In this document: piece by piece, positions 1 to 64,000 of the stretch
Numbering within the stretch: the first letter of the stretch is position 1
Layout of the letters: each line of letters starts with the position of its first letter
Source: Halorubrum sp. DM2
Lineage (GTDB): Archaea > Halobacteriota > Halobacteria > Halobacteriales > Haloferacaceae
DNA: 64,000 nt
Assembly: GCF_901686465.1 (NCBI RefSeq)
Contig: NZ_LR594487.1
Span: forward strand, 964,894 to 1,028,893
Reading direction: 5' to 3'
Notes under the pieces: generated by a model
What the model was told of the DNA's origin: nothing
Database searches by the model: none
What the model saw: only the letters and a program-made list of their open reading frames with translations
Position numbers and translations under genes: made by a program

Positions 1-107
1 TCGACGCCGAAGCGCTGATCGGGTTCGTCGCGATCCTCGCCGGCTTCCTCGTCTTGGAACGGCGAGAGATCGCCGACTACGTCGGTCTCGATCGGCTGTC
101 GGGGTAG
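1..107 (+). CDS. C-terminal end of an unidentified protein (partial)
   Basis: The window opens inside a plus-strand gene that reads in frame from base 3 and stops at TAG 105-107. The visible 34 residues contain one hydrophobic stretch (LIGFVAILAGFLVL) followed by a short charged tail, so the protein probably ends with a membrane helix and a cytoplasmic tail. The family cannot be named from this fragment. Confidence 0.6.
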   Translation, partial: DAEALIGFVAILAGFLVLERREIADYVGLDRLSG

Positions 108-148
108 CAATTCGCAGAAGGACAGCGCCGCCGTCCGCGAGGCTTCGC

Positions 149-727
149 TTAGCCCTCGATGTCCTGACTCAGCCCCGCGCGTAGGTCGCGGCCGAAGTAG
201 TGTCCGAGCAGCGCCAACAGCAGGCCGACGCCCCCGCCGACGGCGACGAGCGGGAGCCCCCACTGCGAGAGGTAGTCGATCCCGATCGGGAGGAAGCCGA
301 CGCCGAGGACGCTCGTCACCGCGCTCACCGCCCCCGCCGCGGCCCCCGCGACTCCGGTCTCCGCGTACCGGCGCGTCGACGCGACGAGGCCGAACAGGAA
401 CGCGGCGACGAACACGCCGCCCGCGGTCCCGATCGTCCCGCCGATGAGCGGGATCAGGCTCCCGGCGAAGACGCCGACCGCGACCGCAAGCAGTGCGAGC
501 GCGAAAGCCTTCCCGGAGAACCACCGGCCGGAGACGCCGACCCTGCCGGTGTCCCCGGCGGCCCCCGCGCTCCGCTCGGCGTTCGTCCCGCTCGGTTCGG
601 CGGTCGCGGGGCCGTCCGGTTCGGCGGCTGAGTCCCCCTCGCTGTCCGCGAGATCGTCGTCGAGGAGGTCGTCGAGGTCGTCCATCGGGTCGCCATCGGA
701 CGACTCGCGCTCCTTGGAGGGTTGCAT
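149..727 (-). CDS. Small integral membrane protein with acidic N-terminus
   Basis: 192-aa hypothetical membrane protein. I chose the ATG at 727 (MQPSKERESS) rather than a longer in-frame start because the extra upstream residues are basic and low-complexity. Residues 1-70 are acidic and Asp/Ser-rich (MDDLDDLLDDD), typical of a haloarchaeal cytoplasmic tail. The rest forms about four Gly/Ala-rich membrane segments, such as FALALLAVAVGVFAGSL and GVFVAAFLFGLVAS. I cannot assign a family; nothing in the neighbourhood indicates a function. Confidence 0.7.
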   Translation of the reverse strand: MQPSKERESSDGDPMDDLDDLLDDDLADSEGDSAAEPDGPATAEPSGTNAERSAGAAGDTGRVGVSGRWFSGKAFALALLAVAVGVFAGSLIPLIGGTIGTAGGVFVAAFLFGLVASTRRYAETGVAGAAAGAVSAVTSVLGVGFLPIGIDYLSQWGLPLVAVGGGVGLLLALLGHYFGRDLRAGLSQDIEG

Positions 728-850
728 ACCGGAGCGTTCGGCCCCGCGGACTTGGCTTTTGTGCCGTCCGTCGTCGCGCGGTGGCGTGTGACGCGGTACC
801 GGTCGCCGTTTCACCGGAAACGAGGTGTCCGATTCGGATCGTCTCGGCGC

Positions 851-1273
851 TTACTCGCGGTTCGCCGACTCCGCGTTTGCGTTCGCTGTGTCCGCCGTCT
901 CCGCATCCTCCTCCGAGCTCGACCGCCGCCCGCCCCACACGCGCTTGGCGACGAGCGCGACCGTCATCGGCCGGTCGACCGCGATCTGACAGGAGAGCCG
1001 CGGATAGCCGAACCGGTCGGCGAGCCGGTCGTGCCAGTGGTCGGTCGGCGGCCCCTCTCGGACGCGGACCCCGCAGGTGGCACACAGCCCTCGCCCGCCG
1101 CAGTTCAGTCGGCGTGTCGCGGGCGCGTACGGCGACAGCCCGGCGTCGAGCAGGACTCGTCTGAGGTTCCGCCCCGGTTCGACGTCGAGTTCGACCCGGT
1201 CGTCGCCGTCGACGACGACGACGAGGGGGACCAGCCCGTCGTCCTTCCCACCGGTGGCGTCGCCTTCGGTCAT
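851..1273 (-). CDS. 2Fe-2S ferredoxin-like electron carrier
   Basis: 140-aa ferredoxin-fold protein. From the ATG at 1273 the cluster ligands read C58-x5-C64-x2-C67-x27-C95 (core CGGRGLCATC, then LSCQ), the pattern of a 2Fe-2S centre. The x5 spacing between the first two cysteines is the adrenodoxin-like or CGGxGxCG form rather than the plant form. About 35 disordered acidic residues follow the last ligand. It presumably passes electrons to an unidentified cytoplasmic partner. The gene is divergent from the biotin ligase next door and looks monocistronic. Confidence 0.85.
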   Translation of the reverse strand: MTEGDATGGKDDGLVPLVVVVDGDDRVELDVEPGRNLRRVLLDAGLSPYAPATRRLNCGGRGLCATCGVRVREGPPTDHWHDRLADRFGYPRLSCQIAVDRPMTVALVAKRVWGGRRSSSEEDAETADTANANAESANRE

Positions 1274-1350
1274 CGCCGGCCCTTCGCGCGCCGGACACAA
1301 AGCGTCCGGGACCCGGAACGGCTTTCGGCGCGGGCGTCGCAACGGACGGT

Positions 1351-2334
1351 ATGGACACGCGGCGCGCGCTGCTCGACGCCCTCGCGGCCGACGACGGTCC
1401 CGTCTCCGGGCCGGCCCTCGCGGAGTCGCTCGGCGTCTCGCGGGCGGCCGTCTGGAAGGCCGTCGAGGGGCTTCGCGAGGAGGGGTTCGCGGTCGAATCG
1501 ACGCCGAACGGGTACGTCCCCCCCGACGATCCGGGCTACTCCGGGCCGGGGGTCGCCTTCGGCCTCGACGCCCCATTCTCGGTGGAGTACCACGACCGGA
1601 TCGCGTCGACGAACGAGCGGGCGCGCGAGCTGGCGGCGGACGGCGCGACCGACGTCGCCGTAGTGGCCGACGAACAGACTGGAGGTCGGGGTCGTCTCGA
1701 CCGCGAGTGGGTGGCACCGAGCGGCGGCGTCTGGCTGTCGGTCCTGACGCGCCCCGACGTGCCGACGGCGCGCGCGCCGCTTTTCACTCTCGCGGCCGCG
1801 GTGGCGACGACCGACGCCGCCCGCGAGGCCGGCGTGGACGCGACGATCAAGTGGCCCAACGACGTGCTCGTCGGCGGCGACGCGGACGATTCGGAGCGTG
1901 ACGACGCCGCCGGCCGCGGCGGGCGCAAGCTGGCGGGAATCCTCACGGAGATGGAAGGGGAGGCCGACCGCGTCGGCTGGCTCGTCGTCGGCGTCGGCGT
2001 CAACGCCGACATCGACCCCGAGACGCTGCCCGAGGGCGCGACGTCGCTGTCGGCCGAGCGCGACGGTCCGGTCGACCGCCGCCGGTTCGCCGCGACGCTC
2101 CTCGAACGCTTCGCGGAGCTGACGGCCTCGCCCGAGGCGCTCGACCGGATCCTTCCCGCGTGGCGCGAGCGGGCGAGCACGCTCGGCCGACGCGTCCGCG
2201 TCGACACCGCGGACGGCTCCGTGGAGGGGACCGCGGTCGACGTCGCGGAGCCGGGTGCGCTCGTGGTCGAGACCGACGAGGGCCGGCGACGCGTCCACGC
2301 GGGCGACTGCGAACACCTGCGCGACGCGGAGTGA
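1351..2334 (+). CDS. birA: Bifunctional biotin-protein ligase / biotin repressor
   Basis: 327-aa BirA-type enzyme. An N-terminal winged helix (about residues 5-46, ALAESLGVSRAAVWKAVEGL) precedes the catalytic BPL/LplA/LipB domain. The biotinyl-AMP loop is GRGRLDREW (112-120) and the catalytic-core KWPND is at 166-170. A small C-terminal SH3-like domain is consistent with residues 275-327. It activates biotin with ATP and attaches it to carboxylase carrier lysines; the HTH suggests it also represses biotin genes, although none is in view. Length is normal for class II BirA. Confidence 0.93.
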   Translation: MDTRRALLDALAADDGPVSGPALAESLGVSRAAVWKAVEGLREEGFAVESTPNGYVPPDDPGYSGPGVAFGLDAPFSVEYHDRIASTNERARELAADGATDVAVVADEQTGGRGRLDREWVAPSGGVWLSVLTRPDVPTARAPLFTLAAAVATTDAAREAGVDATIKWPNDVLVGGDADDSERDDAAGRGGRKLAGILTEMEGEADRVGWLVVGVGVNADIDPETLPEGATSLSAERDGPVDRRRFAATLLERFAELTASPEALDRILPAWRERASTLGRRVRVDTADGSVEGTAVDVAEPGALVVETDEGRRRVHAGDCEHLRDAE

Positions 2335-2390
2335 GGCGGAGCGGGGGTCGACTGCGGCGCGCGGATCGGCTCCCGTTGGACGATACGCGA

Positions 2391-2966
2391 TCAGCCCGTC
2401 TCGGTCGCGTCGAGCGTCGATCGGGTCCCCGTCTCCGTTCCCGGCCCCGCTTCCGGTTCCGCTTCGGAGCCGGTCTCGGTTCTGGACCCCTCCGACTCCG
2501 CTGCCGACTCGGCCGCGACCGCGTCGTCGTCGCCGATCCGGACCGTCAACACCGGGACCGACGAGCCGCGGACGACCTTCTCCGCGACGCTACCGAGGAG
2601 CAGTCGGTCGATGCCGCCGCGGCCGTGGGTCCCCATCACGACCAGATCGCAGCCCGTCTCCTCGGCGTGCGTGATTATCTCGCGGCTGGGCGATCCCTCG
2701 ACGACGGCTGTCTCGACGTCGACGTCGCGGTCGGCGGCCAGCTCTCGCACCGTCGAGAGCGCCGCCTCGCCGTCGTCGTACAGGAGGTCGCCGACGCCCT
2801 CCCACGTCGTCTCCATCGGCATCCCGGCGTACCGCGCGGTGTCGACCACGTATATCGCCCGGACGGTCGCCCCGTGGACCGCGGCGAGGTCGAGCGCGTG
2901 GCACACCGCCAGCTCTCCCTCCGAGGAGCCGTCGGTCGGAACCAGAATTCGGTTGTATAGGGGCAT
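2391..2966 (-). CDS. Universal stress protein, UspA family
   Basis: 191-aa cytoplasmic Usp-fold protein. It starts MPLYNRILVPTDGSS; an ATG 15 nt upstream (2981) is possible, but this start gives the usual family N-terminus. The ATP-binding signature G-x2-G-x9-G-S is present (GTHGRGGIDRLLLGSVAEKV), so it belongs to the nucleotide-binding class. The last 45 residues are a low-complexity Glu/Thr/Ser tail outside the Usp fold. Precise roles of haloarchaeal Usps vary and none is indicated here. Confidence 0.9.
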   Translation of the reverse strand: MPLYNRILVPTDGSSEGELAVCHALDLAAVHGATVRAIYVVDTARYAGMPMETTWEGVGDLLYDDGEAALSTVRELAADRDVDVETAVVEGSPSREIITHAEETGCDLVVMGTHGRGGIDRLLLGSVAEKVVRGSSVPVLTVRIGDDDAVAAESAAESEGSRTETGSEAEPEAGPGTETGTRSTLDATETG

Positions 2967-3136
2967 GTTCACGTGTACCATATATCCGACGACTGATAAC
3001 CCTTTGCGGTTCTTGCCGGTTCTTCGCGATCGTCCGAGAACGCTTCCGCTCCTACTGCGTGCGCGGCGCTAACGTCGTCGCGCAAGCCGGCGCGCCAAGG
3101 CACGCGTTTATCATCCGTCCCGCCGATGATGGAGGT

Positions 3137-3394
3137 ATGCCCGAGGAAATCCATCTGTCCCGAGTCGAATCGGCGCTCGAAGACCACGCGTACCCCGCCG
3201 ACCGCGAGCCCCTCGCCGAATCGTTCGCGGGCACGACGGTGCTTTTCGCCGACGGCGAGGGCGACTTGGGTGACCTGCTCGCGGACGTCGATCAAGAGAC
3301 CTTCGAGAGCGCGGCCGACGCGTTCGCGGCGCTCCAGAACGTCCTCCCGATCGAGGCGGTCGGCGAGCCCGGCCAATCCGACGGCGACGCCTGA
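3137..3394 (+). CDS. DUF5789 family small protein
   Basis: 85-aa acidic protein of the DUF5789 family, common in haloarchaea and of unknown function. Recognisable features are the start MPEEIHLSRVESALEDHAYP, the central TVLFADGEGDLGDLLADVDQ and the C-terminal LPIEAVGEPGQSDGDA. The ATG at 3137 is supported by a GGAGG at 3131-3135 and by a TATA-like TTTATCAT about 30 nt upstream. It lies just before ychF but is probably transcribed on its own. Confidence 0.85.
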   Translation: MPEEIHLSRVESALEDHAYPADREPLAESFAGTTVLFADGEGDLGDLLADVDQETFESAADAFAALQNVLPIEAVGEPGQSDGDA

Positions 3395-3495
3395 CCGAGC
3401 CGGGAATCGTTCTCGACGCGCCGCCGTTCGTCACCGACACCCACGCCACGGCGCGTCTCGCATCGCTTTTGCCGCCGCGTCGCCCAGTACGGGTA

Positions 3496-4698
3496 ATGAG
3501 TTACCGGATCGGACTCGTCGGCAAGCCCTCCGTGGGGAAGTCGACGTTCTTCAACGCCGCGACCATGAACGACGTACCCGAGGGCGCGTACCCGTTCACT
3601 ACGATCGACCCGACCGTCGGCGAGGCGTACGTCCGCGTCGACTGCGCCGCTCCCGAGTTCGACGAGACCTGTACGCCGAGCGTCGGCGTCTGCCGCGAGG
3701 GGACCCGCTTCGTGCCCGTGAAACTCGTCGACGTGGCGGGGCTGGTCCCGGGCGCGCACGAGGGGCGCGGACTCGGTAACCAGTTCCTCACCGACCTCAA
3801 CGAGACCGACGTGTTGATCCACGTCGTCGACTTCTCCGGGAAGACCGACATCGAGGGCGAGGCGACCGAGGGCCACGACCCGCGCGAGGACATCGACTTC
3901 TTGGAGGAGGAGCTCGACGCGTGGTACCTCGACGTGTTGGAGAAGGGCTTAGAGAAGTTCGAGACGCGGTATCACGGCGCTGACGCCGCCATCGAGGCGG
4001 AGCTTGCCGACCAGATGTCCGCGTTCGGGACCGACAAAGACCGGATGAAACGCACCATCCTCGCGCAGGACCTCGAACTCGACCCGGAGACGTGGGACGA
4101 GACGGACCGGATCGAACTGGCCCGCGAGATCCGGAAGCGCACAAAGCCGATGGTGATCGCCGCCAACAAGATGGACACGCCGGAGGCACAGGCCAACTGG
4201 GAGACGATTACGACGGACCCCGACTACGACCACCTCTCGTTCGTCCCCGCGAGCGCTCACGCCGAGAAGGCCCTGAAGAACGCCGACGACGCCGGCGTCG
4301 TCGACTACACGCCCGGCGCGAGCGACTTCGAGGTCGTCGGCGACGTCTCCGGTGAGCAGGAGGCGGGGCTCGACCGGATCGGCGAGTTCGTCTCCGAGTA
4401 CGAGGGGACGGGCGTTCAGGGCGCGCTCGAAGCCGCCGTCTTCGACGTGCTGGGTTGTATCGCCGTCTTCCCCGGATCCGCGAACGGGAGTAAAGACGAG
4501 AAGGGCGTCTTCCGCGACTGCTTCATCCTCCCCGAGGGGTCGACCACCGAGGACTTCGCGTACCACATCCACTCGGACATCGGCGAGGGGCTCCTCCACG
4601 GCACCGACTGCCGGAGCGGCCGACAGGTCGGGACCGACCGCGAACTCAGTCATCGCGACGTGATCGAACTGGTCTCGACGAACCAGGCCGCGCCCTGA
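3496..4698 (+). CDS. ychF: Redox-regulated ATPase YchF (Obg-like P-loop protein)
   Basis: 400-aa TRAFAC-class P-loop protein. The P loop is GKPSVGKST (9-17), the switch region is DVAGLVPGAHEGRG, and the base-recognition element is ANKMD. The coiled insertion and C-terminal TGS-like domain (SANGSKDEKGVFRDC onward) match the archaeal YchF/OLA1 branch, a ribosome-associated ATPase involved in stress responses. The ATG at 3496 (MSYRIGLVGKP) is chosen because longer in-frame starts add unrelated residues. It converges with the restriction/methylase gene, with a gap of only 4 bases. Confidence 0.93.
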   Translation: MSYRIGLVGKPSVGKSTFFNAATMNDVPEGAYPFTTIDPTVGEAYVRVDCAAPEFDETCTPSVGVCREGTRFVPVKLVDVAGLVPGAHEGRGLGNQFLTDLNETDVLIHVVDFSGKTDIEGEATEGHDPREDIDFLEEELDAWYLDVLEKGLEKFETRYHGADAAIEAELADQMSAFGTDKDRMKRTILAQDLELDPETWDETDRIELAREIRKRTKPMVIAANKMDTPEAQANWETITTDPDYDHLSFVPASAHAEKALKNADDAGVVDYTPGASDFEVVGDVSGEQEAGLDRIGEFVSEYEGTGVQGALEAAVFDVLGCIAVFPGSANGSKDEKGVFRDCFILPEGSTTEDFAYHIHSDIGEGLLHGTDCRSGRQVGTDRELSHRDVIELVSTNQAAP

Positions 4699-4702
4699 CC
4701 GG

Positions 4703-7700
4703 CTAAAACGGCGCGGTCCCGTCGCCGTCGCGCTCCGTCTCGGGATCGAACCCGACTGTCGGAACCGGATCGTTCCCTCCGGCCTCCGCAACCGCGTCCG
4801 GTACTGGCTCGTACTCGTCCGGACCGTGCCGGGCGAACTCGCTGTCGTACGTCTGGAGGTACCGGACCTGTTCTGGACTCAGTCCGTATATCGAGCCGAG
4901 AAGGAACTCGACCTCGTCGACGACTGCTTTCACGCCGCGTTCTCCCCGATAGTCGATGTCTCCGCTCGACTCGACGTGCCGGCTCAGTCCCGCTTCGAGG
5001 AGGTCGGCGTAGTGCCGAATCAGCGGCCGCCAAGGGGCGACCGCTGACCGCGCCGGGACCGGGAACCGCCGGAACCGACCCTTCCCGAAGTCCTGCATGT
5101 TCCCGTAGGTCATGTGGTAGCCGTACAGCAGCGAGCTGTTCGCCGCCAGATACGCGAAGTCGCGCGCCGTCTCGGTCGGGAAGCAGTACTCTTTCATGTT
5201 GTTCAGGTCGTCGCCGCCCCTGGTCGCCACCAGCCAGTAGTTGAACGAGCGGCGGTGACGGACGCGGTGCGGCGACTCGTCGACCTCCCAGTCGCCGAGC
5301 GTCCTCGGCGCGTCGGAGAGCGCTTCGAGGACGCCGCGTTTCGTCTCGCCGCCCACCTTCGGAAACACGTCGAACTCGCTCCCCGGATCGCCTCCGATCC
5401 GATCGCGGAGGACCAAGTCGGCCGCCGGGCTCAGATCGTGTGACTCGATCGTCGCCTCGCGCGACTCGTCGGTGAACCTGAGGAAGTCGCTCGACCGGAT
5501 GGATCCGGGAGACCCCTCCGAGCGCTCCGCGTCCCGGTCGCTCGCGCCGGCCGGCCGCCCGGTGATGATCGTCGGATTGATCTCGACGCGGCTCCCCGAG
5601 CGGTCGAACACCTGTGACGGGCGTCGGGCGAACGAGGATATCTCGGCGGATTCGAACCCGCCCACGATGAGGTCGTGTTCGGCCCCTCGCTCGCTGCTCG
5701 ACAGCACGCCGACGGTCACGACGTTCCCGAAGAAGCCGTCCGGGGACAGGAGGTGGAGTTGGCGTTCGATGAAGTTCCCCGATATCTCGCCCCTCCGAAG
5801 TTCCTCGTAGCCGACGCCCGTCTCCATCGACGTCAGGAGGCGCTTCTCGCCGTCGGTCAGCAGGTCCCCGTATGGGGGGTTCCCGAGGACGACATCGAAA
5901 TCGAGCGCGTACCCCGAGTCGGTCTCCGCGACTGCCTCCGGAAACTCGGCGATCCAGTGGAACGGTCGGCCTTTGATCTCGGGTAAATCCAGCGGAAGCG
6001 GCTGTCGCTCGACCCGCGTGAAGACTATCCTCTCTTCGAGGACGGCTTCGAGGTCTCGAACGAGTCGTTCCGACGCCTCGTCGGACTGCGTTTTGAGTAC
6101 TCGCTCGCGCTCGCCCACGTCCAAGTTCGCCGTGGTCCCGGTGTGGAATACGTCGAAGCCGGCGGCTTCGAGGGTCGACTGCTGCCTGTCCGAGAACTCA
6201 CCACCCCCGGCCGGTCTCGCCTTAACGTGTTGAACGCTCGGAGACACGTTCTCGGAGTCCGGTATCGACTCGACGAGCCGACGGAGCTCCTCGCGGCTCT
6301 CGACGTCTTCGTCCAGCGTCGTCTCGGACAGCAGCGAGACGTACTTCTCGTCGAGTTCCGGCCGGATCTCCTCGGCTAACAGGTCGCTGATCTCGTCGCG
6401 AGTGTCGGCGTCGACGTCGGCGTCGAACTTGTACGCCAGTCGCCGTTCCTCGAGTTCTGCGATGTCGTCGTTCCAGACCTCGGTTCGGCTCGTGTCGCCG
6501 GTGACGGGGAACCCGACCAGCGCGTTCCCGCGGACGACGTTCGCGTCGACGTTCGGGAGCTGCGCGTACGACTCTTCCCACCCGTTGTCCTCGATTACTT
6601 TGAGCCACACGCGGAGGCGGGCGATCTCGGTTGCGGCCTCGTGAACGTCGACGCCGAAGACGCCGGTCAGCGCGAGTTCCCGTTTCGCCTCGTACCGTCG
6701 CCCTGCGGACGGCTCGTCACCGTCGTTGAGGCCGGTGAGCAGCTTGATCTGTGCGCGGTGTAACCGGTCCACGGCCGCCGTGAGGAAGTGGCCGGAGCCG
6801 CAGGCGGGGTCGACAACCCGGAGGTCCGTGACGCGCTTCAGTGCCGCCGCGATCACGTTCGGTTCGTCGAACGGGACCGCGACCTCTACGGACCCCTCGT
6901 CCCGCCGAAGGACGAGTCGCTCCCGCGCCGCGAAGTGGTCGAGTATCCCTCCCAGGTTCAGACGGTCCAAGCGGCTCCGAACGACCGCCCGCTCGTCCGC
7001 GTCGTCGAACCGATCGAGGAGGGCGTCGACGACGGCCGCCTCGATCGCCGGTTCGACGGTGCGCTCCGTTATCCGTTCCGTGACGTCCGGCGGCGTGTAT
7101 ATGGCTCCGAGTTCCTTCTTCTGTAGCCCCACGTCGGGCTTCGCGCCGAGGTGGTTGATCACCTTCTCGAAGACGGTGCCGATGACCGACGGATCGAGGG
7201 TCTCGTTCGTCGTCTGTGGGCTCCCTCCTTCTGCGATACCCTCGATAAGCTCCGAGATGATCCGCTTCAAGATTCCGTCTTCGACGTCGTACGCCGCCTC
7301 GTTCGGAACGGCGGACCGGAACAGCCCGTCGTTGAGACACGGGACCCGATCGCGCCGCGAGTCCGGATCTCGGAGGTCCGGTGGTCGCTCCCGTTTCGGC
7401 GTGTTCAACAGGTCGGCGAACAGCGGTCGGATCTCGGACTCATACAGGCTCCCCGGCGGGTCCGACGCCTCGTACCGCTCGACTCGGGCGGCCAGAAAGC
7501 CGCGTTCGATCCCGTCGACTTCCCGCTCTTCGAGGACTCTGAGGAAGAGCAGTCGATTGACGAGCGCGAGCGCGAACCGCCGCCGTTCGGACTCCGGGGT
7601 CGACTCGTCCGGCGGCGAGACCGACGCGAGGAGGTTCGTCTCGAACGAGTGTTCCGTCCCCTCGCCGAACAGCACCTCGACGTACCGGTCGTAGAACTCC

Positions 7701-8467
7701 TCGACGTTTCGTCGCCGCCGCTCCCGTCGCTCTCGGCGAGCCTGCCGCAGACGCCGGTCGAGGTTCGCGCGCCCGAACTGCGCGCCGAATCCGGCGGCCG
7801 TCCAGTCCGGCTCGCGTCGAGGGCTCGGGAGGCGGTCGCGCGCGGCCGCCGCGTCTCCGGAGCCGGACGCCGCCAGCCTAACCTCCTCCAGCGCGTCGCG
7901 GACGGCGTCGCCGTCGGCCTCCGCCCCGCTCGCGTCGACGTCCGCGGGAAGAACCACCTCGTCGAGGAACCCCGAGCCGACGGCCGCGGCCAGTAGCGCT
8001 TGCCGGGTGTCTATCGCGGCGACGACCGGAAACCGGGTGGTGTCCCCCCGCGCTTCGGCCCTGTGTAGCCGCCAGATGACCCCGTCCGTGGCGACGCCGT
8101 AGTCTTCGTCTCTGAACGGGCCGATCGACCCCTCGATGTCCTCGCTCGCCTCGGCTATCTCGCCTACCGGTCTCGTTTCACCGACAACCGGCGCGTCGGT
8201 GTTCGTGATCCGGAAGTCCGGAGCCGTCACGCTCGGTCCCGCCCAGTCCTTCGACGGATCGCTGAACCGGAGGTCGGCCGCTTCGAGCATCGGGCGCACG
8301 AGCGTCTCCTCGGTGAACGTCTCCGGTTCGCATCCGAGATCAAAATCGTCGAGGGATCGTTCGCCGGTGAGGATCGCTTCGAACGCCTGCGGGCCGACCT
8401 CGTCGTGAAGGTCGGTGACAAACGCCTCGAAGGCCGCTCGGATTGCCGGATTCGGCGAGTCGGTCAT
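4703..8467 (-). CDS. Eco57I-like type IIG restriction / DNA adenine methyltransferase
   Basis: 1254-aa single-chain restriction-modification protein. Residues 1-150 form a nuclease-like region in which PDF (83-85) and GETR (96-99) sit where related enzymes carry PD...ExK. The methylase domain has GAIYTPP (454-460), the AdoMet-binding DPACGSGHF (553-561) and the catalytic NPPY (863-866) of gamma-class N6-adenine methylases. The C-terminal 370 residues should carry target recognition and include the TaqI-like ending (RRFPVPARSAVAPW). It is a solitary gene without separate R or S subunits, as expected for type IIG or PglX-like enzymes. The Lys-to-Arg change in ExK could affect cleavage. Confidence 0.88.
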   Translation of the reverse strand: MTDSPNPAIRAAFEAFVTDLHDEVGPQAFEAILTGERSLDDFDLGCEPETFTEETLVRPMLEAADLRFSDPSKDWAGPSVTAPDFRITNTDAPVVGETRPVGEIAEASEDIEGSIGPFRDEDYGVATDGVIWRLHRAEARGDTTRFPVVAAIDTRQALLAAAVGSGFLDEVVLPADVDASGAEADGDAVRDALEEVRLAASGSGDAAAARDRLPSPRREPDWTAAGFGAQFGRANLDRRLRQARRERRERRRRNVEEFYDRYVEVLFGEGTEHSFETNLLASVSPPDESTPESERRRFALALVNRLLFLRVLEEREVDGIERGFLAARVERYEASDPPGSLYESEIRPLFADLLNTPKRERPPDLRDPDSRRDRVPCLNDGLFRSAVPNEAAYDVEDGILKRIISELIEGIAEGGSPQTTNETLDPSVIGTVFEKVINHLGAKPDVGLQKKELGAIYTPPDVTERITERTVEPAIEAAVVDALLDRFDDADERAVVRSRLDRLNLGGILDHFAARERLVLRRDEGSVEVAVPFDEPNVIAAALKRVTDLRVVDPACGSGHFLTAAVDRLHRAQIKLLTGLNDGDEPSAGRRYEAKRELALTGVFGVDVHEAATEIARLRVWLKVIEDNGWEESYAQLPNVDANVVRGNALVGFPVTGDTSRTEVWNDDIAELEERRLAYKFDADVDADTRDEISDLLAEEIRPELDEKYVSLLSETTLDEDVESREELRRLVESIPDSENVSPSVQHVKARPAGGGEFSDRQQSTLEAAGFDVFHTGTTANLDVGERERVLKTQSDEASERLVRDLEAVLEERIVFTRVERQPLPLDLPEIKGRPFHWIAEFPEAVAETDSGYALDFDVVLGNPPYGDLLTDGEKRLLTSMETGVGYEELRRGEISGNFIERQLHLLSPDGFFGNVVTVGVLSSSERGAEHDLIVGGFESAEISSFARRPSQVFDRSGSRVEINPTIITGRPAGASDRDAERSEGSPGSIRSSDFLRFTDESREATIESHDLSPAADLVLRDRIGGDPGSEFDVFPKVGGETKRGVLEALSDAPRTLGDWEVDESPHRVRHRRSFNYWLVATRGGDDLNNMKEYCFPTETARDFAYLAANSSLLYGYHMTYGNMQDFGKGRFRRFPVPARSAVAPWRPLIRHYADLLEAGLSRHVESSGDIDYRGERGVKAVVDEVEFLLGSIYGLSPEQVRYLQTYDSEFARHGPDEYEPVPDAVAEAGGNDPVPTVGFDPETERDGDGTAPF

Positions 8468-8648
8468 CCCGCCGCACGGGGACGCGCCGAGGACTCCGAG
8501 AGCTCCATTCGATACGGCCGTTCCGCCGGAGTCACCTTAGTGCTGCTGTTGGCGTCGATTTCGGCGGCTGAATTGGAGGATGTCAACGATCCCGCGTCGC
8601 TCGCTACGACGAAGCCGGCGCTGTGGCCGAGACCGTCGAAGCGCCAGC

Positions 8649-8942
8649 CACTCGATACGACGCAGTTGCTGCTTCGGACACGTCCACCGAAGCCCCAGCC
8701 GGGAGGGCTCCCGCGGCTCGTTGCGCTCCTCGTTCGTTCACTTCGTTCACTCACTGCGGTGCTTACGTCGCCGGGGTTCGCCCTCCCGACTGCCCCTTCG
8801 AATCCCGCCCCGCACAGCCCCGCACCACCGGAAGACGGTCCTGCTCGCTCGCGGCTCGCGGCTTCGCCGCCGTCGACCTCGCGCGGTGCTCCTCGCGGTC
8901 GCCACGGGCGACCGTTCGGAGGCACGCGCCACCGCACGGCGG
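8649..8942. repeat. Structured dispersed repeat, copy A
   Basis: The 559-base space between the methylase (8467) and ptsH (9027) has no convincing gene but holds this block of about 294 bp. It is clearly homologous, in inverse orientation, to 51225-51525. Shared stretches include CCACCGAAGCCCCAGCCGG (near 8684-8702), a CCCCTTCGAA-TCCCGCCCCGC block (near 8795-8815) and GCACGCGCCACCGCA (near 8922-8936). Internal arms GGGAGGGC (8701-8708) and GCCCTCCC (8780-8787) pair, and a GGTCGC/GCGACC hairpin lies near 8896-8914. Short ORFs in the block appear to be by-products of its composition. The stretch 8468-8648 holds nothing I can identify. Confidence 0.8.
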
Positions 8943-9026
8943 ATCACGTATCTCTCCGCTGTACCGACCACGCGAGCGATCCGCGACTCCGATCAGCTAT
9001 TACCGGTCGGGATCCAACGCCACGCC

Positions 9027-9347
9027 ATGGAACGAACCGTGACGGTCGAACCCGAGGCCGGACTCCACGCGCGACCCGCCTCGAAGCTGGTACAGACGGC
9101 GAACCGATTCGACGCCGACGTGTCGATCGGACGCGCCGCCGACGGCGACGGCGGACTCGTCCGCGCCGACAGCATGCTCTCGGTGAGCGGGCTGAACGTC
9201 GAACACGGCGAGTCGGTCCGCGTGGTCGCCGAGGGCCCGGACGCCGGGGCGGCGCTGGACGCGGTCTGCGACCTGCTCACGAGTCCGGTGGAGGAGGACG
9301 CCGGGGAGGGCACTGCGACCGACGGCGACGCGGAGGACGCCCCGTGA
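9027..9347 (+). CDS. ptsH: Phosphocarrier protein HPr
   Basis: 106-aa HPr of the phosphotransferase system. The phosphorylated His14 sits in AGLHARPASKL, followed by the ADSMLSVSGLNVEHG segment that corresponds to the regulatory-Ser and helix-2 region. It accepts phosphate from Enzyme I and passes it to an EIIA-type domain, here most likely DhaM. Residues after about 88 form an acidic tail (VEEDAGEGTATDGD) that is extra relative to bacterial HPr. The ATG at 9027 lies about 30 nt after a TATA-like CTATTACC, consistent with a leaderless transcript. The stop overlaps the Enzyme I start (GTGA). Confidence 0.95.
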   Translation: MERTVTVEPEAGLHARPASKLVQTANRFDADVSIGRAADGDGGLVRADSMLSVSGLNVEHGESVRVVAEGPDAGAALDAVCDLLTSPVEEDAGEGTATDGDAEDAP

Positions 9348-11068
9348 GGAGGCTCGACGGCGTCGGAAGCACGCCGCGGTCCGGCGTCGGTACGGCGCGC
9401 TGGTACCGACCGGACGCCGACCTGACGCTCCCGGAGCGCCCCGATCCGGACTCCGTCGACGTCGACGCGGAACTGGATCGGTACGACGCGGCCCGGGACG
9501 CGGTCCGGTCGGCCCTGCGCGACGCCCGCGACCGGACGGCCGAGCGCGTCGGCGAGGAGGAGGCCGCGGTGTTCGAGGCCCACGAGAGCTTCCTCGACGA
9601 CCCGACGATGATCGAGGACGTCGAGGCCGCGATCGGCGACGGGACGCCCGCGGTCCACGCCGTCGCGGACCGGTTCGACGAGGCGGTCGAGCAGTTCGAG
9701 GGCATGGAGGGCCGGATGGCCGAGCGCGCGGACGACCTCCGCGACGTGCGGGACCGCCTGCTCCGCGCGCTTCTCGACGTCGAAGGGGACGGAGGGTCCG
9801 TCGCCGACCTCGCCGCGCTCCCGGCGGGAACGATCCTGCTCGCGGAGCGGCTCACACCGAGCGACACCGCCGCGCTCGATCCCGACGCAGTCGCCGGGAT
9901 CGCGACGGTCGAAGGGGGACGTACCTCCCACGCCGCGATCATCGCGCGGTCGCTCGCGATCCCCGCCGTCGTCGGCGTCGGCACGGAACTGGAGTCGGTC
10001 GCGGACGGGGAGACGGTCCTCGTCGACGGCGACGCCGGGCGGGTCGTCGTCGACCCCGACGAGGAACGCCGCGCCGCGGCGCGGGCGTCGGGACCGGACG
10101 TGATCGCCGACCGCGTCGAGACGACCGACGGCCGGCCGGTCGAGGTCGCGGCCAACGTCGGCGGAGAGACCGAACTGGCCCCGGCCGCCGAGCGCGGCGC
10201 GGACGGGATCGGACTGTTCCGGACCGAGTTCCTCTTCATCGACCGCGAGGCCCCGCCGACCGAGGACGAGCAGTACGAGGCGATTACGGCGGCGCTGTCG
10301 GCGTTCCCCGACGACCGCGTCGTCGTGCGGACCCTCGACGTGGGCGGCGACAAGCCGGTCCCGTACCTCGATCTCCCCGACGAGGAGAACCCGTTCCTCG
10401 GGCGGCGCGGGATCCGGCTGTCGCTCGGCGAGCACGCGGACCTCTTCGAGACGCAGCTCCGGGCGCTGCTCCGCGCGGCCGCGACCGAACACGGCGACGG
10501 GCTGGCGGTGATGTTCCCCCTCGTCACGCGCGTCGAGGAGGTCGAGCGCGCGATCGCGACGGTCGAGTCGATCGCGGCCGACCTCGCCGAGGAGGGCGTC
10601 GACCACGCGGTCCCCGAGTTGGGAGCGATGATCGAGACGCCGGCCGCGGCGTTCGTCGCGGACGCCCTGGCCGAGCGGCTCGACTTCCTGAGCGTCGGGA
10701 CCAACGACCTCGCGCAGTACGTGATGGCGGCCGACCGCGGGAACGACGCCGTCGCGGAGTACCACGACCCGCTCCACCCGGCGGTGTTGCGCGCGCTCGC
10801 GGCCGCGACCTCGGCTGCGGCCGTTGAAGAGACCGACCCGTGGGTGGGGATATGCGGCGAGATGGCCGGGGACCCGGCGCTGACGGAGCTGCTCGTCGGG
10901 CTCGGCTTCGACGAACTCAGCATGAGCGCGGTGACGGTCCCGGACGTGAAACGGCGGGTCCGCGAGACCGACGCCGACGCCGCGGCGTCGCTCGCGTCCG
11001 ACGCGCTCGCCTGCGAGACGCGCCGCGAGGTGCTGGACGTGCTGGGACTCGACGACCGGGCGGTGTAG
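9344..11068 (+). CDS. ptsI: PTS Enzyme I (PEP-protein phosphotransferase)
   Basis: 574-aa Enzyme I that autophosphorylates from PEP and phosphorylates HPr. The GTG start at 9344 overlaps the HPr stop by 4 bases; a longer frame continues upstream but crosses the ptsH gene and the repeat, so it is rejected. The active-site His196 lies in GGRTSHAAIIARS. The PEP-binding barrel has GIGLFRTEFLF, NPFLGRRGIRL, EIGAMIE-type (ELGAMIETPAAA) and SVGTNDLAQY, and the C-terminal Cys lies in GICGEMAGD. It is co-transcribed with ptsH and converges with dhaM. Confidence 0.96.
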   Translation: MRRLDGVGSTPRSGVGTARWYRPDADLTLPERPDPDSVDVDAELDRYDAARDAVRSALRDARDRTAERVGEEEAAVFEAHESFLDDPTMIEDVEAAIGDGTPAVHAVADRFDEAVEQFEGMEGRMAERADDLRDVRDRLLRALLDVEGDGGSVADLAALPAGTILLAERLTPSDTAALDPDAVAGIATVEGGRTSHAAIIARSLAIPAVVGVGTELESVADGETVLVDGDAGRVVVDPDEERRAAARASGPDVIADRVETTDGRPVEVAANVGGETELAPAAERGADGIGLFRTEFLFIDREAPPTEDEQYEAITAALSAFPDDRVVVRTLDVGGDKPVPYLDLPDEENPFLGRRGIRLSLGEHADLFETQLRALLRAAATEHGDGLAVMFPLVTRVEEVERAIATVESIAADLAEEGVDHAVPELGAMIETPAAAFVADALAERLDFLSVGTNDLAQYVMAADRGNDAVAEYHDPLHPAVLRALAAATSAAAVEETDPWVGICGEMAGDPALTELLVGLGFDELSMSAVTVPDVKRRVRETDADAAASLASDALACETRREVLDVLGLDDRAV

Positions 11069-11095
11069 ACTGAGACGAAAAACGTCGATTCCGGC

Positions 11096-11533
11096 CTACA
11101 GCTTCTCGATGTCGCGGGCCGCCTCCGCCTGCTCGCGGACGGACTCGACCGTGGCCGAGGGGTCGGTGGCCGCGACCGCCGCGTTGACCGCGCCTTCGAG
11201 GACGGGCGCGTCCGCGATCACGGCCTCCGCGTCGCTCAGTTCGACGGCGATGTCCGCGTTCATCACCGCGCTGCCGAGGTCGACGAGGACGACGACCGGG
11301 TCAGAGCCGTCGGGATCTCCCCCGTTCTCGTCGCCGGCGTCGCTCCCGTCTTCCGCGTCTATCCCGGCTGCGGCGTCGATCGCCGCTTCGATCGCGTCTG
11401 GGACAGTGCCGATCCCGCCCTTCCCGTCGCCGCCGACCGGTTCGATGCGGGTGTCGCCGGCCATCTCGGCGGCGATCTCCGCGATCCCCTCGGCGGCCCG
11501 CTCGCTGTGGGAGACGACGACGATCCCGACCAT
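11096..11533 (-). CDS. dhaM: DhaM, EIIA-type phosphotransfer subunit of dihydroxyacetone kinase
   Basis: 145-aa single-domain DhaM (EIIA-Man fold). The phospho-accepting His lies in VVSHSERAAEGI (H9), and DLGSAVMNADIA is the second conserved segment. It receives phosphate from HPr and rephosphorylates ADP bound to DhaL. Unlike Escherichia coli DhaM it has no fused HPr or EI domains, which fits the free HPr and EI encoded just opposite. A 20-residue acidic Asp/Gly loop (about 70-90) is inserted. The ATG overlaps the dhaL stop (ATGA). Confidence 0.93.
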   Translation of the reverse strand: MVGIVVVSHSERAAEGIAEIAAEMAGDTRIEPVGGDGKGGIGTVPDAIEAAIDAAAGIDAEDGSDAGDENGGDPDGSDPVVVLVDLGSAVMNADIAVELSDAEAVIADAPVLEGAVNAAVAATDPSATVESVREQAEAARDIEKL

Positions 11534-12249
11534 CAGTCGTCCTCCGGGTCGACGTCGTCGGGGTCGTCGTCCGGGATCGTCGGCGAGCCGGCGTCGGTCT
11601 CCGGCACGTCGACGTCGAGCCGCTCAGCGGCGACCGCGAGCAGCTCTTCGAGGATGATCAGCGTACTCGTCGCCCCCGGGTCCTGATGGCCGACCGACCG
11701 CCAGCCGAGGTAGGAGGCCCGCCCCTTCCGCGCCCGGATCGGGACGGTGAACGCGACCCCGCGCTCGGCGGCGTCGACCGCCTTCGCGAGCGCCTCGATC
11801 GGATCGAGGTCGTCGACCTCGATCGACTTCTTGAACGTGTGGACCGCGGGCGTCAGCGCGTCCACCATCGTCTGGTCGCCGACGCGCGCGTCGCCCCTGT
11901 CCTCGACCTTCTCGAGGTACGTCTCCGCGAACGCCACCGTGGTCTCGGGGGTGATCCCGCCGCCGAGCTCGCCCGCCGCGAACACGAGCGACCCGCCGAA
12001 CAGCGGCCCCGAGGCCCCGCCGACCTCGGCCATCAGCGTCTTGCCGACCGTCCTCGCGACGGTCTCCGCGTCCGGATCGTCGAGGTCGCGCGCGGCGTCG
12101 GCCGCCTCGGCCCAGCCGCGCGCCATGTTCCCGCCGTGGTCCGCGTCGCCGATGGCGGAGTCCAACTGCGTCAGGTGGTCGCGCTCCGCTTCGATGCGCT
12201 CCGCGACCGCCTCGACCGCCTCGACGACCGCTGCCCCGTCGTCGGTCAT
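11533..12249 (-). CDS. dhaL: DhaL, nucleotide-binding subunit of dihydroxyacetone kinase
   Basis: 238-aa DhaL. The Mg-ADP site is visible as D30-SAIGD35-AD37-H38-GGN, and GGASGPLFGGSLVFAAG is the phosphate-binding loop. The ADP is a tightly bound phosphate relay between DhaM and DhaK. The last 30 residues (VPETDAGSPTIPDDDPDD) are an acidic extension. The ATG at 12249 overlaps the dhaK stop by 4 bases, and its own stop overlaps the dhaM ATG, so the three cistrons form a translationally coupled operon in the order K-L-M. Confidence 0.95.
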   Translation of the reverse strand: MTDDGAAVVEAVEAVAERIEAERDHLTQLDSAIGDADHGGNMARGWAEAADAARDLDDPDAETVARTVGKTLMAEVGGASGPLFGGSLVFAAGELGGGITPETTVAFAETYLEKVEDRGDARVGDQTMVDALTPAVHTFKKSIEVDDLDPIEALAKAVDAAERGVAFTVPIRARKGRASYLGWRSVGHQDPGATSTLIILEELLAVAAERLDVDVPETDAGSPTIPDDDPDDVDPEDD

Positions 12250-13244
12250 CTCGTCGTCAGCGCCGGTGTGTCCGCCGGCGCGTCGAACAGCTCCTTCAGT
12301 TCGTCGTCGACCGCGCACACCGTGATCGACGCGCCCGCCATGTCCAGCGAGGTCATGTAGTCGCCGACCCACGCGTCGTAGGTCTCCAGACCGCGCTCGT
12401 CGAGCAGCTCCTGAAGCCGCCGGTTGACCACGAACAGCTCCATCTGCGGCGTCCCGCCCATCCCGTTGACGATCGTGAGCACCTCTTGGCCCTCGTCGAG
12501 GTCGAGGTCGTCGAGGACCGCGTCGGTCAACTCCTCGGTGATCGCGTCGGCGGGCATCGTCTCGGTGCGCTCCGTGCCCGGCTCGCCGTGGATACCGATG
12601 CCGAGTTCGATCTCGTCGTCGCCCAGATCGAAGGTCGGCTCGCCCTTCTCCGGGGTGACACAGGAGGTGAGCGCGGTGCCCATCGTGCCGACGTTGTCGA
12701 CCACCTTCTCGGCGACGCGTGTGACCTCGTCGAGGTCGGCCCCCTGCGCGGCCTTCGCGCCCGCGGCCTTGTGGACGAGGATCGTCCCGCAGACGCCCCG
12801 GCGGCCGGAGGTGTACAGCGAGTCCTCGACGGCCACGTCGTCGTCCACCACGACGCTTGCGACCTCGACGCCCTCCATCTCCGCGAGTTCGATGGCGGTC
12901 TCGAAGTTCATCACGTCGCCCTCGTAGTTTTTGATCACCGCGAGGACGCCGTCGCCCGCGTCGCAGGCCCCGATCAGTTCCTCGAACTCGTCGGCGGTCG
13001 GCGAGGAGAACACGTCGCCCGCGGCCGCCCCGTCGAGCATCCCGTCGCCGATGTACCCCGCGTGGGTCGGCTCGTGACCGCTCCCCCCGCCGGTGACGAT
13101 CCCCACCTTCCCCTCCACCGGGCCGTCGTCGCGGACCAGTACTTGGGTGTCCGGGAGTCGGCGCAGTCGGTCGGGATGCGCCGCGGTCATCCCGTCGAGC
13201 ATCTCGTCGACCACGTCGTCCGGATCGTTGATCAGTTTCTTCAT
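12246..13244 (-). CDS. dhaK: DhaK, dihydroxyacetone-binding subunit
   Basis: 332-aa DhaK, first gene of the dhaKLM operon. It binds dihydroxyacetone through a hemiaminal to the His of GIGIHGEPG (H219) and forms DHAP with phosphate from DhaL. Other family segments are the N-terminal GIVTGGGSGHEP and the DVFSSPTADE loop. The length is normal. A TATA-like TTTAACC about 34 nt before the ATG is the likely promoter. In halophiles this pathway would feed exogenous dihydroxyacetone into glycolysis. Confidence 0.96.
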   Translation of the reverse strand: MKKLINDPDDVVDEMLDGMTAAHPDRLRRLPDTQVLVRDDGPVEGKVGIVTGGGSGHEPTHAGYIGDGMLDGAAAGDVFSSPTADEFEELIGACDAGDGVLAVIKNYEGDVMNFETAIELAEMEGVEVASVVVDDDVAVEDSLYTSGRRGVCGTILVHKAAGAKAAQGADLDEVTRVAEKVVDNVGTMGTALTSCVTPEKGEPTFDLGDDEIELGIGIHGEPGTERTETMPADAITEELTDAVLDDLDLDEGQEVLTIVNGMGGTPQMELFVVNRRLQELLDERGLETYDAWVGDYMTSLDMAGASITVCAVDDELKELFDAPADTPALTTR

Positions 13245-13316
13245 GTACGATCGAACGGACTCGCCCGGACCGGTTAAACGTAGTGGGGGCCGGGGTCGCC
13301 GCCCGCCCCTCGGCGG

Positions 13317-13679
13317 TTAGTTCGGCTCGACGTCGAGCGTGCCGCACTCCCGACAGCGGTACACGCCCGCGTCGGTTCGGTCGGCGACGCGGAACTCGTG
13401 GCCGTTCTCGCAGCCGCCGCCGTCGTCGAACGCGTCCGCCGCCGGTTCGATGTCGGTCGACTCGCAGGCCGGGCAGGCGAACGCGCCGCCGCCCAACTGT
13501 GTCGGCTCGACGAAGTGGTGGCCCTTCCGGCAGCGCCCGCCGTCCTGAATCCCGTCCGTGCCCGGCGAGACGCTCTTGACGTTGCACTTGGGGCAATAAT
13601 AGGTCCCGTCGCCGGCCTGCTTCGGCGACGCGAAGTAGTGCCCGTTCGTACAGCTACCCCCGTTGTCGAAGGGATCCAT
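13317..13679 (-). CDS. Triple zinc-ribbon protein
   Basis: 120-aa protein built of three tandem repeats of about 40 residues. Each has a Cys-x2-Gly-His element (CTNGHYF, CRKGHHF, CENGHEF) followed by a CxxC knuckle (CPKC, CPAC, CREC), with the linker DxFDxGGxC between them. Each repeat could bind one zinc. It is probably cytoplasmic; a nucleic-acid or protein-binding role is plausible but unproven. A TATA-like ATTTACAC lies 30 nt before the ATG at 13679, so it is monocistronic. It is the last chromosomal gene before the integrated element. Confidence 0.8.
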   Translation of the reverse strand: MDPFDNGGSCTNGHYFASPKQAGDGTYYCPKCNVKSVSPGTDGIQDGGRCRKGHHFVEPTQLGGGAFACPACESTDIEPAADAFDDGGGCENGHEFRVADRTDAGVYRCRECGTLDVEPN

Positions 13680-13825
13680 ACCGCGGGTGACGGCGAACTG
13701 GGTGTAAATTGCTTTGGTAGTATTTGTTCAATTATGCCGAAACGACGTGGCATGGACCGGTTCGCGTGTCTTACACCGAGGCAATCTGAACGGCGACGCA
13801 GTATCAACTCTCCGGTAGTAGAAGA

Positions 13826-13907
13826 CCGAAATTGGGTGGCTGGGGAGTCCCAGCCCACCAATCCCACACGGCCAAAGACCGTGCGCGTTGTAGGTGGGCC
13901 AACACGG
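13826..13907. other. Left attachment region (attL) of the integrated element
   Basis: Bases 13892-13907 (AGGTGGGCCAACACGG) are identical to 48466-48481, which is the 3' end of the tRNA-Ile gene plus flank. A second matching block, GTGGCTGGGGAGT (13836-13848), recurs at 48411-48423. The two blocks are about 43 bases apart here and 42 there, with diverged sequence between. Only the tRNA 3' fragment is present, so this is the distal end and 48466-48481 is the tRNA end. Confidence 0.88.
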
Positions 13908-13958
13908 GCTTGGCCGTTCCGTCTACCGATTCTGCCGTCACTTGAGTATTGTCGTACA

Positions 13959-14990
13959 TCAGATGTCCTCCGGAATGTGCTCCTGCCGGCGGCGGGCTCG
14001 CTCCCGGTTACCGGCCTTGTCGTAGTGCTTCTCCAGTACGTCCTCCGAGGCGTCACCGCGATCGCTGATCACCGGGCGAGGCGTGCCCGCGTTCCGGTGC
14101 GCCGTGACACTCCCTGTGCGGACGTGGTGGGGCGCACGCGACGACGGACACTTGCTGGCTAGCTTCCCCTCGGTCGCCTCGCAATCGTCTATCTCGCGGC
14201 CGTGCGGGCATCCCTCGTCGATCACACAGGGACGCGTCACCCGGTAGATCCACGACTGGAGTGTCGAGACGCCCGGCCGGCCCTGATTCGTCGTCACGAG
14301 CGGGTTCCGGCCGACCCGGTCGACCTTGTCCAGCCGTGGGCCGTTCACGTAGTCGTCGACGACCTCCGCGACCGGCGGCTTCAGGATGACGTCGCGCTCG
14401 CTCGTTTCGCCGTTCTTCAGCGGCGTGAACGGCGGGCGGTGCCGGAACTCAAGCGCGCGGTCCTCTGAGTCCCAGTCGCCGAGGTCGAGGGCACGGACCC
14501 CGCCGCGACGCGCCGGGACGCGCCACATCAGCAGCAGCGTGACGTGGTGGCGGCTCGCGTACTCGTACTTCGAGAGGTAGTCGAGGATTGCCCTCGTGCG
14601 CTCCGAAGAGAGGATCGTGTCGTTCGACTGCTGGTCCTTCGAGGGCGACGGCACCCGGATGCGGTCCGGGAGGGTCTGCGGGACGCCGCGGATGTCGGCC
14701 ACCCGGTAGAGGAACTGCTTGACGGTCGAGACCTGCCCCTGCATCGTCATCATGTTACAGGGGTCGTGGTCGCCGTTGTCCTCGCGCTTCCAGACGCGCC
14801 ACTCGTGGACCATCCGGACGTCGACCTCGTTCATGTTCCGGACGTTCTTCCGGTCCTCCAGCCAGTCGACGAACGTCCCGATCCGGTACTCGTGGTCGCG
14901 GAGGGTCGCGCCGGCGAGCTCGCCGCGACGGTCGTCGAGGTAGTAGTCGAGCGCCGCGCTCGGCGTGATGGGGTCGAGGTCCTCGCTCAC
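13959..14990 (-). CDS. int: Tyrosine recombinase (element integrase)
   Basis: 343-aa integrase, the last gene of a four-gene minus operon and 52 bases from attL. The N-terminal SAM-like arm domain (about 10-100) is followed by a catalytic domain. The first Arg lies in ARRGGVRALDL, the HxxR box in APHHVRTGS, and the nucleophile Tyr in VLEKHYDKA. A Cys/His-containing insertion (VIDEGCPHGREIDDC) precedes the HxxR box, as in other haloarchaeal provirus integrases. The GTG start at 14990 overlaps the upstream stop (GTGA). It is the likely enzyme for tRNA-Ile integration. Confidence 0.92.
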   Translation of the reverse strand: MSEDLDPITPSAALDYYLDDRRGELAGATLRDHEYRIGTFVDWLEDRKNVRNMNEVDVRMVHEWRVWKREDNGDHDPCNMMTMQGQVSTVKQFLYRVADIRGVPQTLPDRIRVPSPSKDQQSNDTILSSERTRAILDYLSKYEYASRHHVTLLLMWRVPARRGGVRALDLGDWDSEDRALEFRHRPPFTPLKNGETSERDVILKPPVAEVVDDYVNGPRLDKVDRVGRNPLVTTNQGRPGVSTLQSWIYRVTRPCVIDEGCPHGREIDDCEATEGKLASKCPSSRAPHHVRTGSVTAHRNAGTPRPVISDRGDASEDVLEKHYDKAGNRERARRRQEHIPEDI

Positions 14991-15736
14991 AGTTGGTCCC
15001 CCATGTCGTCCGTCCGCTCGCTCACCGCATCGAACGGCCATCCGGTGACGTCGCCCCCGTAGAGGTCGCCGTAGACGTCGACGACGTCGGTCGCCGTCGC
15101 GCGGTCCGACAGGGCATTGCGGTCCGGGTTCAGATTGTTTCGCGCCGCGTCCCGCCGCCGGTCCCGAACCAACTGGACGAGGAGCGCGTTCCGGAGTTTG
15201 AGGGGCTCGGCGACGCGAGCGAGGTCAGTTTCGGTGCTACTGCGATGATTATAGCCGAGGATCCGGCCGAATTTCCCGGAGTATTTTTCCGGATCTGGCA
15301 CTTGATCCAATATGGTGTACGTAGTACACCATGTCAGAGGCAACTCCATGCCCTCCTCCCCCTCGTCGGCGTGACAATCTGCCCCGTTCTCGTCTTCACC
15401 GCCACCGTCTCGATCAGCGCCGCCGTCGGTGACGAGCTCGTGTTCGCCGGCGTGGTACCGGAGGTCCTCGACGAGTGAGATCGCGCGGTCGGCGTCGAGG
15501 TCGCGTCGGAACCGATCCCGGAGGTCGAGGTCCTCGACGACGCGGGCGTCCTCGCGGACTGAGAGCCGGGCGACGACATCGCCGTCCGCCCCGTGCCGGC
15601 GATCGACGAGGTCGTAGAGCGACTGGATCACGCCCCGGTGGTCGTCGAGAAGGCGCGCCGCGCGGTCGCGGTCGGCGTACGCGAGCACGGAGCCGTGGCG
15701 GTTCCGGCGGACTTCGACCTCGACGGTCGGACTCAT
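14987..15736 (-). CDS. Unrecognised 249-aa element protein
   Basis: Hypothetical protein between the J-domain gene and the integrase, overlapping both by 4 bases (ATGA, GTGA). The first half is charged and G+C-rich (VVEDLDLRDRFRRDLDADRAISL). Around residues 115-135 it is a low-complexity acidic linker (DGGGEDENGADCHADEGEEG). The segment MELPLTWCTTYTILDQVPDP then begins a part encoded by clearly A+T-richer DNA (15230-15340). This may be two fused or recombined pieces. No motif supports a function; the position suggests a role in integration, excision or early gene control. Confidence 0.6.
   Translation of the reverse strand: MSPTVEVEVRRNRHGSVLAYADRDRAARLLDDHRGVIQSLYDLVDRRHGADGDVVARLSVREDARVVEDLDLRDRFRRDLDADRAISLVEDLRYHAGEHELVTDGGADRDGGGEDENGADCHADEGEEGMELPLTWCTTYTILDQVPDPEKYSGKFGRILGYNHRSSTETDLARVAEPLKLRNALLVQLVRDRRRDAARNNLNPDRNALSDRATATDVVDVYGDLYGGDVTGWPFDAVSERTDDMGDQL
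15312..15332. repeat. 9-bp inverted repeat inside the 249-aa gene
   Basis: Arms ATGGTGTAC (15312-15320) and GTACACCAT (15324-15332) are perfectly complementary around a 3-base centre. The sequence falls in the A+T-rich part of the gene. It could be a protein-binding site or only a recombination scar; no function is shown. Confidence 0.5.
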
Positions 15737-16332
15737 CGGTCACCTCCGAGCATCTCCTCTTTCGCGTCGCGGACGCGCAGCAGCTCCGCCTCCGACCCGC
15801 CGTGGTCCGGGTGCGCCTCCTTGACGCGCTCGTGGTAGGCCCCGATCACCTCGGCCTCGGAGGCGTACGCGTCCACCCCGAGGACCTCGTGGGCTGGCTT
15901 GCTCGTGGCAGATCCGGCGACGACCGCGTCCTCGTCGTCGTCTCCCGGAGGGAGACGGGCCGCGGCGAACTCCGAGTCCCCGGTTCGGACGGGGCGGTTC
16001 CCCCGCATCCGGGTCTCGTGGATCCACTTGTATACCGTTCGGACGTTGTCGCGGAGTCGGGGGGAGGAGTCGCAGGCTACGGCGTACTCCTGGTCGTCTT
16101 CGCGCCAGCGGAGGACGAAGCCCGGGTCGTCCGGGTTCGCGTTCGCGAGCGGGAGGCCGTTCGACTTCGTGTGTGCGTTCGCGATGGACGCCCGCCAGCC
16201 GTCGACGTCCATCCGGTCGAGCTCGGTCGCGAGGGCCTTCGTCGTCGCGCCGAGCGTCGCCTCGAAGCTCCGGTTCTTCGTCCGGTCAGTGGGCGGTGTC
16301 CGATCCCAGCCGGTCGGCCAGTCGAGATTCAC
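15733..16332 (-). CDS. J-domain protein of the element
   Basis: 199-aa protein with a C-terminal J domain (about 146-195: AHEVLGVDAYASEAEVIGAYHERVKEAHPDHGG), including the HPD tripeptide at 174-176 needed to stimulate Hsp70/DnaK ATPase. The N-terminal 110 residues are unrecognised and contain a short helical part (VRTVYKWIHETRMRGNRP). J-domain proteins occur in many haloarchaeal proviruses and may recruit host DnaK for replication or assembly. The GTG start at 16332 overlaps the PadR stop. Confidence 0.82.
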   Translation of the reverse strand: MNLDWPTGWDRTPPTDRTKNRSFEATLGATTKALATELDRMDVDGWRASIANAHTKSNGLPLANANPDDPGFVLRWREDDQEYAVACDSSPRLRDNVRTVYKWIHETRMRGNRPVRTGDSEFAAARLPPGDDDEDAVVAGSATSKPAHEVLGVDAYASEAEVIGAYHERVKEAHPDHGGSEAELLRVRDAKEEMLGGDR

Positions 16333-16745
16333 GCGTCCTCACCTCCCGCGAGGGCGTCGTCGATCGCGTCCCGGCGCTCGGCGAGCAGCTCGCGGGCGCG
16401 GTCGGTGACTCGGTAGGCGTTGGTGCGCCCGTCGATCTCCTCCGACTCGATCAAGCCCTCGTCTTCGAGGTCGCTCAGGTTGGTGTACAGGCGACCGTGG
16501 TTGATCGGGTCGGAGTACCGAGCTTCGAGCCGGCGTTTCAGCGCGAGGCCCTTCGGGAGCTCGTCGCCCTCGACCTCGGCGGCGACTAGGAGGAGGTCGC
16601 GCTGGAACCCGAGGAGGTCGTACCAGGTGGTCACGTCGTCGTGCGCCTCGTCCGTCGGCCGCGTGGATGCGTCGCTCATGATGGTGTCGTCAGTCGCGTC
16701 GGTCGGTCGTCGCGCGGTACTCGTCGCGGCGTCGTGCGTCGGCAT
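16329..16745 (-). CDS. PadR-like winged-helix regulator
   Basis: 138-aa DNA-binding protein. The wHTH spans about residues 45-120: TTWYDLLGFQRDLLLVAAEVEG, then YSDPINHGRLYTNLSDLEDEGLIESEEIDGRTNAYRVT, the PadR-type winged helix with beta-hairpin. An internal ATG at 16679 is an alternative start. I prefer 16745 because it stands 24 nt from a TATA-like box with the same spacing seen at 28570. It heads the operon padR / J domain / 249-aa / integrase and is a candidate lysogeny-type regulator. A much longer upstream frame is rejected because it crosses the promoter. Confidence 0.8.
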   Translation of the reverse strand: MPTHDAATSTARRPTDATDDTIMSDASTRPTDEAHDDVTTWYDLLGFQRDLLLVAAEVEGDELPKGLALKRRLEARYSDPINHGRLYTNLSDLEDEGLIESEEIDGRTNAYRVTDRARELLAERRDAIDDALAGGEDA

Positions 16746-16768
16746 ACGTCGGACTCGCTCCGACGCCC

Positions 16769-16805
16769 GGTTTAGCCTGCCCCGGCCGGTTCCGAACGGT
16801 TCCGG
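16769..16805 (-). promoter_or_regulatory. Element promoter with phased operator (copy 1)
   Basis: Plus-strand GGTTTAGCC (16769-16777) reads GGCTAAACC on the coding strand and acts as the TATA-like box 24 nt from the padR start. The doublet TTCCG-N5-TTCCG (16790-16794 and 16800-16804) lies 16 bases beyond its AGCC. The same boxes occur with identical spacing at 28594-28630 and 29724-29757. Confidence 0.72.
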
Positions 16806-16882
16806 TGGGTCGCGTCCCCGCTCCCGTGTCCGGGTTTCGCTCGTTCCGGATGGTGTTCGGGATGGGGCGGTCAGCCCGTGGC

Positions 16883-17062
16883 TCATCGGTCGGGGTACAG
16901 ATCGACTTCGCCGCGGAACTCGTGGAGCGTCGTCTGCGCGACGTCGTGGCTCGCGCGGTCGGCGCGAACCAGCGTCGCGAGCGCTTCCGGGTACTCGTCA
17001 GTCAGAGTCGGTGCCGCGTCTCGGACGGGAGTTTCAAGCCCCCGCGTGGTGTCGGCGTACAT
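16883..17062 (-). CDS. Small hypothetical protein
   Basis: 59-aa protein starting MYADTTRGLETPVRD and ending REGEVDLYPDR-like (FRGEVDLYPDR). It has no cysteines and no membrane segment and is predicted mostly helical. The codon pattern is haloarchaeal. It sits between the PadR operon promoter and the phage-repressor-like gene and is transcribed on the minus strand. Function unknown. The start is chosen at the last ATG before the conserved-looking part; it could be shorter or non-coding. Confidence 0.4.
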   Translation of the reverse strand: MYADTTRGLETPVRDAAPTLTDEYPEALATLVRADRASHDVAQTTLHEFRGEVDLYPDR

Positions 17063-17203
17063 GGGTTTCGTGCTGAGGCACGGAACCCCACACGGGCCGG
17101 CTGTTCCAGCAGCGCGGCCCGCGTCCTTTTCAGGCACGGCGCGTCGTCGACGACGGCCGAGTGGGTCCGTGAGCATAGGGTGTGGGTTCGGGGGTATTAA
17201 AGA

Positions 17204-17238
17204 TTAGCCTATATGAGCTAACTTATGGCCCATATAAG
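17204..17238. promoter_or_regulatory. Divergent promoter / operator dyads
   Basis: An A+T-rich intergenic segment with two adjacent dyads, TTAGC...GCTAA (17204-17221) and CTTAT...ATAAG (17222-17238), overlapping TATA-like CTATAT and CATATAAG. The space separates a minus gene (start 17062) from a plus repressor-like gene (start 17295), so it probably holds both promoters and binding sites for the repressor. Confidence 0.5.
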
Positions 17239-17276
17239 ATACAAAAGGATCACACCCTACAAAACTAACAACGGCC

Positions 17277-17294
17277 TTGCCCGATGTCGGGCAA
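17277..17294. promoter_or_regulatory. Perfect palindrome abutting a start codon
   Basis: TTGCCCGATGTCGGGCAA has arms of 8 bases around TG and ends one base before the ATG of the repressor-like gene. Placed downstream of the TATA-like box at about 17232-17238, it would be in a short 5' leader. It could act as an operator or as an RNA hairpin next to the start codon. Confidence 0.6.
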
Positions 17295-17573
17295 ATGCGG
17301 CCGACTCCGGAGTGGATGACGATGACTGATCTGGTCATCTTGGAATTCCTCAATGACCACGATCTAGAGCTCGCTCCAAAGCCGCTATACCGAAACCTGA
17401 ACCGACACGGTCACGATGTCGGGTATTCGACTGTCCGCGGGCGATTGCCAAAGCTAGCTGAGAAGGGACTTTTACAGAAAGACAGCGATGGCTACTATGA
17501 GACGACTAATCTCGGTCGAGCCTACCTCGCTGGGGAGATTGATGCCGACGACTTGGAAGACGCCGACGTATGA
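17295..17573 (+). CDS. Winged-helix repressor, haloarchaeal phage-repressor type
   Basis: 92-aa protein (MRPTPEWMTMTDLVILEFLND) with a winged helix spanning most of its length: LAPKPLYRNLNRHGHDVGYSTVRGRLPKLAEKGLLQKDSDGYYETTNLG. The pattern matches the small haloarchaeal repressors of the phiH1 type. A TTG 18 nt upstream would extend the frame into the palindrome and is rejected. The gene is preceded by dyads in its promoter and a palindrome at its start, so autoregulation is likely. The C-terminus is acidic (DADDLEDADV). Confidence 0.78.
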   Translation: MRPTPEWMTMTDLVILEFLNDHDLELAPKPLYRNLNRHGHDVGYSTVRGRLPKLAEKGLLQKDSDGYYETTNLGRAYLAGEIDADDLEDADV

Positions 17574-17815
17574 TGCGAAATACGCCTGCGGTGATCGGAG
17601 AACACATTGCTCGTTCTCGACAGCAGGTCACGAATCAGCTATCCGAACTCTCTGACCGAGGGATCGTCGATAAGTTGGGGTTCTCCGCGAGAATTTCGGC
17701 CGGATACTCAATTATGTCGGACCAGAAAGAGTGTTTCTGCCCAGCAAGAGGAACGTTTTTTTCTTTGGTCCAGAGAAGTATCAGCAACAATATGGACGCC
17801 TTCGGCCGATCATGA
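17570..17815 (+). pseudogene. Truncated winged-helix gene at cargo boundary
   Basis: An 81-codon frame starting in the ATGA overlap with the repressor gene. Residues 3-37 (RNTPAVIGEHIARSRQQVTNQLSELSDRGIVDKLG) look like the first two-thirds of an archaeal winged helix. After that (FSARISAGYSIMSDQKECFCPARG) the similarity stops and the DNA becomes A+T-richer. I read it as a second small regulator cut by arrival of the methyltransferase/HerA cargo. It could still be expressed as a short fusion. Confidence 0.5.
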
Positions 17816-19269
17816 GTCTACAACGAACGACGCCAGACAATCATGGGAACCTACAGTACGACAACGAGGCATTCATGGATGCTCTCAGAAGTGGTGATGA
17901 CTTTCTCACTACTCAAGAAGTGGCTGAGGAAGTTGACTGTTCAAAAACGACAGCGTGGCGTCGCTTGACACAATTGAAAAATGTTGGCGCTGTCGATCGC
18001 CACGACGACGAGTGGCCCTACACGTGGGAAGCCGGTATCTACGTTCCATCTCGAAATGTCTCAGATCTACCGACCTCATGGCGGAGCGCGCCCCGAGGAT
18101 GGGGAAATCCCCTCCACACGATAGCGCCGTACATCGGTGGTTTCCCTCCGTCGTTAGCACATTACTTCATTGAACGGTTCTCGGAGCCGCGGGACACCGT
18201 TTATGATCCTTTCGCTGGCGGCGGAACAACTCCACTCGAGGCTGTCCTCCAAGGTCGTGTTGGCTGGGGAAGTGACGCCTTCGAGTACGCGACGGTTCTC
18301 TCACAAGCTAAGTGCCATCCAATGGAGACTGCTGAATTTGAAAAGTACCTTCTCGACGTGCTAAAGGCGGCTTCAGAGATTGATGGCCCAATACAACTCC
18401 TTGATGATGAGGACCCGAAAACGTTCTTCTCAGACTACACACTCAAGCAGCTTCTTGCTGTCCGAGAGGTTCTTCGAGGAGACAATTCCCGTGAGGCGAC
18501 ATACCTGAAAGCTATTATAGCCGGTGTGTTACACGGGCCCTCAGAAATGTTCCTCTCGCTTTCGACTCGCGACACATTCTCTGGCTCTGTTGATTACGTC
18601 AAAGATTACAAAAAAGAACACAATCTCGAAACTCCTGAAAAACACATTTGGGAGTCCGCGACGTCGAAACAAGAACTTGTCAGCGAAGAGCTTGATTCAT
18701 TTCCTGATGATGCGTTAGCACGAATTGAGCAAGCTGACTCGGGCAATGTGCCGTTCCCTGACGATAGTGTTGATCTATTGCTGACATCGCCTCCATACAT
18801 GCGTGTGCTTGATTATTCGTGGAACAATTGGCTTCGACTGTGGTGGTTGGATGCTGATCGCGAATCCGAACGAGATGAGCTGACTATCACAGAGAGTGAG
18901 TCGAGGTACAAAGATTTCGTTGAGGACACTCTTAGAGAGATTGAACGGGTGATTTCCGATAATGGATACGCCGTCATCGTCGTTGGCGACGTTCGGAAGC
19001 GGATGGCCAACCACGTAGAGTACATTAACACCGCCAAAATGTTCGCCAAAGTGGCTAGGGACTGTACGGATCTGATTCCTCGACAGATTCTGAATGATGA
19101 GTACGATCTTGACACCCGTAACTACGCGATGGCAAACCAACTCAAGTACGAATACAGCAGTGACGCGAAGGAAGAGAAGGCTATGAGTAAGCTGGATCGC
19201 TGTCTCATCTTGTCCCCCCACGAGGAACCCTTGCCATCTCCCGGAGAAGTTGAACTACCTTGGACCTGA
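17812..19269 (+). CDS. DNA amino-methyltransferase with N-terminal HTH
   Basis: 485-aa methyltransferase. An HTH (about 30-62, FLTTQEVAEEVDCSKTTAWRRLTQLKNVG) precedes a Rossmann domain with DPFAGGGTT (132-140, AdoMet binding) and the catalytic TSPPY (325-329). An S/T-PPY box is typical of N4-cytosine methylases, but N6-adenine activity cannot be excluded. The ATG at 17812 (MSLQRTTPDN) is chosen over an upstream start that crosses the truncated HTH frame. The G+C is visibly lower than in the flanks. It is the first gene of the putative defence locus and would mark self DNA. Confidence 0.88.
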   Translation: MSLQRTTPDNHGNLQYDNEAFMDALRSGDDFLTTQEVAEEVDCSKTTAWRRLTQLKNVGAVDRHDDEWPYTWEAGIYVPSRNVSDLPTSWRSAPRGWGNPLHTIAPYIGGFPPSLAHYFIERFSEPRDTVYDPFAGGGTTPLEAVLQGRVGWGSDAFEYATVLSQAKCHPMETAEFEKYLLDVLKAASEIDGPIQLLDDEDPKTFFSDYTLKQLLAVREVLRGDNSREATYLKAIIAGVLHGPSEMFLSLSTRDTFSGSVDYVKDYKKEHNLETPEKHIWESATSKQELVSEELDSFPDDALARIEQADSGNVPFPDDSVDLLLTSPPYMRVLDYSWNNWLRLWWLDADRESERDELTITESESRYKDFVEDTLREIERVISDNGYAVIVVGDVRKRMANHVEYINTAKMFAKVARDCTDLIPRQILNDEYDLDTRNYAMANQLKYEYSSDAKEEKAMSKLDRCLILSPHEEPLPSPGEVELPWT

Positions 19270-19324
19270 AAGATTCGGCCAAGGATAATTCCTACTGGAC
19301 CCTTTTCTATTACTCAGTAAGAAG

Positions 19325-19331
19325 TATTTAG
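19325..19331 (+). promoter_or_regulatory. TATA-like box of the HerA gene
   Basis: TATTTAG lies about 30 nt before the ATG at 19357, in an 87-base gap after the methyltransferase gene. The spacing fits a leaderless transcript and suggests that herA and the downstream genes can be transcribed separately from the methyltransferase. Confidence 0.5.
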
Positions 19332-19356
19332 TAGGCAGACTGTTTTCTCGAAACTA

Positions 19357-21468
19357 ATGAACTCTGGTGACGGAGTTGACCTTCCCCCCCAGACAGAGAT
19401 GTCTATCGATAAATTGCTAGAAGATGCCGACCACGTCGGGGGTGTGTTCTCAACTGGGTACGAAACATGCGATATATTGACGAACGATAAATGGACTCAG
19501 GATGCCGGTGGCCTTCCGAAGCATACGTTACTAATTGCTCGCCCGTTACTAGAGGGCGAGGAGATCGTCTCAGAAGAGGACGTTCACAATACGAACCGTC
19601 TGCCGGAAGAGCCGACCGAGTTCAGTAAACCGGAGCCTTCAGAGACGGAGTCCACACACGCACTCCTCCTGCGAGTGACAGAGCCTGCGGACATCCCCGA
19701 GCAAGGACGTCTTCGAACGAACCGGTTCGATGCGATGCGAGAGGCGATCACTGGTGACGAGAGCGGAACGCCTTCGCCGGAGGATTTCGTTGACGTGCTC
19801 ACCCGTCGTGAGATGCAGTACTCCGGCGTACAAACGAAGATTCTCGGGACCTTTCACCAGCAGGAGAACGACGATGGAGAAGAGGCGCTCACCTTCACTA
19901 GTGACGTACAGACATTCTTCTCGGCTGGCCATTACGTCGTGTACAAGCCTGATGGAGACGCGCTCCAGTGGATAGCAAGCTATCCCACCACTGTCAATAA
20001 CAATCCCGTGAAGTTGGGCAATGTGCGGTACACGACGACGGACATCTGGGGTGATCAAGGCGACGTCGGGATGTATTTTGATGTTGATGAGTTCATCGGT
20101 GCTAAGACGGCCGTGTTCGGGATGACTCGGAAAGGGAAATCGAACACGATGAAGATTATTGCTGGGGCGATCGAAGAGACCGATTCAGATATCGGCCAGT
20201 TAATCTTTGATCCGAGTGGCGAGTACGCATATGTTAACGATCAAGATGAGGCCGCATTAGGAGAATTACATGATGAAACTGGATCTATTTCAAGCGTGTA
20301 TAAGTTTGCTGCAGATGCTGACGAGAAATTCCGGCCTCTCCGTACGAATCTTCTGACCACCAGTAACCTGAATATTGTCCGGGATTATGTAAATCAAGAG
20401 TTGGTTGATGATTCTGCGCAATATGCAGACAATTTTGCGATGGCCGATATTCCCACTGATGAGGAGATTGACGATATGGAAGGAGGACGTAAGAAACGTG
20501 CAAAAAGACGGCAAACCGCCTTCTTTGCGGTGATATCCAAAGCTATCGGCGACCTTCCGGAATCCTTCAGAGAATATATATCAATCGACAGTAACGTACA
20601 GACAGCGGTCAATCAGAAGCTGGATTATGACATCCCCACAAAATTTGGGAGTATTGAGCTGAAGAAGGATGGCAGAAATAACACTCTCGTCGACTTTTGG
20701 GAAACTGTCGCGAGAAATAAGGAGGAAATCAATAGTGTAGCTGATGATGGAGACTGGATCGGTGAGGAACTACAGAAAATCCTGAAAATGCTCCAAACCT
20801 CTGGAAGCCGAACAGGGTACAACAAGCTCAATGGACTCGCTGATTACCACAGTTCAGCTCGGGACGTGAACGTTCCCACGGAGATCTATGAAGAGCTTGA
20901 AAATGGTGAGATGGTGATAGTTGACATCTCAAATGGGCTTGACCAAGTCGTTACCTCAGAGACAGAGCGAATCGTCTCCAGAGTACTCAAGGAATCTATG
21001 AACCGGTTCCGTGATATCGATCGCGATGAGGAGCTCCCTAAGATTCAGGTCTACTTGGAGGAGGCCCACCAGCACTTCGAGGAATACAGAGATGATGACG
21101 ACATGAACCCCTTTGTCACGCTCGCAAAGGAAGGTGCCAAATTCGATATCGGAATGACGTATGCGACCCAGGAAGTCAGCAGTGTCGATTCTAGAGTCCG
21201 GGCGAACACAGCAAACTGGATCGTCACCCACATCAATAGTAAGAAAGAAACGAGAGAACTCGGCCGCTACTACAACTTTGAGGACTTCGCTGAATCCATT
21301 CGAAATGTTGAGGATGTGGGTTACGCTCGAGCAAAGACATACCGTGGGGAGTACATCATTCCAATTTCAGTTTCCCTCTTCAATGCTGATTGGGTATCGA
21401 ACAACACCGAATTCGGTGTCTGGAAAGACGACGAGTATATAGTTGATCCCCCCACTCAGGAGGATTGA
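19357..21468 (+). CDS. HerA-family ATPase / DNA translocase
   Basis: 703-aa HerA/FtsK-superfamily ATPase. The Walker A is GMTRKGKSN (255-263) and the Walker B-like acidic strand is VYLEEAHQHF (565-574). ATQEVSSVDSRVRANTANWIVTHI is the sensor/arginine-finger region of HerA. The N-terminal 245 residues likely contain the HAS barrel plus extra sequence. HerA forms hexamers that pump DNA and usually work with NurA. Here the nurA-like gene follows at once, as in archaeal end-resection pairs and in HerA-based defence modules. It is larger than the housekeeping HerA (about 500-600 aa). Confidence 0.9.
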   Translation: MNSGDGVDLPPQTEMSIDKLLEDADHVGGVFSTGYETCDILTNDKWTQDAGGLPKHTLLIARPLLEGEEIVSEEDVHNTNRLPEEPTEFSKPEPSETESTHALLLRVTEPADIPEQGRLRTNRFDAMREAITGDESGTPSPEDFVDVLTRREMQYSGVQTKILGTFHQQENDDGEEALTFTSDVQTFFSAGHYVVYKPDGDALQWIASYPTTVNNNPVKLGNVRYTTTDIWGDQGDVGMYFDVDEFIGAKTAVFGMTRKGKSNTMKIIAGAIEETDSDIGQLIFDPSGEYAYVNDQDEAALGELHDETGSISSVYKFAADADEKFRPLRTNLLTTSNLNIVRDYVNQELVDDSAQYADNFAMADIPTDEEIDDMEGGRKKRAKRRQTAFFAVISKAIGDLPESFREYISIDSNVQTAVNQKLDYDIPTKFGSIELKKDGRNNTLVDFWETVARNKEEINSVADDGDWIGEELQKILKMLQTSGSRTGYNKLNGLADYHSSARDVNVPTEIYEELENGEMVIVDISNGLDQVVTSETERIVSRVLKESMNRFRDIDRDEELPKIQVYLEEAHQHFEEYRDDDDMNPFVTLAKEGAKFDIGMTYATQEVSSVDSRVRANTANWIVTHINSKKETRELGRYYNFEDFAESIRNVEDVGYARAKTYRGEYIIPISVSLFNADWVSNNTEFGVWKDDEYIVDPPTQED

Positions 21469-21470
21469 TT

Positions 21471-22841
21471 GTGCCGTATCCGTCACAGGTACCCAACAGT
21501 ATCGGGCACGTCGAGAGTATCAAGGACGAGACGCTCATTGAGGACCTCGGCAACTTCGAGTACGATCCTCCATCTCCTGAAGAAGCGAACGACTTCGATT
21601 CAGTGCCTGCTCGTGAACTCTCAGGATCTGATGATCTCGGTCCGTCCTTCGAGAGTGTCTACGGGCTTGATGGTTCTCGTGTTGAAATCCCTGTTGGCGA
21701 TCCCCGATTCAACAAGCGGATCGGGGTGATTGATATCGCCCTGATCAACCTCGACATTGGGACGCTCAACGAGGAGGCGCGCAAGGCGTATGTTACCCCC
21801 TCGAAGGTAGATGGCCTCGGGACAGAACATCACGTTCGAATGGCGCTTCCAAGTACCAACACACGCTATGAAGCACCAACAGTCCACGAGAGTTGGCGAA
21901 AGATGACGTTTCATAACTTCCAGGAGAAGTCGGTTTTCGATCAAACACTGTTCGATATCTACTTCAATCTTCTCGAGCGTGCTGGTCGGTTTCACAACAA
22001 TCGGATTCGAATCGAGCAGTGTCCTGCCCAAGACTGTAACCATGGACCCCAGTTCGTTAACTCAACCAGTCCAGACTATTGCCCAGTCTGTGGGACCACA
22101 ATATATCCGACTGATCCACTACGCGTCCACGAACGTGTGACTGGATCGCAATCAAATGAAGCCGCACTGAATGTACTGATGGGATTGATTGAGCATATGG
22201 TTCTTCTCGGGGCAGCTGATAACGTCTGGTACGACAACCCTGCGGAACTTGAGACGACCGCCTTCATCAAGGATGGCCCGCTCGCACAGTTCGATACCGC
22301 GGCTTGGATCCACGAACCAATTCATAATAAGCTGTCTCAGTTTCAACGATATCTCCGAGATAACGGTCGCCAGCCACTCGTCTACATGGGGATCCACAAA
22401 ACGGGCGACTTCGCGGCTTACGCACAGGAGGTTCGCGACTATCTAGATGGCCCGACCGTACTGCCTCTCTCAAATGAAGATATCTATGAGCACGTCATCG
22501 CTGGCGACCGAACTGCCGAATATGCCATCAAAACGTACTACGGCAAGAATTTCTTGTATAAATCGGCAAAAGGAAACGGAACTGGCCATTGCCTCCCGTT
22601 TTTGATTCCACGCCGGTACGAGGAGGGGCCCTTAGGTGAGAAGCAAGGAGACGCAACGATTGTACAAGATCCCGATGCTTATGAAGAGCTCGCACGGGCC
22701 ATTAGTCTACTCGAGCGGCTTCGGACTGTTCAGTACACCGATGGGATCATCCCGCTTGTCCTAGCCCACGAAGCTGCGTCTATCCCAGAAGACCTTGGTC
22801 GCAGAGTATTTGGTCGAATTGCTGAGAAGGTTACGCGATGA
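21471..22841 (+). CDS. NurA-domain nuclease
   Basis: 456-aa nuclease of the NurA superfamily. The metal-binding motif DGS is at 67-69 (YGLDGSRVEI) and a second family signature, FIKDGPL, is near 265-271. A zinc-ribbon-like insertion CPAQDC (184-189) and CPVC (204-207) lies between them. It is expected to degrade or process DNA with the HerA hexamer. The GTG at 21471 is preceded by AGGAGG at 21458-21463; a TTG at 21465 is less likely. The stop overlaps the ATG of a 32-codon frame (ATGA). Confidence 0.88.
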   Translation: MPYPSQVPNSIGHVESIKDETLIEDLGNFEYDPPSPEEANDFDSVPARELSGSDDLGPSFESVYGLDGSRVEIPVGDPRFNKRIGVIDIALINLDIGTLNEEARKAYVTPSKVDGLGTEHHVRMALPSTNTRYEAPTVHESWRKMTFHNFQEKSVFDQTLFDIYFNLLERAGRFHNNRIRIEQCPAQDCNHGPQFVNSTSPDYCPVCGTTIYPTDPLRVHERVTGSQSNEAALNVLMGLIEHMVLLGAADNVWYDNPAELETTAFIKDGPLAQFDTAAWIHEPIHNKLSQFQRYLRDNGRQPLVYMGIHKTGDFAAYAQEVRDYLDGPTVLPLSNEDIYEHVIAGDRTAEYAIKTYYGKNFLYKSAKGNGTGHCLPFLIPRRYEEGPLGEKQGDATIVQDPDAYEELARAISLLERLRTVQYTDGIIPLVLAHEAASIPEDLGRRVFGRIAEKVTR

Positions 22842-22936
22842 ATTCTCTCAGAAAACAACAAGATGTATATCGGTCTATACTAAACATGGTATCAGATAGT
22901 CGTCTCGGTACGGCATTCAGAGGTGACATCCAATGA
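22838..22936 (+). CDS. 32-aa microprotein in the HerA-NurA locus
   Basis: A 33-codon frame that starts in the ATGA overlap with the NurA stop (22838-22841) and ends in an ATGA overlap with the next gene (22933-22936). It fills exactly what would otherwise be a gap. The product begins MNSLRKQQDVYRSILNMV and ends FRGDIQ; it is basic at the N-terminus and probably helical. Double stop-start overlap is the pattern of translational coupling in this genome. It could instead be a short coupling leader without a functional product. Confidence 0.6.
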   Translation: MNSLRKQQDVYRSILNMVSDSRLGTAFRGDIQ

Positions 22937-24117
22937 CCACCAATCTCAGTGAGGATGATATCCTCGCAAGGATCCGAGACGGGCTCCGTGATGCGGTCGA
23001 AGGACATAATCTAAACTGGACTTACGGAACCAAAATCCAGAAACAGAAGTACGTTGACCTTGCTCTCAACCACTATATTGGTCCGATTTTAACAGAAGAA
23101 GGGCAACGCTCGCCGATTACGCGGAGTTGGTACAAGTACGGCTGCGTACAGACGGCGAGTACATTTCAAACGAACTTAACCACTAGGGAGAAATCGCAAG
23201 AAGCGCGTACGCTAACAGAAGCGAACTCTTCGTCATCTGAAGATTGGGAAGCTAAGCTCAAAACGGAATTCGAACCTTCTGGAGAACTCTTAGTCCCTGA
23301 AGAGGGAACCGGTGTTCCACCGGCACAGCACCCGATCGCTGATCACCAGTCCGCAAAATTCACCGAGTTTTTCCTCGACACAGATCTGTCGCCACCGCTT
23401 GACGAAGAACACTGGGTTAACAAGTCGGATCTTGAGTTCCTCGAGCCATATTACATTGATAATGCGCCCCCTGAAGTACAAGATCTGTACCTCGCGAATC
23501 TTGCTCTCCGACAGACTCTCACGGATGCGTACCAGACAGCACAGCACATCGACGAAAACCGCGCAAAGTTGTTAACGGGCGATACCGATCTTGATGTCGA
23601 CTGGACGCCTAAATCGTATGCTCGTGATGCCGGACAAGCAGCTGTCAAGCTTCGTCTGGCAATCCGACAAAGTTCCATTGTTCCGGATAGCCTCATTGAC
23701 CCTGTTTTGAAGTTTACAGACCTGGTTGAAGATCTCCTTCTCGCACTGACCAAGTTGGATTCAGTCAATATTCGCACCCGACATTATCGAGTGATCAAAC
23801 AGGTTGATGAGTTCCTTGATGGGAAGCTATGGGAATGGATTGCAAGATATATTTCTCACGCAACAGTCGTCGGGCCGCGGGCAGCGTCTTGGCGGAAAGA
23901 CTCTCGGAAGCGTATTGCCAAGTTTGCGGAGGAATGCCCCAGTCAAATTGAGTCGCTTCGGACTAACCTACATCAACAAGGCCTCCTTCCCGCGATGAGT
24001 GAGTACAATACTGCTGAATTAGGTGCTGGCCCAGCTGAACAGTTCATGGCTCAGGTTGATGACGCTGCCATCCGAAACCTGACGACTGAATCGACTACAG
24101 GTGATGACAATGAATAA
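22933..24117 (+). CDS. Unrecognised 394-aa protein of the HerA-NurA locus
   Basis: Hypothetical cytoplasmic protein (starts MTTNLSEDDILARIRDGLRD). It is predicted mainly alpha-helical, with long amphipathic parts at about 185-215 and 245-320. It has no Walker, HEPN, PLD or nuclease signature that I can see and no membrane segment. It is coupled upstream to the microprotein (ATGA) and overlaps the next gene by 14 bases, so it is an integral member of the locus. It could be an adaptor, sensor or specificity subunit; I do not assign a function. Confidence 0.75.
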   Translation: MTTNLSEDDILARIRDGLRDAVEGHNLNWTYGTKIQKQKYVDLALNHYIGPILTEEGQRSPITRSWYKYGCVQTASTFQTNLTTREKSQEARTLTEANSSSSEDWEAKLKTEFEPSGELLVPEEGTGVPPAQHPIADHQSAKFTEFFLDTDLSPPLDEEHWVNKSDLEFLEPYYIDNAPPEVQDLYLANLALRQTLTDAYQTAQHIDENRAKLLTGDTDLDVDWTPKSYARDAGQAAVKLRLAIRQSSIVPDSLIDPVLKFTDLVEDLLLALTKLDSVNIRTRHYRVIKQVDEFLDGKLWEWIARYISHATVVGPRAASWRKDSRKRIAKFAEECPSQIESLRTNLHQQGLLPAMSEYNTAELGAGPAEQFMAQVDDAAIRNLTTESTTGDDNE

Positions 24118-24859
24118 AGAAAAAATCCCGCCAGTGGAGACTGAGGAAGTCTTTCTTGACACGTCTGTATTGTATGACTACACGAAAGATACAGTCCAAG
24201 AAGCCAAAACCCTCTTCGATGAGTATCCTGAAATCAATAAAATAACGAGTGCCGCTGGTGAACGAGAGTATCGAAAGGTTGCTGAACGCCGCGCTGAAGC
24301 GATCAAAGAGTGTGAAGAATTTGCTGCTGAAAACCAACTATCGAAATTCTCGTTCCACTCACTGGATTTTCTGACACCCAACGATCGAGGTTCGTTGAGA
24401 CAGTACCGAGATAAGTTGTTGCGGAATTGTTCTGAGGCAGAAGCACTCCGCCGTCTCAATCAGCGGAAAAGAACGTACCAGCGGGGTGTTGAGCTCTTAT
24501 TCGACGGAAAGGATGCACTCGTTACTGTCCGCGATCTTGAGTTCCGTATCTCTCTCGAGAAGCAGTTACAGATGGATATTGATAACGGAAATGACCGTAG
24601 AATCCTTTGTCACGCTGCTGATTGGCACGCTAAGGAATTTGGCAATGCCTTTGCCACCTCTGATACTGGCGACTTCGCTGACGAAGACGGTCTAGGGGAT
24701 TACCTAATGACGGATGGTGGAGAACTCCCTGATTCGCTGTCCGATCTAGGAAGCCGGCCACTCATAGAACGAATTAACGACTCGATCCAATCAGAGTACT
24801 CCTCCGAAATGTGGCTTCATATTGTTGATATTGAGCAGTTGCTTGAGGTTGCTGGTTGA
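24104..24859 (+). CDS. PIN-like nuclease domain protein
   Basis: 251-aa protein with features of a PIN-fold ribonuclease. The first acidic strand is EEVFLDTSVLYDY (D19). A distal acidic cluster, GNDRRILCHAADWH and FATSDTGDF (about 165-200), matches the metal-coordinating region. Helices between them are longer than in VapC toxins. Alternative starts lie at GTG 24101 and ATG 24110; all three overlap the end of the 394-aa gene. As the last gene of the HerA-NurA locus it may be an RNase or DNase effector. Catalysis is inferred, not shown. Confidence 0.7.
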   Translation: MTMNKEKIPPVETEEVFLDTSVLYDYTKDTVQEAKTLFDEYPEINKITSAAGEREYRKVAERRAEAIKECEEFAAENQLSKFSFHSLDFLTPNDRGSLRQYRDKLLRNCSEAEALRRLNQRKRTYQRGVELLFDGKDALVTVRDLEFRISLEKQLQMDIDNGNDRRILCHAADWHAKEFGNAFATSDTGDFADEDGLGDYLMTDGGELPDSLSDLGSRPLIERINDSIQSEYSSEMWLHIVDIEQLLEVAG

Positions 24860-25143
24860 CTATTGTGTGGTTTACCGAATCCTGATACGGACCTGTTCAC
24901 AACCCAACGGGCAGGTACTGGTGCGAGCAGATCCAGTTGCCCCCCAGCCACGCCACCCTGTCGAACAGTGCTCCGTGGCTGATCGGTACACCCTCGTTTT
25001 CCGTTCACTCTATCCGTCGAAAGGATAGCTTAATACAGATAGCTCTCGGGCAAGTGTCTGTATGGAATACATGTGTTGTGCGCGAGATCTCTCACATCAC
25101 AAGACCGCGTCCCCTATGTTGAGTGGCAATCCGAGGTGTCACC

Positions 25144-25668
25144 ATGAGTGCTGAACGAAAGAAACTGACACCGACCCAGCAGGCGATCCTCCACAAGGCC
25201 GCCGAAAATCCGGACTGGTCGAACGCAGAAATCGCCGATGCGGTCGGTTGTTCAGACTCACACGTCTCGAAAACTCTGCGGAAGTGGGACCCGGAGGAGA
25301 TGGATGACGACGGTACCGTGCCGGACCCGAGCTCGGGGTATACCGACTCGATTCCCGCGGATGAGGTCGATTCCGGGATCTATCCAGCTGCGATTCTGGT
25401 GGTCTCCGCCGGATGGATCCTCGGGGCAGGGCTGATGTTCGCTGGTGGTGACTCGCTCTTTCTGCTTGGTGGATTCGTCGCCTTCGGAACGTGGCTGGCG
25501 CTCCCTGTTGTGGTCGGTCTCGACGCGATTTCACTTCACAATCAGAAAGCACCGTTCCGCCCGAACCGCCTCATCTGGCCGGCCGCGTCTCTCGTTCTCG
25601 GCGTCATCGGCGGATTCGGATATCTCGCGGCTCGGGTATCCAACCTCTCACTCGGTATCGGCTCCTGA
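25144..25668 (+). CDS. HTH protein with three membrane helices
   Basis: 174-aa protein. Residues 8-50 are a winged-helix-like DNA-binding part (LTPTQQAILHKAAENPDWSNAEIADAVGCSDSHVSKTL). After an acidic linker it has three hydrophobic segments: AAILVVSAGWILGAGLMFAGG, LFLLGGFVAFGTWLALPVVVG and a Trp-Pro segment near the end. Membrane-tethered HTH proteins of this kind are frequent in haloarchaea and have no established role. It lies in the cargo region with G+C closer to the chromosome. The 284-base space before it holds no gene I can support. Confidence 0.7.
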   Translation: MSAERKKLTPTQQAILHKAAENPDWSNAEIADAVGCSDSHVSKTLRKWDPEEMDDDGTVPDPSSGYTDSIPADEVDSGIYPAAILVVSAGWILGAGLMFAGGDSLFLLGGFVAFGTWLALPVVVGLDAISLHNQKAPFRPNRLIWPAASLVLGVIGGFGYLAARVSNLSLGIGS

Positions 25669-25923
25669 TCGGGCTATCTGTCAATATCTAAGCTACTCTG
25701 CGTTGTCTCCTGAAACTCCAGATACCCCTTAATATGCCCTACCAGCGACCCGGCGAATCGCCGGAACGCTAACTCCTCCTGCGGCTCCCAGAATTCGCCA
25801 TCGAGCCCGCGCTCCGCGTCCGACAGCAGGAACGCGCACCCGTCTTAGAGTCGCTGCCGAAGCAACCGGAGACACAGTTGCTCGCCGCGGTCGACGTAGA
25901 TTATACCGCTGAGGCCTTCCAAC

Positions 25924-26664
25924 GTGTGTCGGGAAAACCTCAAGAGACCAGTCACGCAAGACCTGTCTGTGAACGAAGTGGTCTACGCGATTCGGATTTC
26001 TCATCTGGAGTACTCGGGCCTGAAGATCATGGACATCAAGATCGGCAAGTCCACGAACATCGACAACACCCTCAGCCAGTACAGTCGGGGCAATAGGGAT
26101 ATCGAACTGCTCGACATGTGGCGCCCGAATCCCGACAAGACTCTCTCGACGGCCGAGCGCGGCGTCCACGACGTCGCCGAGCGCTACGCGTACGACAAAC
26201 AGAGCGAGAAGTTCGTGTTCCTCCAAGGCGCGTACCAGGACTTCGCGGAGACGATGAACAAGCTCCTCCAGAACGCCAGTCGACAAGACCTTGCCGACGA
26301 GTCGACCTCACGCAGATCAAGTAAGGCCGACGACTACACCGGCACAACACCCTCCGTTCTCAAGATCTTCGGTGAGACCTACGATGTTGATACCTGGTCG
26401 GATACCCTCGCCACGGCAGTGACGGAGATACTTCGGGACGTCGAGGACCACGAACGGGTCTTGGAGATTAGGGGCCGTAAGCGGACCTACTTTGCCAAGG
26501 AAGGCCAGCAATCGGAGTTCATCAGACCTCGAAAAATACCGGACACCGGGCTGTACCTCGAAACCAGCTTTTCTGCGAACGATTGCGTTCGGAGAATTGA
26601 GCAGGTGATGGCAAAGTACGGGTACGATAGAGCCGAGTTAGAGATATTTACTGAAGAAGCATAG
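25924..26664 (+). CDS. GIY-YIG-superfamily (T5orf172-like) protein
   Basis: 246-aa protein. Residues about 18-110 resemble the T5orf172 branch of the GIY-YIG nuclease fold: VVYAIRISHLEYSGLKIMDIKIGKSTNIDNTLSQYSRG, with the IKIGKS element and a later Glu. The C-terminal 110 residues form a separate domain often found beside it (GETYDVDTWSDTLATAV and RKIPDTGLYLETSFSAND). The GTG at 25924 is given as start; GTG 25969 (VNEVVYAIR) is equally possible. A TATA-like GATTATACC lies upstream. It may be a DNA nuclease carried as cargo, but the catalytic set is not complete by eye. Confidence 0.6.
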   Translation: MCRENLKRPVTQDLSVNEVVYAIRISHLEYSGLKIMDIKIGKSTNIDNTLSQYSRGNRDIELLDMWRPNPDKTLSTAERGVHDVAERYAYDKQSEKFVFLQGAYQDFAETMNKLLQNASRQDLADESTSRRSSKADDYTGTTPSVLKIFGETYDVDTWSDTLATAVTEILRDVEDHERVLEIRGRKRTYFAKEGQQSEFIRPRKIPDTGLYLETSFSANDCVRRIEQVMAKYGYDRAELEIFTEEA

Positions 26665-26769
26665 ATGGTGAGTCAGCTGGAATGGGCTTGACCGGATTTG
26701 CTATTAGATATGTGAGTATGCTCTGATACACTACCAACAATTACCTTCATAGGCTCATGAACTTTTCAC

Positions 26770-27324
26770 ATGCCTCAAGGACCAACAGCAGTCGAGCTTC
26801 TTCTCCAGTTCTTTTCCCTATTTGTTCCTGCCTTACTCGCCGTAGTTGGTAGCTATACCGTATATTCTCAGAAACAGGCGGATAAAAAAGAAGCTCTTAG
26901 ATCAGCAATTCGAACAGAAATAGAATCAGCAGAACGGCTTCAACATATCGGCTCTTATCTAGACTACGAACGTGATGGAGAGGGAGCAACTGATGAGGAA
27001 GATGAAAATGAGGATGTGGAAAGTGAAAAGAAGAACATGCCATATAGCTCGGCAGTCTCCACCTCGTTATATGAAGGTCAGTCAATTGAACTCGGATTCC
27101 TTGATGAAAAAGAACGTACAGCGGTCGTCAATTATTACAGTAATGCAATTATTCTAAACGACATGGTCTCTTCTATTAGAGAATTTGAAACAAACGGTGC
27201 GGAATTTCCGTCATCTGAATATCGATATATGAAATGGCAACTGGACCGTGTGAGAGGGCTCCGAAAGTCTGCACTGATACAATTAGATAGTGATAAAGTT
27301 CCACAAGACACCGATTTTGATTAA
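26770..27324 (+). CDS. Membrane-anchored hypothetical protein
   Basis: 184-aa protein with one N-terminal hydrophobic segment (ELLLQFFSLFVPALLAVVGSYTVY) followed by a charged, probably coiled or helical cytoplasmic domain. A short acidic stretch (ATDEEDENEDVESEKK) lies near residue 80. The DNA is markedly A+T-richer than the chromosome, so it is recently acquired cargo. No family recognised. The flanking gaps (26665-26769 and 27325-27461) hold nothing identifiable. Confidence 0.6.
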   Translation: MPQGPTAVELLLQFFSLFVPALLAVVGSYTVYSQKQADKKEALRSAIRTEIESAERLQHIGSYLDYERDGEGATDEEDENEDVESEKKNMPYSSAVSTSLYEGQSIELGFLDEKERTAVVNYYSNAIILNDMVSSIREFETNGAEFPSSEYRYMKWQLDRVRGLRKSALIQLDSDKVPQDTDFD

Positions 27325-27461
27325 TCATATTTCGTTAAGTGAATACTGCTTCTACATCAGTTTCCTATTGACACAGGTATTATATACTGTATAATCTGAA
27401 CAAATTGTGCTTAGGGTCTTATGAGATTCAGACCTCTATTTCCAAGTAAGTTTCACTATCT

Positions 27462-28250
27462 TCACACACCCTCCGGCTCGAAGTTCATCACCAACCGCTC
27501 TTTCGCGTCCTTCGCTTCTCCACGCTTTCCGCTGTTGATGAACCGCTTCTCGTCGCGATCGACCACGTACACCTCTTCGAACCCTTCCGGCAGATCCTCG
27601 TACGAGCAGATCCAGTCGCCCTCCAATCCCGCGAGCCCGTCGACGAGCGCCGCGTGATCGATCGTGTTCACAAGGTAGTAGTCCTCGTACCCGACGTACG
27701 GCGGGTCGCAGTAGAACACGGTGTCCTCGCTGTCGTACTTCTCGAAGACGTCGGCCCAGTCGAGGTTCTCGACGACGACATCTCCGAATCGGTCGGCGAA
27801 CTCGTCGAGCCGGTCGACCTTGTTCGCGTACGACAGCGCCCGACTGCTGACCTTCGAGGTCCCGAACCCGGCCGGGCCGTCGTACTTTCCGCCCCACTGC
27901 GTGTACCGGAGGTAGAAGAACTGGCCGGCGCGCTCGATCGGGTCGCTCGGCCGGTAGCCGTTGAAGAACTTGTGCGCCCACTCGTCGTGGAGCTCCCGCG
28001 AGTACGGCGTCCGGTCGAGCCACTCGACCAGCTCGTCGCACCGATCGCGGAGGACCTCGAAGAACTGGACGAGGTCGCCGTCGCGGTCGTTGTACACCTC
28101 GACTGTGCTCGTGTCCGGGTCCTTGTTCGCGAGGACGCCGGCCCCGCCACCGAACACTTCCACGAAGCAGGTGTGCTCCGGAACGTGGTCGAGGATCCAC
28201 GACGCGAAGCGACTCTTCCCGCCGGGATAGGGGAAGACGGCGTCCGCCAT
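27462..28250 (-). CDS. Dam-like D12-class N6-adenine DNA methyltransferase
   Basis: 262-aa alpha-class adenine methylase. The AdoMet-binding motifs are FPYPGGKSR (6-14) and FVEVFGGGAGV (29-39), and the catalytic motif is DPPY (182-185, in VFYCDPPYVGYEDYY). The order and length fit the Dam/D12 family. It has no partner endonuclease, so it is an orphan methylase that could protect element DNA or time its replication. The G+C is high, like the element core. The start overlaps the stop of the 106-aa gene by one base (TAATG), giving an operon behind the promoter at 28594-28630. Confidence 0.92.
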   Translation of the reverse strand: MADAVFPYPGGKSRFASWILDHVPEHTCFVEVFGGGAGVLANKDPDTSTVEVYNDRDGDLVQFFEVLRDRCDELVEWLDRTPYSRELHDEWAHKFFNGYRPSDPIERAGQFFYLRYTQWGGKYDGPAGFGTSKVSSRALSYANKVDRLDEFADRFGDVVVENLDWADVFEKYDSEDTVFYCDPPYVGYEDYYLVNTIDHAALVDGLAGLEGDWICSYEDLPEGFEEVYVVDRDEKRFINSGKRGEAKDAKERLVMNFEPEGV

Positions 28251-28570
28251 TACGAACCCCCGTCGAGCCGCTCGCCGACGACGCCGGCGACGCGCTCGAC
28301 CCAGTCCGGCACGTCGACGTCCTGGACGCTGTCGCCCTCGCAGAAGACCCGGCCGACCTCGACCGACCCGCCGGCGATCCGCGCGTCGAGCTGCCAGTCG
28401 AGTTCGCTCGCGGCCGAGATCTCGATCCGAAGCGAGGAGTTCGCGTCGACGCTGACGACCGCGAGCGCGTGATGGGGACCTCTGTACTCGCGAATCCCCT
28501 CCGCGACGAGGTCGACGTGGATCTCTTTCGACTGTGCGCTACCGCCGTGGGCCGGCTGTCTCGAAGCCAT
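28250..28570 (-). CDS. Unrecognised 106-aa element protein
   Basis: Hypothetical protein MASRQPAHGGSAQSKEIHVD, ending WVERVAGVVGERLDGGS. It is predicted as a compact alpha/beta domain with several beta-strands (HALAVVSVDANSSLRIEI) and has no metal-binding cysteines beyond one. The ATG at 28570 lies 24 nt from a TATA-like box; that box and its operator are identical in spacing to those of padR. It is co-transcribed with the Dam-like gene. Function unknown, but co-regulation with padR and Orc1 points to an early or control role. Confidence 0.65.
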   Translation of the reverse strand: MASRQPAHGGSAQSKEIHVDLVAEGIREYRGPHHALAVVSVDANSSLRIEISAASELDWQLDARIAGGSVEVGRVFCEGDSVQDVDVPDWVERVAGVVGERLDGGS

Positions 28571-28593
28571 ACCGGGCGCTGGTCGTCGGCCGT

Positions 28594-28630
28594 GGTTTAG
28601 CCTGACCCGCAGGGTTCCGATCGGTTCCGA
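28594..28630 (-). promoter_or_regulatory. Element promoter with phased operator (copy 2)
   Basis: Plus-strand GGTTTAGCC (28594-28602) stands 24 nt from the ATG at 28570, and TTCCG-N5-TTCCG occupies 28615-28619 and 28625-28629. Spacings equal those of copy 1 exactly. Confidence 0.72.
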
Positions 28631-28659
28631 ACACCCACAAATCGCGGGACGTGTCGGAG

Positions 28660-29694
28660 TTAGACGTGTTCGGGATGCTGTTCCGGATGGTCGACGTCGA
28701 CGAGATGGTACCGCTTCGTCCCGCGGTGTCGCTCGATGTCGACGAGGTTGTAGTGTTCCAACTTCGGGAGGTGATTCTCTCGGAGATACCGGAGCGTCAC
28801 CGGGTCGTCGTGTACCTCCTCGTATCGGGCGTACAGCTCCTTCTGGATGAGCCCGTCCTCCTCGGCGAGGACCTCGTACAGCGCGTGCTGGTGAGTGTTC
28901 AGCTTCGATATCGTCTTCTGTCGGACCTCGCACTTGGCGTCGGTGACCGCGTCCTCTACGAGCCGAGACGGGATCGCCGACAGTCCCTCGCGGCTCGCCA
29001 TCCGCGCGCCGACCCGAAGCGCCGCGATCGCCCGGCGTGCGTCCCCTTCGGAGAGGCGCGCTATCTGCGAGACGACGTCTTCGTTCACGGCTCCCGGGCC
29101 GAGTCCCTCGCGAGCGCGTCGATCGAGGATTTCCGCGATCGTATCCTCGCCGTAGGAGTCGAAGTGGACCCGATAGCCGACACTGATCCGGGAGGTGATT
29201 CGATCGTCGAGGTCGGCGAAGAGATCGACCTCGCGGTTCGCGATGCCGATCCACGAGAGCCCGCGGATCTCGTGGAGGTCGTAGAGTACCTTCGTCTCGC
29301 GCAGCTGGTCGACCTCGTCGAGGATGACGACGCCCGGCCCGTGGAGGTTGTCCGTGATCAGGTCGACGAGCCGGCCGGTCGAGGCTGTCCGCGGGAGGGC
29401 AGCGCCTACCAGGTCTCGAGCGATCTGTTCGAGGACTGCGTTCCGTGTGTAGTCCTGCCAGCAGTTCACGTAGGCGTGCGGGACGTCGAGGACTTCCTGC
29501 CGGAGCTCGCGAACAGCGGCGCGGGCGACAGTTGTCTTCCCGACGCCGGAGGGGCCGAAGAGAAAACAGTTCTCGGCGCGGAAGCCGTCCTGAATCGGTG
29601 CCAGCGCGTCCGTCACTTCGTTCATGTGGCTGTTCCGGCCGACAATCGAAGTGGGGAGGTGGTCGTCGTCGAACACCGTTCCGTCGCGTATCAC
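28660..29694 (-). CDS. Orc1/Cdc6-type replication initiator
   Basis: 344-aa AAA+ initiator. Walker A is GPSGVGKTT (47-55), Walker B is VVILDEVDQL, and sensor 1/2 segments (IANREVDL, LSEGDARRAIAALRVG) follow. The C-terminal winged helix (about 260-344) includes VTLRYLRENHLPKLEHYNLVDIE. The GTG at 29694 (VIRDGTVFDDDHLP) is chosen because Orc1 proteins start this way and a TATA box GGATATAAGCC lies 24-30 nt upstream; a longer frame crosses that promoter. It probably drives replication of the excised element. No obvious ORB repeats are seen beside it. Confidence 0.92.
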   Translation of the reverse strand: MIRDGTVFDDDHLPTSIVGRNSHMNEVTDALAPIQDGFRAENCFLFGPSGVGKTTVARAAVRELRQEVLDVPHAYVNCWQDYTRNAVLEQIARDLVGAALPRTASTGRLVDLITDNLHGPGVVILDEVDQLRETKVLYDLHEIRGLSWIGIANREVDLFADLDDRITSRISVGYRVHFDSYGEDTIAEILDRRAREGLGPGAVNEDVVSQIARLSEGDARRAIAALRVGARMASREGLSAIPSRLVEDAVTDAKCEVRQKTISKLNTHQHALYEVLAEEDGLIQKELYARYEEVHDDPVTLRYLRENHLPKLEHYNLVDIERHRGTKRYHLVDVDHPEQHPEHV

Positions 29695-29716
29695 GTTTCG
29701 GTCGGTCACGGCGCGG

Positions 29717-29757
29717 GGATATAAGCCGACGGTCAGGCCTTCCGGATGGTTCCGAAT
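29717..29757 (-). promoter_or_regulatory. Element promoter with phased operator (copy 3)
   Basis: The TATA box reads GGATATAAGCC on the plus strand (29717-29727). TTCCG occurs at 29740-29744 and 29750-29754, again 10 bases apart, and the first is 16 bases from AGCC as in copies 1 and 2. It serves the Orc1/Cdc6 gene starting at 29694. Confidence 0.7.
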
Positions 29758-29780
29758 GACCCGATTGGTGAGGACTTTCC

Positions 29781-30785
29781 TCAGTACCAATAATCCTCTA
29801 ACAGTTGCTCGCCTTGCTCTGTCAACTGAACTGTGTCATCCTCCAGTTGAATGTAACCGATATGCTTCATACGTAAAATACGCTGCTCAATATTCTCATT
29901 CGGGTTTACGAGTCCGTTCTTGATATACTCCACTGTGGTTGTGCCTCCTTGCTCGCGCACGATATCAGCAATACTGAGTTGAAGAAGCTGTAGTTTAGTG
30001 CCCAGCTGTTCGAAGCCGATCCCGGAATCGGGACTAACAATTTCATCGTGATCTAAACCGGAGTTGAGATCTCCATCCGCTAGTTCCTCACTCAGCATTT
30101 CGTTCACTTGCTCCGCAATACTCTTGATTTGAGCTTCTTCCTGTGAACTGAATTCTGGCCAAGCACTATGTGCCAAATCATTCCTGAAAGAGGCCATCTG
30201 CTGGAGAACTCCATGCTCCTCTTCGTCAAGGATTCCGAACAAATGTGCGAATCGAATTCGATCGCGGTGGCCCATCCTATCCACGATCTCAAACTCTCTG
30301 GTAGAGAGTGTGTCCCCCTTCTCCTCCTGTAACCTCAGGAGCGAACGCATCTTCAGGAAATCCTCATAAAAAGCACTTTGACGGATGAGAAGTGGTTTGT
30401 ATAGGTCGTTTTCAAGAAAATCTTCTTCTGCCTCAAGCTCATCATATATTAAATCACCAAGACCAAGTCGAACAAGTTGCTGATGGATTAGACCTAGTAT
30501 TTCAGCCAACTCGGATTGATCCTCCTGCCATTCTTTCGGAATGTTTCTTATCAGAATCCCTGGCTCGTCGCTGGTATCATCGGAATCAACCTCTTTCATC
30601 CCTTGCTCAAAGTCATCAATCAAATCACCGATTGGTTTCCGATAGAAGTCATTGATAGATTCAAATGTTCCAAAATCTTCACTCACTTTTTCTGCCCATT
30701 CATCCATGTCCATTATCAACCTCATTCCTGCGTCGGTATACTCGATATCAATTACATACTCTTCAGTCGAGGATGGATCGCTCAT
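29781..30785 (-). CDS. HEPN-like protein with C-terminal winged helix
   Basis: 334-aa soluble, acidic, helical protein. Residues 201-206 read RNDLAH within QQMASFRNDLAHSAWP, matching the Rx4-6H signature of HEPN ribonucleases. The last 75 residues look like a winged helix (TTVEYIKNGLVNPNENIEQRILRMKHIGYIQLEDDTVQLTEQG). A HEPN-wHTH combination would suit an RNase with regulatory or abortive-infection function. A+T-rich cargo DNA adjoins the Orc1 promoter directly. No antitoxin neighbour is obvious. The HEPN call rests on one motif and is tentative. Confidence 0.6.
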   Translation of the reverse strand: MSDPSSTEEYVIDIEYTDAGMRLIMDMDEWAEKVSEDFGTFESINDFYRKPIGDLIDDFEQGMKEVDSDDTSDEPGILIRNIPKEWQEDQSELAEILGLIHQQLVRLGLGDLIYDELEAEEDFLENDLYKPLLIRQSAFYEDFLKMRSLLRLQEEKGDTLSTREFEIVDRMGHRDRIRFAHLFGILDEEEHGVLQQMASFRNDLAHSAWPEFSSQEEAQIKSIAEQVNEMLSEELADGDLNSGLDHDEIVSPDSGIGFEQLGTKLQLLQLSIADIVREQGGTTTVEYIKNGLVNPNENIEQRILRMKHIGYIQLEDDTVQLTEQGEQLLEDYWY

Positions 30786-30996
30786 TAAAAAAGTGGTATA
30801 CTACAACCGGTAAAAGTCCACTTACCGATACATCTCTCCCTCAATCTACCTTCGAATTGATGAGACCTCTCGTCCACTGTTGAACTCTATCGACTTGTTA
30901 TAGAAGTCGTCACTCAACCCCCGCATATCGCCTCAATCACGCCGATCCGCGGGTGGGTTCTGCCGTCTTATGTATGACCTTGTTAGAGAACTTCCC

Positions 30997-31611
30997 ATGC
31001 GCCTCGAAGCGACCGGGAAATCAGACCAGTACAAAGTGTGGCTCCGCGACGATGAGCTCGGCGAACTCCGCCGGGTGGCTGGCGGTCACCGCGACGACCT
31101 GATTATCCAACTCGGCGGGTATGTGGGACTCCGCGCGTTCGAGATCCCGCAGGTATGTCCACGTCACGTGAAACGGACTCCTGACGGTGACCACTTCCGA
31201 CTGCGCGTACCTGAGGGGAAAGACACGACCGGCGGGGGTGGAAAGCCTCGTGACGCCTACCTTCCGAGTGACGTCGAGGGCGACATCCACCGGTACGTGA
31301 CTAGCGAGGAGATCGGTCGCGACGAGCCGATCGTTGACCTTTCGGTGACCGGTGTCCGGGCAGCGGTCAAACGCACGGCCGAGCGTGCGGTTGAGACGAC
31401 CGGCGATGACGACTTTCTCCACGTGTCGAGTCATGACCTCCGACGCCGGTTCGCGCAGCGGCTTCTCGTCGACGAGCAAATGAACCCTCGTGTCGTTATG
31501 GCCGTAGGCGGGTGGGACTCGTTTCAGGCGATAGAACCGTATCTTAATAGTCCAACTACTAAAGTGATAAATAACGCATTTGATGATATGAACAGAAACA
31601 ATTTAAAATAA
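30997..31611 (+). CDS. Second tyrosine-recombinase-like protein (catalytic domain only)
   Basis: 204-aa XerC/D-like protein. The first Arg lies in GGYVGLRAFEIPQV, the HxxR box in SSHDLRRRFAQRL, a Gly-Gly-Trp replaces the third box (MAVGGWDSFQ), and a Tyr sits at IEPYLNS. It lacks the N-terminal core-binding arm of full integrases, as do other short haloarchaeal XerC-like proteins. The ATG at 30997 (MRLEATGK) lies 29 nt after a TATA-like TTATGTA; an ATG at 30970 would be inside that box. The 3' end runs into A+T-rich DNA, so the last residues may be replaced. Confidence 0.75.
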   Translation: MRLEATGKSDQYKVWLRDDELGELRRVAGGHRDDLIIQLGGYVGLRAFEIPQVCPRHVKRTPDGDHFRLRVPEGKDTTGGGGKPRDAYLPSDVEGDIHRYVTSEEIGRDEPIVDLSVTGVRAAVKRTAERAVETTGDDDFLHVSSHDLRRRFAQRLLVDEQMNPRVVMAVGGWDSFQAIEPYLNSPTTKVINNAFDDMNRNNLK

Positions 31612-31750
31612 TATCATTTCATATTGGAATAAATATTGTTATATTTGTATATTAAAATGATAAATTTGTGAGGAGTAACAGGGTTGGAAAGGTATCGCGG
31701 GAAGATGCTTACTTAGAAAATAATATGTATGATGTGTAATATTCCCCTCT

Positions 31751-32374
31751 GTGTTCAAACTCAGCAACCTTGAAACAGATTCAAAATTTCGTGATTTTAT
31801 CCTGGTAGTAGTATCCCTAATCTCAATAGTATGTAGTATAGTCACACCAATATGGTTTTCAAACTTCTATAACATCTGGTTTGGTCTATTAGTTGCAACC
31901 TTCGGAGCGGTCGCCTTGGCAACGCTAAGTCATACAATAAAATCTGATAATTCAGAAGACTCTATCTATAAATTAGTGATCATATATGGTGTATTACTAA
32001 TCACTATCCAATTTTTATTCGCCCCAACCCAAATAATGGGGTTCCTTCCCGGCATTAAAGCAACAAGTTATTCGCCTGACTTTTCCCAACAGCATTTACA
32101 GGATATATTATTGCCGATAATGTTACTATTTGTTGCTGAATCTCTTTCATTAATAACTTCTACAATTATATTGAAATACAGTTGTTATAGTGATCAGAAT
32201 AAGAGTATCTTCAAAGCAATTACCCAAACAGTTCTATTTGCCGTCTGGGGTTATCTTGTTCTCCTAGTAATTCAATACTGGATCGCGATCTGGATCGGAA
32301 TTATTGTAACCTACATCTCTGGAGTGATGCTCGTAGCTCTGACAAATATTAGTGAACTAAGCTCTGAGATCTGA
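31751..32374 (+). CDS. Polytopic membrane protein, A+T-rich cargo
   Basis: 207-aa protein with five to six predicted membrane helices, such as DFILVVVSLISIVCSIVTPIW, WFGLLVATFGAVALATL and IQYWIAIWIGIIVTYISGVM. It is unusually rich in Ile and Ser and poor in Asp/Glu for a halophile, and is encoded by some of the most A+T-rich DNA in the window. It starts with GTG at 31751. Unknown family; recent transfer is likely. The gap 31612-31750 is A+T-rich and featureless. Confidence 0.6.
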   Translation: MFKLSNLETDSKFRDFILVVVSLISIVCSIVTPIWFSNFYNIWFGLLVATFGAVALATLSHTIKSDNSEDSIYKLVIIYGVLLITIQFLFAPTQIMGFLPGIKATSYSPDFSQQHLQDILLPIMLLFVAESLSLITSTIILKYSCYSDQNKSIFKAITQTVLFAVWGYLVLLVIQYWIAIWIGIIVTYISGVMLVALTNISELSSEI

Positions 32375-32395
32375 TTTTCGCTATCCAAATATTCT

Positions 32396-32572
32396 CTATT
32401 TTATGGGACGTCGAATCTCTGCCGTGTCTGATCCCTCTTCTGCGAAAAACGGGATCTGGTCTCCCTGCTCGATCTCCCACTCTTCCGCAAGCGGTCGTGG
32501 GATCGTCACCGTGACGCTACCGTCTCCTTCCTGCGCCGTGCGACAGTCGGCAAATCTGTTCTGAATGCCCAT
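32396..32572 (-). CDS. AbrB/SpoVT-like DNA-binding protein
   Basis: 58-aa protein starting MGIQNRFADCRTAQEGDGSV with an AbrB-type swapped-hairpin signature (SVTVTIPRPLAEEWEIEQGDQIPFF). Such proteins are transcription regulators or antitoxins; no toxin gene is adjacent. The ATG at 32572 lies about 30 nt after a TATA-like TTTATAT on the coding strand, so the longer frame upstream is rejected. It is divergent from the structural operon and may control it. Confidence 0.75.
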   Translation of the reverse strand: MGIQNRFADCRTAQEGDGSVTVTIPRPLAEEWEIEQGDQIPFFAEEGSDTAEIRRPIK

Positions 32573-32723
32573 ACAGGCACTCTCCACGGTCCGAATATAA
32601 ATCGGCAGAACCCACCAGAATCCGTTAGATCCTGCGCGAAACCTCCCAAATTTCTGTGATTTAGGCTCCGGTACCCGTGACATGCGTCTGTCGAGCCGAT
32701 GATCCGGTTCGGCTGTTGAAGCT

Positions 32724-32813
32724 ATGACAGACGCCGACAGGGACTCGCGCGACGAGTCCGACGACGAGGTGAAGCGGTGGGTAGACTGGCGGAACCACGG
32801 AGAGAAGCAGTGA
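32724..32813 (+). CDS. 29-aa acidic microprotein at head of structural run
   Basis: A 30-codon frame, MTDADRDSRDESDDEVKRWV then DWRNHGEKQ, with haloarchaeal acidity and two Trp. Its stop lies in a GTGA overlap with an 11-codon frame (32810-32845), which in turn overlaps the next gene by GTGA. This chain suggests a translated leader at the start of the operon. Coding potential is hard to judge at this length. Confidence 0.4.
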   Translation: MTDADRDSRDESDDEVKRWVDWRNHGEKQ

Positions 32814-32841
32814 CTCACACTCGTGTTCGGGGGGCAGACGA

Positions 32842-33006
32842 GTGAGCGGCGTTGCCGACGGGATCGCAGTCTCGGAAGCCTTCGCTTCGTATCTCGTGGA
32901 ATTCCGCGAGCGGTACCCACTCAATGTCGAATTGGCGCGCAAACACGGCTGCTATCACACCATCATGACACGACGGACCAGCGGCGGCTACGGAGGAATC
33001 ACATGA
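32842..33006 (+). CDS. 54-aa hypothetical protein
   Basis: Starts with GTG at 32842 and ends in an ATGA overlap with the 489-aa surface protein gene. The product (VSGVADGIAVSEAFASYLVE at the start, TRRTSGGYGGIT at the end) is a small soluble protein, probably helical in its first half (EAFASYLVEFRERYPLNVELARKHG). No family recognised. The overlap places it in the same operon. Confidence 0.5.
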   Translation: MSGVADGIAVSEAFASYLVEFRERYPLNVELARKHGCYHTIMTRRTSGGYGGIT

Positions 33007-34472
33007 ACACTAAGCTGAAGCGGAGCGGTTTCGCGGCACTGATCGCGCTGACGATGCTTCTGTCGGTCGTCGCGACACCAGTCGCGGCGGCCGGCGATAT
33101 CGGCTGGGGAGACGACGCGAAGACGCCGAACCCGACGATCGAGGCCGACGTGACGGTCGACGAGTGGGACAACTCGGAGTTCTCGTCGGCACTGGAGTAC
33201 TACGACGACGCGGGTGACGCTGCGACGCTGCCGGCCTCGGTAAACGAATCGAACGACAACCCGGTCACGCTGACTGCGACTGACATCGACTTCGACGAGC
33301 GCAACGAGTTCCCGCGAAACGACGACGAAGACGGTGAGAACTCGGCGTCCGCGCTCGACGATTCGGAGTGGACCGTCTCGGGCGCGACCGTGAGCTCGAC
33401 GACGACCGCGCCGGGCGTCGACGCGCTCAACTACGCCGGGACCGCGACCTCGGACTCGGCGACCTACTCGAACTTCAGCGTCGCTGACGGCGAGAAGTCG
33501 TACATCACGCTCGCCGCCGACATCAACTCGGCTACCGGAACGCCGACGCTCCAGCTCGTCGACGGCGACGGCGACTACGTCGAGGTCACCCTCTACGACG
33601 CCACAGCGACCGCGAGCGACGACAATGTCCTTGCGAACAGCACGGGCGAGGGGAAGGTGCTTCAGCACCAGGTCGGCGACCTGACCGTTCAGGGCTCCGG
33701 TGACGGGACCTTTGGCTCTGCCGAAGAGATCACGATCTCCGGCGACATCGATGCGGACGTGTCGGTCCTCGACGCCGAGCGAACGCGCGAGCTGACGTTC
33801 GGCGAGCGGCTCGCCGACACCGACGACGATGACGAGCTGGAGACCGTGACGATCACCGAGCCGCGCGGTGCGTACTCGGTGACCGGCATGGACACGCTCG
33901 ACGCAGTGATGTCCGACGCGACGATTTTCGGGATCACTGTCGACGCCGAGTTCGAGGCGGCTGACCTCCGCGACGACGCGGACGTGAGCGCGGAGTTCTC
34001 TTCGTCGAACGACTACCCGCAGTGGGACCAGTTCGGTGAGCTGGCGTTCCGGCTCGAACTCCCGACTGCGTTCGACCTGAGCTATTCGGACACTGAGCTC
34101 GTCGACGAGCCGTCGCTGCCGAGCGAGCGCTACAAGAACGTCGAGGTCGCCGAGGACACGGGCGACACGGAGTTCTCGGAGATCGAGTCGTACACCTCGG
34201 TGACGTCGAGCTACGACGGGAGCGAAGAGATCAGCCTCGACGCGACCGTCTCGACCGACACGAGCTACGTCGTGGCCTACGACGTCGTGCTGACGAACGG
34301 AGAGGTCTCGGCGATCCAGAGCGCCGCTGACGGCGGTGGCGCGGCGATCATGTCCTCGAACGGTGGCGGGTTCCTCGCCGGTATCTGGGGCTTCGTTACG
34401 AAGCCGTTCGGCGCGATCGTCTCGGCGATCTCCGGTATCGGCCTGTTCAGCCTGTTCCGCGGAGGGTCGTAA
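33003..34472 (+). CDS. Secreted acidic surface protein, C-terminally anchored
   Basis: 489-aa exported protein. The signal peptide is MNTKLKRSGFAALIALTMLL-SVVATPVAAA, with likely cleavage after AAA near residue 31. The ectodomain is very rich in Asp, Ser and Thr with repeated beta-strand-like patterns. A C-terminal hydrophobic part (FLAGIWGFVTKPFGAIVSAISGIGLFSLF) would anchor it. The ATG at 33003 overlaps the previous stop; longer frames are rejected because they place the signal internally. As first large gene of the membrane-protein run it is a good candidate for a major envelope or spike-like protein of virions or vesicles. Confidence 0.75.
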   Translation: MNTKLKRSGFAALIALTMLLSVVATPVAAAGDIGWGDDAKTPNPTIEADVTVDEWDNSEFSSALEYYDDAGDAATLPASVNESNDNPVTLTATDIDFDERNEFPRNDDEDGENSASALDDSEWTVSGATVSSTTTAPGVDALNYAGTATSDSATYSNFSVADGEKSYITLAADINSATGTPTLQLVDGDGDYVEVTLYDATATASDDNVLANSTGEGKVLQHQVGDLTVQGSGDGTFGSAEEITISGDIDADVSVLDAERTRELTFGERLADTDDDDELETVTITEPRGAYSVTGMDTLDAVMSDATIFGITVDAEFEAADLRDDADVSAEFSSSNDYPQWDQFGELAFRLELPTAFDLSYSDTELVDEPSLPSERYKNVEVAEDTGDTEFSEIESYTSVTSSYDGSEEISLDATVSTDTSYVVAYDVVLTNGEVSAIQSAADGGGAAIMSSNGGGFLAGIWGFVTKPFGAIVSAISGIGLFSLFRGGS

Positions 34473-34942
34473 TGTCTGGAGCCGCCGACGAGCTCCCGAC
34501 CGGAGACGACCCGTCTCCGAACGCGGTACTCACCGGTACGATCGGGTATCTTCAAGCCGACGGCACGCTCGGGACGCTCCTTCAGGGGGCGATCTTCGGG
34601 ACTCTCGTCTCGGTGTTCACCGGCGGCGTCAATCTCATTCAGAGTATCTTCAACCTCGTCGTGTCGCCGATCGACGCGACTACCGAGGCGACGATCGCGA
34701 CGATCGACGCGACAGTGATCGAACCGCTTGGGATCATCATCGCCGGCGCACAGGCGTCGGCCGCATCGGTCGAGAGCCAGTTCGGCGTGTTCGCGTTCCT
34801 CGTCGGGCTCGTGATCGTCCTCGGCGGCTTCCTGGTGATCGTTCAGTTCCTTCAGGAAGACGAGACCCCAGACACGTTCGTCGTGCCCGGGTTCCCGGAT
34901 ATCCCCTTCATCGGCGTCGAAGAAGAGAACGACGAGGGCTGA
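34472..34942 (+). CDS. Small membrane protein A of the structural run
   Basis: 156-aa protein with a hydrophilic N-terminus, a Gly/Thr-rich hydrophobic stretch (GTLLQGAIFGTLVSVFTGGVNLIQSIFNLVV) and a clear helix FGVFAFLVGLVIVLGGFLVIVQFL. It ends in an acidic tail with a Pro/Phe patch (PDTFVVPGFPDIPFIGVEE). The start overlaps the previous stop (TAATG). It is similar in style to the next two proteins, which may be distant paralogues. Function unknown. Confidence 0.7.
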   Translation: MSGAADELPTGDDPSPNAVLTGTIGYLQADGTLGTLLQGAIFGTLVSVFTGGVNLIQSIFNLVVSPIDATTEATIATIDATVIEPLGIIIAGAQASAASVESQFGVFAFLVGLVIVLGGFLVIVQFLQEDETPDTFVVPGFPDIPFIGVEEENDEG

Positions 34943-34992
34943 ATCCATGAGAGGACCATCGCGTTCCGACCCGAACGCGGGGGTAGAAAGCG

Positions 34993-35472
34993 ATGGCTGA
35001 CGACAACCAGACGAGCCTCGGAGACGATGAGCAGTCGTTCCTGCTCTCTGGGTCCTCTTCGCTCGACGGAGTGGATTTCCGAGCAGCGGAAGGTATCGAT
35101 TCAGGGAACGTCGCGCGGTCGGTCGCCGGAACGATCGGCTTCGCACTCGCGAGTGTCGCAGCGACGCTCGTCGGTGGTGTCGCCGAGGCGTGGACGCGCG
35201 TCCTCGACAGTCTCGCTGGGTTCATCGGAGGCGGTCGTGAGCTGGTGACGGGCATCGCGAGCAACATCGCTCCTGGTCCCGTCTACCGCGAGACCGATGG
35301 CCTGATCGGGACGCTCACTGAGAGTGTCACGATGCCGATGCGGGCGGCGTGGAACTCCGCACTGCCCGATACCGGACTTGCGGCGTGGATCGCCGGACTC
35401 GCGCTCGTGCTGCTGACGTTCTATGCGGCCGCTCGCGGCTTCGACGCTGTGTCGGAGGTGCTACGCGAGTGA
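34993..35472 (+). CDS. Small membrane protein B of the structural run
   Basis: 159-aa protein with an acidic N-terminus, amphipathic Gly/Ala segments (SVAGTIGFALASVAATLVGGVAEAW) and one strong helix (LAAWIAGLALVLLTFYAAARG) near the C-terminus. The phrase TIGFALASVAATLVGGV parallels protein C (FVIGAVATTILETVTGIV). The gap of 50 bases before it holds no other feature. The stop region overlaps the GTG of the next gene. Confidence 0.68.
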   Translation: MADDNQTSLGDDEQSFLLSGSSSLDGVDFRAAEGIDSGNVARSVAGTIGFALASVAATLVGGVAEAWTRVLDSLAGFIGGGRELVTGIASNIAPGPVYRETDGLIGTLTESVTMPMRAAWNSALPDTGLAAWIAGLALVLLTFYAAARGFDAVSEVLRE

Positions 35473-36044
35473 GCTTCAACGAACCGACCGGCGGAGGCGG
35501 GAGTGACGGGTCAACCACCGGTGACGGTGGACTCGGCTCCGACTCAGACGACGGCTCAACCGATAGTGGCGGAGGAGGAGTCGTCTGGGGAAACATCGCA
35601 CCAGGTTGGCTCCAAGACGCGAGCAGTGTCATCCGCGCCTTCGCGGAGAACCCGCGGGGCTTCGTTATCGGCGCGGTCGCAACGACGATCCTCGAAACGG
35701 TGACGGGCATCGTGACGACGGTCGTCTCGCAGCTGGTCCTGCTTGTCGGCGGCTCGCAACCGGGGCGGTTCAACGCGCCGAACGAGACGATCGGACTCGC
35801 AGATCTCCCGGTCGCCGTCGCGGACCTGCTCATCGGTGCCGGCGGGTTCAGCGGCGACGCGATCATCGGCGGCATCGAAGCATTCAACGCTACGATCGCG
35901 GACGCTGCGGCAGCCGTCGGCCCCTTCGGGCCGCTCGTGCTGATCGTCCTGATCAGCGTTGAGGCGATCGTCGCGATCGTCGTACTGCGGAGAGTCGTCT
36001 ACGTGATCGCCGACTTCCTCCAACTCGGAGGGCTGACAGAATGA
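35469..36044 (+). CDS. Small membrane protein C of the structural run
   Basis: 191-aa protein that starts with GTG at 35469 in a GTGA overlap (MSFNEPTGGGGSDG). About 45 residues of Gly/Ser/Asp low complexity are followed by membrane segments ENPRGFVIGAVATTILETVTGIVTTVVSQLVLLVGG and FGPLVLIVLISVEAIVAIVVLRRVVYVIADF. The next gene's ATG overlaps its end. Together with proteins A and B it looks like a set of membrane-embedded assembly components. Confidence 0.68.
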   Translation: MSFNEPTGGGGSDGSTTGDGGLGSDSDDGSTDSGGGGVVWGNIAPGWLQDASSVIRAFAENPRGFVIGAVATTILETVTGIVTTVVSQLVLLVGGSQPGRFNAPNETIGLADLPVAVADLLIGAGGFSGDAIIGGIEAFNATIADAAAAVGPFGPLVLIVLISVEAIVAIVVLRRVVYVIADFLQLGGLTE

Positions 36045-36319
36045 ACATCAAGCAAATCGCGAAGGACCCGCTGGCGCAGTTAGGTGCTGGAATCAGCGGG
36101 ATCGTCGCGCTCCTCAACCCCGAAGTACTCTTGGCGCTCTTCGACGCACTGCTCGCGTCAGCGCCACAGGTATTTTCGGCGATCTCAGTGAGTGCGCTGA
36201 CGCTCCCGCAGGTGCTGCCGCCGACGTCGCCGGTCGAGTGGGCCGTCGTCGCGGCCGCAGCGCTGTTCCTCGGCTACCTGGGCCGGCAGGTCTACGCAAA
36301 CCTCGACAGAGCAACATGA
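36041..36319 (+). CDS. Small membrane protein D of the structural run
   Basis: 92-aa protein (MNIKQIAKDPLAQLGAGISG) with two hydrophobic segments, about 12-50 (IVALLNPEVLLALFDALLASAPQVF) and 68-85 (WAVVAAAALFLGYLGRQVY). It overlaps its neighbours on both sides by 4 bases. No family recognised. Confidence 0.68.
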   Translation: MNIKQIAKDPLAQLGAGISGIVALLNPEVLLALFDALLASAPQVFSAISVSALTLPQVLPPTSPVEWAVVAAAALFLGYLGRQVYANLDRAT

Positions 36320-36387
36320 CACACAACACGAGCGGACGAACCGAGACGAATCGGACGCGAACGAACAGAGGTGAGAGCAGATGCTGA
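36316..36387 (+). CDS. 23-aa basic microprotein (possible)
   Basis: A 24-codon frame beginning in the ATGA overlap with protein D and ending within the first codons of protein E. The peptide is Thr/Arg-rich (MTHNTSGRTETNRTRTNRGE). It bridges what would otherwise be a 61-base gap, so it may maintain translational coupling. Evidence for a functional product is weak. Confidence 0.3.
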   Translation: MTHNTSGRTETNRTRTNRGESRC

Positions 36388-36746
36388 CGGTGGCGCTGGG
36401 CCTCGTGGCGCTCGGCGTGCTGGTCTACGTGGTCGGCGTCGAGGAGACGCAAGAAGCGGCCGCACGGGCCGGCTCGGGAGCGAGACGGGCCGGCTCCGGG
36501 CTGAAGCGCGGTGCGACATCAAGCGCTGCGGCCGGCGCGGCCGGTGCCGGTCTCGGTCTCCAGTTCGGGAACGACCTCCTGAACCTGGTACTCGCCGAGC
36601 CGGGGTTCTCGCTCGCGGCGCTGACGGGGATCTTCGGCGCGCTCGGAACCGGCGGCTTCCTCGGCGGCATCACAGGAGGTCAGTTCCTCCTGCTCGGCGT
36701 CGTCGTGTTCTTCGCCGCGTGGGCGGTCTTCGGGGGTGACGACTGA
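36381..36746 (+). CDS. Small membrane protein E of the structural run
   Basis: 121-aa protein. An N-terminal helix (LTVALGLVALGVLVYVVGV) is followed by an Ala/Gly/Arg-rich amphipathic stretch (TQEAAARAGSGARRAGSGLKRG), a weakly hydrophobic Gly-rich part, and a C-terminal helix (FLLLGVVVFFAAWAVFGG). The layout is reminiscent of small pore- or coat-like membrane proteins. Family unknown. Confidence 0.68.
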   Translation: MLTVALGLVALGVLVYVVGVEETQEAAARAGSGARRAGSGLKRGATSSAAAGAAGAGLGLQFGNDLLNLVLAEPGFSLAALTGIFGALGTGGFLGGITGGQFLLLGVVVFFAAWAVFGGDD

Positions 36747-36747
36747 G

Positions 36748-36984
36748 ATGCGGATGACCACCGAAGACACCCGCCAGCTGTGGCCGGTCGGCGCGGTGTG
36801 GGCGTTCTGTGTCGCTCTCGGACTCATAGGGACAATCGCAACGGGAGCGGCGCTTTCGAACGACCTCGCGTCGACGACGGTCGGCGGCTTCGGAGTCGGA
36901 TCGCTGACAGCCGCGACGCTGTTCGCCTTCTTCGTTGCCTACGTGGAGGCGAGCGAGCTTGACCGACGAGAGGGTCAACGATGA
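36748..36984 (+). CDS. Small membrane protein F of the structural run
   Basis: 78-aa protein (MRMTTEDTRQLWPVGAVWAF) with two membrane helices, LWPVGAVWAFCVALGLIGTIATGAAL and VGSLTAATLFAFFVAYVEASEL, and a short charged C-terminus. A GTG 12 nt upstream is an alternative start. It overlaps the next gene's ATG by 4 bases. Confidence 0.65.
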   Translation: MRMTTEDTRQLWPVGAVWAFCVALGLIGTIATGAALSNDLASTTVGGFGVGSLTAATLFAFFVAYVEASELDRREGQR

Positions 36985-38822
36985 GCCGCGGCGCTGCGGT
37001 CGTCGCGGTAAGCCTCGCTGTCGTTCTGGTCACGATGACGGCGACGCCCGCACTGGCGGCCGTAGCGCCGAGTGACGGGCCGACGGCGCAGGTAGAGAAC
37101 GCGAGCGAGACGGGGTTCGATGCGCCGGGGCCGTTCGAGATCTCGGAGCTGCGGACAGGCGGGAATCACCCGTCGGCTGCGCCGCCGTCAGTTCGATACG
37201 TCGGTGACGGCTCGACCGCGGGAGCAGTCGGTATCAGGCACGTTCCGGCTGATCCGCTCTCGAACGAGCCGGTGTTCCTCCAGCGCGGAGCAACGCTCAA
37301 CGGCGACGAGATCCGGGTCTACTCGACGGTCTTCGGCGACGAAGCGACCGGCGAGTACGAAGCGGTGATCGTTTACTGGGAACCGAAGACGGAGACCGTG
37401 AACGGCACGAACGTCGAGTACGCGGCGAATCAGGAGGTTCAGCGAGCGACAGTCAACATCGAGGCCGGGTACGCGAGCGCCCCGATCGCGTTGAACAGCC
37501 ACTACGACAAGTCGGTCGAGGCGACGATGTGGCTCGAACGCGACGGCGAGGTCGTCGACGGCGCACGCTGGCGGTTCACGCACGCCTCGGCACCCGCGTC
37601 TCAGCAGGTTCAGATCGAGACGCAAGCGGACGCGTGGTGGTACGCGTTCACGACGGTCCTTATTCCGGGAATCGCAGGGATCCTCGCCGGTCTGTCGGGT
37701 GCGAAGGCGACGCTGAAGCTGGCGGGGACTGGACCACGGTACTCGCTGGCGACCTGGGGGATCGTCTCCGGGTTCGGCGTGCTGATGGCGCTCGCGGGCC
37801 TCTACTACGAGGTCGCAACGGTCGTCGCGAACTTCGACATCCTGCTCGGACTCTCGCTGTTCCCGATCGCCTACGGCGGCGGGCTTCGGATGTCGCCGCC
37901 GACCGAACGGATCGCGTTCGAGCGGAAGGAGCTCACGAGCGCGCTGTCGCTCCGCCGGGGCGAGGACGCCGACGATTCTGACGGCGAAGCGGTCCCGGAC
38001 GGAGGCGAGACGGCAACGGCGGCGGACCGCGTCGAGATTCCCGACGAGGGGTACCACGACGAGCTGTACGAGGACATGTCGATCCTGACCACGGTCCGCG
38101 CGCCCAACGGTGGTCGGCTCCTGCCGAAGAAGGGGATTCGGCCGTTCTTCGCGCGGCTGTTCGCGAGCGCCGCTCGACTCGACCTGAGCGAGCTCCGGAC
38201 GAAGGTCAAAGTGTCCGGATCTGCCTCGGAGAAGATCTACACCGATCCCGAGGAGGATGTCGCGGTCGACCACAAACCCGCGCACCTACGGCGTCGGATG
38301 CCCGTGTGGCACCGGCTCCCCGAGCCTGACGAGGGCGAGAAGCTGTCGTGGGTCACTCGCGGGCTCTTCGGCGTTCTAACGATCGCGATGATCGGGCTGC
38401 CGCTCATCGGATGGCGAGTCGGCGGTACACTCATGAACACGCCGACGGTCGGGTTCGGACTCGGTCTCGTGCTGCTCGCGATCGAGAGCTACGAGGCCGT
38501 CGACGGGTCGATCGACTTCGTCCCGGCTCCGCGCCACGACATCACGGCGGACGCGTCGCTGACCGTTCTCCAGAAGGAGCACGCGAACGCTCGGACCATC
38601 GAGGACTACGAGGAGATCGCGTGGAACGAGCGGATGTCGACCGCGTTGGAGGCTCGCGATATCGAGGAACGCCGCGACAAGAGTGCCGTTCAGCGCTTCC
38701 TCGAAAACGAGGTCGGACTCGACCTCGACGTCGAGGACATCGACCGGCCTGAGGCCGAACCGACCGACTTCGAGTTCGAGGACAAGGGCCGACGCGATGT
38801 CGCGGGGGACGACGATGACTGA
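36981..38822 (+). CDS. Large exported membrane protein of the structural run
   Basis: 613-aa protein. The signal peptide is SRGAAVVAVSLAVVLVTM-TATPALA, cleaved near residue 24. An ectodomain of about 200 residues follows. Next are membrane helices FTTVLIPGIAGILAGLSGAKA, a pair within 250-300, and another pair around LFGVLTIAMIGLPLIGW and TVGFGLGLVLLAIES (about 465-510). A cytoplasmic acidic loop of about 150 residues (GEDADDSDGEAVPDGGE) and a charged C-terminal tail are visible. It may be a scaffold linking the surface layer to the ATPase encoded two genes downstream. No family assignment. Confidence 0.72.
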   Translation: MSRGAAVVAVSLAVVLVTMTATPALAAVAPSDGPTAQVENASETGFDAPGPFEISELRTGGNHPSAAPPSVRYVGDGSTAGAVGIRHVPADPLSNEPVFLQRGATLNGDEIRVYSTVFGDEATGEYEAVIVYWEPKTETVNGTNVEYAANQEVQRATVNIEAGYASAPIALNSHYDKSVEATMWLERDGEVVDGARWRFTHASAPASQQVQIETQADAWWYAFTTVLIPGIAGILAGLSGAKATLKLAGTGPRYSLATWGIVSGFGVLMALAGLYYEVATVVANFDILLGLSLFPIAYGGGLRMSPPTERIAFERKELTSALSLRRGEDADDSDGEAVPDGGETATAADRVEIPDEGYHDELYEDMSILTTVRAPNGGRLLPKKGIRPFFARLFASAARLDLSELRTKVKVSGSASEKIYTDPEEDVAVDHKPAHLRRRMPVWHRLPEPDEGEKLSWVTRGLFGVLTIAMIGLPLIGWRVGGTLMNTPTVGFGLGLVLLAIESYEAVDGSIDFVPAPRHDITADASLTVLQKEHANARTIEDYEEIAWNERMSTALEARDIEERRDKSAVQRFLENEVGLDLDVEDIDRPEAEPTDFEFEDKGRRDVAGDDDD

Positions 38823-39585
38823 GGCCGACGCCGAGCCGTACACGGCTCGCACGACACGGCCAGCGCTCGACGTCCTCGACCACGACCAAGACCGGCTGCT
38901 CTACCGAGGGGACACCTCGCGCGACCCGCCGATCCGGGCGCTCTCGGACGGCTTTCGGACCTACCGCGAGGCGCTGTTCTGGTATCAAGCGGCCGGGGTT
39001 CGGACGCTTGGACACGTCGAGGATGTGATTGAGCCGCGGCACATGCTCCCGATCTCGGACGTGTTCGAGCACTTGATCGCGGAGCGCGGGCAGGTTTCGG
39101 AGTACGCCCGCATGCGGGTGGTCGAGGCGCTGAACGACGCGTGCGACCTCGCCTACCGGGAGTTCAGGGAGCGAGCAAACGAACGTGTCGAGGACAGCGA
39201 GGCGACCTCGTGGAAGGACGTTGACCCGGAGAGCGAGCAGAACCCGCTGATGCGCCCGGCCTTCCAGCGGCTCGACCGGTCGCAGGCGGGGGCGCTGCTC
39301 CAGCTGTGGAACGGGTTCGAGAACCGGCAGGCGATCGGGCGGTGGGTCCGGTCGCTGACGGTCCCGACACACGGCGAGACGCCCGAGCGGTTCCTCGACA
39401 TGATCGTGTCGTCGCCGGTACTGCTGGAGTCGCTCCTCGACCAGGAGGGCGACGACGCGAAGCGGATTCGGTATCGGTTCGCGGTGAACGAGCTGCTCCC
39501 GCCGTTTCTCGCGGCGGCGCGCTCGCTCACCGGCAGCGAACGGACGGACAGCAGCGGAAGCCCACACGGAGCGTGGAACTCATGA
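38815..39585 (+). CDS. Soluble 256-aa protein preceding the ATPase
   Basis: Hypothetical cytoplasmic protein (MTEADAEPYTARTTRPALDV), helical and charged, without membrane segments or known motifs. It is flanked by 8-base and 4-base overlaps with the exported membrane protein and the ATPase gene. Tight coupling to the ATPase makes a partner or adaptor role plausible. It is one of only two sizeable soluble proteins in the structural run. Confidence 0.65.
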   Translation: MTEADAEPYTARTTRPALDVLDHDQDRLLYRGDTSRDPPIRALSDGFRTYREALFWYQAAGVRTLGHVEDVIEPRHMLPISDVFEHLIAERGQVSEYARMRVVEALNDACDLAYREFRERANERVEDSEATSWKDVDPESEQNPLMRPAFQRLDRSQAGALLQLWNGFENRQAIGRWVRSLTVPTHGETPERFLDMIVSSPVLLESLLDQEGDDAKRIRYRFAVNELLPPFLAAARSLTGSERTDSSGSPHGAWNS

Positions 39586-40952
39586 GTAGGTCAATCAGCA
39601 GTCGACGGAAGGAAGAGCGCGGTGAACAGGAGGTGCTCGACCGGCTCCACGAGGACTTCGTGCCGTGGGAGAAGTCGCGACAGGCGCGGTACCACGCGAC
39701 CGAGAAGTCGTGGGGACGGCTGGAGCAGTACCACAACGACGGCGAGCGCATCTACAAGGACTTCAGCGACGGCGACGGGAACAGCCTGAAGCCGTTCCAC
39801 AAGAAGCTGAAGTCGCTCGAACGGACGGCGCGGATCAGCGGAATCGAGAACGCACACCCGGTGTACCGCTACCCGAGCGCGTACCTCGACGCGATCATCC
39901 ACGTCGACGACGCTGAGCTGTGGGCGCTCGAAGACGGGCGGACCGACGACGACATCCTCGCCGAGCAGCCGCCGACTCGCCGGAAGGTGCTGAACTGGCT
40001 GGCGAAGCCGGAGAACGAGCACGTCCTGAAGGCGATGGGCGACGGCGGGACCGACATCTGGGCGCACTCGAAGCCCGGCGGCGGGAAGACGTCGTTCGCG
40101 AATGTCATCGGCGGCATCCGGATGCCGGAGATCAACAACGAGACGCTGCTCTGGATGCTCACGCTCGACGAGCTGGAGTGTCTCCCGCTGGCACCGTACA
40201 TGACCGTCGCGGTACCGAAAGGCGTCGACTACGAGGTCCACGCGAAGCCGCGGAACCCGACGCTGCCGACGACCGAGATCTCGCTGACCGACGTGTTCCG
40301 GGACACGATCGAGTACCGGAACCCGCGGGACCTCATGACCAAGGTCGTGCCCGGAGGCCTCTACGCGGTGCTACCGGACCCGCAGTTCCGCGGCTGCGAG
40401 AAGCTGACGCAGGCGACCTACACACCGGCGTCAGAAGCCGAGGAGCCGGCTGAGGTGACGCCGCTCCGCGACGTTAATTTCGCGTTCATGGAGACGAGAG
40501 CGAAGGACGACGAGTTCCTTCACCCGACGACGATCGTCCACGACGAGTTCTCCGACCTCGTGCCGCTGAACCCAGAGGCCGACGAGAACGACCAGAATCG
40601 GAAGGTGAAGGGCTACCCGGTCTCGCAGGGCAAGGGCCGGAAGAAGAACCTCTCGACGATGACGCTCTCGCACAGCGTCGCTCGATGCGACGAGGGCGTT
40701 CGAGAGAAGACCCGGTGGTTCGTCACGATGCCGAAGACGTCGCCGCCGGCGTCGTCGCTCTCGGGAATCGGGAACGTCCCGATCAACATGAGCTACGTGA
40801 ACCGGTTCGCGGACCGGACCGGCCGGGCGGTGATCTGGCGGAACCGACACTACGCACCGATCGAGTGGCCGAACCCGTACCGGAACTTCGAGTTCCGCGG
40901 CGAGATCTCGGTACGATACCCGCACCGGGAGGAGGCTCTCGATGCGCTTTAG
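39582..40952 (+). CDS. P-loop ATPase of the structural run
   Basis: 456-aa putative NTPase. The Walker A-like loop is SKPGGGKTS (163-171), in which Ser replaces the usual first Gly. The Walker B is TIVHDEFSDL (317-326), with catalytic-type Asp-Glu. A possible sensor motif is TLSHSVARC. The spacing of about 150 residues and the single-copy position among membrane-protein genes recall packaging or assembly ATPases of membrane-containing haloviruses and the VP8-like NTPase of pleolipoviruses; that likeness is by role, not by recognised family. It probably powers DNA loading or envelope assembly. Confidence 0.78.
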   Translation: MSRSISSRRKEERGEQEVLDRLHEDFVPWEKSRQARYHATEKSWGRLEQYHNDGERIYKDFSDGDGNSLKPFHKKLKSLERTARISGIENAHPVYRYPSAYLDAIIHVDDAELWALEDGRTDDDILAEQPPTRRKVLNWLAKPENEHVLKAMGDGGTDIWAHSKPGGGKTSFANVIGGIRMPEINNETLLWMLTLDELECLPLAPYMTVAVPKGVDYEVHAKPRNPTLPTTEISLTDVFRDTIEYRNPRDLMTKVVPGGLYAVLPDPQFRGCEKLTQATYTPASEAEEPAEVTPLRDVNFAFMETRAKDDEFLHPTTIVHDEFSDLVPLNPEADENDQNRKVKGYPVSQGKGRKKNLSTMTLSHSVARCDEGVREKTRWFVTMPKTSPPASSLSGIGNVPINMSYVNRFADRTGRAVIWRNRHYAPIEWPNPYRNFEFRGEISVRYPHREEALDAL

Positions 40953-41130
40953 ACCTCAAGAGGCGGCCGATTCTGGCCGTTTCGACGGCTTGAACGGTCG
41001 ATTTTCGGCGTCGAAACAAACTGACCCTCCCGAGATCGGCCGCGTCGGAATCGCTCGCGACCGCGCACAGCGAGACCCACACGCGCGCGTTCCTAAGAGA
41101 ACCGCAGGGGGAGGGGTGAGCCATGCCTAA
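40942..41130 (+). CDS. 62-aa basic protein (possible)
   Basis: A frame beginning inside the last codons of the ATPase gene (ATG 40942) and ending inside the first codons of the 1035-aa gene. It spans the 170-base gap between them. The product is basic (MRFRPQEAADSGRFDGLNGR at the start), unlike typical haloarchaeal proteins, so it may be a DNA-binding peptide or a chance frame. Confidence 0.35.
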   Translation: MRFRPQEAADSGRFDGLNGRFSASKQTDPPEIGRVGIARDRAQRDPHARVPKRTAGGGVSHA

Positions 41131-44100
41131 GAACACGGACACAAACAGCGACGAAAGCGACGGAGAACAGAGCGACGAGAAGACGCTCGCGACGCGAGCG
41201 AAACTCGCGGTCCTCGCGCTGTGGGCGTGGGTAAAACCGCGGGCGCAGTCCGCGGTCGAGCGCGTCCGAGACGAGTTCGCGCAGGCGACGAACGAACTCG
41301 CGCCGCAGCTGCGGGGCGCGCTCTCGGGCGTGTCCGTGCCGAAGCGCGCGCTGAAGCCGCTCGCGCTTGTGGTCGTGCTGCTGTTCGCGGCCGTCGCGCT
41401 CGGACCCGCGGCACCGTTCGCGAGCGACTCGGGACCGATCGACAACGGGACCGAGCCGGTCGTCGGAACGACCTACGAGCCCGTCGACGACGGCGAGTAC
41501 CGGAACGTTGTGACGAGTCGGCTCGGGAGCCTCACGTCCGACGCGCCGCCAGCACCGAACGAGGTGCGGACCTCGGCCGGGAGTCAGACGATGAGCGTCG
41601 AGACGACGATGCGGGACGGCGAGCCGGCGATCGTCCTCGAAGACGACCGGACGCACGAGGGTCGGTGGGTCGCGATCGAGACCTCGTGGTTCGACGAGAA
41701 CGTCGGCGAAGTGCCGGAAGCGGCGTACATCGAACACGAGAACGGAAGCGAGTACGCGTCGCCGATCGAGACGCGCGGCGGCGAGGCAGCGTTCTACGTT
41801 CAGGAGTTCTCGACGAACACGGTGACGTTCTCCGGCGAGTTCACGATCTCGGCGACGGCGACGGACGGCGACTCGTTCACCTACAACGCGACCGACGGCG
41901 GTGACGACCTGTCGATCAATGTGACGGGCGTATCAAATTCAGGACGTCGGGTAGTGACCTCGTCGTCAACATCGTCAACCTTTGATATTGGCGGCAACCA
42001 GCCCCCCCAACCCCCGAGCGGAGCGTCTAACCCTGTGGTAAGAGTGAACGGAGCGTTAGGCGACACAACCTCCGTTGTGGAAACCGGAGACGGCTCAACT
42101 TCATATACATTCGACCAACCGCCAGCCGCCGTAAAAAACGGGACAATTACGATTTACTCTAATTATGTGTCTGAGGTGAGCGCGACCGTCTCGGTCAAAG
42201 TCGACGGGACGACCGTGTTCTCTGAGAGTACGACATTGCCCGCTGAGGACGGCGAGAGGTCGTTTGATTACACGCTAAATAATAACGAAACAATCTCGTC
42301 AAGTCTCACCTATGAAGTGTCATCCGATAATGATGCGGCATATTTCAGAAATACTAACGGATATGATCTGATAGCAACGGGACCAGCCGCCGCTGACTCT
42401 GTCACCGTTACTCGTGGGTCAGAAACCGCGACAATATCCAACTACGACTCTGCGACAAACAATCAAACAGAGATCCCGCTTAGTGATGGACAGAACACGG
42501 TTGAAATCGACTCAACCGGCGTCGAATCGATCGAGACAATCTTCATCGAATCGACACAGACGGTCGATCCCGTCGTGGAAGTGAACGGCGAGACCGTTTC
42601 GTACACCGGTACGCTCGCAGATGGCGAGATAGTCCCGCTAGCGGCGAATGACTCGTGGATCGCCGAGGGGCAGAACACGGTGAACGTCTCGGTCGGCGAC
42701 GGGACGCTCGCGGCAGGCTCGCCCGCGCCGCAGGTGGCGCTTGACTACCACCACGATGTCTCAAAGAGTCGCACCATCGACTACACGGGAGAAGCGTTCA
42801 GCGAGCGCTACGCGGTCTCGGAGTCATGGAACGAGGACACGGCGAACGCATCGCTGACGATTCCGTGGGCGTCGGACCGCGTGATCTCGCTGCGGTCAGT
42901 GACGGTCGAACACCGGGACGCCAACGGGAACGTGGTTCAGACGATCGACTCGCCGACGTACGCGTTCGAGAACGGGTCGGTCGTCGTCGAGCTCGGCGAC
43001 GTTCAAGCCGGCTGGGAGACGACCGTCTCCGCGACCGGCTCGAAGGTGAAAGTCGAGAACGCGGACCTGACGGTCCTCAAGCCGACCGCGCAGGGCAACG
43101 ACCTGAACAGTACGGTGCGGCTGAACAACCCCGGCGACGACGTCTACCTTCGAGTGGGCGCGACCGAGCAGGGACAGCAGCTCCACTACCTCTCGAACGC
43201 GTCGTGGGACACGGCAGAGGCGAGCCGGATCAGCGCGGACGGGACGAACGAGATCCACATCCCGAACGCGCCGGACAACGGCGAGGCCCATCTGCGGACG
43301 CTCCCGCTCGCGTTCGACGTGAACAGCGGTGCGGTCGACGTTGACGTGCCCGACGAGCGCGTGAACACCGCGGAGCCGGTCTACCGCATCGGACCGGGCG
43401 ACCGGACCGGTGACCAGTACTCGGTCACGCACGTCGACGCGGCCGACGGGAAGCCGTACGTCCTCTTCGACGAGAGCGACGACATCGTCCTCGACCAGGG
43501 ACTCGCGTCGAGTCCGCTGACGCTGTCGGCGACCGAACCGGAGGATCCGCACGTCATCCAGTTCCGGCAAGACGACGGCACGGCGACCGGAAGCGGCGAC
43601 AGCGGCACGATCGGCTCGGTCGCCGGCGGCGCGGCCCCGATGGTCACGAACTCGCGACCGTTCAGCGCGCTCTCCGGGCTGATCCCGGGACCGGGCGTTG
43701 TCGTCGTCGGACTCGCCGGCCTCGTCGGGCTGGCGGTCCTCTCGCGAGAGACGAGCCTGTTTGACGAGGGCACGCGGTCGGATGCGGTCGCTGACGCGGC
43801 GAAGGACGTGGGCGGCCGTGCCGGCGGCCTCGTCGAGCGCCTGTTAGAGAACGAGATCGTCGTCGCGGTCTTGATGCTTGGCGCGGGAGCATGGTTGCTC
43901 TCGTCGGGTGTGTTCGGACCGACGGAGCGGCTGATCGTCGCGCTCGGCTCGGTGCCGGTCGCGATGTACCTCGCGCTGCGCCAGTTCGGGACGTTTGACT
44001 TCCGCGTATGGGCCGGCTCGACCGCGGTCGTCGCGGTGCTGGGTGTGGTCGTGCTCGCGCCCGACGTCTTCGAGACGATTGCCGACGAGGCGGGCGTGAT

Positions 44101-44230
44101 CATCGTCGCCGGCGTGATCCTGCTCGGGTGGAGAGCGCTGTCGGCGTGGCGCGCGGAGGCGTCGACGCCGGACACGGTCAACCAGTTCGAGGTGGAGACG
44201 ACCGACGAGGGGAACAATGGCGGGAACTGA
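41123..44230 (+). CDS. Giant surface protein with exchangeable A+T-rich domain
   Basis: 1035-aa membrane protein. A cytoplasmic N-terminus of about 70 residues is followed by an uncleaved anchor (LKPLALVVVLLFAAVALGPAA). About 700 extracellular residues rich in Asp/Thr/Ser beta-strands and N-glycosylation sequons (NGT, NGS, NTT types) follow. Four membrane helices lie in the last 200 residues. Residues about 270-510 are encoded by distinctly lower-G+C DNA (41933-42650) than either side, as if a domain had been swapped in. It is the best candidate for receptor-binding or vesicle-surface protein of the element. No known spike family recognised. Confidence 0.72.
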   Translation: MPKNTDTNSDESDGEQSDEKTLATRAKLAVLALWAWVKPRAQSAVERVRDEFAQATNELAPQLRGALSGVSVPKRALKPLALVVVLLFAAVALGPAAPFASDSGPIDNGTEPVVGTTYEPVDDGEYRNVVTSRLGSLTSDAPPAPNEVRTSAGSQTMSVETTMRDGEPAIVLEDDRTHEGRWVAIETSWFDENVGEVPEAAYIEHENGSEYASPIETRGGEAAFYVQEFSTNTVTFSGEFTISATATDGDSFTYNATDGGDDLSINVTGVSNSGRRVVTSSSTSSTFDIGGNQPPQPPSGASNPVVRVNGALGDTTSVVETGDGSTSYTFDQPPAAVKNGTITIYSNYVSEVSATVSVKVDGTTVFSESTTLPAEDGERSFDYTLNNNETISSSLTYEVSSDNDAAYFRNTNGYDLIATGPAAADSVTVTRGSETATISNYDSATNNQTEIPLSDGQNTVEIDSTGVESIETIFIESTQTVDPVVEVNGETVSYTGTLADGEIVPLAANDSWIAEGQNTVNVSVGDGTLAAGSPAPQVALDYHHDVSKSRTIDYTGEAFSERYAVSESWNEDTANASLTIPWASDRVISLRSVTVEHRDANGNVVQTIDSPTYAFENGSVVVELGDVQAGWETTVSATGSKVKVENADLTVLKPTAQGNDLNSTVRLNNPGDDVYLRVGATEQGQQLHYLSNASWDTAEASRISADGTNEIHIPNAPDNGEAHLRTLPLAFDVNSGAVDVDVPDERVNTAEPVYRIGPGDRTGDQYSVTHVDAADGKPYVLFDESDDIVLDQGLASSPLTLSATEPEDPHVIQFRQDDGTATGSGDSGTIGSVAGGAAPMVTNSRPFSALSGLIPGPGVVVVGLAGLVGLAVLSRETSLFDEGTRSDAVADAAKDVGGRAGGLVERLLENEIVVAVLMLGAGAWLLSSGVFGPTERLIVALGSVPVAMYLALRQFGTFDFRVWAGSTAVVAVLGVVVLAPDVFETIADEAGVIIVAGVILLGWRALSAWRAEASTPDTVNQFEVETTDEGNNGGN

Positions 44231-44552
44231 TCCCGTCCTCGTCACGGGCCTGCTCGCGGAGTACACGAGCGAGTCCGTGTTCGCGGTCCTGATCGGTGCG
44301 CTCGTGCTGCTGCGGTTCCGCCGGTACAAGGCTGTCGGCGGTGCCGCGGTCGGTGCGGTCTCGTCGGTGGCGACAGTCGTCGTGGGCGTGTTCGCGACGC
44401 TCGTGCTGCTGGTCGTGCTCGGCTACTGGGATCCGCCCGTCTCGGAGATCGTCGGCGACACGCTCGCTGCGGGGCGGGCGTTCTACGATCTCGTCGGCGA
44501 GTGGGTCCTCCAACAGACTGTCGAGCGGCTCGACGACGTCGCGGCCGCATAG
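44217..44552 (+). CDS. Small membrane protein G, last of the structural run
   Basis: 111-aa protein (MAGTDPVLVTGLLAEYTSES) with two helices, VFAVLIGALVLLRFRRY and SSVATVVVGVFATLVLLVVLGYW, and an amphipathic tail (LAAGRAFYDLVGEWVLQQTVERLDDV). The ATG overlaps the end of the 1035-aa gene by 14 bases. It closes the run; 44553-44682 contains no further gene. Confidence 0.68.
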   Translation: MAGTDPVLVTGLLAEYTSESVFAVLIGALVLLRFRRYKAVGGAAVGAVSSVATVVVGVFATLVLLVVLGYWDPPVSEIVGDTLAAGRAFYDLVGEWVLQQTVERLDDVAAA

Positions 44553-44682
44553 CCCCGGTCGCGAACTGGCGGCGCTTTCTCGGCGCGTGCTGCGTCGTTG
44601 TGAGCGTTTACTACCAATCTGGGATGTTCCACAGACGAATCCCACAAAACACCGCAGGAAGTATTTGATTACTCAGATAACA

Positions 44683-45291
44683 CTATTCTACGAGCCAGCC
44701 GATGACCGCCCCTTTCTGGTGATGCGGGTGCTGGAGTCCGTCGAAGGTCTCTATCGCAACAGTCTCGATGTCGATGTCGTACCAGTACTCGACATCAAGT
44801 GCGAACTTCTCCGCGATGCGCTCGGCACGGAGCTGCTCGTACTCCTCGTCGTTCTTCTCGTAGTAGAGGCCGAGGAGGCCTGCTGGGGTGCCGAACGCGG
44901 ACTGTGTGAGTTTCTCCGCGTCGGTGAGCAGTGATGACGAACTGCGCTCCGGGAACGGACTGAAAATACTCTTGTACATATTCGGGTCGATGTTCCCGTT
45001 GTCGCGGCGAAACCGGAGCAGCTTCGCCTCAACGGGAAGCTTCTGGTCGCCGGTGTCAATCACGAGATCGCAGCGGCGACCGCTGCCGGGATATGTGACC
45101 TCCCGCTCGATGTGTGACGGAACCGGACCGCCGTCTGAGAGAGCAGCGAGGATCTTTTCGAGCTGTCGCTCCTCCTCAAATGGCCCCAAGCCGGGATCCC
45201 ACCGCTCGTGTTCGGCCGTCACGTCAACGTCGGGGATCACGTTTGCGAAGTCGTGAGAGAGGTCTTCGAGGGTTTCAGAAGAGGTTGCCAT
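44683..45291 (-). CDS. PD-(D/E)XK-like nuclease
   Basis: 202-aa protein. GRRCDLVIDTGDQKLPVEAKLLRF contains the D-x(n)-E-A-K core of the restriction-endonuclease fold, with an upstream Glu (IEREVTYPGSGRRCD). The rest is charged and includes SSSLLTDAEKLTQS. It stands alone on the minus strand between the structural run and the putative origin. It could resolve replication intermediates or attack competing DNA. No cognate methylase is adjacent, although the element carries two elsewhere. Confidence 0.72.
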   Translation of the reverse strand: MATSSETLEDLSHDFANVIPDVDVTAEHERWDPGLGPFEEERQLEKILAALSDGGPVPSHIEREVTYPGSGRRCDLVIDTGDQKLPVEAKLLRFRRDNGNIDPNMYKSIFSPFPERSSSSLLTDAEKLTQSAFGTPAGLLGLYYEKNDEEYEQLRAERIAEKFALDVEYWYDIDIETVAIETFDGLQHPHHQKGAVIGWLVE

Positions 45292-45527
45292 GAGTGATAT
45301 TCACCTCGGGCTGGTCTCAGGCTTACGATGAACGGGCCGGAAAGTAGATCTTGTCGATGAGTAGATACAGTAGCAGTTTTCGACCATCTCGAAGACTTCA
45401 CGTCGTAAGGGAATCTGACAATCTGCCTTCTCACGGTTCCCATCACCGAAAAACCGCGCTCAAACCACGGAGAGGGTATCCTACGACCGTTCTGTACGTT
45501 CCACGTGCGGAGGGGTGCGGTGCGGTA

Positions 45528-45595
45528 GACCGGAGCCGTTCTGGCTCCGGTCGTTATTGTCTCCCCCCTTAGGGGCTACACCCGTAGGGTCCCCT
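45528..45595. other. Tandem hairpins in non-coding segment
   Basis: A perfect 10-bp stem GACCGGAGCC (45528-45537) / GGCTCCGGTC (45543-45552) with a 5-base loop is followed after 18 bases by a second hairpin. The second is AGGGG-CTAC / GTAG-GGT-CCCCT (45571-45595) with loop ACCC. Together they form a compact structured block in the 578-base gene-free space 45292-45869. A replication-initiation site, a small RNA or a strong terminator is possible. Confidence 0.55.
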
Positions 45596-45682
45596 GCTAA
45601 CCTACCCACGGACCGCAACCGCTGAAACGGCCGTTCTCGCGACGCTCGACGCACCGAGAGACGCGATCCGGTGGATGGAGTT

Positions 45683-45808
45683 AAGAACCATTATGTTTTA
45701 AAATTCGGTCGGTGGGGTAGCGGAACGCACGGAGCGGCGGATCGGACGGCCACCGACACGCCGGCTTAACCAACATCGGACGCGAGACGGCGCGAAGTGT
45801 TGGTTAAG
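45683..45808. other. Candidate replication origin or operator of the element
   Basis: An A+T-rich stretch (45683-45706, containing TTATGTTTTAAAATTC) in G+C-rich surroundings could unwind easily. About 60 bases further is an 11-bp inverted repeat, CTTAACCAACA (45765-45775) / TGTTGGTTAAG (45798-45808), with a 22-base spacer. It lies just beyond the 3' end of the large HTH gene. Inverted repeats next to an A+T-rich element and a replication gene are the usual plan of haloarchaeal plasmid origins, but here the position is downstream rather than upstream of the gene. Confidence 0.45.
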
Positions 45809-45869
45809 ACGCGAAAAAGAGACGGAGCAACAGCTGTCGACCGAGAGCGAACACCGCGCCGCGAGCGAC

Positions 45870-47549
45870 CTACTGTATCCAGGAGCGGCGATCGGTCCGG
45901 ACGCGGACCTCGTCGCCGTCGAGGTACTCCTTCTCGAGCGCGTTCGCCAGCTGGTGCGGCTTCAGCGAGAGGTCCTCGAAGTACGCCCACTCGGAACTCC
46001 GACCACGATCGTCGTCGCCGGCGTCGTCGACGTCTTCCAGGTCGTCGTCGCTCTCCTCCTGGTCGCCGTCGCCGACGGAGCTCGGATCGTCGCGCTCCTC
46101 GCGACGCTCGCGGCGCTCCTCGGCGCGTTCCATCATGTCCTCGATCTGGTCGTCCGGGTAGATCCGCCGGAGGATCTCTTTCGAGCTCTCGAGCGCGGCC
46201 GGCGACGGGAACACGACGAGGACCGGATTCGAGATCTTCTCACAGACACCGATCTCCGCGAGCCGGGAAACGTGGTAGCGGATCGTTGAGCGGGCGAGCC
46301 CGGTCCGCTCCTCAAGCGTGTCGTACGACGCGCCGCTCTCCGTGGCTACCACGGTGAGGATGTCGTACACGGCCTGCGTGTTCGCTTTCAGCGCCTCGCG
46401 GTAGACCTCGGTCGAGACGGCCTCGAAGCGCTCACGGAGCTGTTCACGGCGACCGGTCGGATGCGGGTACCGGTACTCGGGGAGACCGGGACCGTTCTGG
46501 AAGTCGTCAGCGACGAGCTCGTCGCGACCGACGCCGGACCAGTCGAGGTGAGACGAGACGATCGTCCGGAGCGTCGACATGACGTCGTCCCACTCGTCGA
46601 CGTGCGGGAGGGCTCCGTCGCCGTCGACGCCGGCGAACGACGCCTCGAGCTTCGGGTGGTGCGCCGGGTCCTCGCGCGGGATCTCCGCCCACCCCGCGGC
46701 CTGATAGCACTTCAGTTCGATGTCGAAGCGCGTGCGGTCGAATCCGAGAAGGTGCCACCGGTCGGCGTCGACGAGCGCCTCTAGATATCCCTCTCGTTGG
46801 CGCTTCTGGTGAGCGTCGATCTCCGACATGCCGCCGTAGGCGATCAACTCGCGCGTCCGGTCGAGCGTCTCGACGACCTGGCGCTTCCAGCCGATGTCGA
46901 ACCGGTGGTGCGCCTCCGCCTTCTGGATCCGGCGCGAGTCCTCGTCGCGGTCCGCGAGGAGCCGACCGCGATCGACGTCGAGGGCGGCCTCGAGGAGATC
47001 GAACATCCGTCCCTCGACCTCCTCGGACTCGTCGGCCCACGTCGTGGAACAGCGGACCAGCGAACCCTCTCCGTACTGGAGGGTGAGATCGCTCCCGTCC
47101 TTGTAGTTGAGATCCGCGAACTGCGGGAGCACGCGGAGCGAGCACGCGCGACCGGTCTTGTACAGGTCGCCGTCCTCGTCGCGCTCGCGGAGGGTGAGGT
47201 CGTACTTGTAGTACGCGGAGTAGTCGTCGCCGGTGCCGGTTCCGGCCTTCCACCGCGACGAGGTGAGCTTCACGACCCACTCGCGGCCGGGAGTCGGAGC
47301 GTCGAGCCACTCGTGGTCCCGCTCGTCGAGCTCGGCGACGATCCCCGGCTCCTGGTCGCGGTCGCCGACGACCTCGTACCACAGCTGGTGAACGGCAGAG
47401 TAAACCGAGAGCTCCCGGTCGACGTCGTTGAACACGGCCTGAACCGCCGCGCCGTGGGCGACGGGCTCGGGACCGTGTCGGTCCTGAATACGGGGGTTGG
47501 GGAGCGAGCCGATCGACGCATCGGGCGTCGAGGGCGCGTCGATGCTCAC
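45870..47549 (-). CDS. Large HTH protein, possible replication or control protein
   Basis: 559-aa protein of a type seen in haloarchaeal plasmids and proviruses, whose role I cannot state with certainty. Residues 60-240 form an alpha/beta domain with HQLWYEVVGDRDQEPG and a conserved-looking EWVVKLTSSRWKAG. Residues about 390-450 are a winged helix (TQAVYDILTVVATESGASYDTLEERTGLARSTIRYHVSRLAEIG). A Glu/Arg coiled part and an acidic linker precede the C-terminus. The GTG at 47549 overlaps the preceding stop. Its place next to the candidate origin favours replication, with transcriptional control as the alternative. Confidence 0.65.
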   Translation of the reverse strand: MSIDAPSTPDASIGSLPNPRIQDRHGPEPVAHGAAVQAVFNDVDRELSVYSAVHQLWYEVVGDRDQEPGIVAELDERDHEWLDAPTPGREWVVKLTSSRWKAGTGTGDDYSAYYKYDLTLRERDEDGDLYKTGRACSLRVLPQFADLNYKDGSDLTLQYGEGSLVRCSTTWADESEEVEGRMFDLLEAALDVDRGRLLADRDEDSRRIQKAEAHHRFDIGWKRQVVETLDRTRELIAYGGMSEIDAHQKRQREGYLEALVDADRWHLLGFDRTRFDIELKCYQAAGWAEIPREDPAHHPKLEASFAGVDGDGALPHVDEWDDVMSTLRTIVSSHLDWSGVGRDELVADDFQNGPGLPEYRYPHPTGRREQLRERFEAVSTEVYREALKANTQAVYDILTVVATESGASYDTLEERTGLARSTIRYHVSRLAEIGVCEKISNPVLVVFPSPAALESSKEILRRIYPDDQIEDMMERAEERRERREERDDPSSVGDGDQEESDDDLEDVDDAGDDDRGRSSEWAYFEDLSLKPHQLANALEKEYLDGDEVRVRTDRRSWIQ

Positions 47550-47725
47550 TCGGAATCACCTCGACACCTGTAGCAGACGACACCGCGCCCGGAGGTATCA
47601 CCGCCACACTCGGGACACTCGTACTCGGCCAGGTCATTGAGGTCAACGTCGTCGAACTGCCGCTCGACCGAGCACATGCGACAGTACCCGCTCGGTCGCT
47701 GAGTCGGGTGCGGACACCCCGTCAT
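47546..47725 (-). CDS. 59-aa zinc-ribbon protein
   Basis: Small protein (MTGCPHPTQRPSGYCRMCSV) with three CxxC pairs (CRMC, CPEC, CYRC) plus Cys4 and His6, enough for two zinc sites. The GTGA overlap at 47546-47549 couples it to the large HTH gene. Such tiny zinc fingers are common in haloarchaeal viruses and plasmids, often with unknown regulatory roles. The ATG at 47725 overlaps the end of the next gene upstream. Confidence 0.65.
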   Translation of the reverse strand: MTGCPHPTQRPSGYCRMCSVERQFDDVDLNDLAEYECPECGGDTSGRGVVCYRCRGDSE

Positions 47726-47946
47726 GGGCTACCCCCCGATCCGTCGGGCGTTTCGAGCACGTCGAGGACGTTCCACCAGGTGACCAGCTGGCAGCTGTGG
47801 CACACGTGTTGGAACGACCCGTTCGATGGGTCGCCGACGATCTCGGCGGTCCGCTTCTCCGTGGTCTTTCCGCAATTCGTACACTTCGCCACGAGCAGCG
47901 GGCCGACGTGACCTACGCCGGGAGCCAAGCGCGTCTCACTCGACAT
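47722..47946 (-). CDS. 74-aa zinc-finger protein
   Basis: Starts MSSETRLAPGVGHVGPLLVA and has CTNC and CHSC knuckles about 28 residues apart, suggesting a single zinc site, followed by a short acidic/Pro tail. It is the third of four small genes reading toward the large HTH gene and overlaps its neighbours at both ends. A longer upstream frame is less likely because it crosses the next gene. Confidence 0.65.
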   Translation of the reverse strand: MSSETRLAPGVGHVGPLLVAKCTNCGKTTEKRTAEIVGDPSNGSFQHVCHSCQLVTWWNVLDVLETPDGSGGSP

Positions 47947-48073
47947 CGTCCACCTCCTCGTCACCTTCCGAATCGTCCTCGTCGGCGAGTTCGTCGGGAA
48001 GGTTCCCGTTCTCCTCGGCGAGCCGGAGCTGCTCTGCGAGTGTACTCGCGTGACCGGGATCGTCGTCGCTCAC
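47936..48073 (-). CDS. 45-aa acidic protein
   Basis: GTG start at 48073 in a GTGA overlap (VSDDDPGHASTLAEQLRLAE at the start). The product is strongly acidic with one amphipathic helix (STLAEQLRLAEENG) and an Asp/Glu tail. It overlaps the 74-aa gene by 11 bases. It may be a small protein-binding partner of the zinc fingers; function unknown. Confidence 0.5.
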   Translation of the reverse strand: MSDDDPGHASTLAEQLRLAEENGNLPDELADEDDSEGDEEVDDVE

Positions 48074-48297
48074 GCGGACGCACCCCCGTCGGTGTCGGCG
48101 TCGCCGTCGTCGGGCGTGTACTTGTACGCGCTGTCGGCGGTGCCTACCGTGAACTGGTCGGGACGGTTCGGACACCCGACGAGGTGACCGTACTCCAGAT
48201 CGCCGTTGATGCTGCGAGTACAGCGTGCGCCGCAGGTGTCACAGAAGAACTCGCGGTCCTTCTCGGCTGTGAACGAACCGGAGTATCCGAGGCTCAC
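48070..48297 (-). CDS. 75-aa zinc-finger protein, first of the small operon
   Basis: Begins MSLGYSGSFTAEKDREFFCD with GTG at 48297 and has CDTCGARC and a distal GCPN, a possible single zinc site. An AGGAGGTG about 8-10 nt before the GTG is a good ribosome-binding site, unusual among the mostly leaderless genes here. It opens the operon 75-aa / 45-aa / 74-aa / 59-aa / large HTH. Confidence 0.65.
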   Translation of the reverse strand: MSLGYSGSFTAEKDREFFCDTCGARCTRSINGDLEYGHLVGCPNRPDQFTVGTADSAYKYTPDDGDADTDGGASA

Positions 48298-48400
48298 GCA
48301 CCGACACCTCCTGTGCCGGAAACCCGCCGACGGCTCTGGGGGTCGCTAAGAGTTCTGGCGGGACAACGAGAAACGGCCCTCTCTAGAAGTAGCGGAAGTA

Positions 48401-48481
48401 CGGAAATTAGGTGGCTGGGGAGTTGTACGGCCCCAACCGCGGTGGCATAACGCCGACCGCTTCTGAGGTGGGCCAACACGG
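48401..48481. other. Right attachment region (attR) at tRNA-Ile
   Basis: AGGTGGGCCAACACGG (48466-48481) is identical to 13892-13907 and overlaps the tRNA 3' end by 13 bases. The accessory block GTGGCTGGGGAGT (48411-48423) also recurs at the left end. Since the whole tRNA is retained on this side, crossover occurred within the tRNA 3' part. Confidence 0.88.
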
Positions 48482-48542
48482 ATTTGAACCGTGGACCTCC
48501 CGGTTATCAGCCGAGCGCTCAACCTGACTGAGCTATTGGCCC
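48469..48542 (-). tRNA. tRNA-Ile (anticodon GAU)
   Basis: A 74-nt cloverleaf without encoded CCA. The acceptor pairs GGGCCAA with TTGGCCC, with discriminator A. The D arm is GCTC...GAGC, the anticodon stem CTCGG... CCGGG carries the loop CTGATAA (anticodon GAT), and the T arm is CACGG-TTCAAAT-CCGTG. CTCGG/CCGGG leaves one G-T pair. The element integrated into its 3' end, and the gene stays intact. Confidence 0.96.
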
Positions 48543-48573
48543 AGGTGAGCGCATTCAGTCGTTGCGCGGGTAG

Positions 48574-48582
48574 GATTTTAAG
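48574..48582 (-). promoter_or_regulatory. TATA box of tRNA-Ile
   Basis: GATTTTAAG on the plus strand (CTTAAAATC on the coding strand) is centred about 36 nt before the tRNA 5' end, a normal position for an archaeal tRNA promoter with a short leader. Confidence 0.6.
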
Positions 48583-48646
48583 GGTTTCCTTTCGGGAGCC
48601 GCCCCGCCGTGTGGCGGTTTCACGGGGGCTCTCGGGGCCCGCGCCG

Positions 48647-49264
48647 TCAGTCGGTTCGCTTCTGGTCTTCCTCTTCGACGGTGAAATCCACGTCGACGAC
48701 GTCGTCGTCCGCGGCCGCGCCGCCGGAGTCTGCGCCCCCCGCAGCGCCGCCGTCGTCGCCGCCGGAGAATCCACCCGGGCCGCCGTCGGGACCGCCGCCG
48801 GCGAAGCCGCCGCCGCCCATGGTGAAGCCGCCCTCGCCGTCGCCCGGGAAGCCGCCGATGTAGACGTTCCCGGAGAGGAACCCGTCCGTCTCGCGTTCGA
48901 TGTACGGGACGACGACGTACTTCTTTAAGGCCATCCGGATCGGGACCCGCGAGAGCGGGAACGCGAAGAGAAAGCCGACCGCGTCGGTGACGAGCCCCGG
49001 CGTGAGCAGGAACGCGCCCGCCGCGATCAACAGCCCGCCGTCGAGCAGTTCGTCGGTCGGTGGCTTGCCCCGCGCTACCTTCCGCTGGATCCGCGCGAGG
49101 GTGGCTCGGCCCTCGGCGCGGAGGAGGAGCATCCCGAGGACGGCCGTCAACACGACGAGCGCGACCGTCACCGGCCACCCGAGCCGCGTCGCGACCACGA
49201 TCAGAAACAGCGCGTCGGCGAGGGGGACGACGAGCAGCAGCGCGAGCAGCGTTCGCGGGCGCAT
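48647..49264 (-). CDS. FxsA family membrane protein
   Basis: 205-aa protein (MRPRTLLALLLVVPLADALF). The FxsA core with four membrane segments fills about 1-130, including WPVTVALVVLTAVLGMLLLRAEG and GGLLIAAGAFLLTPGLVTDAVGFLFAFP. A Gly-rich tail (GGGGFAGGGPDGGPGGFSGG) and acidic C-terminus follow, typical of haloarchaeal members. Bacterial FxsA modifies F exclusion of phage T7; here the role is unknown. The longer frame upstream is rejected because the FxsA fold begins at this ATG. It is the first chromosomal gene after the element. Confidence 0.85.
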   Translation of the reverse strand: MRPRTLLALLLVVPLADALFLIVVATRLGWPVTVALVVLTAVLGMLLLRAEGRATLARIQRKVARGKPPTDELLDGGLLIAAGAFLLTPGLVTDAVGFLFAFPLSRVPIRMALKKYVVVPYIERETDGFLSGNVYIGGFPGDGEGGFTMGGGGFAGGGPDGGPGGFSGGDDGGAAGGADSGGAAADDDVVDVDFTVEEEDQKRTD

Positions 49265-49367
49265 ACCCCCGCCTTCCCGCCGGGTGCCCATAGCCCTTTT
49301 CGTCGCGGCCGCCAGGCGCGCCCGCCGCGACCGCCACGGCTTTGGCCGCCCGGTCCGAGCCGGGGAT

Positions 49368-50075
49368 ATGGACATCGTCGGCGCGCTCGGCCGCGACCCG
49401 CCGGACCGCGAGTCGCTCCCGCGATGGGTCGCCCCCCTCCCGAAGCGACTGGAGGACGTCGCCTTCCGGTTCGCGTGGGTCATCGTCGCCATCAACCTCG
49501 TCGGCACCGCCTTCGGCTTCTGGTACTACCGGTTTCAGTTTCAGGCCCTCCCGACCGAGATGTGGGTCTTCATCCCCGACAGCCCCGGCGCGACGCTGCT
49601 CATCGCGCTCGCGCTCGGCGCGTGGGCGCTCGGCCGGTCGAGCGACACGCTCGCCGCGCTCGCGTTCTTCGGCAACGTCAAGCTCGGACTGTGGACGCCG
49701 TACGTCCTCGTCGTCTTCTACCCGCAGTTCCTCGCGAACTCGGGCCCGGCGCTGTACGCGTTCCTCCTCGTGAGCCACCTCGCGATGGTCGTTCAGGCGT
49801 TCGTCCTCCACCGTATCACCGACTTCCCGCTCCGGGCGGTCGCGGTCGCGACCGCGTGGTACACCGTCGACCTGCTGATGGACTACTTCGTCCCCGTGAT
49901 CGGCGAGGTGACCCACACCGCGCTGCCGTACGCCGACGCCGAGCCGTGGTTCACCACGACCGTCCTCCAAGTCGCCGCGGCCGGCGCGGTCGTGCTCACC
50001 GTGGTCCCGCTGTTCTGGACCCTCGGAACGCGGATCGCGACGCTTCGAAATCATTCGAGCGACGCCGGACGCTGA
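49368..50075 (+). CDS. DUF1405 family membrane protein
   Basis: 235-aa polytopic membrane protein of the DUF1405 family. About six helices are visible, including FRFAWVIVAINLVGTAFGFWYYRFQ, TLLIALALGAWALGRS and VVLTVVPLFWTLGTR. Family-like segments are FFGNVKLGLWTPYVL and MDYFVPVIGEVTHTALPY. The ATG at 49368 is preferred over a longer frame that crosses the divergent fxsA gene. Function unknown. Confidence 0.85.
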   Translation: MDIVGALGRDPPDRESLPRWVAPLPKRLEDVAFRFAWVIVAINLVGTAFGFWYYRFQFQALPTEMWVFIPDSPGATLLIALALGAWALGRSSDTLAALAFFGNVKLGLWTPYVLVVFYPQFLANSGPALYAFLLVSHLAMVVQAFVLHRITDFPLRAVAVATAWYTVDLLMDYFVPVIGEVTHTALPYADAEPWFTTTVLQVAAAGAVVLTVVPLFWTLGTRIATLRNHSSDAGR

Positions 50076-50135
50076 CCGCTCTCGGCGTCCCGCCGCGCTC
50101 ATCGATTTAAGTGACCGGCCGCCGTCGGATCATCC

Positions 50136-51182
50136 ATGAGCCTCTACGAGCAGATTGCGGAGTTGTCGGTGACGATCGAGTCGGTCGCTCGCCGGCGACA
50201 GACCGCGGACACGACGAGCGGCTTCGAGCGGACGACAACGGAGTACCGCCTCTCCGGCGACGGCCTCGTCGGACGCGGCGAGGACGTCACCTACGAGACC
50301 GCCGACCACGACGCGCTGGCCGGGACCGACCCGATCGACGTCGAGGGGGAGTGGACGATCGACGAGCTGTCGGCTCGCCTCGATGAGATCGACCTGTTCC
50401 ACGGGAACCCACCGGAGAACGAGACCTCGCGGAACTACCGCCGGTGGGCGGTCGAGAGCGCGGCGCTCGACCTGGCGCTCCGCCAGCGCGAGGAGTCGCT
50501 GGGGGAGTTCCTCGGGATCGACCCGGAGCCGGTCCGGTTCGTCGTCTCGACGCGGCTCGGCGACCCGCCGTCGACCGACCGCGTCGAGGAGCTGTTGGCG
50601 CGCAACCCCGACCTGGAGTTCAAGCTCGACCCGACTCCCGATTGGCCGGAGGCGGCGTTCGAGACGCTGCGCGAGACCGACGCGGTGCGCATCCTCGACC
50701 TGAAGGGGTGGTACGAGGGGACCGACGTCGACGTCGAGCCGGACCCGGAGCTGTACCGCGACGTGTTCGCGGCGTTCCCGGCCGCGGTCGTGGAGGACCC
50801 CGCGTTCACGCCGGCGACAAGCGCCTTGGTCGAGCCGCAGGCCGACCGGCTCTCCTTCGACTACCCGATCGACGGCGTCGAGAGCCTCGAATCGCTCCCC
50901 GTCGAGCCGGGGTGGTGTAACATCAAACCCTCTCGGTTCGGCACCCTCGAATCGCTGTTCGAGACGATCGCCTACTGCGAGCGCGAGGGGATCGAGCTGT
51001 ACGGCGGCGGCCAGTTCGAGCTGGCGAGCGGGCGCACTGCGATCCAGACGATAGCCGCGCTCTGTTACCCCGACGGCCCGAACGACGTTGCGCCCGGGGC
51101 GTTCAACGACCCGGACGCCGAACCGCCGTACCCCAAGAGTCCGCTCCGTCCGAGTCGCGACGCGGTCGGCTTCGAGTTCTGA
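50136..51182 (+). CDS. Enolase-superfamily-like protein
   Basis: 348-aa cytoplasmic protein with a muconate-lactonizing/o-succinylbenzoate synthase-like barrel. Barrel-strand motifs are LEFKLDPTPDW, RILDLKGWYEG, VVEDPAF and WCNIKPSRFGT, where acidic and Lys residues would bind the metal and abstract a proton. ELYGGGQFELASGRTAIQTIAAL closes the barrel. The specific substrate is not clear; haloarchaeal homologues are usually annotated generically. It follows the DUF1405 gene by 60 bases, perhaps in one operon. Confidence 0.75.
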   Translation: MSLYEQIAELSVTIESVARRRQTADTTSGFERTTTEYRLSGDGLVGRGEDVTYETADHDALAGTDPIDVEGEWTIDELSARLDEIDLFHGNPPENETSRNYRRWAVESAALDLALRQREESLGEFLGIDPEPVRFVVSTRLGDPPSTDRVEELLARNPDLEFKLDPTPDWPEAAFETLRETDAVRILDLKGWYEGTDVDVEPDPELYRDVFAAFPAAVVEDPAFTPATSALVEPQADRLSFDYPIDGVESLESLPVEPGWCNIKPSRFGTLESLFETIAYCEREGIELYGGGQFELASGRTAIQTIAALCYPDGPNDVAPGAFNDPDAEPPYPKSPLRPSRDAVGFEF

Positions 51183-51224
51183 GACCGGCGAACTGGGCGG
51201 ACTGCTGCTCGACCGATTATAAAC

Positions 51225-51525
51225 CGTTCTGCGGTGGCGCGTGCCTGCGAGCGGTCGTCTGTGGCGACCGCGAAGCAGCACCGCGCGAGGGAGTCGGTGG
51301 TCCGAAGCGAAGCGGAGGACCACCGACGAGGCTGGGGAGGCGTGAGGCCGTGCGGTGCTGTGCGGGGCGGGACTCGAAGGGGCAGTCGGAAGGCGGGCGC
51401 AGGCGACGCAAGGACCGCAACGAAGGAGCGACAGCGACTGAGTGAGGACCGCAGCGAGCGTGCGCCCGCCTTCCGGCTGGGGCTTCGGTGGTCGTGTCGT
51501 CGACAGCAACCGCGTCGAACCGAGC
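51225..51525. repeat. Structured dispersed repeat, copy B
   Basis: A block of about 301 bp in the 388-base space between the enolase-like gene and engB; its reverse complement matches copy A (8649-8942) from end to end. It has a perfect 14-bp inverted repeat, GGAAGGCGGGCGCA (51388-51401) / TGCGCCCGCCTTCC (51461-51474), and an 11-bp one, GTCGGTGGTCC (51293-51303) / GGACCACCGAC (51317-51327). In copy A the first pair is GGGAGGGC/GCCCTCCC, so the bases changed but pairing remained. No gene in the block is convincing. Confidence 0.8.
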
Positions 51526-51570
51526 GACTAGGACTTCAGCGGTCGTGTCGCTCCGATCCGACTCAACCCC

Positions 51571-52191
51571 TTATGACACGAACTTCAGCAGGTCGTCGCG
51601 GTTGTGGTCGTGGAACCGCGTCCGCAGGCACTCCTCCAGAGCCTCGATGTCGCCGCGCTTCGCGCATATCGGGGCCACCCGGTCGGACCACTGCTGCCAC
51701 GGCGGGTACAGCCCAAGGCGGTCACAGATCGCGTCCAGCCGCTCGTCGAGGTCGTCGATCTTGTCGGTCTTGTTGACGGCGACGATGGGTTCGACCCCAA
51801 CGTCCTCCAAGAAGCCGAACATCTCCACGTCGTGGGGGATGTTCCCGCGCTCGCGGTGGCGGTCGATGATGTCCACCGCGGCCTTCCCGTCCAGCACGAC
51901 GACGCCCGCGAGGATCGAGTCGGCGTTGTCCTCCAGGTAGCGGACGATGTCCGTCTTGATCTGCTCGCGGTGTTCGTCCTCGACGCCGGACATGAAGCCG
52001 AACCCGGGGAGGTCGGTGAACATGAAGCTCTCGCTGGCCCAGTCGAAGTGGTTCGGCTGTCGGGTGACGCCCGGCTTGCCGCCGGTCGAGAAGTCGTGTC
52101 CGGTCAGTTCGCGCATCAGCGTGGACTTGCCGACGTTCGATCGTCCCACGAGGACGACCTCGGCGTCGCGGTCCGGCCGGTCTTCGAACAT
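51571..52191 (-). CDS. engB: GTP-binding protein EngB (YihA family)
   Basis: 206-aa small GTPase. G1 is GRSNVGKST (16-24), the G3 region is [11 protein letters not shown], and G4 is VNKTDKIDD. The [16 protein letters not shown] segment is the G2 switch. EngB proteins act in ribosome assembly. Length and the absence of extensions are normal for archaea. The gene is monocistronic; copy B of the repeat lies directly after its stop. Confidence 0.93.
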
Positions 52192-52245
52192 GTCCGACCG
52201 TGCGCGCCTGAACCGCTTAAAAGACGCGTCGTCGGAGCGTCCGGT

Positions 52246-52947
52246 TCAGATCGATGTCGCGGCCGCGCCGTCGCCGCCGGTCGGCTTCGCCTGAAGCCGG
52301 TCGCTCTGGTCCGCGAACGCGGTCCCGAACATCCGGAACACCGCGACCTGTCCGTAGAACTGGAGGAACGGGACGAACACTGCACCGACGACTGTCACGA
52401 GGAGGACGACCGACGCGACGAACACCCCGATCGCGACCACGATGGGCATCAGCACGGCGAGGAGGTAGTCGACGCTGAACAGCGTGGGCTTCAGCAGGCC
52501 GACGTCGAACGCAGCGCTCACCTCGCCGCGCGCGGCGTACGCCGTCAGCGCGGCGGGGACGGCGTAGTAGATCAGGAACAGCACCGGGATGAACGCGAGT
52601 GCGAGTAGCGCGCCAGTGAAACCGACGAGCGCGCCGATATCACCGCCGATCCCGCTCCCGATCCCCGCGACGACCGTGATGAAGATCCCGTACGCGACGA
52701 CGGGAATCACGGAGTACGCCAGCGCGATGAGCGTCGCGACGACGCCCTTCGCCAAGAGGTCGCCCCAGTCGTCGAACTCGGGCGGGACCTCCTCGCCGGC
52801 CACCGTCCGCTCCAACACCCGAACGAGGTAGCCGAACACGGCGAACGTCGGGATGACGAGTACGGAGAGCAACCCCAACACGCCGCCGATGATGATCCGC
52901 CCGACCCAGTCGCCCCGCACGGGATAGCCGAGTCCGTCTTCGAGCAC
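52246..52947 (-). CDS. DUF4013 family membrane protein
   Basis: 233-aa polytopic protein. It starts with GTG at 52947 (VLEDGLGYPVRGDWVGRI), which lies about 30 nt after a TATA-like TTTATGTA; longer starts are therefore rejected. Helices include IIIGGVLGLLSVLVIPTFAVFGYLVRVLE, ALIALAYSVIPVVAYGIFITVVAGIG and VALVGFTGALLALAFIPVLF-like segments. The EVPPEFDDWGDLLAKG motif is typical of DUF4013. Function unknown. Confidence 0.85.
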   Translation of the reverse strand: MLEDGLGYPVRGDWVGRIIIGGVLGLLSVLVIPTFAVFGYLVRVLERTVAGEEVPPEFDDWGDLLAKGVVATLIALAYSVIPVVAYGIFITVVAGIGSGIGGDIGALVGFTGALLALAFIPVLFLIYYAVPAALTAYAARGEVSAAFDVGLLKPTLFSVDYLLAVLMPIVVAIGVFVASVVLLVTVVGAVFVPFLQFYGQVAVFRMFGTAFADQSDRLQAKPTGGDGAAATSI

Positions 52948-53061
52948 ACCCGAACGAAACACCGATCTGGTACATAAACGTGGCGGCACGTCGACGAAAA
53001 AATCGCCCGCAGGCGCGCTCCCGTGCGCTGGCTACTTGTCGCTCGACACCCATATCCGTCC

Positions 53062-53814
53062 ATGGACAAACAGGCCGTCCGCGACGCCGTGTGGGACGCC
53101 TTCGACGAGGGCGATCAGGCGCGGTTCCCCTTCCCGCCGCACGACCGAATCCCCAACTTCGCCGGGGCTGACGCGGCCGCGGAGCAACTCGCCGACACGC
53201 CCGAGTGGCGCGACGCGGAGACGCTGAAGGCGAACCCCGACGCGCCGCAGCTCCCGGTCCGCCGGGCGGCGCTCCGCGCCGGGAAGACCGTCTACGTCGC
53301 GCAGCCGCGGCTGCGCGACCCGAACCCGTTCCTCCGGCTCGACCCCGCGGAAATCCCTCCGGACGAGATCGACGACGTGACGACCGTCTCGGGGATCTCC
53401 GAGTACGGGACGCCGACCCCGCCCGAGGACGTCGCGCACGTCGACCTGATCGTCGCCGGCTCCGTCGGCGTCACGACCGACGGGGCCCGGATCGGGAAAG
53501 GCGAGGGGTACAGCGACCTAGAGTGGGCGGTCCTCAGCGAGATCGACTCGGTCGACAGAGACACGACGGTCGCGACGACCGTTCACGAGCTCTCCGTCCT
53601 TGACGGTCCCGAATCGGCCGTCGGCGGGAGTCCGTCTGACCTCCGCGAGCCCGACGCCTACGACGTCCCCCTCGACCTCGTCATCACTCCCGAGCGGACG
53701 ATCCGGATCGACACGCCGTACGCCCGCCCGTCCGGCGTCGACTGGGACGTGCTCGGCGAGGAGCGGCTGGACGCGATCCCGGTGCTTCGGGAGCGAGCGC
53801 CCAGAACTGATTGA
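53062..53814 (+). CDS. 5-formyltetrahydrofolate cyclo-ligase-like protein
   Basis: 250-aa protein of the 5-FCL/MTHFS fold. Family segments are VRRAALRAGKTVYVAQPRLR, DLIVAGSVGVTTDGARIGKGEGYSDLEWAVL (the Gly-rich GxxGKGxGYxD phosphate-binding loop) and VPLDLVITPERTI. Canonical enzymes convert 5-formyl-THF to methenyl-THF with ATP. The archaeal branch is longer and its substrate is less certain. The ATG at 53062 starts MDKQAVRDAVWDAF. Confidence 0.85.
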   Translation: MDKQAVRDAVWDAFDEGDQARFPFPPHDRIPNFAGADAAAEQLADTPEWRDAETLKANPDAPQLPVRRAALRAGKTVYVAQPRLRDPNPFLRLDPAEIPPDEIDDVTTVSGISEYGTPTPPEDVAHVDLIVAGSVGVTTDGARIGKGEGYSDLEWAVLSEIDSVDRDTTVATTVHELSVLDGPESAVGGSPSDLREPDAYDVPLDLVITPERTIRIDTPYARPSGVDWDVLGEERLDAIPVLRERAPRTD

Positions 53815-53904
53815 CTGACAAGTCGCGGACTGTAGCTGACTGACGGCCCACAGGCTGTGACGGGTCGCGGTCGACGACGAAAAAACCGGAACTGCTCGGC
53901 TCGG

Positions 53905-54108
53905 TCAGTCGGCGTGCTGCGGCGTCGGCGCTGACCGCTCGGACCGGTGGTCGGCGACGTGCCCGCACTCGGGACAGACGACGGTGCGCTCGTCGCCGTC
54001 GCTGACGACGAGCCACCCGTCCGACAGGGCGCTCTCGAAACGACACTCCGCACAGAAGAGGACCGACTTCCCGCGGGAGGACCGGGGACCGCTGGCGTCT
54101 GCGTTCAT
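53905..54108 (-). CDS. 67-aa zinc-ribbon protein
   Basis: Small protein with two CxxC knuckles, CAEC and CPEC, about 27 residues apart, flanking a beta-hairpin (DGWLVVSDGDERTVVCPECGHVADHR). This is the plan of a single rubredoxin-like zinc ribbon. Basic at the N-terminus and His-rich at the end. Function unknown. The gap 54109-54315 holds no supported gene. Confidence 0.7.
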   Translation of the reverse strand: MNADASGPRSSRGKSVLFCAECRFESALSDGWLVVSDGDERTVVCPECGHVADHRSERSAPTPQHAD

Positions 54109-54315
54109 GTTCTATCGTAGGGGCCGGAGCTATAAGGGTCTTTTTCGACCTGATCGTTCGGTATGATCGGGATTATAATGCCGATCTCTTTCACGATCGT
54201 CTCTGAAACGGATCGAACATTTCGAAAGACAGGAACGAACTGATCGCCAACTATCACCATCGTTCCGGAATAGATCGCCGGTCGCCGCCCCATCGCCTCC
54301 CGATTTCACGGACCC

Positions 54316-55410
54316 CTATCGTGCCAGCGGCATGTTGTAGCTCGTCTCCGCCTCCATCACGTACTCCCACGTCGCCTCACAGTCGCAGGACACCTGCTCG
54401 AAGACGCTCGGGTCCTGTCGCTTGTCGAAGTCCTTGATCGCGGTCTGGACGCGGTCGTCGCACTCGCCGCAGTTGTGCGCGCCGCGGTCGGAGCCGTGCC
54501 CGACCGGATCGGAGACGACGATGGCGTCGGCGTCGGCGGTCTCCTCCAGCACGTGTGCGACCGACCAGAGCCACGGCGGACGGTAGCCCCCCTCGAAGAA
54601 CAGCTCGTCGACCATGGTGTACCGCTGGACGTTCGTCGGGTTCATCGAAACGGTGTGACAGCCGTCGACGTCGGCGCAGCGGCGGATAGAGTCGATCATG
54701 TCCTCGACCGCCTCCGGCTCCGCGAGGAAGGGCGGCTTCATGAGGAGGTACGCCTTGATACCCACGTCCGCGTCGAACGCGGCGTCCGCTTCCGCGGCCT
54801 CCGCGCAGGCGTCCTCGAAGTCGGCGAAGTCGAAGTACTTGTTCACGCAGTCGTGGCGGACGCGGTCGGTCGCGGTCTCCAACCCGACCGCCACGTCGGT
54901 CGCGATGCCGTGGTCCGCGAAGTCGGCGATCTTCTCCCGACTCACGAAGTCCGGCAGCGACTCGACGACGATCCGGTCGCGGTCCGCGAACTCGGAAGCG
55001 ATCGCCGCCCGCGTCTCCGCCGGGACCTCGCGCTCGTCGAGGAAGGAGCCGGAGGTGTAGATCTTGATCAGTTCGGCGGGCTCGTCCGCCTCCTCGCGCT
55101 CGTGGTCGAGGCACGCGTCGATCTGGGTCATGAGGTCTTCGTGGGCGACGCTGCCACCCTCGACCGACTCGGCGACGTAGCCGCACATCGTACAGCCGCC
55201 CGCGCGGGCCCACCGGCAGCCGCCGGTGTTGAGGATGATCGTCAGGGAGTTCACCACGCCGTCGGGCGTGTTGTCCTCGTCGATCCACACGCGGGTCGGC
55301 TCCGTCGGGTCGTACGTCTCCGAGCGCTCGGCGCGGATGTCGCGCATCACGGCGTTGTGCGCGTCCATCCCGCGCCCCTGCTCGTACGCGTCGGGGCTCG
55401 GCTGACTCAT
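54316..55410 (-). CDS. Archaeosine biosynthesis radical SAM protein RaSEA
   Basis: 364-aa radical-SAM enzyme. The FeS-binding cysteines are C65-x7-C73-x2-C76 (GGCRWARAGGCTMCGY), the atypical CxxxxxxxCxxC spacing of RaSEA. GLETATDRVRHDCVNK and MKPPFLAEPEAVEDM are family segments, and a C-terminal HNCGECDD / SCDC pair may bind metal. With ArcS it forms archaeosine at tRNA position 15, a mark of archaea. The ATG at 55410 is chosen; the 17-residue longer form starts in a less conserved part. Confidence 0.92.
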   Translation of the reverse strand: MSQPSPDAYEQGRGMDAHNAVMRDIRAERSETYDPTEPTRVWIDEDNTPDGVVNSLTIILNTGGCRWARAGGCTMCGYVAESVEGGSVAHEDLMTQIDACLDHEREEADEPAELIKIYTSGSFLDEREVPAETRAAIASEFADRDRIVVESLPDFVSREKIADFADHGIATDVAVGLETATDRVRHDCVNKYFDFADFEDACAEAAEADAAFDADVGIKAYLLMKPPFLAEPEAVEDMIDSIRRCADVDGCHTVSMNPTNVQRYTMVDELFFEGGYRPPWLWSVAHVLEETADADAIVVSDPVGHGSDRGAHNCGECDDRVQTAIKDFDKRQDPSVFEQVSCDCEATWEYVMEAETSYNMPLAR

Positions 55411-55512
55411 TGCCGGAGGAAGCGGCCGCGCGCGTAAAGCGGTGTCGTCATCGCCGCTCACCCCGGCGCAGCGCCCGAGCCGGTGACGGCTCGGCGACGG
55501 CTCGGTGACGCC

Positions 55513-55974
55513 TCAGCCGGCCGCCCGCCGCAGGGCGACGAACGTCCAGACGGCCGCGACGCCGACGGCCGCACCGACCGCGTTCACCCCGGCGTCGACC
55601 CACGCGAACGACCGCCACGAGAGCGGCGCTTGGAGCAGTTCCGCACAGAAGCCGACCGCGACCGACGCGCCGGCCGCGACGGTCGCGGGCACGACGCCAC
55701 GCACTACCGAGGGGGCGTCTCCCCGGCCCGGACCGGTCGCCCGCGTCGCCAGCGCGGCCAACCCCGCGTAGCCGATCAGGTGGAACGCGGCTGTCGGACC
55801 GAGGGCCGCGAGGAGACCGACGGGCGCGCCGCCGACCGGGCCGCCCCCGGAGCCGACGAGCGCGTCCGGCACCGGAAGCGCCGACGCGACGAGGACCACC
55901 GCGGCCCCCGCGAGGAACGGCCGCCACGCTCCGCCCCGCTTCACCGACGACCGGTCCGCGTCGGCGCGGCTCAC
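55513..55974 (-). CDS. VanZ-like membrane protein
   Basis: 153-aa protein with four hydrophobic segments: PFLAGAAVVLVASALPVPDA, GPTAAFHLIGYAGLAALAT, VPATVAAGASVAVGFCAELLQ and WVDAGVNAVGAAVGVAAVW. FHLIGYAGLAAL, EL(L)QAPL and RSFAWVDAGVNAVGAAVG correspond to the VanZ signature. GTG start at 55974 overlaps the upstream stop. Last gene of the cohesin / P19-like / DyP cluster. Function unknown. Confidence 0.78.
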   Translation of the reverse strand: MSRADADRSSVKRGGAWRPFLAGAAVVLVASALPVPDALVGSGGGPVGGAPVGLLAALGPTAAFHLIGYAGLAALATRATGPGRGDAPSVVRGVVPATVAAGASVAVGFCAELLQAPLSWRSFAWVDAGVNAVGAAVGVAAVWTFVALRRAAG

Positions 55975-56861
55975 CGTCTGGCGAAGAGGAGCGCGGCCCC
56001 GACGACGCCGAGGACCGCCGCGCCGATCGGTGCCGGAGCCTCGTCGCCGGTCTGGCCTTCGGGGGTCTCGTCGCCGTCGATTCCCGCGTCCTCGGCCGCC
56101 TCGTCGCTCCCGTTCGCTTCCTCGCTCCCGTTCGTTCCGTCACTCCCGTTCGCGTCGAGATCTCCCTGACCGTCGGCGTCGCTCCCGTTTCCTCCGTCGC
56201 TCGCGTCCCCGTCGTCGCCGACGTCCGCGAACGCGGCGTCGTCGTAGTCCGGCGTCACGACCTCGCCGTCGCCGCCGCCGCCGGAGATGTTGAACGTCGC
56301 CGAGGGGGTCGCCAGCGGCTGCGGGTAGTCGCGTCGGCTCGTCAGCTCGGTGCTCGTCTCCCGGGTCCCGACCTCGGCGACCGCCGGCTCGGCGTCCGGC
56401 TCCACGCGGACGGTGACGGTCGCGACGACCGCCTCGCCGGTGACGCCCGTCGTCGGGTCCGCGAGCGACTGGACCAGCCGCGCGGCCCCGCGTTCGTCGT
56501 CGTACTCGACCGACTCGGACACCTCGACGTCCGACTGGGACCTGTCGTCGCCGGACGGGGCCTCCCGGAACCAGTCCGCGGACTCGACCTCCATGACCGT
56601 CAGGTACTCGGTCGGGTAGTCGAGCCGGAGCGTGAACCCGTACACTCCGTCGTCGTCGCGCTCGCCGTCGTTGACCATCGCCACCTCGAAGGTGACGGTG
56701 TCGCCGGGCTCGACGTCGAAGGACTCCGGCGACACCGACAGCGCGCCCGCGGTGTCGCCGGCGCTCGCCGGGGCGGCCAGCGCGCCGGCCGCGCCGACGA
56801 GCAGCGCGACTCCCACGAGAGCGACGAGCGCCGTCCGGACGCGTCGGCGACCCGACCTCAT
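55971..56861 (-). CDS. Secreted cohesin-like domain protein
   Basis: 296-aa exported protein. The signal peptide is RTALVALVGVALLVGAAGAL-AAPASA. A cohesin-like beta-sandwich (about 38-190) follows: LSVSPESFDVEPGDTVTFEVAMVND and FTLRLDYPTEYLTVMEVESADWF. A long Asp/Gly/Ser/Asn linker precedes a C-terminal membrane helix (PIGAAVLGVVGAALLFARR). Such domains mediate protein-protein contact at the cell surface. The ATG overlaps the stop of the P19-like gene (ATGA), so the two are coupled. Confidence 0.82.
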   Translation of the reverse strand: MRSGRRRVRTALVALVGVALLVGAAGALAAPASAGDTAGALSVSPESFDVEPGDTVTFEVAMVNDGERDDDGVYGFTLRLDYPTEYLTVMEVESADWFREAPSGDDRSQSDVEVSESVEYDDERGAARLVQSLADPTTGVTGEAVVATVTVRVEPDAEPAVAEVGTRETSTELTSRRDYPQPLATPSATFNISGGGGDGEVVTPDYDDAAFADVGDDGDASDGGNGSDADGQGDLDANGSDGTNGSEEANGSDEAAEDAGIDGDETPEGQTGDEAPAPIGAAVLGVVGAALLFARR

Positions 56862-58141
56862 TCCGGCACCTCCGCGGTCAGCGTGGCTTCGCCCGTCTCC
56901 AAAAGCGCCGTCTCGTAGCCGGCGTGCCGCGAGACGTTCGGGGCGGTCGCCACCGAGAGGGTCAGGCGGTCGCCGGACGCGACGTCGTCGAGCGCGGTCC
57001 CGTAGTGGTAGCCGACCGCGTCGTCGAGCGCGGGGTCGAGCGCCCCCGACGCGACGGCGGTCCCGTCGCGGCGCACGGCGTAGTCGAGCGCGGCCATCGG
57101 GAGCATCGAGCGGTTGTACGGCGTCCGCGGCGAGACGAGGAGGTATCGCTCGTCGCCGTCGACGAACCGCGACCCGGCGGGGAGCAGAGCGGTCGCGAGC
57201 AGCGCGTCGCCGACGACCGGCTCCCCCTGAAGCCGTCCGGGGAGGTGCGCTGCGGGGGGCAGTTCGCCCTCCTCGGGGGGACGCCAGTAGGTCCCGTAGC
57301 GGCGGTCGCCGACGCGCGCCTCCCAGCGCGGCTCGCCGCGGTGGTCGACCTCGGCGTCCTGTCGCTGCGCGTCGACGAAGTCCGGGCCGCCGCGGTCGGC
57401 GTCCCCGTAGCTCCGCCCGCCGTCGCCGCCGAGCGGGCCGTTCGCCATCGCACCGGGGACGCCCCAGTCCGACTCCTCTTGCACGTAGACGATGTCGCCG
57501 ATCACCGACTCGCGGAACGCCCGATCGTACTCGAAGGTGAACGAACCGGTCGCCGGCTCCGCGAACCGCCCGGCGAACGAGCCGGTCTTCCGGGCGTCGA
57601 CGGCCCCCACGCGGACCGTCGCCTCGTATGTGCCGTCGCCGCCCAGCGAGAGGTTGTCGCCGAAGTGAAACCCCATCTCCTGTGAGACCATCGGCCACGG
57701 GGTGTGGGGGGTCCCGGACTCGCCCTCGCGACCGACCGTCACCCGGAGCCCCGTCTCCGCCGGGAGGATTCGCCCGGTCTCGGCGTCGCGGACCGTCACC
57801 ATCAGGTGGACGTCGTGGTCGTCGGTCGGGGCTGCCGCCTCGACTCTGTCGCCGGTCACGTTCCAGAACCGGTGCGGGTACGTGACTCTGGGTTCGAGGA
57901 GATACTCGCCCGCCTCGACGGGGTCCAACCGCCGCATCGCCTCGAAGTGCGTCGGGACGTACGTCGCCGCCGGCGGGTCCTCGACCCGCGGAAGCGACGG
58001 GGCCGCCCCGTCGTCGCCAAAGTCGGTCAGACATCCTCCGAGCGCGCCCGCTCCGGCGGTCGCGCCGAGCGCGAGCACGCGGCGGCGGCTGTGCGATCGC
58101 TGCGGTTCGGTCCGGTCGGTGGGTGTCGTGTCGCGTGTCAT
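56858..58141 (-). CDS. Tat lipoprotein with P19-like iron-transport domain
   Basis: 427-aa exported lipoprotein. The Tat motif SRRRVLALGATAG leads to a lipobox LGGC (lipidated Cys37). Residues 60-215 resemble periplasmic iron-binding P19/Tpd proteins: VHLMVTVRDAETG and QEMGFHFGDNLSLGGDGTYEATVRVG, with Met/His metal-ligand candidates. The C-terminal half is haloarchaea-specific and ends in a beta-rich domain. With the DyP peroxidase upstream the set recalls EfeUOB/P19 iron uptake, though no permease is adjacent. The iron link is inferred. Confidence 0.78.
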   Translation of the reverse strand: MTRDTTPTDRTEPQRSHSRRRVLALGATAGAGALGGCLTDFGDDGAAPSLPRVEDPPAATYVPTHFEAMRRLDPVEAGEYLLEPRVTYPHRFWNVTGDRVEAAAPTDDHDVHLMVTVRDAETGRILPAETGLRVTVGREGESGTPHTPWPMVSQEMGFHFGDNLSLGGDGTYEATVRVGAVDARKTGSFAGRFAEPATGSFTFEYDRAFRESVIGDIVYVQEESDWGVPGAMANGPLGGDGGRSYGDADRGGPDFVDAQRQDAEVDHRGEPRWEARVGDRRYGTYWRPPEEGELPPAAHLPGRLQGEPVVGDALLATALLPAGSRFVDGDERYLLVSPRTPYNRSMLPMAALDYAVRRDGTAVASGALDPALDDAVGYHYGTALDDVASGDRLTLSVATAPNVSRHAGYETALLETGEATLTAEVPE

Positions 58142-58202
58142 CTGTGGTGTCTCCGTCGCTCCGAACGCCGTCTCGGAGCCGATCCGCCGCGATCCGGCCG
58201 CG

Positions 58203-59516
58203 TCACGGCTCGCTCCGCGGGTCCGGATCGGGAAGCGCGCGCAGGTCGCGCGGCGGCACGAGGAAGTTCCCGCGGCTCCGCACGAACACGTACTGGAGGA
58301 TCCCGTTGTTGATCCGGTTCCCCACCGCGGTCTCGTCGGCGATGTCCGCGCCGGTCATCGCGTCGCGGACGGCGACGAAGTCGGCGATCGACTCCTGAAG
58401 CGTGAGGAAGTGGATCCCGGTGTGGTCGCCGTCCGTCGTCGGGAAGTCGCGGCGGAGCAGGCGCGGCTCCCCGTCCTCGCGGGCGCGGGCCGCCTTCTGG
58501 GCGTGCCCGACGACGCCCTCCTCGCGGGCGTACGCGACCGCGTCCTCCGGGAGGTCCGCGACCCCCGGGTCGTTTCCGAGCCGCTCGCCGTACTCGCCGA
58601 CGCGCCCCTCGTCCGCGTGGGTCGGGCTGAAGAGCTTCGCCACCCGCTGGGCGTGACTCTCCTGTGACCACCAGGCGTCGAGCTGCGTCCGCAGCGTCGA
58701 CACCTGCTGCGTCGTCCCGCCGGCGAACGGCCCGGCCTCGATCGTCACCCGGTCCTCGGTGGCCTGCGACTCCGCGAAGCCGTTCGCAAAGCCCATGAAC
58801 AGCTTCGCCCCCTCCGGGATCGGGGCGTCGTCCGGGATCCCGTCGACGTCGCGGCGCTCGCGCGGGAGCCCCGGGCCGATGAAGCCGGTTCGGCGGTCGT
58901 CGGGGTCGAACAGATCGCTCGCGTCCGTCACCGAGACGCCGTTGGCGGCGGTCGCCTCGCCGAACAGCGCCTCGTCGGCCGCGAGGACCGCGACCGGCTC
59001 GTCGGCGGCCAGATGGACCAGCGCGTCCGCCTCGTCGAACGTCGGGTCCTCCAGCCCGGTCAGCGGGCGCGAGGCCGGGAGGCCGACCGACTCCGGGAGC
59101 GCGCCCGGCAGTCGGTCGAAGTACGCGGGCGAGTAGCCGACGGTGAACAGCAGTCCGGCGGGCGAGCGCTCGAACGCGCGTTCGAGGTCCGTGAAGGCGG
59201 CCTCGACGCGCTCCCGAGCCGCCGATCGCGTGGCGTCGCCGCGGTCAATGTCGACGTACCGGAGTACGTGGTGGGTCGGCGGGACGAGGTTGCCCGCGCC
59301 GTCGCGGTCGAGCACGTCGTTCCACGCGTGCTGGCGCTTCGGGGGGTCGCCGGGGTCGCCCGCAGGCACGCCGTCGAGCGGGCCGCCGTCGACCGCGCCC
59401 CCGTCCGCGTCGTCGTCGCGGCCGAGGCAGGCGCTGAGTCCGGCCGCCCCGCCGAGCGCGACGGCGGCCTTACAGAACTCGCGACGGGGCACCGAGTTCG
59501 GATCCGGAAGTTCCAT
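58203..59516 (-). CDS. DyP-type peroxidase, Tat-exported
   Basis: 437-aa heme peroxidase-like protein. A Tat-like leader (VPRREFCKAAVALGGAAGLSAC) possibly ends in a lipobox-like SAC. The DyP fold is indicated by GPGLPRERRD, FMGFANGF, QATEDRVTIEAGPFAGGTT, a His (ESHAQR) suitable as proximal heme ligand, and HFLTLQESIADFVAVRDAM. At the GXXDG position it reads GFANG (about 241-245), so the catalytic Asp seems to be Asn. EfeB homologues liberate iron from heme or oxidise Fe(II). It neighbours the P19-like lipoprotein. Confidence 0.85.
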   Translation of the reverse strand: MELPDPNSVPRREFCKAAVALGGAAGLSACLGRDDDADGGAVDGGPLDGVPAGDPGDPPKRQHAWNDVLDRDGAGNLVPPTHHVLRYVDIDRGDATRSAARERVEAAFTDLERAFERSPAGLLFTVGYSPAYFDRLPGALPESVGLPASRPLTGLEDPTFDEADALVHLAADEPVAVLAADEALFGEATAANGVSVTDASDLFDPDDRRTGFIGPGLPRERRDVDGIPDDAPIPEGAKLFMGFANGFAESQATEDRVTIEAGPFAGGTTQQVSTLRTQLDAWWSQESHAQRVAKLFSPTHADEGRVGEYGERLGNDPGVADLPEDAVAYAREEGVVGHAQKAARAREDGEPRLLRRDFPTTDGDHTGIHFLTLQESIADFVAVRDAMTGADIADETAVGNRINNGILQYVFVRSRGNFLVPPRDLRALPDPDPRSEP

Positions 59517-59604
59517 CCTGTCGTGTGGTCGTTCGTGACCGGTCGGTAAGACGGCGTCGGCGACCGGCCGGGCGACGAGTCTCGCTCGTGTGACCGTCCT
59601 CGCT

Positions 59605-61863
59605 CTACTCGTCGCCCGCGCCGTCGTCCGCCCCGTCGCTCGCGCCGTACTTCCCGTAGAGGTACGCCGCGCCCGAGACGCCGGCGGCACCGGCGAGCGG
59701 ACCGAATCCGGGCGCGCCGTCGGCGGTTTCGCCGCCGTCTCCGCCGGAGTCGCCGCCGTCCATCCCGTCGTCGCCGTCGGAGCTGCCGTCGTCGCCGCCG
59801 GAGCTGCCGTCCGAATCGCCCGAACCATCGTCTCCGTCGTCGGATCCGTCGGCGTCGTCGCCGTCGGAACCGTCACCGCCGACGGTCGCTCGCACGTCCT
59901 CGCCTGACAGCGAGGTCCGCAGCTCGTAGTAGTCGTAGCTCGCGTTGACGGGGAGTTCGACCAACTCGCCGTCGTCGTTCTCGTAGCCGTAGTGTTCGCT
60001 GTTCGGGTCGAACCCGCCGACGAGCGACAGCGCGTCGGCCTCGGCCGCGTCGAACGCCTCGACGACGGCGTCGGCCGCGAGTTCGACGACGACCTCGTCG
60101 CCCCCGGACACCGACGACGCCTCGACGGTCCCGTGGCCCGGTGCCACGAGCCGGTAGGTGTCCTCGACGACCGACGTGACCGCGTCGGTCGGCGCGAACG
60201 AGACCCTGAGCGTCCCCTCGGACCCCTCGACGGTCGCGTCCTCGATCACCTCGTCGACGCGGATCATCCGCTCCTCGCGCTCGGGAGCGATCGTGTCGTA
60301 CTCCGCGTCGAGCGTGTCCTTGATGAACGGCCCCTGGAACTGTCCCGAGTTGAACACGCGGGAGTCCTCGACGAACTCCTCGCTCCGGCCGGCGACGAAA
60401 TCGTTCGTCGAGACGAGGTACGTCGCCTCGGGGTCGAGCGGCTCGCCGCCGACCCAGACGTTCCGGACCTGCCCCTCCCCGTCGTGGCCGGTCCACTCGT
60501 AGGAGATTCCGGACACCTGAATCGCCGGCTGGGCCCCGTAGTCGCCGGGCATCGGGCGAACGGATCCCTCGACGTACGACCGGATCTGCTCGCCCGTCAG
60601 CTCGTAGACGACGATCTCGTTCGGGAACGGGAGGATGTTCATCACGTCGCTGCCGGTGAGCTCGCCGGGACCGTATCTGGACCCCGACCGGATGCCGCCG
60701 GCGTTCTGGACCGCGACGTCGATATCCTCGTCGAGGTTGCCGACCTGCCGCATCAGGTCGGTCATCAGGTTCCCCCACCCCGTCTCGATCTCGTAGTTGT
60801 CGAAGCTGGCGTTGAGCTCGACCTCCGTCTCGACGACGGGCTGGCCGAGGCGCTCTTCGAGGTCCGAGAGGTAGCCGTCGGCGATCTCTGCGACCGGCTG
60901 GTTCCGGTCCACCGACCGCACGTCGCGCGGGGTGTAGTTCTCGGTCGACTCCGGCGGCGACTCGTCCTCGCCGAGCGCCTCCGAGTCGTACAGGTCGACC
61001 CGCTCCCAGTCCGAGAGCTCGCCCGTCTCGACGTCGAAGGTGAGCCGCCCGATGTGGTCGAACTCGTCGCCGAACTCGGCGACCGTCGTCCCCTCGATGG
61101 TCTCCGGCTCCTCGTAGACGACGTTGGAGTGCGACCCGACGATGGCGTCGACGCCGTCGACCGCCGCGATCGTCTCGTGGACGCCGCTTGAGACGTGCGA
61201 CGCGCAGACGATGAAGTCGGTCTCGGGTTCGAGCGCCTCGACGGCGGCCTCGGCAGCCTCCGTGTAGCCGAGCACCTGCCAGTCCTCGGGGTAGTCCGTG
61301 ATGTCGTAAAAGCCGGTGGTGCCCATCCCGAAGACGCCGACGGTGTAGCTCCCGACCTCGACGGTCGTCCAGCGCTCCGCGCCGGGGACCGGCTCGCCCT
61401 CCGGCGTGAGGAGGTTGGCGATCACCCACGGGAACTCGGAGGACTCGAAGCGCTCGCTCGCGGTGTCGACGCCGAAGTCGAACTCGTGGTTCCCGGCACC
61501 GACGGCGTCCGGTCCCATCTCGTTGAGCGCCTCGACCATGTGCTCGCCCTCGAACTCGAGGCCGAGGACCGACGGCGCGAGGTCGTCGCCGTTCCCGAGG
61601 AAGGCCGTGTTCGGGTACTCGCCGCGAAGCTCCTCGACGATGGCGTAGTACCGCGCGATGTCTATCGCCTCGTTGCCAGCGTCCTCGAACCGGCCGTGGA
61701 AGTGCGTGTCGTGGACGAGCGTGAGCGTGCCGTCGTCCTGCGCCGCCACGCCGCCCGTCGCGCCGGTTCCGAGGGCACCGACGGTTACTCCGCCCGCGGC
61801 CGCCGCCAGCAGGCGACGACGCGTCTCATCGACGACCGCCTCCGAACGCCTGTCTTTCGACAT
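59605..61863 (-). CDS. Secreted 5'-nucleotidase / metallophosphatase
   Basis: 752-aa surface enzyme. A Tat signal (TRRRLLAAAAGGVTVGALG) precedes a calcineurin-like domain with DTHFHGRF, GNGDDLAPS, GNHEFDFG and SHSN metal sites, and then the 5'-nucleotidase C-terminal domain with NAGGIRS and STNDFVAG. A Gly/Asp/Ser spacer ends in APGFGPLAGAAGVSGAAYLYG, a PGF-type sorting motif for archaeosortase processing. The ATG at 61863 lies 30 nt after TTTAATA; an ATG at 61902 under a TATATATA box is an alternative. It hydrolyses extracellular nucleotides or sugar nucleotides. Confidence 0.9.
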   Translation of the reverse strand: MSKDRRSEAVVDETRRRLLAAAAGGVTVGALGTGATGGVAAQDDGTLTLVHDTHFHGRFEDAGNEAIDIARYYAIVEELRGEYPNTAFLGNGDDLAPSVLGLEFEGEHMVEALNEMGPDAVGAGNHEFDFGVDTASERFESSEFPWVIANLLTPEGEPVPGAERWTTVEVGSYTVGVFGMGTTGFYDITDYPEDWQVLGYTEAAEAAVEALEPETDFIVCASHVSSGVHETIAAVDGVDAIVGSHSNVVYEEPETIEGTTVAEFGDEFDHIGRLTFDVETGELSDWERVDLYDSEALGEDESPPESTENYTPRDVRSVDRNQPVAEIADGYLSDLEERLGQPVVETEVELNASFDNYEIETGWGNLMTDLMRQVGNLDEDIDVAVQNAGGIRSGSRYGPGELTGSDVMNILPFPNEIVVYELTGEQIRSYVEGSVRPMPGDYGAQPAIQVSGISYEWTGHDGEGQVRNVWVGGEPLDPEATYLVSTNDFVAGRSEEFVEDSRVFNSGQFQGPFIKDTLDAEYDTIAPEREERMIRVDEVIEDATVEGSEGTLRVSFAPTDAVTSVVEDTYRLVAPGHGTVEASSVSGGDEVVVELAADAVVEAFDAAEADALSLVGGFDPNSEHYGYENDDGELVELPVNASYDYYELRTSLSGEDVRATVGGDGSDGDDADGSDDGDDGSGDSDGSSGGDDGSSDGDDGMDGGDSGGDGGETADGAPGFGPLAGAAGVSGAAYLYGKYGASDGADDGAGDE

Positions 61864-62128
61864 ACTTCCGTAAGACGGAGAGACGCTATTAAACATTTGC
61901 ATGCCGGATAGATGGTGGTACTGAGTGCTATATATACACGAACGTGCTATCTCTGTTCGGACGCTTATGGTTTCGTGGTGAACGAGAACGATACACAATC
62001 AACCCGAACCTGTCAGCCAGTATAATTTCCTCTCGGCCGAGGACTGCGGATGTACGTAACTGTAAACGGTTTCATCGGCGTGTGAAGGAATAACCGTGCG
62101 CAGTACAAACATAACGAACGAGAATTAC

Positions 62129-64000
62129 ATGACTGAAATGGGCGGCTACAGAGACCGTGTGGCACAGGTCGATCTCGGCGATAGCAACGTCAGCTACCGC
62201 GGGATCGACGATGAGGACGCGGAGAAGTACATCGGCGCGCGGGGGCTCGGCGTCAAGTACGTCTTCGACAAGGGTCCCGACGTGGACCCGCTGGGACCGG
62301 AGAACCGACTGGCGTTCATGACCGGCCCGCTGACGGGCACCCAGACCGTGATGAGCGGCCGGATCGCCCTGGTGACGAAGTCCCCGCTGACGGGCACCGT
62401 CACCGACTCGCACCACGGCGGCTGGTCCGGCGCGCGCCTCAAGTGGGCCGGGCTGGACGGGATCCTGCTCGACGGCGAGAGCGACGAGCCGGTGTACCTG
62501 TTCGTCGAGGACGGCGACGTCGAGGTACGCGACGCCTCGCACCTCTGGGGACAGGGCGTCCACGACACGATCGACCAGATCGGCGAGGAGGTCGACGGGA
62601 AGGTCGGCCGCAACGTCTCCGTGATGGCGATCGGACAGGGCGGCGAGAATCAGGTCCGGTACGGCTGCGTCATCAACGAGGACGACCGGGCCTCGGGCCG
62701 CGGCGGCACCGGTGCCGTGATGGGCGCGAAAAACGTCAAGGCGGTCGTCGTGAAGTCGGGGACCGACATGCCGAAGCCCGCCGACCCGGAGACGTTCCAG
62801 GAGGGCTACCAGCAGGCGATGGGGGTCATCCGGGAGTCCGACGTCACCGCGCCCAACGAGGGCGGGCTCTCGATGTACGGCACCAACGTCCTGATGAACG
62901 CGACCGAGGAGATGGACGGGCTCCCGGCGAAGAACGCGAAGTACACGTCCACGGAGGCGTTCAGCGACGCCGAGGGCGTCGACGTTCAGGCGGAGCGCGT
63001 CTCCGGCGAGAACGTCCGCGAGAACATCCTCGTCGACGAGCCGACCTGTCACTCCTGTCCGGTCGCGTGTAAGAAGGAGGTCGAGGTCAACGTCACCCAC
63101 AAGGGCCAAGACATGAACGTCCGCACGGAGTCGTACGAGTACGAGTCCGCGTGGGCGCTTGGTCCGAACTCCGGCCACGACGACCGCGACGAGATCGCGG
63201 TCATGCTCCAGCGCTGTAACGACCTCGGCATCGACACCATCGAGGCCGGCAACATGATGGCGATGGCGATGGAGATGAGCGAGGAGGGCAAACTCGACGG
63301 CGTCGGCCACCTCGACTGGGGCGACTCCGAGACGATGATCGACCTCATCGAGGAGATCGGCCACCGCTCGTCGGACCTCGGCGACCTCCTCGCGGAGGGC
63401 CCCGAGCGCGTCGCCGACGCGAAGGACGCGCACGGCAACAAGCTCTCCGTGAAGGGCCAGACGATGGCCGCCTACGACCCGCGCTGTATGAAGGGCATGG
63501 GGATCGCGTACGCGACCTCAAACCGCGGTGCCTGCCACCTGCGCGGGTACACGCCGGCCGCCGAGATCCTCGGCATCCCGGAGAAGGTCGACCCGTACGA
63601 GTGGGAGGGGAAAGGCGAACTCACCGCCACCTTCCAGGACCTCCACGCCGTCTCGGACTCGTTCGACATCTGTAAGTTCAGCGCGTTCGCGGAGGGGATC
63701 GAGGAGTACGTGCTCCAGTACAACGGCATGACCGGCTCCGACCTCTCGGAGGACGACCTGTTCGAGGCGGGCGAGCGCGTCTACAACCTCGAACGCTACT
63801 ACAACAACCTCGTCGGCTTCGACGGCGCGGACGACACGCTGCCGAACCGCTTCGTCGAGGGCCACCCCGACGCCATCCCCGGCACGGGCGCGAGCGAGGG
63901 CGAACTCGTCGAACTCGACCAGCTGAAGGCCGAGTACTACGAGACCCGCGACTGGGTCGACGGCGTCGTCCCCGACGAGAAGCTCGCCGAACTCGGCATC
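62129..64000 (+). CDS. aor: Aldehyde ferredoxin oxidoreductase (partial at window end)
   Basis: 624 residues of a tungsten- or molybdenum-pterin aldehyde ferredoxin oxidoreductase; only the last few dozen residues should be missing. The domain order is normal: N-terminal pterin-binding half (GARGLGVKYVFDKGP, MTGPLTGT, GRIALVTKSPLTGT), then the 4Fe-4S ligands C307-x2-C310-x3-C314 (CHSCPVAC) and C515 (DICKF). It oxidises aldehydes to acids with ferredoxin as acceptor. The ATG at 62129 begins MTEMGGYRD. The 265-base divergent space before it holds no other gene. Confidence 0.93.
   Translation, partial: MTEMGGYRDRVAQVDLGDSNVSYRGIDDEDAEKYIGARGLGVKYVFDKGPDVDPLGPENRLAFMTGPLTGTQTVMSGRIALVTKSPLTGTVTDSHHGGWSGARLKWAGLDGILLDGESDEPVYLFVEDGDVEVRDASHLWGQGVHDTIDQIGEEVDGKVGRNVSVMAIGQGGENQVRYGCVINEDDRASGRGGTGAVMGAKNVKAVVVKSGTDMPKPADPETFQEGYQQAMGVIRESDVTAPNEGGLSMYGTNVLMNATEEMDGLPAKNAKYTSTEAFSDAEGVDVQAERVSGENVRENILVDEPTCHSCPVACKKEVEVNVTHKGQDMNVRTESYEYESAWALGPNSGHDDRDEIAVMLQRCNDLGIDTIEAGNMMAMAMEMSEEGKLDGVGHLDWGDSETMIDLIEEIGHRSSDLGDLLAEGPERVADAKDAHGNKLSVKGQTMAAYDPRCMKGMGIAYATSNRGACHLRGYTPAAEILGIPEKVDPYEWEGKGELTATFQDLHAVSDSFDICKFSAFAEGIEEYVLQYNGMTGSDLSEDDLFEAGERVYNLERYYNNLVGFDGADDTLPNRFVEGHPDAIPGTGASEGELVELDQLKAEYYETRDWVDGVVPDEKLAELGI

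Follow-up and report, generated by a model that had tools for sequence, protein, structure and literature searches.

A mobile DNA island of the haloarchaeon Halorubrum sp. DM2 carries what looks like an apparently uncatalogued immune system. We read it, with some reserve, as probably a defense of two layers, in which self DNA is marked by methylation and other DNA is degraded by HerA-NurA, while an RNase module, U394-PIN, acts as the second layer. This reading builds on what was observed: which genes are present, how consistently they are associated, their folds, the residues of the active sites, and joint inheritance. The following features were found in the window, which is the whole stretch of 64,000 nt that was analyzed:

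13892..13907, no strand: putative attL, a 16-nt repeat with the same sequence as 48466-48481 (window searched by blastn with 13781-13960)
13959..15041, minus strand: probable tyrosine integrase, 360 aa, an open frame adjoining attL, judged by position and sequence only
17277..17573, plus strand: small winged-helix protein, 98 aa (Pfam HTH_12, 9e-6)
17812..19269, plus strand: DNA methyltransferase, MTase (Pfam N6_N4_Mtase, 8.6e-15; PADLOC MTase_II, 4e-31)
19357..21468, plus strand: HerA/FtsK-type ATPase, predicted DNA translocase, 703 aa (Pfam DUF87, E=6e-13)
21465..22841, plus strand: NurA-family nuclease, 458 aa (start TTG 21465 or GTG 21471)
22838..22936, plus strand: frame of 32 codons, probably not a gene
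22933..24117, plus strand: U394, 394 aa, all-helical, first gene of the U394-PIN module (40-member alignment)
24104..24859, plus strand: nuclease with a PIN domain, the module's second gene (beginning at GTG 24101 or ATG 24104)
48466..48481, no strand: putative attR, 16 nt, sequence repeat of attL at the 3' end of tRNA-Ile
48467-48542, minus strand: tRNA-Ile, its 3' end overlapped by attR

An earlier note on this DNA had described the methyltransferase with DPFAGGGTT and TSPPY, HerA with Walker A and B, NurA with DGS and IKDGPL, the 394 aa frame and the PIN-like frame, and all of these were found again, as were the overlaps between HerA and NurA (4 nt) and between U394 and PIN (up to 17 nt). 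As seen in the alignment, the MTase is of the circularly permuted N4/N6 type, with motif I (DPFAGGGTT) preceding motif IV (TSPPY). Its N-terminus bears a winged helix, and N4-cytosine methyltransferases are among its nearest PDB relatives. The HerA gene follows after 87 nt. In relatives, the MTase gene is divergent, convergent or located at the opposite end of the locus and therefore need not share an operon with HerA.

HerA has the Walker A motif GMTRKGKS and the Walker B motif YLEEAH, and GMTRxGKSN and EEAH were invariant in the alignment. Together with the DUF87 match, which was above the cut-off, and profile matches to HerA and TdpA chains in the PDB, the best being TdpA chain 8wet (E=7e-22), this places the protein in the HerA family. 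HerA also matched mad8 of the MADS system (3e-15), but generic HerA models scored alike and the proteins of the locus matched no other MADS component, so that membership of MADS was rejected. The NurA motifs DGS and DGPLA were invariant in 11 homologues. In the fold search with the NurA model, which was of moderate quality only (pLDDT 62.5), the best match was TdpB (8wfd_G, E=1.4e-5), followed by NurA structures (1zup, the NurA chain of 7f6d, and 2ygk). The Pfam NurA model matched only one of the 11 members (2.6e-5), and homologues are annotated as NurA. The RNase H-like NurA fold matches, the N-terminal DGS and the downstream DGP motif assign the protein to the NurA family. It also carries an inserted cysteine segment that resembles a zinc-binding site.

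MTase, HerA and NurA occurred together in all genomes with this NurA (7 of the 391 haloarchaeal genomes searched), with HerA and MTase at the same locus in 7/7. Homologues that never co-occur would have spoken against the locus according to the earlier note; what we found was complete co-occurrence. No MTase with ≥40% identity was present without HerA and NurA among the 391 genomes. Neither HerA nor NurA adjoins the remoter MTases (29-37% identity; L092-L097), which were set aside as a different system. Among 72,556 plasmids, separate searches with HerA and with NurA gave the same 5 records. Deferribacter, Latescibacterota and Dehalococcoidia have the triad as well. The same HerA-NurA pair of methanogens is preceded, at the MTase position, by a D12 methylase that is unrelated to the MTase (5/5 loci); therefore, a DNA-modifying enzyme is retained, but not one family. 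U394-PIN is absent from a sister clade in haloarchaea (L043, L100, L101) and from the bacterial loci, all of which have the core of MTase, HerA and NurA. We concluded that MTase, HerA and NurA are a conserved unit, in which a methyltransferase is genetically linked to a nuclease of the predicted DNA-degrading NurA family, as in restriction-modification. Scans of viral contigs and phages, and of genome contigs with a single NurA sequence as query, gave no matches. The MTase of one locus (L041, genome G322) has a frameshift in motif I, although its HerA and NurA are intact, and cyanobacterial plasmids have HerA-NurA without an adjacent MTase. Both findings speak against methylation as a self mark for HerA-NurA; either the mark is dispensable at times or supplied by another enzyme, or the sequences contain errors, or the loci are decaying.

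The independent HerA and NurA searches both led to TdpABC, with a TdpA-like motor and a TdpB-like nuclease. Both systems have a motor and a NurA-fold nuclease beside a DNA-modification gene (PDB 8wet, 8wfd). Instead of TdpC, however, the loci studied here have a base methyltransferase, which is of two families or absent, and the U394-PIN module is additional. TdpC is a phosphorothioation enzyme, and phosphorothioate marks underlie defense by TdpABC. SIR2-HerA and HerA-DUF4297 also combine a HerA hexamer with an effector enzyme, and defense HerA chains were among the PDB matches, but the partners there are SIR2 or DUF4297 rather than NurA, and no methylase is defining. The best reading of the first layer is thus a Tdp-like restriction system with base methylation as self mark. 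The MTase would methylate host DNA, the HerA hexamer would translocate on duplex DNA and pass unmarked DNA to NurA, and NurA would degrade DNA that lacks the mark. The logic would be that of TdpABC or Dnd/Ssp, with phosphorothioate replaced by base methylation. No sequence-recognition subunit was identified for the MTase-HerA-NurA system, which speaks against this reading. From the genome context we infer both methylation as self mark and degradation of DNA, and to this extent the restriction-like reading of the earlier note stands; its placing of the PIN protein in the degrading machinery is not supported (see below).

U394 is a new protein family. None of its 40 members had a supported Pfam match, and the AF2 model (pLDDT 84.6) had no PDB or viral match. 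A Panacea (DUF4065) antitoxin domain, suggested by KxQKLxY, was rejected, as neither Pfam (40 members, E<=1) nor the fold search supported it. In PADLOC-DB 2.0.0, NurA and U394 had no match at E<=1 and PIN had only an unrelated weak match. The second protein of the module has the four conserved acidic active-site residues of PIN nucleases (D20, E56, D165 and D188, kept in 37-38 of 39 members); Pfam PIN matched 12/39 members, PIN_12 matched 7/39 and a third PIN model 4/39. Cleavage of RNA is what would be expected from the family, and some PIN proteins cleave DNA. A microprotein had been proposed at 22838-22936, between NurA and U394. The gap between these genes in relatives is 51-97 nt, and a comparable frame exists solely in the nearest one (L038), so the unconserved frame is probably spurious.

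The PIN gene nearly always follows directly after U394, and U394-PIN is a portable, separate two-gene module. It was found in 53 of the 391 genomes, mostly without HerA-NurA, versus 7 genomes with NurA. In 18 of 33 other U394-PIN loci, DISARM, DpdJ-like, type IIG or STAND/ApeA genes were present within 10 kb (<=10 kb), compared to 0/20 random windows, a control that is somewhat favorable because the reference proteins of the scan were drawn from the U394 loci themselves. Within one HerA-NurA clade the module was gained once and then co-inherited: in 6/6 loci it comes right after NurA, and the trees of HerA, NurA, U394 and PIN were concordant across these loci, while the MTase tree was discordant.

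The second layer would act when infection is detected or the first layer is blocked. U394 would restrain the PIN nuclease or sense on its behalf, and PIN would then cut RNA, probably tRNA or mRNA, and halt translation, much like PrrC in its pairing with PrrI. Both the RNA target and the trigger are likewise inferred. That immunity genes are coupled to toxin nucleases has been proposed before and is an established idea (PMC3506569), and in BREX, PIN RNases reportedly serve as backup effectors (PMC12839542). PrrI-PrrC, a type I restriction system with a guarding anticodon nuclease, resembles our proposal by its latent RNase beside DNA restriction; its sequence is unrelated, and PIN with U394 stands in place of PrrC. 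As in VapBC, a PIN-domain protein comes second and overlaps its upstream partner gene. VapB, however, is much smaller than U394 (320-440 aa), which lacks any domain resembling VapB and whose 40 members gave no Pfam support for a small DNA-binding antitoxin.

It is unlikely, but deserves consideration, that U394-PIN works on its own as a toxin-antitoxin or abortive-infection module and neighbors MTase-HerA-NurA merely through accumulation in defense islands. Most carrier genomes indeed lack HerA-NurA, none of the reference defense genes was found near U394-PIN in non-haloarchaeal archaea, and one U394 clade of 10 has no recognized defense neighbor. However, the constant position after NurA and the matching trees persisted even though the MTase moved and was exchanged, and the subfamilies of U394 group according to the partner system (8 changes versus 21.8 in shuffles). 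That PIN joins HerA-NurA directly in degrading foreign nucleic acid, as the earlier note held, agrees with gene overlap and co-inheritance but is quite unlikely, since the sister clade and the bacterial loci have the core alone and the module lies mostly in genomes without HerA-NurA and near unrelated systems. A translation-blocking backup is more likely than a part of the DNA-degrading machine. We tentatively suggest, as one possibility, that U394 is a guard that senses failure or engagement of its partner defense (HerA-NurA, DISARM, a DpdJ-like helicase or type IIG) and frees the translation-stopping PIN RNase; it would be the counterpart of PrrC in archaea, and at least four systems without relation to one another would have recruited it. 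Since this new family is associated with several different immune systems, one U394 mechanism could explain a common archaeal backup strategy.

The integrated element proposed earlier was confirmed by the integrase-like frame and the pair of 16-nt repeats, the right copy lying at the 3' end of tRNA-Ile, although the frame had no Pfam match at E<=0.01. The lower G+C content of the locus was also seen (0.47-0.54, compared to mostly 0.66-0.74 in the flanks). The genes could serve the element itself, with HerA as translocase for replication, segregation or transfer and the MTase as shield from host restriction. The element carries an Orc1/Cdc6-like gene, and HerA/FtsK proteins are known on mobile elements (PMC10853773). 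We consider this very unlikely, as the triad or pair lies on unrelated plasmids and on chromosomes from distant phyla, where no element genes are conserved next to it.

Whether HerA-NurA serves repair or antiviral defense is debated. The end-processing complex of thermophilic archaea and Deinococcus has the same two protein families in adjacent genes, but the pair studied here is methylase-linked, sporadic and on mobile DNA, and its host carries another NurA-domain protein. DNA end resection, the classical annotation, is extremely unlikely for a pair that is sporadic (7/391), lies on an integrated element and plasmids, is joined to methylases of two unrelated families and has a host that encodes, elsewhere, that other NurA-domain protein and three further DUF87 proteins passing the cut-off. 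A recent biochemical study argues that even one chromosomal archaeal HerA-NurA is ill-suited to that role (PMC12977600). No mre11 or rad50, the operon partners in end resection, was identified beside HerA-NurA in the window, and all Rad50-like AAA_23 matches of the genome were >20 kb outside it. HerA-NurA was stated to be absent from H. volcanii (PMC7776575); because the Pfam NurA model matched the present genome and the H. volcanii control, we dropped the argument that haloarchaea lack HerA-NurA altogether. The tie of this widespread family to interchangeable methylases makes self/non-self DNA degradation directly testable in tractable haloarchaea.

The winged-helix protein upstream of the MTase has homologues at loci L041 and L058 and is a possible regulator and only a candidate member of the system. 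A stretch of about 93 bp ending at attL recurs at other sites in relatives.

According to the earlier note, a methyltransferase (MTase), HerA, NurA, a microprotein, a 394-aa protein (here U394) and a PIN-like nuclease form one candidate defence locus. The five large frames were found where it had placed them and with the motifs it had named, while the 32-codon "microprotein" is not conserved in relatives. The MTase is circularly permuted, with motif I (DPFAGGGTT) preceding motif IV (TSPPY), and belongs to the N4/N6 class. Both motif cores are invariant across the aligned relatives, and the N-terminus is a winged helix. HerA contains the DUF87 core. The window NurA alone gave no Pfam match; some of its homologues carry a NurA annotation, one relative matches Pfam NurA, and the fold predicted for the window protein matches structures of TdpB and NurA.

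NurA of this family was present in 7 of 391 haloarchaeal genomes, each of another genus, and shared its locus with HerA and MTase in all seven. The MTase (at least 40% identity) was confined to exactly these seven genomes. The probability that two seven-member sets coincide by chance among 391 is about 4e-15 if genomes are taken as independent, which is optimistic given their kinship; nevertheless, the seven genera cover five families. The MTase lies upstream in the same orientation at some loci, and is divergent, convergent or downstream at others. The MTase of genome G322 (L041:5210-6510, minus strand) has a frameshift within motif I, in a G-rich stretch, despite intact HerA, NurA, U394 and PIN genes; the frameshift may be a sequencing error, belong to a locus in decay or indicate that the mark is dispensable.

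The triad also occurs in Deferribacter, one Latescibacterota MAG and one Dehalococcoidia MAG. The Deferribacter HerA gene (L107:5281-7060) is interrupted by an IS200/IS605 element with TnpB, and this copy is therefore probably inactive. Five further genomes of the same phylum, labelled methanogens from kinship, encode a D12-class adenine methylase, of a family unrelated to the permuted MTase, directly before HerA-NurA of this family. On three cyanobacterial plasmids, HerA and NurA accompany a small HTH gene, with no adjacent MTase, and plasmid searches with HerA and with NurA yielded exactly the same records. HerA-NurA is a constant pair that is normally accompanied by a replaceable DNA methylase, the pattern to be expected were methylation a protective mark. 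Downstream of the plasmid pairs, loci L104-L106, the genes vary (exonuclease-STAND, NERD/kinase, AbiTii). In the non-haloarchaeal loci L136 (5536-15390), L137 and L138, the order is a frame of 164 aa that resembles a modified-base reader, D12 methylase, HerA, NurA and a Sacsin-like/NO VEIN protein of about 1624 aa, which may be a different accessory layer.

TdpAB degrades DNA without phosphorothioate marks, which are placed by TdpC; here, a methyltransferase takes the place of TdpC. In the PDB, the HerA profile matched TdpA best (E=7e-22); Sulfolobus HerA (8e-12) and further HerA proteins ranked below it. The fold search with the NurA model placed 8wfd_G, a TdpAB complex chain that we take to be TdpB, on top (E=1.4e-5, probability 1.00), above Thermotoga, Deinococcus and Sulfolobus NurA. 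Two proteins, tested separately, thus indicate the same known complex. Outside this locus the host genome encodes a further NurA-domain protein as well as additional DUF87 proteins, so the claim in PMC7776575 that NurA is absent from H. volcanii was set aside.

U394 was found in 53 of the 391 haloarchaeal genomes; seven archaea of the same phylum outside the haloarchaea also carry it. A frame of 216-270 aa follows it on the same strand in 38/40 loci read in detail. In most cases the two frames overlap or lie no more than 20 nt apart, and at one additional locus the overlap is longer. Pfam PIN models were matched by 12/39, 7/39 and 4/39 of the partner proteins, and the PIN acidic residues are conserved in 37-38 of these 39, with L044 and L062 as exceptions. 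Outside the haloarchaea, a PIN frame is directly downstream in 5/7 loci. U394 itself had no convincing Pfam family match among 40 members, and its confident, helical model matched no PDB or viral structure. L044 (8971-10739) holds a second U394 copy of the window's genome, at position ~771 kb (G000 C1:771024-772016). The PIN acidic residues are lost from the protein encoded downstream of it, and this module is possibly decayed or repurposed.

In the NurA tree, U394-PIN is present in 6/6 members of one clade (support 100/100) and absent from the sister haloarchaeal clade, whose member L099 stops at a contig edge. U394 of the six HerA-NurA loci forms a single group (support 94/84). The HerA, NurA, U394 and PIN trees share the branching L042, L041, (L039, L040), (window, L038), L041 being weakly supported in that of U394; the MTase tree departs from this order. 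Therefore, U394-PIN was probably gained once and then inherited together with HerA-NurA, the MTase having been exchanged in the meantime. At other loci, the U394 subfamilies group by partner system. DISARM (7 loci, of which six are close relatives and weigh nearly as one), a DpdJ-like helicase (7), type IIG (3) or STAND/ApeA (1) was near U394 in 18/33 loci; of 20 random windows drawn from those genomes, none had any of these families.

We propose two layers. In the first, methylation would mark self DNA, HerA would translocate and NurA would degrade unmarked DNA; in the second, U394-PIN would act as a latent RNase, set free upon infection or inhibition of the first layer. The data show gene association and co-inheritance; the biochemical roles are predicted. 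Makarova and colleagues proposed a wide coupling of immunity genes to toxin nucleases restrained by immunity components, with PrrC as model (PMC3506569), and PIN RNases are listed among BREX backup effectors (PMC12839542). In PADLOC-DB 2.0.0, neither this NurA nor U394 is covered by a model, and a search of open-access papers found none on the combination.

The integrated element described earlier, within which the defence locus sits, was recovered as well. It spans about 34.6 kb, with an integrase-like frame just inside its 16-nt repeats, and may be plasmid-derived:

13892-13907, left 16-nt repeat, with its copy at 48466-48481
48466-48481, right 16-nt repeat, at the 3' end of tRNA-Ile

Positions 28660-31611 inside it hold an Orc1/Cdc6-like ATPase together with another integrase-like frame, a short one. 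A D12-class adenine methylase (27462-28250, minus strand) also lies in the element, with a close homologue (E=9e-136) near the same MTase-HerA-NurA system at L042:4087-4866. Outside the element, a 1254-aa frame (4703-8467, minus strand) is related (E=4e-45) to a type IIG restriction-methyltransferase near U394-PIN in locus L053.
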